Shown here: positions 1-35,207 of the stretch, piece by piece | How the letters are laid out: each line of letters starts with the position of its first letter | How positions within the stretch are numbered: position 1 is the stretch's first letter | NCBI GenBank assembly: GCA_019233695.1 | Contig: JAFAME010000055.1 | Location: 1 to 35,207 of the forward strand | DNA: 35,207 bases | Reading direction: 5' to 3' | DNA from: Methylobacteriaceae bacterium | Lineage (GTDB): Bacteria; Pseudomonadota; Alphaproteobacteria; Rhizobiales; Beijerinckiaceae | Notes under the pieces: model-generated | The model's database searches: none | Told to the model about the DNA's origin: nothing | The model's input: the letters and a program-made list of their open reading frames with translations, nothing else | Translations under genes and position numbers: made by a program

Positions 1-1
1 T

Positions 2-715
2 TCGGCAACGCGGCTCGATGCGGATTACGCGCAAATGTATCCGGAAGTGCGCACCGGACGCTATGTGCTCATCGCCGTCACGGACACAGGGGCGGGCATG
101 ACCGCCGAGGTCCGCCAGCGCGCGTTCGAGCCCTTCTTCACCACTAAGCCGGCCGGTGCTGGTTCAGGGCTCGGGCTCAGCATGGTCTATGGGTTCGTCA
201 AGCAGTCCGGCGGCAACGTGCAGCTCTACAGCGAGCACGGACGGGGCACGAGCGTGCGCATTTTTTTGCCGTTGGCCGAAACCGAACGCCAGCCAAAGGA
301 GCCGATGGCGCTAGATGGCGATGCCAGAACCCTGCAAGGCGGCTCCCAATGCATCCTCGTGGTCGAAGATGACGCGCGCGTGCGCAGGGTGGCCGTTGCG
401 CGCCTGAGGAGCCTTGGCTACCAGGTGATCGAGGCCGACAATGGCGCGGCAGCGCTTGACACCTTGGCGAAACACCCCGAGATCGCGATGATATTCACCG
501 ATGTCGTGATGCCTGGGGGGATGAGCGGCGATGAACTGGCCGAGGCCGCGATTGCCGCAAGGCCGGGCCTCAAGATCTTGTTCACCTCCGGATATGCCGA
601 GCCTGTCATTGCGAGCCATGGTCTGGGCGCCGGCGCCTGGCTGAAGAAGCCCTACACGGCCGCCGACCTCGCCCAAAAGGTCCACGAGATCCTCGACGCC
701 TCGACAACGGCCTGA
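2..715 (+). CDS. Hybrid histidine kinase, 3' part (HATPase + receiver domain), 5' end outside window
   Basis: The reading frame is open from base 2, so the gene starts upstream of the window. The visible part begins inside the histidine-kinase ATPase domain: G1 box DTGAGM, F box FEPFFTTK and G2 box GSGLGLSMV. A receiver domain follows (VVEDDARVRR; phospho-acceptor Asp in FTDVVMPGG at about base 500; conserved Lys in LKKPY). The order HATPase then C-terminal receiver is that of hybrid sensor kinases of the PAS/blue-light type common in rhizobia. The protein would autophosphorylate on a His outside the window and pass phosphate to its own receiver. There is no DNA-binding output domain, so the effector lies elsewhere. 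An internal ATG at 35 exists but would start in the middle of the ATPase fold. The signal sensed is unknown. Confidence 0.9.
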   Translation, partial: SATRLDADYAQMYPEVRTGRYVLIAVTDTGAGMTAEVRQRAFEPFFTTKPAGAGSGLGLSMVYGFVKQSGGNVQLYSEHGRGTSVRIFLPLAETERQPKEPMALDGDARTLQGGSQCILVVEDDARVRRVAVARLRSLGYQVIEADNGAAALDTLAKHPEIAMIFTDVVMPGGMSGDELAEAAIAARPGLKILFTSGYAEPVIASHGLGAGAWLKKPYTAADLAQKVHEILDASTTA

Positions 716-735
716 TCGGCGATCCGTCGGGAATA

Positions 736-764
736 GCCGGCTCGCGACTTGGCCGCGAGCCGGC
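736..764 (+). terminator. Strong hairpin after kinase gene
   Basis: A perfect 11-bp inverted repeat (736-746 with 754-764, 7-nt loop), almost all G/C, lies 20 nt after the kinase stop. No T-run follows, so it may act as a Rho-linked or 3'-end stabilising hairpin rather than a classical intrinsic terminator. It sits between convergent genes and could serve both strands. Confidence 0.55.
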
Positions 765-931
765 CGCGCTCGGATGGCACCACGGCCAGGCGCTTCCTCC
801 CCCGAACGCCGCCCCCAAGCTCGCATGAAACGCAACCGGGGAAATTGATCCTGATCAACTTGCAGCGCCGCCGCGTTGCCCATTGCCGGAAGCCAAAGAA
901 CACGCACATCTTGGACCCGGCGTGGGCATTG

Positions 932-3295
932 TCAGCCCCTCCACCGCCAGTTTGCGATCTCCGGCATGTCGGTGCCATGCTCGCTGACATAGAGCTTGTG
1001 CCGTTCCATCGTGCGCCAATATCGCCCCATTGCATCCGGCAGGTAAGGCGCAAGGCGCGGAGTGCGCCGGACGGCGTCAAGTGCGAGCTGATAGCGGTCG
1101 AGGTGATTGAGCACGACCATGTCGAAGGGCGTCGTCGTGGTACCCTCTTCGTTGTAGCCGCGAACATGGAAGTTGCCATGGTTGTGGCGGCTGTAGGTGA
1201 GCCGGTGGATGAGCGAGGGATAGCCGTGGAAGGCAAATATGACGGGCCTGTCCTTGGTGAAGATTTCGTCGAATTCCCAGTCGTCGAGACCGTGGGGATG
1301 AGCGCCGCGCGGCTGCAGGACCATCAGATCGACGACGTTGACGACCCGGATGCGGATGTCTGCGATTGTGTCGCGTAACAATGTGACGGCGGCGAGCGTT
1401 TCGAGGGTCGGCACATCGCCGGCGCAGGCCATCACTACGTCGGGATCACCGGTATCGTTGCTGGCCCATTGCCAGATCCCCGCGCCGGCTGTGCAATGTC
1501 TCACTGCCGATTCGATGTCCAGCCACTGCCATTCTGGCTGCTTGCCGGCGACAATAAGATTGACGTAGTTCCTACTCCTCAAGCAATGATCGGCGACCGA
1601 AAGAAGGCAGTTCGCGTCGGGTGGCAAGTATATGCGTACAACGTCCGATTTCTTGTTGGCGACATGATCTATGAAGCCAGGATCCTGATGCGAAAAGCCG
1701 TTGTGGTCCTGCCGCCAGACATGCGACGTGAGCAGGTAATTCAGAGATGCAATCGGCTTGCGCCAGGGAATCTGCCGAATGGTTTTCAACCACTTGGCAT
1801 GCTGGTTGAACATCGAATCGACAATATGGATGAAGGCTTCGTAGCAGGAAAAAAGACCATGGCGACCGGTCAGAAGGTAGCCTTCGAGCCAGCCCTGGCA
1901 CATGTGCTCGCTGAGAACTTCCATCACGCGGCCCTCGGCGCTGAGGTTGGTGTCCACGTCCACCGTTTCCGCCATCCATTCCTTGCCCGTGACCTCATAG
2001 ATCGCGTCGAGCCGATTCGAGGCTGTTTCATCCGGTCCGAAAATCCGGAAGTTCTTCGCTGAAAGGTTCCGTTTCATGACATCGCGCAGGAACCTGCCAA
2101 GCACCCGAGTGGACTCGGTTTCGATGCCGCCCGGAGCGGGGATGGCAACGGCATAGTCACGGAAATTCGGCATCGACAAAGCTTGCAGAAGCTCCCCGCC
2201 GTTGGCGTGTGGATTGGCGCTCATGCGCCGATGGCCGGTCGGCGCCAGGGCGGCAAATTCCTCACGGAATTTCCCATTCTCGTCGAACAATTCCTCCGGC
2301 CGATAGCTCCTCAGCCAGTCTTCGAGCTGTTTGACGTGCTCGGGGGCCTTGAAATCGGCAATGGGGACCTGGTGCGCCCTCCAGGTTCCCTCGACGGGCA
2401 GCCCGTCGACGAATTTCGGGCCCGTCCAGCCCTTGGGGGTTCGAAGCACGATCATGGGCCAGCTAGGGCGCGATGACCCCTTGTGATCTCCTCCGTCGCG
2501 TGCGGCCCCCTGGATTTTGCGAACCCTGGCAAAGGCGGCATCGAGTGACGCGGCGAAGAGCTGGTGCATCTGTGGCGGATCGCTGCCCTCGACGAACAGC
2601 GGCTCATAACCATAGCCGACAAACAGGCTTCGCAATTCCTCCGCGGTGATGCGCGCCAGGACTGTCGGGTTGGCGATCTTGAAGCCGTTGAGGTGAAGGA
2701 TGGGGAGAACCGCCCCGTCGCGCGCCGGATTGAGGAACTTGTTCGAATGCCAGCTTGCCGCCAGCGCTCCGGTCTCCGCTTCGCCGTCACCGACAACGCA
2801 GGCGACGATGAGGTCCGGATTGTCGAAAGCGGCTCCGTAGGCGTGCAGGAGCGAATAGCCGAGTTCGCCGCCCTCGTGGATCGAGCCCGGCGTCTCCGGC
2901 GCAACGTGGCTCGGGATGCCGTAGGGCCAGGAAAATTGACGGAACAGGCGCTGCAGTCCGTTGCGGTTCTGCTCGATGGCCGGATAGGCCTCGGTGTAAG
3001 AACCTTCAAGATAGCTGTGTGCGACGAGGCCCGGCCCCCCGTGGCCAGGCCCGATGACATAGATCATGTTCAAGTCGTTTTGCGTGATCAGCCGATTGAG
3101 ATGGACATAGATGAAATTCAGGCCACTTGTGGTGCCCCAGTGCCCGAGCAACCGGGGTTTGATATGCTCGCGAGTGAGCGGCTCCTCCAGGAGAGGATTG
3201 TCGCGCAGATAGATCTGGCCGACCGAAAGGTAGTTGGCCGCACGCCAATAGGCGTTGAGTCCTTCGACAACCTCGGGAGACAAGACGTCCGGCAT
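932..3295 (-). CDS. xfp: D-xylulose 5-phosphate/D-fructose 6-phosphate phosphoketolase
   Basis: Thiamine-diphosphate enzyme of the XFP family. It cleaves xylulose 5-phosphate (and often fructose 6-phosphate) with inorganic phosphate to acetyl phosphate and glyceraldehyde 3-phosphate (or erythrose 4-phosphate). Seen: family opening [19 protein letters not shown], the ThDP/Mg signature GDGEAETG followed by [11 protein letters not shown], and [13 protein letters not shown] in the second half. The 787-residue length matches the family (about 790). ATG at 3295 is preferred because AGAGAGG lies 5 nt upstream; an in-frame ATG at 3313 would add six residues without a good ribosome site. It stands alone: no acetate kinase or phosphotransacetylase lies beside it here, although these often neighbour xfp. 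It likely feeds pentose carbon to acetyl-CoA in the cytosol. Confidence 0.95.
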
Positions 3296-3502
3296 GGAAC
3301 CTCTCTTACGCATTCGGCGACACGGTATCGAATAGGTAGAATCGCGACGACCGAGGAGGCGCGGCGCGCATCATCGGCTGTGGCCGCGTCGTGACGGCCT
3401 CGCCCTCTGACAGATGAACCTCAGTTGCGCGGTGGCATTGCGGCCTTTCGGGCCGCCCTCGGTCGCTAAGGTCAAGGGTTCGGAGCGGATGCGAATGCAT
3501 GT

Positions 3503-3811
3503 TCAGGCGAGAGATGGATCCGATCTTCGAGTGATGCGGGACCGGCCGGAACAGAGTTCGGTGAGGTGACCGCATTTGCTTCCGCCGGCATGCTTGCTGA
3601 CACCGGTCGCTCCGGCGCGACAAGCCGATCCCATAGCTGTCGGATGCTGCGGCGGGGTTATCTCATGTATGTAGATGTGGCCGGCGCCGTCTGAGGCAAA
3701 CAGCGATGCTTTCGGATCGGCGTCGACTTCCGCGACGCCCATTCCGACATGCTCGTAGGCTGCCGCAAAGCGTTGCCTTTCTTCGTCCGGCACGCCGCTG
3801 ATCTCACGCAC
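3503..3811 (-). pseudogene. PAS-domain sensor remnant
   Basis: The first 40 residues of this frame (GTG at 3811) contain DEERQRFAAAYEHVGMG followed by VAEVDAD, the typical opening of a PAS domain in rhizobial PAS/GGDEF or PAS-kinase proteins (R-x-R-F-x-x-x-[YF]-E-x-[AV]-x-x-G-[MI]-[AG]). After about residue 33 the similarity fades, with a weak HEIT-P echo of the usual DITHPDD segment, suggesting an internal deletion. The frame ends after 102 residues with no output domain, and an in-frame stop lies two codons upstream of the GTG. I read it as the decayed 5' portion of a sensor gene. A genuine small orphan protein is less likely because the tail is low-complexity and unlike PAS. Confidence 0.5.
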
Positions 3812-3849
3812 ATCGCCTCAAATCGAACTGATAGCACCAAGTCGGGGAG

Positions 3850-4480
3850 GTGCTGCAAGCTTATTCAAGCTCATTTGAAACAACCCGCCCCGCGGTCGAT
3901 GGCGGCGGCAAGGTCCTAGCGAAGGACGCGCCTCGCTGCCAGGAGCCGCGGCCGAACAGCGTTAAACGTGTAGGCATGTCGAAAGTTCCGGACTCCAGCC
4001 GCGCAAGCCCGTACCGGAGAAGCGGATTGATCATACTGCCCGATGCCGGAGAAGACCCTTCATCTTAAGACCGTCGCGCATATTGAGGCCGAGCCTCGTC
4101 AAGTTGGCGAGGTTTACCCTGATCAGTGTCTCTCACGGTCTCGTAGTCCCCAATGGCGCGCTCGTCGGCGCCCCCGTCGCCTGCGGGGCGGGTCACTTTC
4201 CGCCGACACCGGCTCCTCAGCCTGAGACCGTACTTTCAGCGGCCCAGGTTCGACAGTCGGCATCGCCGGCCGCCGAGGGCGCGCCTTGTTGATCCATGCA
4301 GCGATTGTCTCAAACATCCCTCAAAAAAGACTCGCTTTGTGACATAGTCACGGCGGCAGCTCGTAACCGAAAGTAGTATAGCCATGGACCTCGGGAGCGC
4401 TGGTCGGCCTTCCGTTCGTCGCGGCGCCGATCGGCTGGATCCGGCGCTCCCGATACGACCCCGCCAAGCTAAGGTCATCC
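3850..4480. other. Stretch without a supportable gene
   Basis: Only short overlapping open frames with high Arg/Pro/Ser content are present on both strands, and none has a ribosome site together with a recognisable domain. A minus-strand frame at 4123-4317 ends in an Arg-rich tail and has no recognisable similarity. No repeat, tRNA or transposase fragment was recognised. This looks like decayed accessory DNA. Confidence 0.4.
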
Positions 4481-4496
4481 AGGAGGATTGCTCCTA

Positions 4497-4715
4497 ATGT
4501 CATGGTCCCAGCTTGTGGCGAGCGCATGTCTTTTGATTTCGACGAGTCAGGCGGCGACTGGCGGAAACGGCGGAAATAATAATGTATTCAACCCGCAACC
4601 ATCTCCCGTGAATACTAACAGAAATTCATGTGAGATAATCCTCCGGACGCCGTCGCAATTTGAGCCCTTAATGGTCAAGCTATGCCACGCGGCAGCTTTG
4701 ACGAGAGATAAATAG
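4497..4715 (+). CDS. Candidate small secreted Gly/Asn-rich protein
   Basis: This 72-residue frame starts at ATG 4497 with a perfect AGGAGG at 4481-4486 (10 nt spacing). The N-terminus (MSWSQLVASACLLISTSQAA) resembles a short Sec signal peptide ending in an A-x-A-like site, although its n-region lacks a Lys/Arg. The next segment is rich in Gly and Asn (TGGNGGNNNVFNPQPSPVN). The ribosome site is itself part of a small inverted repeat (AGGAG 4481-4485 with CTCCT 4491-4495). I recognise no family. The good ribosome site and leader support a real gene; the base composition is more AT than the surroundings. Function unknown. Confidence 0.35.
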   Translation: MSWSQLVASACLLISTSQAATGGNGGNNNVFNPQPSPVNTNRNSCEIILRTPSQFEPLMVKLCHAAALTRDK

Positions 4716-4820
4716 ACACCTAGTTTCGTTCAAGTTGAGACCCAGTAGCCCGTCGGCTGCTGGTCTGGCCACCTCTGGCCCCCGCTAAGGCCGACTTGCG
4801 CCAGTTCGTGCTGGCGATTG

Positions 4821-4846
4821 ACCACACCGCGTCACGGCGGTGTGGT
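4821..4846. terminator. Hairpin between two convergent small genes
   Basis: A perfect 10-bp inverted repeat (4821-4830 with 4837-4846, 6-nt loop) lies 35 nt past the stop of the minus-strand secreted-protein gene and about 105 nt past the plus-strand small gene. Neither side carries a T-run. It probably marks the 3' end of the minus-strand transcript. Confidence 0.5.
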
Positions 4847-4880
4847 CTGTTGCTCAGCTGCTCTCCGCTGTCGTCGGGCC

Positions 4881-5159
4881 TCAGCCGCATTGACCGGGAT
4901 GCGTCCCACAAACGCCCGAGCCCGGCTTCGACGGGCCGCTGCCGCCACTGGGGTAGCTCGGTGCGAAATTGCCCGAGGAGCCCGGCAGTCCGGGGGTGAA
5001 GACGCCGGTTCCCTGGACGGCGCCGGTGTTGGGGCGGCTGCTGCCTGAAAAGTGTGTTGAGTTCAGGAACTTGGCGGAGGCAGAGGTCGAGGTGAGCGCG
5101 GCCGCTCCCACGATGGCGGCGGCGGCAATCACGGCAACGGTTTTCTTGAAGGTGTTCAC
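4881..5159 (-). CDS. Small secreted Gly/Ser/Pro-rich protein of unknown function
   Basis: A 92-residue product with a convincing Sec signal peptide: basic start (NTFKKT), hydrophobic core VAVIAAAAIVGAAALT and a likely signal-peptidase site after SASA. The mature part is rich in Gly, Ser and Pro (SGSSRPNTGAVQGTG, YPSGGSGPSKPGSG) and ends with two Cys in VCGTHPGQCG, which could form a disulfide. GTG at 5159 is chosen because AGGAG sits 6 nt upstream; the ATG at 5165 directly abuts that AGGAG and is less suitable. The gene stands alone between a hairpin at its 3' end and a leader packed with inverted repeats. Probably periplasmic or exported; no domain recognised. Confidence 0.65.
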   Translation of the reverse strand: MNTFKKTVAVIAAAAIVGAAALTSTSASAKFLNSTHFSGSSRPNTGAVQGTGVFTPGLPGSSGNFAPSYPSGGSGPSKPGSGVCGTHPGQCG

Positions 5160-5182
5160 GTGCATCTCCTGAGGGGTTTGCT

Positions 5183-5280
5183 CGTCGATCCGATGATCGA
5201 CGCTCAGGAGGGTAGGCCACTTCATAACGGAACCCTGTTTCGGCTGGAACAGGGTCCATTGACACGTGTCCCAGGACACG
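5183..5280 (-). promoter_or_regulatory. Leader/promoter region with clustered inverted repeats
   Basis: Upstream of the small secreted-protein gene (5159) lie four inverted repeats within about 100 bp: an 8-bp perfect stem with 4-nt loop (5183-5190/5195-5202), an 8-bp stem with 8-nt loop (5232-5239/5248-5255), a perfect 10-bp palindrome GACACGTGTC (5261-5270), and a 6-bp repeat (5265-5270/5275-5280) that overlaps it. The nearest hairpin is about 23 nt from the start codon and may lie in the 5' leader; the palindrome is a good operator candidate. No known riboswitch was recognised. Confidence 0.4.
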
Positions 5281-5320
5281 CGGTCAGGCCGATTTCTGAA
5301 TCCGAGTTCGCTCTGTCGGG

Positions 5321-5815
5321 CTAGGCGGTGATGCGGTGAGCCACCTTATCGCCGCCTGCCGAGCTGCGCCTGCGCTTGGATGGACTCGCTGCCGCTGAAC
5401 TCCTACCCGGCCGCTTCCGGACACGGGCTACTGGCGGCCGCTCCTCCATGATGGCAAGCGACATCGTAAGCACCTTGTCGAGCTTCGCCATGAATCGCCT
5501 GCTGGTTCTCTCGGTCATGCTCGCCTCGGATGTTGTGGCCTGACAACGCCACTCAGCGAGCGCAGGTTCCGAGGCCGTGCCGGATGGCGGCCTGCCCGCC
5601 ATCGGTCGTGCCGATGGCCTCCTCGCACCGGTCAAGCAGCGCATCGGCTTCGGCATCCGGAAGCGAGGCACCTTCGCGATGGTGCTGAAGGAAAGAACCT
5701 CGCGCCCGCGCGAGGTTTCGAACTTGCGGCCGTGAACTTTTTCCTCTTTGGCCTTCTTCCTCTGCTTCGCCAAGACGGCGGCTGGCGTGACGCCCTGACG
5801 CGCCAATAAATTCAA
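5321..5815 (-). CDS. Unrecognised Arg/Lys-rich reading frame, possibly a remnant
   Basis: The frame reads about 164 codons from a TTG at 5815, and the same frame is open for roughly 50 more codons upstream (to about 5970) with no ATG or GTG, so a start cannot be assigned. The upstream part has a normal protein look (EWRIALEWLPFIGSIKQD), as does the segment from NLLARQGVTPAAVLAKQRKK. A later part (MTERTSRRFMAKLDKVLTMS) could be a separate short frame with its own ATG. The end is Arg/Ser-rich. Lack of a start and absence of any domain suggest the remains of a gene lost from this spot, upstream of the LysR gene on the opposite strand. No function is proposed. Confidence 0.25.
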   Translation of the reverse strand: MNLLARQGVTPAAVLAKQRKKAKEEKVHGRKFETSRGREVLSFSTIAKVPRFRMPKPMRCLTGARRPSARPMAGRPPSGTASEPALAEWRCQATTSEASMTERTSRRFMAKLDKVLTMSLAIMEERPPVARVRKRPGRSSAAASPSKRRRSSAGGDKVAHRITA

Positions 5816-6061
5816 ATAGTTAGATGCCGAAGCTTTATTTGTGTCTTGTTTGATGGAGCCAATGAACGGTAGCCACTCCAGCGCGATGCGCCACTCCTGC
5901 GGTCGACCCTGCGAGGTGCAGCTTGAAACTGATCGGAGGAGCGCCGGGGCGGCGATCCCCCGACCAAGACCTGGTTCGCGTCACCGAGACGGCTGCGCCG
6001 GCCCGATGCTCCAATTGTGTTGTTGATGAGCAGGCTGAACATCGCTAGCTTGAACGTCCTC

Positions 6062-7012
6062 ATGGGTGAGAGTCTTCGCGAGATCCGGCTGTTCGTTGCG
6101 GCCTACGAGGAAGGCTCTTTCACCGCTGCCGCCCACCGGGAGAATGCCACTCAGTCGGGCGTGTCGCAGCACATGCACAAGCTCGAGGGGCGGTTTGGCG
6201 TACCGTTCTTCTCCCGCGAGACCGGAGTCATTCGGCCGACGCCGGCGGGCGACCTCTACTATCGCTATTGCATAGAGATCCTGCGCGTGCATGAAGTCGC
6301 CAGGAACGAGATGAAGAAGTTCAGGTCGGGCCTGAGCGGCGAGATCGTCGTCGGACTGATGCCCACGATGACGCGCTCGGTGGTGGGTCCCGCGCTGGCG
6401 ACATTCGTCGCCGAAAACCCGAACGCTCAAGTCCGCGTGGTGGACGGCTTCAGCGCAATGCTGACCGAGCACGTGCGGGCAGGCGAATACGCCTTCGCCG
6501 TGGTACCGGCGTTCCAGGGCGGCCCGGGCCTCAGCACAAGACTTTTCCATTCGACCCCCGAGGTGCTGGTGTCCAGGCGTTCCTCGCGGCTCAATCATAT
6601 GGCCCCGATCCGCCTCAGCGACCTAGATCCGCTCAATCTGCTGCTGCCGAGCCCACAGAACACCCGGCGGCGCACGCTCGAGACGTTTCTCGCTTCCAAC
6701 GGCGTCCGGGTGCGTCGGGTGCTCGAGATCGACTCGATGTTCGGGGCGCTCGATCTCGTCGCCAACACCGATTGGGTGAGCATCTTTCCCGCCATCATGA
6801 TGGCGCCCGATATTGATCGCGACCTGTTCACGATCAACATGATTGTCGAACCCCAATTGACCCTCGATCTCGTCCTCATCGAGCCGCTGCGCCAGCCCAT
6901 GGGGCCGATAGCGGAGACATTCCTGAGACTCCTGGAAGACGAGACCGCTCGCATCAGCGCCCGTTGGGCCAAAGTGCCTGCCACGACCCGAGTCCCCCGG
7001 GCAATCGCGTGA
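6062..7012 (+). CDS. LysR-family transcriptional regulator
   Basis: The N-terminal winged-helix domain (residues about 3-62) shows the LysR pattern: LREIRLFVAAYEEGSFTAAA, then SGVSQHMHKLE as recognition helix and RPTPAGDLYYRY. The rest (about 90-300) is the periplasmic-binding-like effector domain, beginning GEIVVGLMPTMTRSVVGPAL. The length of 316 residues is normal. ATG 6062 gives the usual distance to the helix-turn-helix; ATGs at 6017-6026 would add 12-15 residues and neither has a clear ribosome site. It is followed in the same direction by the M24 and ATP-grasp genes. A textbook ATC-N9-GAT palindrome begins 18 bp after its stop, so it probably controls those genes in response to their substrate. 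That the regulator lies co-directional rather than divergent is slightly unusual for LysR. Confidence 0.9.
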   Translation: MGESLREIRLFVAAYEEGSFTAAAHRENATQSGVSQHMHKLEGRFGVPFFSRETGVIRPTPAGDLYYRYCIEILRVHEVARNEMKKFRSGLSGEIVVGLMPTMTRSVVGPALATFVAENPNAQVRVVDGFSAMLTEHVRAGEYAFAVVPAFQGGPGLSTRLFHSTPEVLVSRRSSRLNHMAPIRLSDLDPLNLLLPSPQNTRRRTLETFLASNGVRVRRVLEIDSMFGALDLVANTDWVSIFPAIMMAPDIDRDLFTINMIVEPQLTLDLVLIEPLRQPMGPIAETFLRLLEDETARISARWAKVPATTRVPRAIA

Positions 7013-7030
7013 TCCGCGCGACGAGCGCCC

Positions 7031-7049
7031 GCATCATGATTCATGATGC
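7031..7049 (+). promoter_or_regulatory. Putative LysR-type operator upstream of the M24 gene
   Basis: A perfect 19-bp palindrome with 9-bp arms and one central base (GCATCATGA-T-TCATGATGC). It contains ATC-N9-GAT and T-N11-A, the classical LysR-family box. It lies between the LysR stop (7012) and the M24 start (7154), about 105 bp from the latter, where a LysR recognition site is expected. An AT-rich tract (about 7056-7071) downstream could hold the -10 element. Confidence 0.6.
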
Positions 7050-7153
7050 AGGGCGATAGATAAATTCATTTCTGCACGCTGCCGAGGCGGCGGTACCTTG
7101 CTCCTGAGACCGCAGCCAGCGCGGCGATCCTGCTGACGGACTAGAGGAAACCG

Positions 7154-8422
7154 ATGGGAGCAAATTTCGGCATCGCCGGCATGGACTGGCAGCAGCGCGT
7201 CAACTGGGACCGTTTGCGCGAATATCGCATCGAGCGGGCCCGTGCGATGATGAAAAAGCACGGTCTCGGTGCGCTGCTCTGCATGTACGACGAGAATGTG
7301 CGCTACATCACTGGCACGCTCACTCCCGGCTGGAACCGGCTGAAGCCGGGACTTCGATACGCCATGCTCTGTGGCGACGGCCGCCCGATTCTGTTCGAGC
7401 AGGGCGACATTGGCTTTCAGATCGAGCGCCACAGCCCGTGGATTCCGAAGGAGAACGTGCGCCACTCGTTTGCGTGGATCAAGGGCGCCGCGGGGCCGGC
7501 CTCGACGCAGCAGGTGAACAAGTTCACCAAGGCCGTCATCCAGGCAATGAAGGACAACGGCGTGCACGGCCAGCGGCTCGGCGTCGACTTCGTCGACATC
7601 AACATGATCAACGTATTCAAGGAGAACAACATAAACTGGTCCGACGGGATGACGCCGATGATGGAGGCGCGCGCCGTCAAGAGCGAGGACGAGCAGGAAT
7701 GCTTCCGCATCGTCGGGGCCATCGGCGATGCCACGCACTGGGAGTGCATGAAGTTTCTGCGCCCGGGGATCACCGAGAACCAGGTAACCGCCCATCTGAT
7801 GGAATACCTCTACAGCATTCCCGGGATGGAAGACGTCGAGGACGTGATCGTTTCCTCCGGCCCCAACACCTGGCCCAACTGGCGCAATTTTTCCGACCGC
7901 ATCATCCAGCCGGGCGACATCGTCTTCATGGACCTCGCTGCGCTCACATGGAATGGCTATAAGTCCTGCTATTACCGCACGTATTGCGTTGGCAAGGAGC
8001 CGACGGCCGAGCAGAAGGAGACCTACGCGACGGCGCTGGGCTGGCTCTACGATTCAATTGGTGCGGTGAAGGTCGGCGCCACCACCCGTGACATCGCCTT
8101 GAAGTGGCCGTCGGCGAAGGAGACCTGGGGCTACGAGGACGAGGACCAAGCCGCAGCCAACCTGTGGGGCCATGGACTGGGGCTCGCGCAGTACGACCCG
8201 CCGGTGATCTCGCGCATCTGGTCGCTCGATCATCCCATCGAGATCGAGGAGGGCATGACGTTTGCCCTCGAAACGCAGCACGGCAAAAGGTTCCGCTACG
8301 GCGTGCGCCTAGAGGAGATGCTGATCGTAAAAAAGGACGACATCGAGATCGTGTCGAACTTTCCGATCAAGCAGATCACCGTCGTCGACCCGCTGCCGGG
8401 CTATGGAGACCATGTCAAATAG
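7154..8422 (+). CDS. M24-family (creatinase/Xaa-Pro aminopeptidase fold) enzyme with altered metal site
   Basis: 422 residues: N-terminal creatinase-like domain (about 1-170) and C-terminal pita-bread M24 domain (about 180-400). In M24 metalloenzymes the metals are held by D, D, H, E, E. Here the first Asp (D260 in FMDLAAL), His (H340 in GHGLGL), Glu (E373 in FALETQHG) and Glu (E387 in VRLEEM) are kept. The second Asp, normally in G-Y-x-S-D-x-x-R-T, is Cys272 (GYKSCYYRTY). The protein may thus be a mononuclear or non-metal enzyme like creatinase, or a specialised lyase/hydrolase as seen in the DddP and DoeA branches. The true substrate is unknown. An AGAGG lies upstream of the ATG. It appears to form an operon with the next gene and to be under the LysR regulator. 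Confidence 0.85.
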   Translation: MGANFGIAGMDWQQRVNWDRLREYRIERARAMMKKHGLGALLCMYDENVRYITGTLTPGWNRLKPGLRYAMLCGDGRPILFEQGDIGFQIERHSPWIPKENVRHSFAWIKGAAGPASTQQVNKFTKAVIQAMKDNGVHGQRLGVDFVDINMINVFKENNINWSDGMTPMMEARAVKSEDEQECFRIVGAIGDATHWECMKFLRPGITENQVTAHLMEYLYSIPGMEDVEDVIVSSGPNTWPNWRNFSDRIIQPGDIVFMDLAALTWNGYKSCYYRTYCVGKEPTAEQKETYATALGWLYDSIGAVKVGATTRDIALKWPSAKETWGYEDEDQAAANLWGHGLGLAQYDPPVISRIWSLDHPIEIEEGMTFALETQHGKRFRYGVRLEEMLIVKKDDIEIVSNFPIKQITVVDPLPGYGDHVK

Positions 8423-8543
8423 CATAGGTCGCCGCCCCGCCGTCCGGCTCGATCGACCCGCGAGAGCGCGGCTTGGCAGATCCGGCTGGGCGCCGGCTCG
8501 GCCCGGGCGCGGCGAGTTCGCGTAGCCTTACGAGGCGCTGCCG

Positions 8544-9824
8544 ATGACTGCCTTCGTTTTGCCGCTCGACGACGTGCGGGCGACCTCGCCCGACGAGGTC
8601 GGCCCGAAAGCGGCCAATCTGGCGCGGCTTGCCTGTGCCGGCCTGCCGACCCCGGGAGGATTTGCACTGACCGCGGCGGCCTACCGCCACCAGCTTCGCC
8701 ATCTCGGCATCGCGGAGATGGTACAGGCGTACGGCGGCGCTGAGCCGCCAGCTTCACGCATGCTGTCCGTGAAGATCCGGCTGGCGCTCCATCAGGGGTC
8801 GATCGCGCCTGCGATCCTTGCCCCATTGCTCGTCTGGTGGCGCGCACAGCGGGCCATTGCCCTACTCGGCGCAGTGCGTTCCTCCGCACTCATCGAGGAT
8901 CGGCGGGAGGCAAATTTCGCGGGGCAGTTCGAAAGCTTCCTTGGGCTGAGCGAAGAAAGCGAATTCCTGACTGCCGTGCGGGCGTGCTGGGCGTCGTTGT
9001 GGACATCAAACGCCCGCCGTTACATGGACCATCACGGTCTGTCGCCGGCCGAGACGGCGATGGGCGTCCTCATTCAACCGCTGATCTCGGCGCATGCCTC
9101 CGGCGGCGGCCTGAGCCAAACTGCTGAGGGCGAGATGTTGATTTCGGCCACCTGGGGGCTCGGTTCCGCGATTGCGCAAGGCGAGGTGGTTCCCGACCGG
9201 ATGGTGCTCGATCGCGGCGGGCGCCTGCTGAGTATCGAGCCCGGCCGCAAGGCGCAGCGGGATCAGTGCGTGCATGGGCTCGGTACGCGGTCGCGGCCGG
9301 TCCCGCTCAGCCTCAGATGCGAGGCGAGCCTCGGCAAAGACCAGGCCGAGGCGCTTGGGGCGATGCTACTTGCCGCGGAGAGAATCTGCGCTGGACCCGC
9401 CGAGATTGAATGGGCGCTGGACGACCAGGGCCTGCATCTCCTGCAGGCCCGCCCGCTGCGCGTCGAGCCGGCGCATGTTCTGGACGAGATCTGGCTGCGG
9501 CATCCTGGCCTGCGCGGACATCCCGCCGGAATCGGCTGGGGCTCCGGACGCAGCGTCGTCGTCCGCTGCGAATGCGAGCTCTCGCGCGTCGCGCCAGGCG
9601 ACATTCTGGTCACCGAGGTGGCCGGCCCGGCCCTCAGCCAGGTGCTGCCGCGCGTCGCCGGGGTGGTCACCGAGCTCGGCGGATCGACCTCCCATCTTGC
9701 CTCGCTTGCGCGCGAGCGGGGCATCCCCATGGTGCTCGGCGTCTTGGGGGCGACCAGGCGGATCCCGGATGGTTCGCAGGTCGCGGTCGATGGCGTCGCC
9801 GGGATCGTGCGCTGGATCAACTGA
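8544..9824 (+). CDS. PEP-synthase/PPDK-like ATP-grasp plus phosphohistidine protein, no third domain
   Basis: 426 residues. The N-terminal ATP-grasp domain (about 1-310) has the PPDK_N features: VGPKAANLARL, VRSSALIED, NFAGQFESFLG, WGLGSAIAQGEVVPDR and IEWALDDQGLHLLQARPL. The C-terminal swivelling domain (about 345-425) has TELGGSTSHLASLARERGIP with the phospho-acceptor His384. PEP synthase and PPDK carry a further PEP/pyruvate barrel, and rifampin phosphotransferase carries a drug-binding domain between these two; neither is present. Chemistry implied by the family: ATP dephosphorylation to a phospho-His, then transfer to an acceptor. The acceptor site must be on another protein, as in phenylphosphate synthase, or the small protein binds the acceptor itself. 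Start at ATG 8544 with ACGAGG upstream. 121 bp after the M24 gene. Confidence 0.85.
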   Translation: MTAFVLPLDDVRATSPDEVGPKAANLARLACAGLPTPGGFALTAAAYRHQLRHLGIAEMVQAYGGAEPPASRMLSVKIRLALHQGSIAPAILAPLLVWWRAQRAIALLGAVRSSALIEDRREANFAGQFESFLGLSEESEFLTAVRACWASLWTSNARRYMDHHGLSPAETAMGVLIQPLISAHASGGGLSQTAEGEMLISATWGLGSAIAQGEVVPDRMVLDRGGRLLSIEPGRKAQRDQCVHGLGTRSRPVPLSLRCEASLGKDQAEALGAMLLAAERICAGPAEIEWALDDQGLHLLQARPLRVEPAHVLDEIWLRHPGLRGHPAGIGWGSGRSVVVRCECELSRVAPGDILVTEVAGPALSQVLPRVAGVVTELGGSTSHLASLARERGIPMVLGVLGATRRIPDGSQVAVDGVAGIVRWIN

Positions 9825-9918
9825 GGGAGAGACCGCCCCATTGGGCGCAGAGCTGCTTGTGTCGAAGGGCAGCGCCGAGGACATCCTTGCCGTGGCATGC
9901 GAAGCCGATGCGTAGCGG

Positions 9919-10821
9919 TCAGTCGGACTTTGGCACGAAGTCGAACCCGTCACCGCGGCGTATGATCCGGCAGGTCGACGGTGCCGGGAAATGCGAGGTG
10001 CAGAGCAACGTCGAGGTCTCGGAAACGTGATCGAAGAATGCGCGGCGCGTCTCTTCCGCCTGGCGGGAGTTGAAATCGCCAAGCATGCCAATCTCCGGAT
10101 ATCGGACTTGAAGCGGTGTGTGCATCATGTCGCCGGTGACGATCGCGTCCTCGCCGCGCGTTCCCACCCGAACCGAATAGTGATCGATCGTGTGGCCGGG
10201 CGTCGGAACCAGCGTTACGAACTCACTGAGCGCGTGGTCGCTCTTCACCAGCTCGACCTGGTCGGCCTCCACAATCGGTAGCACCGAATCGCCGATCCAT
10301 GGGCAGGTTGCGGAATCTTTCCCATGCTGCGCAATCCAGTGCTGGAGCTCCCGCTCGGCGAACACGTATTTTGCCCGGGGGAAAGTCGGAACCCAGCGTC
10401 CATCCTCCAGCCGGGTGTTCCAGCCGACATGATCGATGTGGAGATGGGTGCACAGCACGTAGTCGACGTCGTCGACCGTCAACCCCGTGGATGCGAGGTT
10501 CCGTTCATAGCGGTCGCTGCTCATCATGTCCCAAACGGGCTCGTCCAATCCCGTAGCGCCGGGACCTGCGGGTCGAGGCTTGTGATTGCCGACGCACGTG
10601 TCGATCAGCACCACCTCATGCGGGGTTATCACCAGGTAACTTTGGATGCAGAGGATGAGCTTGTTGTCGTCGTCAAAGTAGTTCGGCTTGAGCCAGGACC
10701 GGTTTTCTTCGATGAATTCAGGGGTAAGCGCCGGGAAAAACTGCAGGGCATCGAAAAGGGCAGCCTCTTGCTCCACAATGCGATGAATAGTGATGCGGCC
10801 AAGCTCGAGCCTCTGTGCCAC
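9919..10821 (-). CDS. Metallo-beta-lactamase-fold hydrolase (lactonase-like)
   Basis: About 300 residues with the complete dinuclear metal set: HLHIDH (about residues 126-131), His in PTPGHTIDH, bridging Asp in VTGDMMH and last His in TSHFPAP. The order and spacing fit the branch containing quorum-quenching and gamma-lactone lactonases (AiiA/AttM-like), so hydrolysis of a lactone is a reasonable guess. GTG 10821 is chosen because GAGG lies 6 nt upstream; another GTG at 10836 would add five residues. It is the last gene of the minus-strand transport/dehydrogenase operon, 100 bp after the MDR gene. In this setting a lactone formed by one of the dehydrogenases would be a logical substrate (inference). 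Confidence 0.85.
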   Translation of the reverse strand: MAQRLELGRITIHRIVEQEAALFDALQFFPALTPEFIEENRSWLKPNYFDDDNKLILCIQSYLVITPHEVVLIDTCVGNHKPRPAGPGATGLDEPVWDMMSSDRYERNLASTGLTVDDVDYVLCTHLHIDHVGWNTRLEDGRWVPTFPRAKYVFAERELQHWIAQHGKDSATCPWIGDSVLPIVEADQVELVKSDHALSEFVTLVPTPGHTIDHYSVRVGTRGEDAIVTGDMMHTPLQVRYPEIGMLGDFNSRQAEETRRAFFDHVSETSTLLCTSHFPAPSTCRIIRRGDGFDFVPKSD

Positions 10822-10921
10822 CGCGGACCTCGTCACGCCAGAAATCGCCAGGAAACTATCCGCAAAACAGTCCGGTCCCGCCGAGAAAAGGAAAGCCGTC
10901 GTATCGGGTCACGTGATGCCG

Positions 10922-11965
10922 TCAGGCGTATCGGAGAAGGATCCCCATGGCGTCCTGTGGCGAGGTGTCGAGGATGTCATACGCCTCCGGCGCACGGCCG
11001 AACGGCAGCTCGTGCGATACCGGCGTGATGAGCCAGCCGGAGCGCAACAGGTCAAACGCCGCGGCATTGCGGCGTTCCCGCGTCCAGCGCGGCTGCAGCC
11101 CGGATCCCAAGCTGCTCACCTGCGAGCTGATGAGACGAAGGCGGCGGTAGTGAAACTCCGGCGACAGGACAAGCGGCACCTTGCGCGTGCCGAAGAAGGA
11201 GAGCACGACAACCGTGCCTTCCTGTCCGGTGGCCATGATGGCGGCCTGGAGCGCGCTCGGCGCGCCTGTCGCCTCGATGCAAATGTCGGCGCCACGTCCC
11301 TGCGTCATGTCGGCGATGGCGGCAGGGGCTTCCTCGGGAGCCAATGCCGCGTCGGCGCTCCAGGCAAGCGCTGCCTTCCGGCGACCCGCAATCGGGTCGA
11401 CCACGGCAACCCGGCCCGCCATCCTGCGGGCGAGCTGGGCGACCAGGCTGCCCACCACGCCCTGGCCGTAGACCACCACGACATCGCCGAAACGGACGGG
11501 CACATCGAGGTGGCAGTTGAGCGCCACCTCGAGCAGATTGACGAAGGCGGCGCGCTCGGGTGCGAGCCCGCCGGGCACGCCGGCGACCAGCCAACTATCG
11601 CTGCGGACCGTGAAGAGGTCCTGGTGCGGGTGTCGGACGAAGAGCCTGTCGCCGACCTTGAACAGAGCGTCGGGACCAGCTTCGACGACCTCGCCAACGA
11701 CCTGGTAGGCATACTTCACCGGAAAGCCGAAGCTTCCGACGCAGGTCTCCAGTCCAAGATCGTCCTCGGCGGGAAGCTCGCCACGGTAGACCAGCATCTC
11801 GGTGCCGGCGCTCACCAATGACGCGATCGCCCTGACCGTCACTTCCGTTCCGCTCGGCTTCTTGACCGGCTCTTCGAGCAGCTCCGCCCGTCGCGCCGCG
11901 GTGAACCACAATCCGTGGGCGGTCCCGGCGATCGCCTGCGGCGCAATTGTCGATTGGGTGTTCAT
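10922..11965 (-). CDS. MDR-superfamily dehydrogenase without zinc ligands
   Basis: 347 residues of the medium-chain dehydrogenase/reductase type: N-terminal GroES-like domain (VSAGTEMLVYRG, VGDRLFVRHPHQDLF) and a Rossmann domain with GQGVVGSLVAQLA (about 155-270). The catalytic Cys and the four Cys of the structural zinc lobe are absent, as in the bacteriochlorophyllide dehydrogenase (BchC)-like and related branches often annotated zinc-binding by homology only. Start at ATG 11965, with AAGGTGG upstream; a GTG at 11974 is possible. It probably oxidises a hydroxyl of the imported compound or its product using NAD(P). 58 bp downstream of the SDR gene in the same operon. Confidence 0.85.
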   Translation of the reverse strand: MNTQSTIAPQAIAGTAHGLWFTAARRAELLEEPVKKPSGTEVTVRAIASLVSAGTEMLVYRGELPAEDDLGLETCVGSFGFPVKYAYQVVGEVVEAGPDALFKVGDRLFVRHPHQDLFTVRSDSWLVAGVPGGLAPERAAFVNLLEVALNCHLDVPVRFGDVVVVYGQGVVGSLVAQLARRMAGRVAVVDPIAGRRKAALAWSADAALAPEEAPAAIADMTQGRGADICIEATGAPSALQAAIMATGQEGTVVVLSFFGTRKVPLVLSPEFHYRRLRLISSQVSSLGSGLQPRWTRERRNAAAFDLLRSGWLITPVSHELPFGRAPEAYDILDTSPQDAMGILLRYA

Positions 11966-12023
11966 CGGCACCACCTTGTCATCGGCGTGGCAAGAGATGT
12001 TTCAAATGTGAGACGGGGGCCTG

Positions 12024-12794
12024 TCACTTGGCCGAGTAGCCACCGTCGACCGGAACGAGCGCGCCGGTCATCTGGATCGGCGCATCGAGCAGGAGGAAGA
12101 CGCCGACGGTGGCGACCTCCTCGGGGTCGGTGACGCGCCCGGTCACGGTATTCGCCGCGAGCGCCTTTAGCCCGGCGGCGCGGTCTCCCGGATTGAAGCC
12201 GTCGGCCGTGGCGTCGTTCATCGGCGTGTTCATCGATCCCGGACAGATGATGTTCACGCGGATATTGTAGCGGCCGCATTCGAGAGCCGCCGTCTTAGTC
12301 AGCGCGACAAGCGCGTGCTTCGAGGCATTGTAGGGGCCGAGCAGCTCGCAGCCGTGCCAGGCGAGATAGGAGCCGGTGTTCACGATGGCGCCGCCCCCGC
12401 GCTTGATCAGAGCGGGGATCGCATACTTCATCCCCAGCCATACGCTCTTGGTATTGATGCGCATGACTTCGTCGAAGCCGTCATTGCTCGAATCGGCAAT
12501 CGGCTTGAATTCGCCAAGGATGGCGGCGATGTTGAAGATGCCGTCGAGGCCGCCGAAGCGTTGCACCGCTCGCGCGACGAAGGCTTCAACTTCTCGCGCC
12601 GATCCGACATCGGCCACGACCGGATCGACCTCGCCGGGCGCCTCCTTCAGCTCCCGCTTGAGCCGGTCGAGCTTGTCGGCAACGACGTCGACGGCAACCA
12701 CATTGACGCCGCGGGCGGCGAGCTGACGGACCACTGCTGCCCCCATTCCTCCCGCCGCCCCAGTGACGATGACACTTTGGGTCTGCTGAGGCAT
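12024..12794 (-). CDS. Short-chain dehydrogenase/reductase (SDR)
   Basis: 256 residues, classical SDR. Cofactor motif TGAAGGMGAA near the N-terminus, Asp after beta-2 (VVAVDVVAD) favouring NAD over NADP, NIAA in place of the usual NNAG, active-site Ser in VNTGSYLAW, YNASK catalytic pair, and closing VPVDGGYSAK. ATG 12794 is preferred because GGGAGGG precedes it by 6 nt; an upstream start at 12809 lacks a ribosome site. It lies between the permease gene and the MDR gene. The reaction is oxidation of a secondary alcohol, probably on a sugar-like substrate (inference from the linked importer). Confidence 0.92.
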   Translation of the reverse strand: MPQQTQSVIVTGAAGGMGAAVVRQLAARGVNVVAVDVVADKLDRLKRELKEAPGEVDPVVADVGSAREVEAFVARAVQRFGGLDGIFNIAAILGEFKPIADSSNDGFDEVMRINTKSVWLGMKYAIPALIKRGGGAIVNTGSYLAWHGCELLGPYNASKHALVALTKTAALECGRYNIRVNIICPGSMNTPMNDATADGFNPGDRAAGLKALAANTVTGRVTDPEEVATVGVFLLLDAPIQMTGALVPVDGGYSAK

Positions 12795-12861
12795 GTGCCC
12801 TCCCTTCAACTCTCATTGCGGCCCAGCCGGCCCCGTTTGCGGCCGGCACGCACCGGAAGCC

Positions 12862-13947
12862 TCATTTCTTCGGTTCGTGCTCGGCCTCTTCGAGCGCCAG
12901 CAGCCACCGCCAGCGGGCACGCCTCCCAGGCCGCGAGCTGACCACCACCGCGGCGACGATGATGACGCCCTGGACCATGACCTGCTCGGGCGCCCCGAAG
13001 CCGACCAGCACCAGGGCATTGTTCAGCGTTCCGACGAGCAGCGAGGCGACGACGGCTCCGAGGACCGTTCCCTTGCCGCCTTCGAGCGCCGCTCCGCCGA
13101 TGATCGCGGCAGAGATGACCGAGAGGAGGTCATTGGCACCGATCGTGAAGTTGGCGGCCGCGTACTGGCCGTCATAGAGGACGCCGGCAAGCGCTCCTGC
13201 CGCGCCGCTCGCAGTCAGCACGCCGACCTTAACCCGCCCGGTGCGGATACCGGAGAAACGCGCAGCAGCGGCATTGGCACCGGTCGCGAGAACACGACGG
13301 CCCATGGCCGTCTTCGAAAGAATCACCGAGCCAATGATCAACGCCCCCAGGGACCAGAAGGCGAGGATGGGGATTGAACCAATCGAGCCCCCGCCAAACC
13401 AGAAAAAGAAATCGTCATTGGCGATCGATACCGTGCTCGCATTGGTCACGATCTGGGCAAGGCCTTGCATGATGCCCATCGATCCGAGCGTCACGACGAA
13501 CGACGGGATCTTGAAAAAGACAACGGCCAGTCCGTTGAGGAAACCGACGCCGGCCCCAAAAAGCACCCCGATCAGCGCGGCGAGAAGGAAGTTGTAGTCC
13601 CAGGAGAGGAGGACGGCGGTGATCAAGGCCGCGACCGGCACAATTGCCGCGATGGAGAGGTCGATCTCGCCGGCGCAGAGCACGAATACGATCGCGACCG
13701 ACATGATGGTGATTGTGGCGGAGACGCGCACGATGCTGAGCAGGTTGACCGCGCTCATGAAGCCGGTGTCGCGGAGGAGATACGCAAAAACCGCGATGAT
13801 GACGAGCATCGCGCCGATGAGAATGCCGGGGTTGTCGCCGCGATAGGCGCCCCAGGCGATCGACCCGGCCCACTTGCGCAAGCGCAGCCAGAACCCGACT
13901 CGATGGGGTCTTGACGCCATGACATTGTCCGTATCAACCGCCGACAC
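12862..13947 (-). CDS. CUT2-type sugar ABC transporter permease (RbsC-like)
   Basis: 361 residues with about 8-10 hydrophobic segments (from ILIGAMLVIIAVFAYLL on) and the RbsC-family landmark GEIDLSIAAI (equivalent to the G-x-I-D-L-S motif), with VGFLNGLAVVFFKIPSFVVTLG and a C-terminal GGAALEGGKGTVLGAVVASLLVGTLNN. It forms the membrane channel of a ribose/xylose/inositol-type importer as a homodimer. The GTG start at 13947 overlaps the ATPase gene by 14 bp, indicating translational coupling; an ATG at 13920 is an alternative. It belongs with the ATPase and binding protein upstream. Confidence 0.93.
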   Translation of the reverse strand: MSAVDTDNVMASRPHRVGFWLRLRKWAGSIAWGAYRGDNPGILIGAMLVIIAVFAYLLRDTGFMSAVNLLSIVRVSATITIMSVAIVFVLCAGEIDLSIAAIVPVAALITAVLLSWDYNFLLAALIGVLFGAGVGFLNGLAVVFFKIPSFVVTLGSMGIMQGLAQIVTNASTVSIANDDFFFWFGGGSIGSIPILAFWSLGALIIGSVILSKTAMGRRVLATGANAAAARFSGIRTGRVKVGVLTASGAAGALAGVLYDGQYAAANFTIGANDLLSVISAAIIGGAALEGGKGTVLGAVVASLLVGTLNNALVLVGFGAPEQVMVQGVIIVAAVVVSSRPGRRARWRWLLALEEAEHEPKK

Positions 13948-15547
13948 GATTGGCCCCGCCGGCCGCCGCGATCGCCTCGAACTGCCGGCGCTGCATCATG
14001 GCAACAAGGGCGTCTTCGGTAAATTTGTCTGCTTCGTCCGGACCGATGGCAGCGCCAATGATCCCGTCGCGAAGGACAATGATGCGGTCGGCGACGTGGG
14101 TCATTTCAAGGAGGTCGGAGGAGGCCCACAGAACCGTCGTGCCCTTCTCCGCCATGAGCCGGACATTTGCAATGATTTCATGGGTCGCGCCGATGTCGAC
14201 CCCAAACGTCGGCTCGTCTAGGAGCAGCAGGTCTGGAGCGAGCGTCAGCGCCTTGGCCAGCACGACCTTCTGCTGATTGCCCCCCGAGAGCTCGCGCACA
14301 GCCTGATCGATGCCGCTCGCACGGACATCAAGCGTCCGCATCATTCGTTGCGCCAGCCCGCGCCCCTCGGAGAACCGGAGCAGGCCCAAGTTTCCGACAA
14401 GCCGGCGAAGGACGACGAGGGCGATGTTTTCCGCGATCGATTTCGCCAGCATGAGGCCGTGGATGCCGCGGTCCTCGGGAATGAGGAAGGCGCCCTGAGC
14501 CATTGCGTCCTGCGGCGAATTCGGCCGATAGCGCCTGCCGCGGAGCAGGATCTCGCCGCCGCTCTGACGGACATCGCCGAAGAGGGTGCGCAGCAGAGTT
14601 GTCCGGCCGCTTCCGGCCAATCCGACAATGCCGAGGACCTCGCCGGGAAACGCCTCGAAGGATACGTCGGCCAGCTTACGGCCGACACGCAGGTTGCGCA
14701 CTTTCAGTGAAGCCTGTGGTTTGGGCCGCGATGCGGAGGCCGCCACCATCTCGACACGCTTGCCGCGGCCGCCGTGCACAGGCAGGTGCGCCCCTTCCCA
14801 GGGACGGCGGCCCAGCATCGCGGCAATGAGGCCGGTCATGTTCGTGTCCTTCGTCGGGCACTGCAGCACGACCTCGCCCTCGCGCAGGCACGTCACCATG
14901 TCGCTGACGGCAAATACTTCGGCGAGATGATGCGTGATGATGACGATTCCGGCTCGTCGCGCAGCGATCGTCCGCAAGACGCCGAACAATCGCGCGATCT
15001 CTTCCCGGCCGAGCGGGGCGGTCGGCTCGTCAAGGACCAGCACCTGGCTGCCGAGACGAAGCGCCCTAGCAATTTCGATCAGCTCCTGCTCGATCGTGCT
15101 CATGTCGGAGGCGATGGTCGACAGGAGCACGCGCGGGATGGCGAGTTCTTCGAGCAACTGCGCGATTTCGGCGCGTTGGCGATGGCGGTTCACCAGCCCC
15201 GCCGCAGTCTTGTGTTCGGAATTGAGATAGAGGTTGTCGAGCCCGTTCAGCGTCCGGATCAGACTGCGCTCCTGCATGACCATGCCAAGACCGAGCGTGC
15301 GGGCCTCCGCCGGGCGGGAATAGGTCAACTGCCGCCCGGCGACCCGCACATCTCCCTCGGTCGGCCTTTCGGCTCCGAGCGCGATCTTCATCAGCGTGGA
15401 TTTGCCGGCGCCATTGTGGCCGACGATGGCGTGAATGCTGCCCCGGCGCACCGCCACATTGACGTTCTTGAGGACCCAGACCTGACCGAAGCGCTTGCTG
15501 ATGCGCTCCATCTCAAGAACATTTTCGGCTTGATGCGACGCGTCCAT
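13934..15547 (-). CDS. CUT2-type sugar ABC transporter ATPase, two nucleotide-binding domains (RbsA-like)
   Basis: 537 residues with two ATPase domains in tandem. Domain 1 has Walker A GHNGAGKST, Walker B VLVLDEPTAP and H-loop IITHHLAEV, but its signature motif is degenerate (MSTIEQELIEIARAL). Domain 2 has the Lys-less Walker A GLAGSGRTTL typical of RbsA/XylG, an intact LSGGNQQKVVLAKAL and LLLLDEPTFGVDIGA. This asymmetry is usual for the family in domain 2, while the loss of the LS-x-G core in domain 1 is a further drift. It energises the downstream permease. Two hairpins separate it from the binding-protein gene, consistent with lower expression. Confidence 0.93.
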   Translation of the reverse strand: MDASHQAENVLEMERISKRFGQVWVLKNVNVAVRRGSIHAIVGHNGAGKSTLMKIALGAERPTEGDVRVAGRQLTYSRPAEARTLGLGMVMQERSLIRTLNGLDNLYLNSEHKTAAGLVNRHRQRAEIAQLLEELAIPRVLLSTIASDMSTIEQELIEIARALRLGSQVLVLDEPTAPLGREEIARLFGVLRTIAARRAGIVIITHHLAEVFAVSDMVTCLREGEVVLQCPTKDTNMTGLIAAMLGRRPWEGAHLPVHGGRGKRVEMVAASASRPKPQASLKVRNLRVGRKLADVSFEAFPGEVLGIVGLAGSGRTTLLRTLFGDVRQSGGEILLRGRRYRPNSPQDAMAQGAFLIPEDRGIHGLMLAKSIAENIALVVLRRLVGNLGLLRFSEGRGLAQRMMRTLDVRASGIDQAVRELSGGNQQKVVLAKALTLAPDLLLLDEPTFGVDIGATHEIIANVRLMAEKGTTVLWASSDLLEMTHVADRIIVLRDGIIGAAIGPDEADKFTEDALVAMMQRRQFEAIAAAGGANRVGG

Positions 15548-15630
15548 CGATGCGGCCTCGCTCCGCCGCTACATCTGCGATTGTTGTTCGCGAGCGCTCA
15601 TCGGCAAAGACTGGCTCGACACGAACGAAA

Positions 15631-15648
15631 CCCCGGCCGATGCCGGGG
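15631..15648 (-). terminator. Intercistronic hairpin (second) between binding protein and ATPase
   Basis: Perfect 7-bp G/C stem with 4-nt loop (15631-15637/15642-15648), followed on the minus strand by TTTCGTTCG, a short partial T-rich tail. Placed between the binding-protein stop and the ATPase start, it would act as a leaky terminator or RNase block that keeps binding-protein mRNA in excess. Confidence 0.5.
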
Positions 15649-15689
15649 AGAGGTTTGGTCTCCGCATGCCAAATTCCGCGATACATGGA

Positions 15690-15720
15690 GGAGGGGACTG
15701 CGCCTGCCGACGGCCCCTCC
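15690..15720 (-). terminator. Intercistronic hairpin (first), directly after binding protein
   Basis: A 7-bp stem (15690-15696 with 15714-15720, 17-nt loop) lies 8 nt beyond the stop of the sugar-binding protein gene. Together with the hairpin at 15631-15648 it forms a pair in the 180-bp gap before the ATPase gene. Confidence 0.4.
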
Positions 15721-15727
15721 TGCGATA

Positions 15728-17011
15728 TCAGTCGCTGCAATCTCCCTTCGGGCAGACCACTTCCGGCCCGTGCATGAAGTCCCACGCCGCCTTCATGTCC
15801 GTCTTCGTGGTAACCGGGAAGGTCGGGTTCATGACGTAGGAGTGCGTGTTCTGGCCGATCGCGGCGAGCGCGGCGGTGAGCGCCATCAGGCGGCCGCCGT
15901 CGTATACGTCCTGGGCCATGTCCATGGCGATAATGCCCTTGGTCCGCATCTGGCGCGCGCCGGCATTGCCGAGGTCCATGGTGGCGATCTTCACCTTGTC
16001 CTCGAGGTGGAGCGCCCTGATCGCAGCCGCTTCGCCGATCGCCGGCGGGTCTTCCCACGGCGCGAACAGGACGTTCACTTCGGGATGGGCCGTCAGGAAG
16101 GCCTGCGTGAACGCCGTCGAATTGCTCGGGTCGGTGAAGCCCGAAGCCGGGTTGCCCGGATTGGCCTCGCCGTTGGTGATGATCTTGATGTTCGGATATT
16201 TCTTCAACCCGTCGAGCAGCCCGTTCTCGCGGGCGTGGATCGCATCGACATCGTTGATCCAATGGATATAGCCGAAGTTGGCGCCGTTCGGCCAGGTCTC
16301 ATGGATCGCATCGGCCATCTGCAGACCGAGATTGTAGAAATCGTAGGTGACGATGGCTTTGAGCGGCTTGTCCGGGCCGACCTTCATGGTCGGCGAGCCG
16401 AGGCTCCACGCCGAAACGGTGACGCCCTGGTCAAGGGCGGGCTTCAGGATCGCCGCGAACTGGGCGGCATTCACCGTTCCACCGGTGACCAGGATGTTAG
16501 GGCGCAGTGGCAGGACGGCGTTCAGCACGCCCGCCATGCCATTCGGGTTGAAGCTGTAGTCGGCGAAGCGGAGGATCTTGATCCCGAGCGCGCTGAAGAC
16601 CGCCTTGGCCCCGCTGCGCATGGCCAGGTTGTAGGGGACGCCGCTCCAGTCGAGATAGACCGCCGTCAGGTGCTTCTCGCAGATGGTCTTCACCTGTTCC
16701 GGCGTGATCTTGACGGTATTGTACCAGGTCGCATCCAACGGATCGGGAGCGCCGAGCATGGTAGCCGGCGTCTTGAATCCGTTTTTCGCGATTGAATCGA
16801 GAAGTCCGGGGCCGCCGATCGACTCCGGGATGGGCCTCGGATCGAGCGCGGCCGCATCATATGTCCCGCAGGGCTTCAGATCGCTGGCCTTCTGTTCTAT
16901 CGCCTCGGCCGCGAAGCTTCGGGTCGCCGAGGCCGTCAGTCCGGCGGAAATCAACAGAGCAAAGGCCACCGCGGAGGCGGCGCAAAGCGGCCTCATGAGC
17001 ACGTATGTCAT
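15728..17011 (-). CDS. Periplasmic sugar-binding protein of ABC importer (type 1 fold)
   Basis: 427 residues starting at ATG 17011, with an excellent AAGGAGG 4 nt upstream. Signal peptide: MTYVLMRPL, hydrophobic stretch AASAVAFALLISAGL, likely cleavage near RSFAAEA. The body follows the type 1 periplasmic-binding fold of ribose/inositol-binding proteins (ITPEQVKTICEK, KILVTGG-like NILVTGGTVNAAQ, VTVSAWSLGS, NVLFAPWEDPPAIGEAAAIRAL). It is longer than RbsB (about 300), with an N-terminal extension of roughly 60 residues and a Cys pair near the C-terminus (VCPKGDC). First gene of the minus-strand operon, divergent from the cyclase gene. Ligand unknown. Confidence 0.92.
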   Translation of the reverse strand: MTYVLMRPLCAASAVAFALLISAGLTASATRSFAAEAIEQKASDLKPCGTYDAAALDPRPIPESIGGPGLLDSIAKNGFKTPATMLGAPDPLDATWYNTVKITPEQVKTICEKHLTAVYLDWSGVPYNLAMRSGAKAVFSALGIKILRFADYSFNPNGMAGVLNAVLPLRPNILVTGGTVNAAQFAAILKPALDQGVTVSAWSLGSPTMKVGPDKPLKAIVTYDFYNLGLQMADAIHETWPNGANFGYIHWINDVDAIHARENGLLDGLKKYPNIKIITNGEANPGNPASGFTDPSNSTAFTQAFLTAHPEVNVLFAPWEDPPAIGEAAAIRALHLEDKVKIATMDLGNAGARQMRTKGIIAMDMAQDVYDGGRLMALTAALAAIGQNTHSYVMNPTFPVTTKTDMKAAWDFMHGPEVVCPKGDCSD

Positions 17012-17090
17012 GTTTCCTCCTTGGTCAGACGGTTCGCCGGCTGGGCCGCGCAACAAAGGGTCTTGCGCTGATGCCGATCTCGCCTGGTGG

Positions 17091-17157
17091 GTTGATCCCC
17101 CAATGTTAGCGAAAACCTATTCGTGCTCGTTCGTTGGGGACAAATAATTTGATCAAC
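17091..17157. promoter_or_regulatory. Divergent promoter region with nested inverted repeats
   Basis: The 286-bp gap between the divergent binding-protein (17011) and cyclase (17298) genes holds an AT-rich core. GTTGATC (17091-17097) is inverted as GATCAAC (17151-17157); nested inside, CCCCAA (17098-17103) is inverted as TTGGGG (17134-17139). An 8-bp palindrome TTGATCAA sits at 17149-17156. The spacing of the half-sites suits a dimeric or looping regulator that would control both operons. The GAF-PucR-type regulator encoded at 26918 is the obvious candidate in this window, but nothing in the sequence proves the pairing. Confidence 0.45.
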
Positions 17158-17297
17158 TGGGCAGCATCATAACCCGTAATGGTCGCCCGTTGAGCAAACG
17201 TGCGAAAAGGTCGGCCGGGAGGATCTGCGCGTGGCCGATCTCGGCCGTCCGCACCGGCGGCGCCAGACCGCGATTGCTCAACAAGCAGGAGGATAGA

Positions 17298-18269
17298 GTG
17301 ACTGACCGCATGGCGCCGAAGACCGTCACGCGCGACGACATCTACGAGGCCGCGCGAAAGCTCTCCAACTGGGGGCGTTGGGGGCAAGACGACCAGGTCG
17401 GCACCCTGAACAACGTGTCTCCCGACGATATCGTTGCCGCCGCGGGACTGATCCGAAAGGGAAAGGTGTTTTCGCTCGGACTTTCGCTGAAGGAGCCGAT
17501 CCAGTCGGGCTTGTTCGGCGGCCGCTGGAACCCGATCCATACCATGCTTGCTACCGGCACTGACGCGGCGGCCGGCAATCAGGACGACCCCTATCCCTAT
17601 CTGCGCTATGCCGACGACGCCATCAACATGCCCTGCCAAGCTTCCACCCAGTGGGATGCGCTCTGCCACATCTTCCTGGACGACAAGATGTACAACGGCT
17701 TCGAGGCAAGGCTCGTCGACGCCAAGGGGGCGAGGAAGCTCGGCATCGAGCATGTCCGCAACAAGATGGTCGGCCGCGGCGTGCTTCTCGACGTTGCCCG
17801 GTTCGTCGGGCTCGACTCTCTCCCCGACGGCCACGCGATCAAGAACGCCGAACTCGACGCCTGCGCGGCGGCCGAGGGCGTGGAGGTGCGCAAGGGCGAT
17901 TTCGTCATCGTGCGCACCGGCCACCAGGAGCGGTGCCTCGCCAGGAAAGACTGGGCCGGTTATGCCGGTGGCGCGGCACCGGGGCTTGCCTTCGAGACTT
18001 GCTATTGGCTGAAGGAGAAGGATGTCGCAGCCATCTGCACGGACACATGGGGTTGCGAGGTTCGCCCGAACGAGACCGACGAGGCGAACCAGCCCTGGCA
18101 CTGGGTGGTAATTCCGGCCCTCGGCATCTCGATGGGCGAGATTTTCTACCTGGCGGAGCTTGCCGCGGACTGCGCCGAGGACAGGGTCTTCGAATTCTTC
18201 TTCGTCGGCCCGCCGCTCCATCTTCCGGGCGCGGCCGGCTCTCCGGTCAACCCGCAGGCGATCAAGTGA
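17298..18269 (+). CDS. Cyclase-family hydrolase (kynurenine formamidase-like fold)
   Basis: 323 residues of the cyclase family (PF04199), metal-dependent amide/ester hydrolases with a swivelling beta/alpha/beta fold. The metal motif usually reads H-x-x-x-D-x-x-x-H; here it is QWDALCHIF, with Gln where the first His is expected and Asp and His kept. Conserved flanks GRWGQDDQVGTLNNVSP, DFVIVRTGHQ and HWVVIPALGISMGE also fit the long bacterial branch of about 320 residues. GTG 17298 is chosen because AGGAGG lies 5 nt upstream; an ATG follows at 17310. First gene of the plus-strand operon. The product probably opens an amide, ester or lactone bond; the substrate is unknown. Confidence 0.88.
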   Translation: MTDRMAPKTVTRDDIYEAARKLSNWGRWGQDDQVGTLNNVSPDDIVAAAGLIRKGKVFSLGLSLKEPIQSGLFGGRWNPIHTMLATGTDAAAGNQDDPYPYLRYADDAINMPCQASTQWDALCHIFLDDKMYNGFEARLVDAKGARKLGIEHVRNKMVGRGVLLDVARFVGLDSLPDGHAIKNAELDACAAAEGVEVRKGDFVIVRTGHQERCLARKDWAGYAGGAAPGLAFETCYWLKEKDVAAICTDTWGCEVRPNETDEANQPWHWVVIPALGISMGEIFYLAELAADCAEDRVFEFFFVGPPLHLPGAAGSPVNPQAIK

Positions 18270-18423
18270 GGCAGCGAGGGCCGAAACGCCGATGAGCCGG
18301 CACGTCGGATCGCCCCGTTGCCGGGACGGACAAAACAATCGGTCGCGTTCTGGGCGCTTTGCCAACGACTCGGGCGGGTTGTTGCGACTACAGTTCCGGC
18401 ACTTCGGGAGTGGCCCATCGCCC

Positions 18424-20184
18424 ATGCTTCGGTCCAAGGATCAGCGAAAGCGCGTCATCCAAGACGGCATGCGGATGGAGTTCGACGTGCCGATCCCGAT
18501 GGACGATGGGATTGTCCTCAGGGCAGATGTCTACGCGCCGATCGATGAGGGGCGCTACCCCGTCATCCTGAGCCACGGCCCCTACGCCAAAGGGCTCGCT
18601 TTCCAGGAAGGCTACCGCATCCAATGGGAAAGGATGGTGGCCGAGCATCCCGACGTCGCCGCCGGCTCGACCAACAAATACCAGACGTGGGAGGCGGTTG
18701 ACCCTGAGAAGTGGGTTCCCGACGGCTATGTCTGCGTCCGTGTGGATTCGCGTGGGGCAGGCCGATCGCCGGGTATCATCGACGTATGGTCGCCGCGCGA
18801 GACGAAGGACTTCTATGACTGCATCGAGTGGGCCGCCGTCCAGCCGTGGAGCAACGGATGCATCGGGCTTGCCGGGATCTCCTACTACGCAATGAATCAA
18901 TACCAGGTCGCCGCGCTGCAACCGCCGCACCTCGTGGCGATGTGTCCCTGGGAAGGGGCATCCGACTTCTATCGCGAGATGTGTTACCACGGCGGCATCC
19001 GCTCGCAGTTCCCGGGCCGCTGGTTTCCCCGCCAGATCAGCACTGTCCAGTATGGTCTCGGCGACCGTGGCGCCAGGAGTGTCGTGACCGGCGAGCCGGT
19101 CGCCGGCCCACAGACGCTCCACGAGGATGAGCTCAAGCGCAATCGCGTCGAATTCGGTGAGGAGATCGAGCAGCATCCCTTCATGGACGCATGGTTCAGG
19201 GAGCGCAATGCGGACTGGTCAAAGGTCAAGACGCCGATGCTCTCGGCCGGGAACTGGGGCGGGCAGGGGCTGCATCTTCGCGGCAACGTAGAAGCATTTA
19301 CACAGGCCGCCAGCCACCAGAAATGGCTGGAAGTCCACGGCCTGGAACATTGGACGCATTTCTACACGGACTACGGCACCAACCTGCAGAAGGAATTCTT
19401 CGATCACTTTCTGAAAGGCCTCGACAATGGCTGGGACAAATCCCCGCGCGTTCGGTTGAACATCCGCCACGCCGACGGGACGTTTATCGAACGGGCCGAG
19501 CATGAATGGCCGCTCGCGCGAACGCGCTGGACCAGATACTTCCTCGACCTCGACCGCCGGGCGCTGTCAGGCGCGCCGATCGGAAGCGAGCAGTCGGTCA
19601 CCTATGAGGCTGCGGCGGAGGGCGTCACCCTGCGCACGCCGCCGTTCGCCGAGCCCACCGAATTCACGGGCCCGGCCATGGCCCGCCTCTTCGTCTCCTC
19701 GACGACGTCGGACGCTGATATCTTTCTCGTCGTGCGCATCTTCGATCCCGAAGGCGGCGAGATCACCTTCCAGGGCGCCCTCGATCCCAACACGCCGGTC
19801 ACGCAAGGCTGGCTGCGCGCCTCGCATCGCAAGCTCAATCCCGAAAAGTCGCTACCCTATCGGCCCTACCACACCCACGACCAAGATCAACCGCTGACCC
19901 CCGGCGCCGTCTACGAACTGAATGTCGAGATCTGGCCCACCTGCATTGTGGCCCCGGCGGGCTACCATCTGGCGCTCAGCATTCGCGGCAAAGACTACGA
20001 ATATCCCGGCGAGCTGAGCGAATTCGCCAAGACCTTCCACTACGCCCATCGCGGCGTCGGGCCTTTCCAGCACGCCGATCCAAAGGACCGTCCGCCGGAG
20101 GTCTTTGGTGGCCGCGTCACCCTCCACTCCGGCGGCGCGAGAGAGTCCTACCTTTTGATGCCGGTCATTCCCGGCAAAACATGA
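18424..20184 (+). CDS. CocE/NonD-type alpha/beta hydrolase (X-Pro dipeptidyl-peptidase S15 family)
   Basis: 586 residues. N-terminal alpha/beta hydrolase domain: DVPIPMDDGIVLRADVYAP opening, oxyanion/Tyr segment SHGPYAKG, nucleophile Ser in GLAGISYYAMNQ, catalytic Asp probably in the TPMLSAGNWGG region, His in GLEHWTHFY. The C-terminal jelly-roll PepX_C domain follows (FTGPAMARLFVSSTTSDADIFL, GWLRASHRKL). Family members include cocaine esterase and glutaryl-7-ACA acylase; they hydrolyse esters or amides. No signal peptide is visible, so it is probably cytosolic. ATG 18424 is the first Met before the conserved start; a GGGAG lies 13 nt upstream, somewhat far. A second hydrolase in the same operon as the cyclase-family gene. 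Confidence 0.9.
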   Translation: MLRSKDQRKRVIQDGMRMEFDVPIPMDDGIVLRADVYAPIDEGRYPVILSHGPYAKGLAFQEGYRIQWERMVAEHPDVAAGSTNKYQTWEAVDPEKWVPDGYVCVRVDSRGAGRSPGIIDVWSPRETKDFYDCIEWAAVQPWSNGCIGLAGISYYAMNQYQVAALQPPHLVAMCPWEGASDFYREMCYHGGIRSQFPGRWFPRQISTVQYGLGDRGARSVVTGEPVAGPQTLHEDELKRNRVEFGEEIEQHPFMDAWFRERNADWSKVKTPMLSAGNWGGQGLHLRGNVEAFTQAASHQKWLEVHGLEHWTHFYTDYGTNLQKEFFDHFLKGLDNGWDKSPRVRLNIRHADGTFIERAEHEWPLARTRWTRYFLDLDRRALSGAPIGSEQSVTYEAAAEGVTLRTPPFAEPTEFTGPAMARLFVSSTTSDADIFLVVRIFDPEGGEITFQGALDPNTPVTQGWLRASHRKLNPEKSLPYRPYHTHDQDQPLTPGAVYELNVEIWPTCIVAPAGYHLALSIRGKDYEYPGELSEFAKTFHYAHRGVGPFQHADPKDRPPEVFGGRVTLHSGGARESYLLMPVIPGKT

Positions 20185-20298
20185 AGACGGAGGCGGATCG
20201 AGGACAGCCGTCCAAATTGAATCCGTTGTCTGATGAAAGCGGGCCACAAAACACCGGCGAGGGACAAGCCGGGCAATCTACCAGGGAGGAGAGAGAAA

Positions 20299-21435
20299 AT
20301 GTCCTACAATAAGCAACTCAGCCGAATCGTTGCACGAATCAGCTTCGCTGTCGTCGTTTCGCTCGGCGGCATCGGTGCGGCTTTCTCGCAGGACGCCGCG
20401 GCGGCGGTCGCCGCTGCGCAAAAGGAGGCGGAGCAGGCTTTGTCGGCACCGACTGCTTGGGCCGGACCGACCGCAGCGCCAAAGCCGCTCACCGGCAAGA
20501 AGATTGCCGTCATCAGCTGCGCCCAACTGACCGAAGGCTGCAACCGGCCGTCGCGCGCGGCGGTGGAAGCTGCCCAGAAGCTCGGCTGGGACGCGACCAT
20601 CTTCGACGGAAAGGGCGACGTCGGCACGCAACTCGCCGCCATCAACGCGGCGGTCGACAGCAAGTATGACGGAATCGCCCTGATGATCGTCGACCCGGTT
20701 CAGGTCAATGAGGGCATCCGTCGAGCGCTGGACGCCAAGATCCCGGTGGTGACCCTCGCCGAGCCGGCCTACACCGACCAAAGGAAGGCGCTGCTTGCCT
20801 CGGTCCCGGACGTCTCACACGACTGGCTGAAAACCGGGAAGCTCATCGGCGACTATATGATCTGGAAGTCGGAAGGGCACATCAACGCCCTGCTCCTCAA
20901 CGATCCCGAGGTGACGGTCGTACAGTACGGGCAGTTCGCCGGCACCCAAGCGAAACTGATCGACAAGCAGGCCTGTCCGGACTGCAAGGTCACGGTCGAA
21001 AACTTCACCATCGCGACGCTCAACACCCAGCCCGCCGCGCTGACCGCCGCGGCTGTCCAGCGAGACCCCGCGATCAACTGGGTATGGTGCTATGACTTTT
21101 GCATGGCCAATGTTGCGACCGACCTGATCGCCCGAGGCCTGCAGGGCAAGATCATGGGCGCCGGCTTCGATTGCAACGCACAGAACCTGCAGCTGATCAG
21201 GGACGGCAGAGTCCAGGTCGTCTGCATCGCCGATCCCCGTGACTGGGAAGCCTGGGCAGCAGTCGATACGCTCAATCGGCTGATGAACGGCCAACTGGCC
21301 GTCGATCAGAACATCCCTGTGCGGCTCTTCGATAAAAGCAATCTCGACCAGTTGACCGACACCGACATCAAGAACGGCTGGCAAGGCGGCACAGATTTTC
21401 GGTCGCAGTACCTGAAGATCTGGGGCGTTCGCTAG
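20299..21435 (+). CDS. Second periplasmic sugar-binding protein (type 1 fold)
   Basis: 378 residues from ATG 20299, with GGGAGGAG upstream. Signal peptide: basic start SYNKQLSRIVAR, hydrophobic SFAVVVSLGGIGAAF, probable cleavage near FSQDA. The mature protein starts with an Ala-rich helix, then KKIAVISCAQLTEGCNRPS and DGIALMIVDPVQVNEGIRRAL, typical of RbsB-like proteins, and ends with the second lobe (LQGKIMGAGFDCNAQNLQLI). It has several Cys (ISC, GCN, ACPDC, FDC), more than usual. It is only modestly similar in appearance to the first binding protein, so the two importers likely recognise different ligands or anomers. It partners the fused ATPase-permease immediately downstream. Confidence 0.92.
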   Translation: MSYNKQLSRIVARISFAVVVSLGGIGAAFSQDAAAAVAAAQKEAEQALSAPTAWAGPTAAPKPLTGKKIAVISCAQLTEGCNRPSRAAVEAAQKLGWDATIFDGKGDVGTQLAAINAAVDSKYDGIALMIVDPVQVNEGIRRALDAKIPVVTLAEPAYTDQRKALLASVPDVSHDWLKTGKLIGDYMIWKSEGHINALLLNDPEVTVVQYGQFAGTQAKLIDKQACPDCKVTVENFTIATLNTQPAALTAAAVQRDPAINWVWCYDFCMANVATDLIARGLQGKIMGAGFDCNAQNLQLIRDGRVQVVCIADPRDWEAWAAVDTLNRLMNGQLAVDQNIPVRLFDKSNLDQLTDTDIKNGWQGGTDFRSQYLKIWGVR

Positions 21436-21523
21436 CGCTTCTCGACGGTGCTGCCGCTCCCGCGCCTCGGCTTTCGGCCACACCGAAGACCGGGCAGCGC
21501 ATCGGCCGAGCGAGTGAGCCACG

Positions 21524-24094
21524 ATGGAACCATCTCCGGCAATGGGGCTGGCTGTCGAGGGAGCGACTAAGCGCTTCGGCAACGCGCTGGCGCTCGACAA
21601 TGTCAGCCTGAGCGTCGCGCCGGGAAGCGTACGAGCGCTCGTCGGCGCGAACGGCTCCGGCAAGTCGACACTGATCAAGGCGCTTGCTGGATATCACGTC
21701 CTGGATGCCGGCGTCGTGAGGGTGCACGGCCATGAGCTGAACCCCCACCGCCTGGGGGAACAAGCGAAGGCCGCCGGATTGAGGTTCGTCCATCAGGACC
21801 TCGCGCTCATCCCGAGCCTCGACATCATCGACAACCTCGCGATGGAGCGCGGCTATCTCGTCAAGCCGCTCGGCACCATCGACTGGAAGCGCGAGGAGGA
21901 GCTGGTGCGGCGCCAGCTTGCCGGGGTGGGAGCAGCCGTCAATCCCCGCACGCGCATTGCCAGCCTGGGCCCGGTGGATCGGACGCTGGTCGCCATCGCC
22001 CGCGCGCTCGATCGCCTCGACAGTCGCCTCAATGTCCTCATTCTCGATGAACCGACCGCGCGGCTACCGCAATCCGAAGCGGCAAGGCTGATCGCCCGTC
22101 TCGAGGAGTTGAAGCGGCGCGGGCTCCCGATCATCTATGTCACGCACCGCCTCGACGAGGTTTTCCGGCTCGCCGATACGGTGACTGTCCTCAGGGATGG
22201 CCGCGAGGCACTCGCGGGTCCGCTCTCGGCGATCACGCCCGAGGACCTTCGTCACGCGATCACGGGTACCCGCAGGGTAGACGGGCCTTCGGTCACCCAA
22301 GCGGCCGAGTCACGTGCTGTCGCGAGCGGAGAGGTTGTCCTCGAGCTGACGCGGGTCTCCACCCGGCGGCTGACGGGGGTCAGCCTGCGCCTCCATCGCG
22401 GCGAACTCCTCGGCGTCACCGGACTGGTCGGCTCGGGTAAGTCCGAGCTTGGCCGGATCGTCTATGGACTCCAGACGCACGCCGGCGGCGAGATTGTCGG
22501 GAAGAGCGGATCTTACCCGTCCGACACTGGCCAAGCTGCCCTCGTCGGCTACCTCCCGCAGGATCGGCGAGCCGGTCTCTTTCTCGATCTCTCGACGGGA
22601 GAGAACATCACCATCACCGCAGTGCGCCAACTGAAGACCTGGCTCGGGCTCTCGCGTCAGCGGCTGAGGGAGGCGGCACTGAGCGTCATCGGCTTTCTGA
22701 GGATTCAACCAGGTGACCCGCGCATTCCTGTCGGTGTGCTCTCGGGCGGCAATCAGCAGAAGGTGGCGCTCGGCAAATGGCTGCAATTGCGCCTCGCAAT
22801 GCTCATCCTCGATGAGCCGACCCAGGCCATCGACATCGGCACCAAGCATGAGCTGATGACGAAGATCAAAGCCCGGGCGCGGGCGGAAGGGTTGGCGGTT
22901 CTGTGGCTGGAGTCGGACATCGAGGAACTCGTCAAATATGCCGATCGGATCATTGTGATGAGCAACGGGCGAATCAGCGCCGAGTTTTCACAGCCACCCT
23001 TCAACCTTCCGCAGGTCCTGTCGGAGGCATACCGGACGGTCGAGGACCCTCAGATGATCGATGAAGTCACCAAGGAGGTCGGCGACGTCGCGCATCCACG
23101 GACGGAAGACCGCGCCGAGCCGGCCAGGTTCCGAACCGGGCTGCGGCTGGTCTGGTCGCTGTTCCACAATTTCGGACTGCTTGTCGCCCTCGTCGTTCTG
23201 ATCGGCCTTTTCTCGTTCCTGCGCCCTAACGCGTTTCCCACCGCCGCGAATGCCGGCTCGATTCTGACCGGCAGCGCGGCGCTTGCCATGATCGCCATTG
23301 GCATCATGCTGCCGCTGATCGTCCAGCAATACGATCTTTCTGCCGGCTTCATGGCGACGATGGCGAGCCTGCTGGTCGTTGGCCTGCAATCCTTCGACCA
23401 CGCGCCGGTGTGGCTGTCGATCTTGGTCGCACTCGCAGCGTCCGGCTTGGTGGGCCTCCTCAGTGGCATCCTGGTCGCCTACGCGAGACTGAATTCGCTC
23501 GTGGTCACGCTCGCGGTCGGCTCGCTGCTCTTCGGCGCGGCGCAGCTCTATTCGAACGGCGCCACCATCTACCAGGACATTCCCCAATCGTTCCTGGCGA
23601 TCGGCCAATCGCGCATCGCGGGGGTTCCGCTTCCCTTCATTTATGTCATGATCGCCGCACTGATCATCTGGTACATCCTGGAGTATCGGCCGCTCGGCCG
23701 GCAGCTCTACGCCATCGGGGGCGGCGAGGAGGGTGCCCGCCTCGTCGGCATCAGGGTCGAACGGCGGGTGGTCCTCATGTTCGTCGGCGCCGCGGTCATG
23801 GCCGGCCTCGGCGGGGTGGTTCAGTCGGCCCGCGTCGGCTCGGCCAACGCCAGCATCCTGCAAACGCTGCTCCTGCCGGCATTCACTGCCGCGTTTCTCG
23901 GCGCGACGTCGATCCGGCCGGGGCAATACAACGTCTGGGGAACGGTACTCGCGGTCTATCTCGTCGGCGTCGGCACCACCGGCATCTTCATGCTCGGCGT
24001 TCCCTCCTATATCGAGCCCGTCTTCAACGGCCTGGTGCTCCTGGTCGCGATCGGCCTTGCCCATGTCAGTGCCCGCCGCCTCGCCAGTTCATGA
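21524..24094 (+). CDS. Fused sugar ABC importer: two ATPase domains plus permease in one polypeptide
   Basis: 856 residues that join what are normally separate RbsA- and RbsC-like proteins. Domain 1 (about 8-245): Walker A GANGSGKST (41-49), Walker B VLILDEPTA, H-loop YVTHRLDE, degenerate signature LGPVDRTLVAIARAL. Domain 2 (about 270-500): Walker A GLVGSGKSEL with Lys kept, unlike RbsA, and LSGGNQQKVALGKWL, MLILDEPTQAIDIGT. A linker of about 40 polar residues leads to a membrane part from about residue 545, with the permease motif YDLSAGFMATMASLL in place of G-x-I-D-L-S and some 8-9 hydrophobic segments. No frameshift is seen: the frame is continuous. Two copies would assemble as a dimer, giving four ATPase domains. 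Confidence 0.92.
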   Translation: MEPSPAMGLAVEGATKRFGNALALDNVSLSVAPGSVRALVGANGSGKSTLIKALAGYHVLDAGVVRVHGHELNPHRLGEQAKAAGLRFVHQDLALIPSLDIIDNLAMERGYLVKPLGTIDWKREEELVRRQLAGVGAAVNPRTRIASLGPVDRTLVAIARALDRLDSRLNVLILDEPTARLPQSEAARLIARLEELKRRGLPIIYVTHRLDEVFRLADTVTVLRDGREALAGPLSAITPEDLRHAITGTRRVDGPSVTQAAESRAVASGEVVLELTRVSTRRLTGVSLRLHRGELLGVTGLVGSGKSELGRIVYGLQTHAGGEIVGKSGSYPSDTGQAALVGYLPQDRRAGLFLDLSTGENITITAVRQLKTWLGLSRQRLREAALSVIGFLRIQPGDPRIPVGVLSGGNQQKVALGKWLQLRLAMLILDEPTQAIDIGTKHELMTKIKARARAEGLAVLWLESDIEELVKYADRIIVMSNGRISAEFSQPPFNLPQVLSEAYRTVEDPQMIDEVTKEVGDVAHPRTEDRAEPARFRTGLRLVWSLFHNFGLLVALVVLIGLFSFLRPNAFPTAANAGSILTGSAALAMIAIGIMLPLIVQQYDLSAGFMATMASLLVVGLQSFDHAPVWLSILVALAASGLVGLLSGILVAYARLNSLVVTLAVGSLLFGAAQLYSNGATIYQDIPQSFLAIGQSRIAGVPLPFIYVMIAALIIWYILEYRPLGRQLYAIGGGEEGARLVGIRVERRVVLMFVGAAVMAGLGGVVQSARVGSANASILQTLLLPAFTAAFLGATSIRPGQYNVWGTVLAVYLVGVGTTGIFMLGVPSYIEPVFNGLVLLVAIGLAHVSARRLASS

Positions 24095-24123
24095 CCATCG
24101 CTGCCAATCCGGAGAAAGTATCC

Positions 24124-25140
24124 ATGAACCCGGCCGAACCCACGCCTCTCGGCAAGACGGGCCTCAACGTCACCCGAATGGGGATGGGCACCGGGCCGCT
24201 CGGCATGGTCCATGACGGCACGGCCTGGGCCGCCATTTTTGCTGCCGCGTGGTCGGCCGGCGTCCGCACCTTCGATACTTCGCCCTACTATGGCTTCGGC
24301 AACTCCGAAGGGCGGCTCGGCCGGCTGCTCGCGGCTCAAAACCGTGGCGACTATGTGCTGGCGACCAAGGTCGGCCGCCTTCTGCGCCCGGACGCCCCAA
24401 TCGACCCTTTCGCCGAGGCCTTCTACTACCCCGAGGGATTGCCCGAAGGCGTGCTCCGCAGCCAGTACGACTACAGCGCGGCCGCGACGCGCCTGTCGCT
24501 CGTTGAAAGCCGACAGAGGCTCGGGATCGACCGGATCGACATCGCCCATATCCACGATGTCGTCGAGCTCGCGAGCGGGATCAGCCATGTGCGCGAAGCG
24601 ATGCATGAGACCTATCCGGCACTCGCCGAGCTCCGCGACAAAGGGGAGATCAGCGCGGTCGGCGTCGGCGCGCAGGTCAACAGCGTCCTCGTCGAGCTCG
24701 GCACCGCCTGCGATTTCGACTGCTTCCTGATCGCCGGACGCTACACAATGCTCGATCAGAGCGCGATCGACGAGGTGATGCCGCTTTGCCTCGCCAGGAA
24801 CATTGCGGTGATCATCGGCAGCCCGTACAATACCGGCATTCTGCACGATCCGACGCCCAACGCGACTTTTGACTTCGTTCAGGCTCCCTCCGAGCTGATC
24901 GGGAAGGCTCAGCAGCTGAAGGCGATTTGCGACCGGCACCGGGTGCCGCTGCCGGCGGCCGCGATCCAGTTTCCATTCGCCCATCCGGCCGTGGCGCAGG
25001 TGCTCACCGGAGCCCGTTCGGCCGCCGAGATAAAGGAAAACGTCCAATTCATGCGGGTGCAGATCCCGCCGGAGCTCTGGAGGGACCTGCGCAAGAGCGG
25101 CCTCATCCACCCCAAGGCTCCCCTTCCGGGCGGCCTCTGA
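24124..25140 (+). CDS. Aldo/keto reductase, D-threo-aldose 1-dehydrogenase/L-fucose dehydrogenase type
   Basis: 338 residues, complete AKR barrel. Catalytic tetrad visible: Asp in FDTSPYYG, Tyr in PYYG, Lys in ATKVG, His in HIHD. The opening PLGKTGLNVTRMGMGTGPLG and the insert FAEAFYYPEG match the branch containing fucose/threo-aldose 1-dehydrogenase and pyridoxal 4-dehydrogenase, which oxidise aldoses to lactones with NAD(P). Two starts compete: ATG 24091, overlapping the importer stop as ATGA, and ATG 24124 with GGAG 9 nt upstream; the conserved region begins just after the second. Production of a sugar lactone would fit the lactonase-like enzyme in the divergent operon (inference). Last gene of the plus operon, converging on an SDR gene 16 bp away. 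Confidence 0.9.
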   Translation: MNPAEPTPLGKTGLNVTRMGMGTGPLGMVHDGTAWAAIFAAAWSAGVRTFDTSPYYGFGNSEGRLGRLLAAQNRGDYVLATKVGRLLRPDAPIDPFAEAFYYPEGLPEGVLRSQYDYSAAATRLSLVESRQRLGIDRIDIAHIHDVVELASGISHVREAMHETYPALAELRDKGEISAVGVGAQVNSVLVELGTACDFDCFLIAGRYTMLDQSAIDEVMPLCLARNIAVIIGSPYNTGILHDPTPNATFDFVQAPSELIGKAQQLKAICDRHRVPLPAAAIQFPFAHPAVAQVLTGARSAAEIKENVQFMRVQIPPELWRDLRKSGLIHPKAPLPGGL

Positions 25141-25156
25141 CGGTCGGCGCGGCCGG

Positions 25157-25960
25157 CTATTGCGCGGTGTAGCCGCCGTCAACGAGAAGGGCGTGGCCGG
25201 TCACGAAGGAGGCGTCCTCGGAAGCAAGATAAAGCGCGGCCCGCGCCATTTCCTCGGGCGTCCCGATCCGGCCGAGCGGATGCTTGGCGAAGAGGTCGGC
25301 CTTGGCTTGCGCGGCGTCGGCCTGGGAGTCGAGCCACTGGTAATAGAGCGGGGTCTCGGTGGCACCGGGACAAAGTGCGTTGACCCTGATGCGGTCGGGC
25401 GCGAGTTCGAGCGCCAGCGTCTTGGTGAAGCTCACCGCTCCCGCCTTGGTCAGGGCATAGGCGGCCGAATCGGAGGCGCCGACCACGGCGTAGGTGGAGC
25501 CGAGATTGATGATGCTCGCAAATGACGAGCACCTGAGGATCGGGATCGATTCGCGCGACATCAGGAACATGCTGGTCAGGTTCTTGGACAGGATGAATTC
25601 CCAGTCGCCGAGCGACATCCTCTCGACCGGTATCAGCTTGGAGACGGCGGCATTGTTCACGAGGACGTCGATGCCGCCAAAACGCTCGGCGGTCAGTTTC
25701 ACGAGCGCCCGGGCTTCCGGCTCCATCGCCGCGTCGCATCGAGAGAAGAGGACTTCATGCCCTGCGGCCTTGAGCTGGTTCTCCAGATCGCGGCCCGGTT
25801 GTTCCGATCGCGCGCAAAACGATACGCGGGCACCTTCCTCCGCGAACAGGCGCACTATCGCCGCGCCGATTCCTGTCGAGCCGCCTGTGACCAGCGTGAT
25901 TGTGCCGTCGAGCCGTCTTGGCCGCGTCACCGGCCCGCCACGCGCCGCTTTGGCGTTCAT
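25157..25960 (-). CDS. Short-chain dehydrogenase/reductase (SDR), second
   Basis: 267 residues, classical SDR: TGGSTGIGAAI cofactor loop, Ala-Arg-Ser after beta-2 (FCARSE) hinting at NADP, NNAAVS, Ser in INLGSTYAVV, YALTK, and C-terminal LVDGGYTAQ. The ATG at 25960 overlaps the TGA of the upstream isomerase-like gene (ATGA), so the two are translationally coupled. Likely oxidises or reduces a polyol or keto-sugar in the same pathway as the TIM-barrel protein. Distinct from the SDR at 12024-12794. Confidence 0.92.
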   Translation of the reverse strand: MNAKAARGGPVTRPRRLDGTITLVTGGSTGIGAAIVRLFAEEGARVSFCARSEQPGRDLENQLKAAGHEVLFSRCDAAMEPEARALVKLTAERFGGIDVLVNNAAVSKLIPVERMSLGDWEFILSKNLTSMFLMSRESIPILRCSSFASIINLGSTYAVVGASDSAAYALTKAGAVSFTKTLALELAPDRIRVNALCPGATETPLYYQWLDSQADAAQAKADLFAKHPLGRIGTPEEMARAALYLASEDASFVTGHALLVDGGYTAQ

Positions 25961-26826
25961 CGCTTGGCGTCGGGGGCTTGTCGCCGGTCCCAGACCTTCC
26001 TGAACTGAGCGACTGCCCGGCGGGCGAGTTCGGCCGCCTCCAGGTCCCAGAGAGAGTCGGGGTAGCGATTGCCGAACAGCCCGTTGTCCGAGAACACCTC
26101 GACGTCGTACCAGCCCTTGTAGCCGGCACTTTCGAGTGTGCTGAAAATCGCCGGCAGGTCGATCTTGCCGTCGCCGGGGAGGACGCGATCGCACCAGCTC
26201 CGCACCGGCTCGCGCCAGTCATTGACCTGGACGCCGACCACCCTGGCGACGTTCGCCCGGATGCTGGCGAGGGCGTCCGGCAGGTCCCAGAAGTGCCAGG
26301 TGTCGAGGATGATCTGGATGTTGCTCGCGCCCACGTCCTCGATCAGTTCGATGGTCTCGGGCAGGGTGGTAACCAGTGACCCCGCCGATTTGCGGAGCGG
26401 CTCCAGGCCGAGCGTCACCCCTGCCTCGCCGGCCGTGTCGGCGGCGGCCTTGAGACCCTCGACAACGATCCGTCGGGTATCTGCCGGATTGTCCCCGGGG
26501 GCCCCGGGCAGGACCATCACGGCCAACGGCTTGAAAGCCGCCAGCCGGCGGATCGCGGCGGAGAGCTCCGTGCGCCTCGCCCTGGGATCTACCGGCTCCC
26601 GAAAGAAGGGATCGGGCACGATTGACGGTACCTCGGGTACGCAGAGCGTCGGCGAAAGGCCGGATTTGCTCAATGCCTCGCGAAGTCGATTGTCCTGCCC
26701 CTTGGGAAGCTTGAATTCCCAGATGCCGATGCCCTCGGCGCCAGCCTCCTTGTAGGCGGCCAGATCCTGCTCGAAGGACGCGGTATACGTGGTGCATTCG
26801 GAAATGGACAGCCGCGGATAGGCCAT
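25957..26826 (-). CDS. Sugar phosphate isomerase/epimerase-fold protein (xylose isomerase-like TIM barrel)
   Basis: 289 residues of the AP_endonuc_2 family, which includes inosose isomerase, IolE, MocC and L-ribulose 5-phosphate 3-epimerase. Probable metal ligands: Glu in LGLEPLRK, Asp in QIILDTWHFW, His in the same segment or following helix, Glu in YDVEVFSDNG. GWYDVEVFSDN near the C-terminus is typical. The ATG at 26826 is preceded by AGAGGAG. Its stop overlaps the SDR start. Function by family: ketose/aldose or inosose epimerisation or dehydration. Which one cannot be told from sequence alone. Confidence 0.9.
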   Translation of the reverse strand: MAYPRLSISECTTYTASFEQDLAAYKEAGAEGIGIWEFKLPKGQDNRLREALSKSGLSPTLCVPEVPSIVPDPFFREPVDPRARRTELSAAIRRLAAFKPLAVMVLPGAPGDNPADTRRIVVEGLKAAADTAGEAGVTLGLEPLRKSAGSLVTTLPETIELIEDVGASNIQIILDTWHFWDLPDALASIRANVARVVGVQVNDWREPVRSWCDRVLPGDGKIDLPAIFSTLESAGYKGWYDVEVFSDNGLFGNRYPDSLWDLEAAELARRAVAQFRKVWDRRQAPDAKR

Positions 26827-26917
26827 TGGTGCTCCTCTGGCTTGCCGGGCGATTCTGGCATCAAGCGCCCTTGTGGGCGATGGCTGTCCAGCCTATACGG
26901 CGGCGACCGGCTTTGTA

Positions 26918-28897
26918 CTATTTGCCATGCGCGGGTTGAGGTCCCGGCAGGTGCAGTTCCCTCCGGCTCGGCACGCCAATGTCGAGGATGCGGAGCGCGA
27001 GTTCGAGCGTCAGGCGGTCCTCGGCGTTCTGCAGCTTGAGGCCGGTCAGCTCTTCGAGCTTGGTGAGGCGGTAGCGGATCGTATGCACATGCACGCCGAG
27101 CTCGCGGGCGGCAAGCGACAGGCTCGATCCCTTGGCCAGATAGGTCCGCAGCGTGCCGACAAGGCAGCTCTTGTGCTTGGCGTCATGCGCGATGGCATCG
27201 GCGAGGGTGCGCTGGCTGAATTCGACGGCATGCCGGGCGGATGTCGCGCCGATGATCAGCCGGTACGCGCCGAAACTGCTGGCATCGACCACCGGGCTGT
27301 CGGTCCAAGGTCGCATTTCGACTGCGAGGCGCGCCTCCTGGAACATCTGTGGCACCAGCAGCGGGTCGCTGATGGGCTCGGTCAGGGCGAACCGGATGCG
27401 AAGCCGCGCCGTCTTCATCACGGTCGCGGCAACGGTCTCGAGCTTCTCTCTGGGATTGAAGCGGACCTCGCCCCGGCCTGCCGACCACGCGAGCACCACG
27501 CATTCGCCACGAACGAGGACAACTGTGGGAACGCTCTGCGTCGTTAGACTCTCTTGGGCGATCGCAGAGACTTCACGGAGCATGTTCCCGTCGAGCGGCG
27601 CGGCCACGTGCGCGGCGTCATTTCGGCGGAGCCTGCCTACGGCAAGCTGCAGGGGCAGCGGCAGCGCCTGGAACGAGCCGGCGCTCTTCGGGACTTTGCC
27701 GTCAAGGAGCCGCTCCAAGAGGTCGGCCCGTCCCCGCACGACTCCTTGCTCAAGCGCGCGTTCGCGCACGAACACGGTGGAAGCGATCAGCGCCGCCATT
27801 TCGGCGAGCGCCACGTTGACGTTCGGCGATGCCGGGTCGACCGCCTCGACGAGGACGCAGCCGAGAAGGTCGGCGCCGCTCACGATCGGGCTTGCCGAGA
27901 AGTGGGCGCCGTCGGCCATCGCCGTTCGCGGCCGGTGGTCCATGGCAACTCGGCGCAGCAAGTCGGCGATATGCTCGGACGCGAGCCTTTCCGCGAGATG
28001 CTCTGTTTGGGCGATGCTTGGCTCTGCCGCCCTCACGCGGCCGAGGCCGTCGAATATGTAGGCGCGCGCCGAGGTGAGGTCGGCCAAGCGGATGGCGAGC
28101 GCGGCGAGGCCGAGTTCCTGGCGCCCGATCTGCGCCATCGAGTCGAGGGCGGCAAGCCGCTGGCCGAGCTCGTCGCGCTGGCGCGTGATCTCGTCGTTCA
28201 GCACTTCGAGGCGAATGCGGTTGAGGTGCTCGGCTTCGTAGAGGCCCGCGTTGACAATGGCGATGGCGGCGATCTGGGCAAAGTCCTCGAGCATCGCGAG
28301 GTCCTCTGCAGTGAAGGTCTTGCCGTTGCGCAGGGCGTCGACCACGAGCACGCCAAGCACCTTCCCCTTGAAGACCAGAGGGGCGGTGAGCGCCGCGTTC
28401 GGCGAGCGCGGCCCCTCGCTTGCCTCGTGGAAGTACCGCAACGTCTCCGGTGTCGCGTCGGCCAGAATCGCTTGGACCGTCTCCCGGGTGGGGTAGATCT
28501 CGCCACGACCGGTGACGAAGGCGTGACCGGCCGCCGCCTCACCCGGTTTGAGCGACAGCTTGAACATGCTCGGGCCGAACCCGACGGTATCGGTCACGAT
28601 CAGTCGACCGGAGGCCGAATCCTCGAGGTAGAGCGTCCCGGCATCGGCCGCCGGAATGACGGCGATGGCCCTGACAAGCACCTGACGAACGATCTCGGAA
28701 AGATCAAGCTCGGCGGTGAGCATTCTGGCGACCTCGAGAAGGGTCGTCAGGCGTCTGAGACGCGCGCCCTCGGTTGGGTCGCCGGCCGGTGCGATCGTGG
28801 CTAGGGCGACGGTGTCGCCCACAGCGGACGCCGGTGCAACTCGCTTGCTCGAACGAGCTGCGGGCCCTTCCGATGGCGTCTTTTTTGGCTCCCTCAT
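26918..28897 (-). CDS. GAF-domain regulator with PucR/CdaR-type C-terminal helix-turn-helix
   Basis: 659 residues. A disordered N-terminus of about 45 residues, then a GAF domain (about 52-205; TLLEVARMLTAELDLSEIV through LAMLEDFAQIAAIAI), a coiled-coil-like linker (NRIRLEVLNDEITRQRDEL), a middle region with GGDEF-like PucR features, and the C-terminal HTH_30 domain (TLRTYLAKGSSLSLAARELGV, then HVHTIRYRLTKLEELTGL). Such proteins activate catabolic genes when the GAF domain binds a small ligand. The ATG at 28897 has only a weak ribosome site; a GTG at 28963 is an alternative and would add 22 residues. Lies inside the minus-strand catabolic operon, 163 bp after the beta-hydroxyacid dehydrogenase gene, so it is the best local candidate for controlling the three operons. 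Confidence 0.9.
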   Translation of the reverse strand: MREPKKTPSEGPAARSSKRVAPASAVGDTVALATIAPAGDPTEGARLRRLTTLLEVARMLTAELDLSEIVRQVLVRAIAVIPAADAGTLYLEDSASGRLIVTDTVGFGPSMFKLSLKPGEAAAGHAFVTGRGEIYPTRETVQAILADATPETLRYFHEASEGPRSPNAALTAPLVFKGKVLGVLVVDALRNGKTFTAEDLAMLEDFAQIAAIAIVNAGLYEAEHLNRIRLEVLNDEITRQRDELGQRLAALDSMAQIGRQELGLAALAIRLADLTSARAYIFDGLGRVRAAEPSIAQTEHLAERLASEHIADLLRRVAMDHRPRTAMADGAHFSASPIVSGADLLGCVLVEAVDPASPNVNVALAEMAALIASTVFVRERALEQGVVRGRADLLERLLDGKVPKSAGSFQALPLPLQLAVGRLRRNDAAHVAAPLDGNMLREVSAIAQESLTTQSVPTVVLVRGECVVLAWSAGRGEVRFNPREKLETVAATVMKTARLRIRFALTEPISDPLLVPQMFQEARLAVEMRPWTDSPVVDASSFGAYRLIIGATSARHAVEFSQRTLADAIAHDAKHKSCLVGTLRTYLAKGSSLSLAARELGVHVHTIRYRLTKLEELTGLKLQNAEDRLTLELALRILDIGVPSRRELHLPGPQPAHGK

Positions 28898-29060
28898 AAA
28901 CCTGACCGTCGACTTTGCCGCCGCTGGTCGATGGATCGACGACACGCTTGCCGTCCACTGCACGCCGGTCGAGCGGCCTTCCTCCCGTCATAGCCGGCCC
29001 TTGTCCGGGACCCTGCATGCGCTCGCAAGCGAACGCGCAAACCGGCCATCGAGCACGCTT

Positions 29061-30050
29061 TCAGTGTTCGAGACTATCACTTCCAGCCAAGCCGTCGATT
29101 GCCAGCCGGACGGCTGCGGTGTCCTTCAGGCCGTGGCTGACCGCTGCCGACCGGTAAAGCGGGATGGTGGTGTCGAACAGCGGTGTCGCGGCGCCGCTTT
29201 CCTCTGCGAACGCCTTGATCAGGCGCATGTCTTTTTGCCACACGTCGAGCTTCATCGTCGGTGGCTCGTAGATGCCCCTGATCATCATCGGCCCGCGGAC
29301 TTCGAGCATGCGCGACTGGCCGGCGCCTGCCGCGAGAACATCGCACAGCGTGGCCGGATCAAGGCCACAGCGTAGACCGAGGGACAGGGCCTCGGCCGCC
29401 GCGACGTTGTGGACCGCGACGAGGAGGTTGGCGATGAACTTCACCTTGGTACCGTTGCCGAAGACACCAAGGCAGATCGCCCTGCGCGAAAAGTCGGAGA
29501 AGACCGGGAGGCAACGCCGTGTCGCCTCCGCGTCGCCGCTGACATAGAGCACGAGATCGCCGGCCGCGGCCTGAGCGCCGGTGCCGCTGATCGGCGTGTC
29601 GAGCATGGCAATGCCCGCAGCCGCAAGCCTCTCGCATTGGCTAAGCTTGCTGCTTAGCGAGAGGGTGCTCAACTCGACCAGCACTTGTTTTGGCCGTCGG
29701 CGCGCGCCGAGGACGGCCGTCACCGTCGCATCGAGCGATTCCTCTGTCGGCAGGCTGGTGAGCAGAAGGTCTGCCGCGGCGGCCGCAGCGGCAGCGGATG
29801 CGGCTAGCCGTAAGTGACGTTCGGCGACCGCCAGGGCACGCGTAGCGTCGGTGTCAAAGCCGATCACATCGCGTCCGGCAGCCACAAGGTGGCGAGCGAC
29901 GGCCGATCCCATGATGCCAAGCCCGATCACGGCGATCGAGTCCGGCCAGTTCTCCTCACTCGCGGCGCTCAATCGGGTTCTCCCATCGGAGGTGCTTGCA
30001 CTGGAACCCCGACTGCCAGAGCAGGCGGTCGTCGAAGGGGCCCGCGACAT
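29061..30050 (-). CDS. NAD-binding beta-hydroxyacid dehydrogenase (6-phosphogluconate/3-hydroxyisobutyrate type)
   Basis: About 300-329 residues. N-terminal Rossmann domain VIGLGIMGSAVARHLVAAG with Asp after beta-2 (GFDTD, NAD preference); substrate loop SGTGAQAAAGDL; catalytic Lys and Asn in KVKFIANLL; all-alpha C-terminal domain with KDMRLIKAFAEE. Oxidises beta-hydroxyacids such as tartronate semialdehyde, hydroxyisobutyrate or related sugar-derived acids. The start is uncertain: ATG 30050 lies just after the upstream gene's stop but gives a Ser/Thr-rich extra segment of some 27 residues. A TTG at 29972 has GGGAGAA upstream and yields a normal N-terminus. Forms a two-gene unit with the 2-hydroxyacid dehydrogenase. 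Confidence 0.87.
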   Translation of the reverse strand: MSRAPSTTACSGSRGSSASTSDGRTRLSAASEENWPDSIAVIGLGIMGSAVARHLVAAGRDVIGFDTDATRALAVAERHLRLAASAAAAAAAADLLLTSLPTEESLDATVTAVLGARRRPKQVLVELSTLSLSSKLSQCERLAAAGIAMLDTPISGTGAQAAAGDLVLYVSGDAEATRRCLPVFSDFSRRAICLGVFGNGTKVKFIANLLVAVHNVAAAEALSLGLRCGLDPATLCDVLAAGAGQSRMLEVRGPMMIRGIYEPPTMKLDVWQKDMRLIKAFAEESGAATPLFDTTIPLYRSAAVSHGLKDTAAVRLAIDGLAGSDSLEH

Positions 30051-30062
30051 CACGTGGGCGCA

Positions 30063-31109
30063 TCATCGGTCACGAGCACCATCAGCCCCAGTCTTGTCGC
30101 CGTTGCAGGCCCGAACGCTGAACACCTGCGGGTTGATGATGTTCGGCGGCCGGCGACCGTCGATGAGTGCGAGAAGGTTGTCGACGACGGCATTGGCAAG
30201 CGCGATTCGCGTCTCGGCGACGGCGCTGCCAAGGTGCGGCGTCAGCACGACATTCGCAAGCCTGAGCAGTGCCGGCGCGACCGCAGGCTCTTGTTCGAAC
30301 ACGTCAAGTCCGGCCCCGGCGATCTGGCTGCGTTGCAGGGCTGCCACGAGCGCCAATTCGTCGACCACGGGCCCGCGCGCCGTGTTGATCAGAAATGCCG
30401 TCGGCTTCATGAGCGCCAGTTCGCGCTCGCCGATCTGGTGCCTGGTCTCGGCTTTGAGCGGCGAGTGGATCGACACGAAATCCGACTTCTGCAGGAGGTC
30501 GTCCAGGGGAGCGAAGGTCACACCGATCTCCTGCTCGACACGGTGGGGCTTGCGCTGCGGGGACCAGTAGAGGACGTCCATCTGAAAGCCGCGGGCCCGG
30601 CGGGCAACGGCGCTGCCGATGCGTCCGCCGCCGCCAACCAAACCCAGGGTCTTTCCCCATACGCCAGAACCGATGAGGTGGTTCGATTGCCCCCCGGGGA
30701 AAACGCCCCGACGAACAAGTTGGTCTCCTTCGACGATGCGCCGGGCGACCGCGATCAGAAGACCAAAACAGATATCCGCCGTCGCTTCGGTCACGATCGC
30801 CGGCGCGGTCGTCACGACGATGCCGCGTCGCGTCGCCTCCTCGATGTCGATGTCTGAGGGTGTCACGGCCATGGATGCAATCGCCCGCAGATTCGGGTTT
30901 GCTGAAAGGATCGTGTGGTCGATCTTGTCGTGCATGAGCGAGAGCAGGAAGTCGCAATCACGAACGCCCGCGAGCAACGCGTCTCTCGGCAGTATCCGGC
31001 TGGAATCGGGATCGACCGTGACGTCCGCGACCGTCCTCAGTCGCTCAAGCGCGCTGACTGCGATGGGTTGGGTGACGAAAACGCGGGGCCGCCTTGTTGG
31101 TTGATCCAT
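30063..31109 (-). CDS. D-isomer-specific 2-hydroxyacid dehydrogenase
   Basis: 348 residues with the family layout: catalytic domain halves at the ends and a central NAD domain. GLVGGGGRIGSAVARRA is the dinucleotide motif; catalytic Arg in NTARGPVVDE, Glu in DVFEQEP and His in LTPHLGSAVAETR are all present. Similar to glyoxylate/hydroxypyruvate and 2-ketogluconate reductases. GAAGGGA lies 8 nt upstream of ATG 31109. First gene of the minus-strand unit that continues through the beta-hydroxyacid dehydrogenase, regulator, isomerase-fold and SDR genes. A role in reducing or oxidising a short keto-acid end product is likely. Confidence 0.92.
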   Translation of the reverse strand: MDQPTRRPRVFVTQPIAVSALERLRTVADVTVDPDSSRILPRDALLAGVRDCDFLLSLMHDKIDHTILSANPNLRAIASMAVTPSDIDIEEATRRGIVVTTAPAIVTEATADICFGLLIAVARRIVEGDQLVRRGVFPGGQSNHLIGSGVWGKTLGLVGGGGRIGSAVARRARGFQMDVLYWSPQRKPHRVEQEIGVTFAPLDDLLQKSDFVSIHSPLKAETRHQIGERELALMKPTAFLINTARGPVVDELALVAALQRSQIAGAGLDVFEQEPAVAPALLRLANVVLTPHLGSAVAETRIALANAVVDNLLALIDGRRPPNIINPQVFSVRACNGDKTGADGARDR

Positions 31110-31554
31110 CAGACAGTCCCTTCAACACGGATCGCAGGCTTCCAAAAGAGTCCCAAGTGGTTCGTAACCATCGAGAGCCTCCGGTGGCCGCGATGGCGTT
31201 GGCCTCGACGATCTAACGCGCCGCTCCGGTTGGCCGAAAGCCCCCTATGAGCGCGAACAGCTGGCCCGGTGCCACTTCGCCAGGCCGCTTGCGAGGATAT
31301 TGACGTTTCTCATACGGAAACGCTCGCATTGCGGTGGACGACCGCATCGCAATCCCACCCGACCATGTGCCTCGGCCGGCCCAGTGACCTGGGACCACTT
31401 CGCGTTGGTCAGCGATGACGCCATGAGCGGAGGGTCTTGCCAAATGGCTATCAAGACGAGAGAGCGCGCGGAAATAATCATATCTGCAACCAAGCATCAG
31501 AAACATTGATGATTGCTTTTTCTTGCTCGACCGCTGCCGGGATCGTCGCCCGCA
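31110..31554. other. Intergenic stretch upstream of the hydroxyacid dehydrogenase, no gene seen
   Basis: Probably contains the promoter of the minus-strand operon near 31110-31200. The remaining part has only short frames without ribosome sites or domains. Base composition becomes noticeably richer in A and T from about 31430, marking the left side of the anomalous patch that continues to about 33280. Confidence 0.4.
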
Positions 31555-31761
31555 TCATGCTCGTCGACCCAGCCTTCGATCTCGAACATGAAGTGATCCA
31601 TGGTAACCATCAGCGGATCGGCGTAGATCCCGGGGAAATTTCGTTCGTCCGATCGCCGTCACGTAAAGGGCGCGAGCAATTCCATCGCGACCCGTCAGTC
31701 GCAACTCCCACAGCTTCCCCTCAAGGTGCCTGACATGCGGCTCGCCTAGGTCATGAATCAT
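31555..31761 (-). pseudogene. HigB/Gp49-like (RelE-superfamily) toxin remnant
   Basis: Residues 5-38 of this frame (LGEPHVRHLEGKLWELRLTG, then RDGIARALYVTAIGR) match the central part of phage-derived Gp49-like HigB toxins, where the line usually continues with a hydrophobic strand and KK-x-x-KTP. Here the similarity stops abruptly after IGR and the frame runs into an unrelated Arg-rich tail. Stop codons lie just upstream of the ATG at 31761, so the N-terminal third is missing too. No antitoxin gene with a helix-turn-helix follows. I read it as a broken toxin fragment left by a recombination event in the AT-rich patch. Confidence 0.55.
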
Positions 31762-31929
31762 TAGTCACCGCCGCTTCCGACCCGTTGCTGTCGCTCGGAG
31801 CTGCTTACCGACCTCTATACCAGCGTCGTGGCATGCTTCGCACATTGGGCCCGCCGCGTGAGCGGTGGTCATGGCCGGCGCCATTGGCTATAGTTCACGA
31901 GCCTCCGATCGGATCGAAGAGGTTGCCCG

Positions 31930-33279
31930 GTGCCGCCCGAAGTTCACTACGCCAAGAGTGGCGATGTGCACATCGCCTATCAGGTCTTCGGCAAAGGTCC
32001 CACGGATCTGGTGATTATTCCTGGCTTTATTTCAAACATCGAGCATTATTGGGATAGGCCAGAGGCGGCACGCTGGCTGGACCGTTTGGGAAGCCGCTTG
32101 CGAGTTATCCTGTTTGACAAGCGTGGAACGGGCCTTTCCGATCGACTGGGTCAGCTGCCCAATCTTGAACAGCGAATGGAAGACGCGCGGGCTGTGATGG
32201 ATGCAGCCAAATCAGAACGGGCCGCCATTATGGGCGTCTCAGAAGGAGGATCACTTGCGACGCTCTTTGCCGCAGCCCACCCTGAGCGTTGTTCGGTACT
32301 TATTCTTTATGGCGCGTTCGCAAGATTTTCGGACTGGTTTCCAACCAAGCAGAAGCTTGAGTATTTCTTTGAATATGTTGAGACGTCCTGGGGTTCGGGC
32401 AGGAGCCTTGCCTCGTTCGCCCCCTCGAAGAAAGGAGACGTAGAGTTTCAACGCTGGTGGGGCCGGTGGGAAAGGTTAGGCGGCAGCCCATCGGCTGTAA
32501 AGAGTTTAATGGAGATGAATAGTGAAATCAATATAGACACGATACTTCCCTCGGTGCGCGCGCCAACGCTCATTTTGCACCGAACGGAGGATCCGACCGT
32601 TAGCATCCAGGCAGGCCGCTTTTTAGCTAAGCACATTCCGAACGCGAAGTTAGTGGAAATTGATGGCGCAGATCACATCCTCTGGCTGGGCGATAATGCT
32701 ATTGAAATTGCAGACAGGGTTTCGGATTTTATTTTGGATCCCGACAAGGAGGCACCCATCACTTCCACTTCACAGCGTGTGCTTGTAACGATCTTGTTTA
32801 CCGATATCGTCAACTCTACCGAACGGGTTCAGAGTTTGGGGGACAGAGGCTGGCGCGAGTTGTTGCAGGCACATGAAGCGACAGTTCGACGAGAAATCAT
32901 TCGGTTTCGCGGCCGCGAGGTGGATTCGACAGGGGATGGTTTTCTCGACATTTTCGATGGTCCAGCTCGGGCGATCCGGTGTGCAATGGCAATCATCGAG
33001 GCGATGGGACCGCTCGGCATCCAGGTACGCGCCGGCCTGCATACGGGCGAAGTCGAGCGGACCGAATTCCATGTGCGCGGGATTGCTGTCCATCTCGCGG
33101 CGCGCATTATGAATACTGCGATGCCAGATGAGGTGCTCGTCTCAAGGACGGTAAAGGATCTTGTTGCAGGGTCTGGTTTGGAGTTCGACGATGCGGGCGA
33201 ACACTCGTTGAAAGGTATTGAAGAGAAGTGGCGCCTATTCAAAGTGAGTCACGTGCCACGAAGCCCGTCCGTTCGGTAG
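31930..33279 (+). CDS. Alpha/beta hydrolase fused to class III adenylate/guanylate cyclase
   Basis: 449 residues from GTG 31930. Residues 1-265 are an alpha/beta hydrolase: VIIPGFISNIEHYWD, FDKRGTGLSDR, nucleophile Ser104 in GVSEGG, Asp in HRTEDPTV, His in GADHILW. Residues 275-440 are a class III cyclase catalytic domain: metal Asp292 in FTDIVNST, second Asp in STGDGFL, and HLAARIM, with His where the textbook motif has Asn (the family branch I recall often has VHIAAR, so activity is still plausible). Dimers would make cyclic nucleotide, perhaps in response to a ligand bound by the hydrolase domain. Codon use is more A/T-rich than the flanks, suggesting recent acquisition. It ends next to a truncated ferredoxin reductase. 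Confidence 0.9.
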   Translation: MPPEVHYAKSGDVHIAYQVFGKGPTDLVIIPGFISNIEHYWDRPEAARWLDRLGSRLRVILFDKRGTGLSDRLGQLPNLEQRMEDARAVMDAAKSERAAIMGVSEGGSLATLFAAAHPERCSVLILYGAFARFSDWFPTKQKLEYFFEYVETSWGSGRSLASFAPSKKGDVEFQRWWGRWERLGGSPSAVKSLMEMNSEINIDTILPSVRAPTLILHRTEDPTVSIQAGRFLAKHIPNAKLVEIDGADHILWLGDNAIEIADRVSDFILDPDKEAPITSTSQRVLVTILFTDIVNSTERVQSLGDRGWRELLQAHEATVRREIIRFRGREVDSTGDGFLDIFDGPARAIRCAMAIIEAMGPLGIQVRAGLHTGEVERTEFHVRGIAVHLAARIMNTAMPDEVLVSRTVKDLVAGSGLEFDDAGEHSLKGIEEKWRLFKVSHVPRSPSVR

Positions 33280-33488
33280 CTTTCCGACGCGATCTCGATG
33301 ACGGCGCGTTTCTCCTGTTTCACCTCGCCGAGAATGGCGGGTTGGTGGCGGTAAGCGGCATCGGTCCCGAAAATTCCCTCGCAAGGGAGATTCGGCTGGG
33401 AGAGATGCTCATTTCCAGGCAGGCAAAACCGCTGCCGGATCAGCTCGCAACCGCCCACATCGAGCTGAAGACATTGCTGGCCGCGTGA
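33258..33488 (+). pseudogene. C-terminal remnant of a ferredoxin-NAD(P) reductase (MocF-like)
   Basis: The frame reads VAFRRDLDDGAFLLFHLAEN, then GLVAVSGIGPENSLAREIRL and ends KTLLAA. This fits the Reductase_C domain of FAD-dependent ferredoxin reductases that serve Rieske systems, in which the strand RDFxxFxL is followed by GRLVAA. Only about the last 70 of roughly 400 residues are present; the FAD and NAD domains are missing. The first codons overlap the end of the cyclase gene in another frame, marking the breakpoint near 33250-33280. It lies 88 bp upstream of the desaturase gene, so the intact gene probably headed a reductase-oxygenase-ferredoxin operon that was cut by insertion or deletion. 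Confidence 0.6.
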
Positions 33489-33576
33489 CATTTCGCCGGC
33501 GGCGAATCGCAGGAACGAGCCCTTTGGGAGGCCCTCAAGCCTTCCGACAGACAGAACGGATTTGAAGGAGGTCACG

Positions 33577-34608
33577 ATGGACGATCTCAACTACGGCATT
33601 CGCAACAAGCGCGGCGACTGGGTGCCAAACGAGCCGGCCCGCACCGCGCCGCTGTTCGTCTTCCCGCCGCAGCCGCTCAACCTCCTGAAATGGCTGCCGC
33701 ACTATTTCTTGCCATACAGCCTGCTGTTCGCGCTCTCGGCGGTCGCCTGGTGGCAGTGGGTGCTGCCGGACGCCGCGAGCATGAAGACTCTTGCCTGGGC
33801 CTGGATCCTCAAGCTCTTCGTCGTCAACTGCATCGCGATCTTCCTCTTTTTCGGCGCTTTCGAACTGCGGCTCTACGTGCTGCGCGCTCAGGGCACCCGC
33901 TTCAAGTACAACAGCAAGTTTCCGGCCGAGCAACGGAGCAAAGCCTTCTTCTTCGAAAGGCAGAATGTAGACAGCCTGCTGCGAACTTTCGGCACCGGCC
34001 TGCCGATCTGGACGGCGATCGAAGTCGCCATCCTCTACGCCTATGCCAACGGGAACGTGCCTTGGCTCAGCTTCGCCGAGAACCCCTGGTACCTGTTCGG
34101 CCTTGCCCTGGTGGTGCCGATCATCCACGAGACGCATTTCTTCCTGCTGCACCGGGCCATTCACTGGGGCCCGCTCTACAGGTGGGTGCATTCGGTGCAC
34201 CACAATTCGGTGAACCCGTCGCCCTGGTCTTCGTTGTCGATGCATCCGGTCGAACAATTGGGCTATCTCGGCGTGGCGCTATGGCACCTGGTCATCCCGT
34301 CGAACCCGATCCTTGCTCTCTATCAGCTGCATTTCGCCGGTTTCGGCGCGATCCCCGGCCATATCGGCTTCGACAGGGTCGAGCTCACCGACGAGACGGC
34401 GGTCGATAGCCATGCCTATATCCACTATCTGCACCACCGGCACTTCGAGGTGAACTACGGCGATGGCCTGATCCCGTTCGACAAGTGGCTCGGGACCTTC
34501 CATGACGGCAGCAAGGAAGGTGAGGCGCGCATGCAGGCTCGCTATCAAAAGAAGAAGGAACGCGTGAACGCCAAAGCCCAGGCCAAGAAGACGGTCGCGG
34601 CCGGGTGA
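33577..34608 (+). CDS. Fatty acid hydroxylase/sterol desaturase family membrane di-iron enzyme
   Basis: 343 residues. ATG 33577 is chosen because AAGGAGG lies 5 nt upstream; a TTG at 33562 also keeps the frame. Several membrane segments (YFLPYSLLFALSAVAWW, LFVVNCIAIFLFFGAF, WYLFGLALVVPII) surround the His clusters HETHFFLLHR, HSVHHNSVN and YLHHRHFEV, the three motifs that bind the di-iron centre in this family. A Lys/Ala-rich tail ends the protein. It would use O2 and electrons to hydroxylate or desaturate a lipid or alicyclic substrate at the inner membrane. The Rieske ferredoxin gene 33 bp downstream is the likely electron donor. Confidence 0.92.
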   Translation: MDDLNYGIRNKRGDWVPNEPARTAPLFVFPPQPLNLLKWLPHYFLPYSLLFALSAVAWWQWVLPDAASMKTLAWAWILKLFVVNCIAIFLFFGAFELRLYVLRAQGTRFKYNSKFPAEQRSKAFFFERQNVDSLLRTFGTGLPIWTAIEVAILYAYANGNVPWLSFAENPWYLFGLALVVPIIHETHFFLLHRAIHWGPLYRWVHSVHHNSVNPSPWSSLSMHPVEQLGYLGVALWHLVIPSNPILALYQLHFAGFGAIPGHIGFDRVELTDETAVDSHAYIHYLHHRHFEVNYGDGLIPFDKWLGTFHDGSKEGEARMQARYQKKKERVNAKAQAKKTVAAG

Positions 34609-34641
34609 CCGAAGTCGCACGATCCAACGCAGGGCGGCAGC

Positions 34642-34956
34642 ATGGCAAACTGGATTGAGGTCGGTCCATTGGATGACATCGAACAGGAGGGCGTCATCCG
34701 TTTCGATCACGGCGGCAGGACCTACGCCGTTTACCGTTCGCCCGATGACGAGGTCTTCTGCACCGACGGGCTCTGCACGCACGAGAAGGTCCATCTGGCA
34801 GATGGCCTCGTCATGGACTACGAAATCGAGTGCCCGAAGCATCAAGGTGCGTTCGACTACCGCACTGGCGAGGCGCTGCGGCTTCCGCCGTGCGTCAACC
34901 TCCAATCCTATCCGGCCAAGATCGAGGACGGACGGGTGCACGTTGATCTCGGATGA
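34642..34956 (+). CDS. Rieske-type [2Fe-2S] ferredoxin (MocE-like)
   Basis: 104 residues with a complete Rieske motif: CTHEKVHLADG (C-x-H) and CPKHQGAFDYRTG (C-x-x-H), 19 residues apart. Length and sequence match the small soluble ferredoxins annotated MocE-type, first described in rhizopine catabolism, and also those of ring-hydroxylating dioxygenases. It would shuttle electrons from a ferredoxin reductase to the adjacent membrane oxygenase. The reductase itself is only a remnant upstream, so either a reductase outside the window substitutes or the system is silent. Co-directional and close to the desaturase gene, so the two are likely one operon. Confidence 0.93.
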   Translation: MANWIEVGPLDDIEQEGVIRFDHGGRTYAVYRSPDDEVFCTDGLCTHEKVHLADGLVMDYEIECPKHQGAFDYRTGEALRLPPCVNLQSYPAKIEDGRVHVDLG

Positions 34957-35053
34957 TGGCGAGGAGAGATGGTCGCCGCCGCCAATCAGGAGAATTCTTC
35001 GGAGGCGGCGGCTAGATTTCCGGTAGGGCCCCGCCAAGCTCTTTGCAGAAGGT

Positions 35054-35206
35054 CTAGCGCCGCGCGGCGCCTGCGCCGACCCCGCCGATCGCACCGCGCA
35101 CGGCGGCGGCACCGGCCTGGCACCAATCGATATCGAAGATGGTGCCTGCGGCTGCCTTGGAGCGGCACCCATTGCCGGAGTTGGCGGCGACAGCGCCTGG
35201 CGTACC
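35054..35206 (-). CDS. 3' end of an unidentified minus-strand gene, truncated by the window edge
   Basis: The frame is open from the window end (base 35206) to a TAG at 35054, 50 codons. The peptide includes SGNGCRSKAAAGTIFDIDWC and ends in an Ala/Gly-rich tail with two Arg. Composition and absence of in-frame stops suggest a genuine C-terminus, perhaps of an exported Gly/Ala-rich protein, but no family is recognised. It converges on the ferredoxin gene, about 98 bp away. Confidence 0.35.
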   Translation of the reverse strand, partial: GTPGAVAANSGNGCRSKAAAGTIFDIDWCQAGAAAVRGAIGGVGAGAARR

Positions 35207-35207
35207 G

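Follow-up and report, generated by a model that had tools for sequence, protein, structure and literature searches.

To our knowledge, every characterized dikinase of the PEP synthase/rifampin phosphotransferase superfamily has a dedicated acceptor domain, to which a swivelling histidine domain carries phosphate from the ATP site. Several arrangements of these domains have been described. In rifampin phosphotransferase (RPH), a rifampin-binding domain of about 430 residues is located between the ATP-grasp domain and the swivel. In the first phosphotransfer, ATP is held in place by Lys22 and Arg117; the phosphate is carried by His825 (PMC4844700). Phenylphosphate synthase PpsAB is a split dikinase composed of two separately encoded proteins (PMC6114531). 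In HpeHI of Rhodococcus rhodochrous GD02, the ATP-grasp domain stands alone and the swivel resides with a rifampin-binding-like acceptor domain (PMC12167813). HpeHI and PpsAB demonstrate that two separately encoded proteins can share the work of a dikinase in this superfamily. A preliminary description of the locus studied here set it against PEP synthase, PPDK and RPH, which all have a third, substrate-binding domain. This background has to be corrected, because two-component dikinases with separated domains (HpeHI, CreHI and PpsAB) were already known.

The two-domain dikinase and its relatives

We analyzed a stretch of 35,207 nucleotides, referred to as the window, from a soil alphaproteobacterium of the Methylobacteriaceae. 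It encodes a real and conserved small-molecule dikinase module of this superfamily, which has no acceptor domain of its own (Table 1). Pfam searches of the whole reading frame found no domain beyond PPDK_N and PEP-utilizers. The phosphohistidine motif GGSTSHLASLARERGIPMV (GGSTSH) places the histidine exactly at position 384. Residues 2-422 align with positions 4-460 of the NCBIfam model for PEP synthase, which has 798 positions. The match ends at position 460, indicating that the C-terminal barrel is missing. Together with a score of 226 bits against an equivalog cut-off of 598, this partial match identifies the protein as PEP-synthase-like minus the barrel, not as a PEP synthase. A confident AlphaFold model based on 36 sequences (mean pLDDT 88.6, pTM 0.86) also contains no extra domain. 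The preliminary description, which recognized only the ATP-grasp and His384 swivelling domains, is thus borne out by the domain profiles, the motif position, the coverage of the NCBIfam model and the predicted structure.

Table 1. Features of the locus, in window coordinates
Feature	Position	Strand	Basis or remark
LysR-type regulator, tandem upstream of the M24 gene	6017..7012	+	not conserved in the unit
Obligate genetic partner of the dikinase, an M24-fold protein of 422 aa	7154..8422	+	DddP-like fold, altered active site
Cys272 codon of the M24 protein, replacing a metal-ligand Asp	7967..7969	+	invariant in 25 relatives
Two-domain dikinase, 426 aa, ATG start	8544..9824	+	domain profiles, alignment, AlphaFold model
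ATP-grasp domain PPDK_N, residues 18-309	8595..9470	+	Pfam, E 6e-53
PEP-utilizers (phosphohistidine swivel) domain, residues 350-420	9591..9803	+	Pfam, E 1.5e-19
His384 codon, predicted phosphohistidine	9693..9695	+	invariant in 36 relatives
Remnant of H2, second D-2-hydroxyacid dehydrogenase	9825..9915	+	about 23 recognizable codons, ends in TAG
3-Hydroxyisobutyrate/L-threonate dehydrogenase-like gene beside H1	29061..30053	-	relatives near the M24-dikinase pair in six loci
D-2-hydroxyacid dehydrogenase H1	30063..31109	-	directly behind the dikinase in relatives, displaced and inverted here

The closest solved structures found by Foldseek with the model are RPH, PEP synthase, HpeI (9goj) and PPDK, and HpeI also matches by sequence. 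Along its entire length, the dikinase is colinear with the initial 460 or so residues of PEP synthase, in which the His domain likewise directly follows the ATP-grasp domain. Unlike PEP synthase and PPDK, it lacks the C-terminal TIM barrel (PF02896), hence also the pyruvate site. It shares with RPH the ATP-grasp domain, the swivel and the K22/Arg catalytic residues. However, a linker of about 40 residues takes the place of the rifampin-binding domain, leaving no room for an acceptor domain of the RPH type between the ATP-grasp domain and the swivel. Residues K22, R112, E287/E289, Q301, R303 and H384 are invariant across 36 aligned relatives (408-428 aa, mean column identity 73%). Given the roles of Lys22, Arg117 and His825 in RPH, this conservation suggests that the first half-reaction is very likely intact.

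A scan with one genome per species identified 39 relatives with 50-75% identity in alpha- and betaproteobacteria, Acidobacteriota, one deltaproteobacterium and one Rokubacterium. All are from metagenome-assembled genomes, many from soil, groundwater or sediment. The two-domain architecture is common to about 43 orthologues in alpha- and betaproteobacteria, Acidobacteriota and Rokubacteria. Truncation of a PEP synthase during assembly is ruled out by some 40 relatives of equal length. In the tree, Acidobacteriota-labelled bins are located among betaproteobacterial sequences, indicating that either transfer or mis-binning occurs. Among 248 genomes of the window's taxonomic family, the orthologue is found in the window genome only; the other matches are in frames of at least 800 residues, as full PEP synthases would be. 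The plasmid collection contains no orthologue, only matches with 31-33% identity that are nearly all annotated as ppsA.

A separate acceptor protein was sought in the window genome, which is 96.5% complete. No free barrel (PF02896) was found. The only proteins that contain this domain are three complete ones (frames of 582, 772 and 916 aa), each with its own swivel domain. These three and the dikinase are the only four proteins with PF00391, and no HpeH-like protein with a swivel and an acceptor domain was found in the genome. The barrel partner elsewhere in the genome, for which the preliminary description suggested a search, was thus not found. A barrel or acceptor-domain protein regularly encoded beside the homologues would have spoken against its proposal, but no such protein recurs next to the relatives.

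An M24-fold partner with an altered active site

The gene just upstream of the dikinase encodes an M24-fold protein. It is found at the same place and on the same strand in 32 of the 34 relatives with enough upstream sequence. The two genes are 4-253 bp apart with no intervening gene in 30 of the 32 paired loci, and a zinc alcohol dehydrogenase is located between them in the remaining two (L031 and L048). The M24 gene is absent in L025 and L046 despite upstream sequence, where contig breaks or misassembly are possible. Co-occurrence was perfect among 385 genomes of the same class: five have a dikinase orthologue, the same five have the M24 orthologue, and the genes are adjacent every time. M24 proteins outside the subfamily (E about 1e-80 to 1e-90, five genomes) have no dikinase orthologue alongside; the best dikinase match in these genomes is in a frame of at least 800 residues in three and absent in two. 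The distance matrices of the two proteins are correlated (r 0.73, Mantel p 0.0005). The link between the M24 and dikinase genes, proposed from this locus, is thus strongly confirmed, and the pairing is found in relatives rather than in this genome only. We found no literature report of this gene pair in open-access text.

The M24 subfamily is 79-92% identical across phyla, and the window protein is 92% identical to its nearest kin. At the same 13 loci, mean identity is 84% for the M24 protein, 67% for the dikinase and 66% for the dehydrogenase H1 described below. The nearest solved folds are the DMSP lyase DddP, followed by ectoine hydrolase and prolidases. DddP is the best match in both structure and NCBIfam, at 24% identity and with 91 bits against a cut-off of 600.

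The active site differs from those of the characterized enzymes. In M24 prolidases and aminopeptidases P, the metal is bound by five ligands (D, D, H, E, E), and two histidines are catalytic. Alignment with PepE (4ege) and DddP showed that four of the five ligands are kept (D260, H340, E373 and E387), whereas the fifth, an Asp elsewhere, is Cys272. In the alignment to PepE, the positions of the prolidase catalytic histidines are occupied by Trp243 and Tyr347. The metal ligands of RlDddP (D295, D297, D307, H371, E406 and E421) and its catalytic base D377 are also partly replaced: A262 aligns with D297, C272 with D307 and Q346 with D377. Ala262, Cys272, Trp243, Gln346 and Tyr347 are invariant in 25 M24 sequences. 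These substitutions exclude the M24 protein from the DddP-type DMSP lyases, and those at Cys272, Trp243 and Tyr347 exclude it from the prolidases and aminopeptidases P. The idea that the M24 enzyme activates or cleaves a substrate is doubtful, as the catalytic residues of characterized M24 enzymes are missing. The protein keeps most of a metal site and may still have a catalytic activity of its own. A distant M24 paralogue in the same genome (G000:C17:6448-7665) is interrupted by a TAA stop and is possibly a pseudogene.

The dikinases show a further feature typical of the family. Most relatives contain an H-x3-C-x-H motif in the ATP-grasp domain, followed by another Cys about 15-20 residues past the first Cys. 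The motif was not seen in alignments with PEP synthase or RPH. It may have a role in metal binding. In three loci (L087:9126-10457, L088:8529-9884 and L089:6402-7883), the dikinases carry His-rich insertions that resemble a metal-binding loop exactly at this site. Two of the three insertions contain long (HD)n repeats. Strict pairing with an M24 protein whose metal ligand has changed raises the question of whether the dikinase uses ATP to deliver metal to the unusual Cys-ligated site or to help it mature. There is a precedent in the GTPase ZNG1, which loads Zn into the M24-fold protein MetAP1 (PMC10642216). However, the motif is incomplete in the window, where C242 and H244 are kept and Q238 and S262 replace the other two residues, and it is absent from the deepest members of the family (L051 and L054). 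Metal delivery also leaves the invariant phosphohistidine His384 unexplained, and we consider this role very improbable.

The surrounding operon and its rearrangement in the window

The unit is larger than the two-enzyme pathway envisaged in the preliminary description. Of 38 evaluable relatives, 34 have one or two D-2-hydroxyacid dehydrogenases (H1 and H2) behind the dikinase. 2-Oxoacids resemble the acceptor of PEP synthase. The acceptor site could reside on another protein encoded nearby, most likely H1 or H2, with the dikinase phosphorylating an enolized 2-oxoacid as PEP synthase does pyruvate. Against this, H1 and H2 each have the usual NAD and catalytic domains of a complete enzyme. They are missing in L032, L048, L049 and L051, and in the window H2 is lost and H1 displaced. 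An acceptor role of the dehydrogenases is therefore unlikely. In L032, L048 and L049, the M24 protein is the only partner kept.

In the window, H1 is located 20 kb away from the dikinase and inverted. It is 49-67% identical to the H1 proteins of the relatives. H2 is reduced to a remnant, detected by tblastn against the whole window (E about 0.02) immediately behind the dikinase, which is its syntenic place. The window genome contains no H2 orthologue, the best match having 39-40% identity. The displacement of H1 and the remnant of H2 establish that the locus is a rearranged form of an ancestral M24-dikinase-H1-H2 operon.

These changes raise the possibility that in this genome alone the dikinase is decaying with the break-up of its operon and evolves fast, so that it may no longer do the job of its relatives. 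Its end branch in the tree is long (0.5, compared to 0.11 for its sister), and the family positions H238Q and C262S have changed in addition to the loss of H2 and the move of H1. However, the reading frame is intact and all ATP and His residues are kept. The M24 protein has remained close to its nearest kin, and the window still contains H1 and related genes. We find decay hard to favor and give it little chance.

The regulator upstream of the M24 gene is not a constant part of the unit. Six alphaproteobacterial relatives have a divergently oriented LysR gene, and these regulators are mutually 65-81% identical. The window LysR is in tandem orientation and only 40-43% identical to them. A LysR gene is found in part of the alphaproteobacterial clade only, which rules out a universal LysR/M24/dikinase trio. 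Of the trio for which a neighborhood survey had been suggested, the M24 and ATP-grasp members hold and the LysR member does not.

Importers and accessory enzymes vary between relatives (sugar-type ABC, TctC, Peripla_BP_6 and NMT1), and the substrate cannot be read from them. The window itself contains a large catabolic-looking segment at 9919-29000, with two sugar-type ABC importers, one of which has its ATPase and permease fused (21524-24094). The segment also encodes an MBL-fold lactonase-like protein, a zinc dehydrogenase, SDRs, a xylose isomerase-like TIM barrel, a PucR-type regulator and a CocE/NonD hydrolase (18160-20184). The hydrolase is 58% identical to one encoded beside the M24-dikinase pair in L048. 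Upstream of the locus, a complete phosphoketolase (XFP) gene is found on the minus strand at 932-3313.

Other genes adjoin the pair in the relatives. A histidinol dehydrogenase-like protein (L018:9039-10346 and orthologues, 81-86% identical) and a putative cyclase (L018:10506-11465 and orthologues, mostly 89-95% identical) are encoded near it in several alphaproteobacterial relatives and may catalyze further pathway steps. In L087, a UPF0261 (Tm-1-like) protein (10497-11738) and a fumarate reductase-like flavoprotein (11764-13464) adjoin the pair, and the same is observed in L088 and L089. These three loci are from alphaproteobacteria of another family. The neighborhood may help with the uncharacterized UPF0261.

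A possible two-component dikinase

The M24 protein and the dikinase are probably parts of a single enzyme or pathway step that has not been described before. We tentatively favor an arrangement in which they form one two-component, ATP-driven small-molecule enzyme, whose acceptor module would likely be the M24 fold. As elsewhere in the superfamily, His384 would be phosphorylated at the expense of ATP, which yields AMP and Pi. The swivel domain carrying phospho-His384 would then dock on the neighboring M24 protein. The latter would be the substrate-binding half and hold the acceptor in its pita-bread pocket. Such an enzyme may take part in the catabolism of a hydroxylated organic acid, in a pathway that would also involve 2-hydroxyacid oxidation.

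We infer the acceptor role of the M24 protein from three observations: no other partner remains in loci that lack the dehydrogenases, its sequence has hardly changed in evolution, and it has lost its former catalytic residues. A pocket recruited for a different reaction would be expected to lose these residues while keeping most of the metal ligands. The dikinase has the same-superfamily ATP-grasp domain and phosphohistidine swivel as HpeHI, CreHI and PpsAB. In those systems the function is split over two proteins encoded in catabolic operons; here the genetic pairing is with an M24 protein, and joint action would follow the same principle with the cut elsewhere. Unlike in those systems, the ATP-grasp domain and the swivel are fused, there is no rifampin-binding-like acceptor domain, and only the acceptor part would be separate. 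What differs from the two-component dikinases already known is thus the split point and the M24-fold partner.

Several observations argue against an M24 acceptor. The split lacks an exact precedent, since HpeHI and PpsAB keep the swivel on the acceptor component. The M24 gene is absent in L025 and L046, and the metal site is largely retained. The higher conservation of the M24 protein than of the dikinase could mean that it has a demanding function of its own. Adjacency fits two successive enzymes equally well.

The last point leads to the model of the preliminary description, in which the two proteins catalyze separate steps: the M24 protein is an enzyme in its own right, and the dikinase alone phosphorylates a small molecule in its interdomain cleft. 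Sharing an operon and being inherited together would be expected of such enzymes. The four retained ligands make a metal site with a Cys ligand possible, and H1, H2 and other oxidoreductases show that the pathway has multiple steps. However, we know of no superfamily member that phosphorylates an acceptor without an acceptor domain or partner. The catalytic residues typical of its family are also missing from the M24 protein, whose one-to-one co-occurrence with the dikinase is stricter than that of the dehydrogenases. Separate steps are the main alternative and only slightly less probable than the M24 acceptor. The most far-reaching form of the M24 acceptor proposal is doubtful: a new kind of two-component dikinase in which the pita-bread protein, a repurposed metallopeptidase fold, provides the acceptor pocket for a phosphorylation-driven reaction new to both families.

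A widespread and conserved dikinase that lacks an acceptor domain and is matched one-to-one with a single M24 subfamily devoid of the usual catalytic residues points to an acceptor module beyond the known barrel and rifampin-binding types. The two proteins are otherwise subject to misleading annotations in soil and marine genomes, the dikinase as 'phosphoenolpyruvate synthase' and the M24 protein as 'Xaa-Pro peptidase'. Their pairing gives both a testable joint function.
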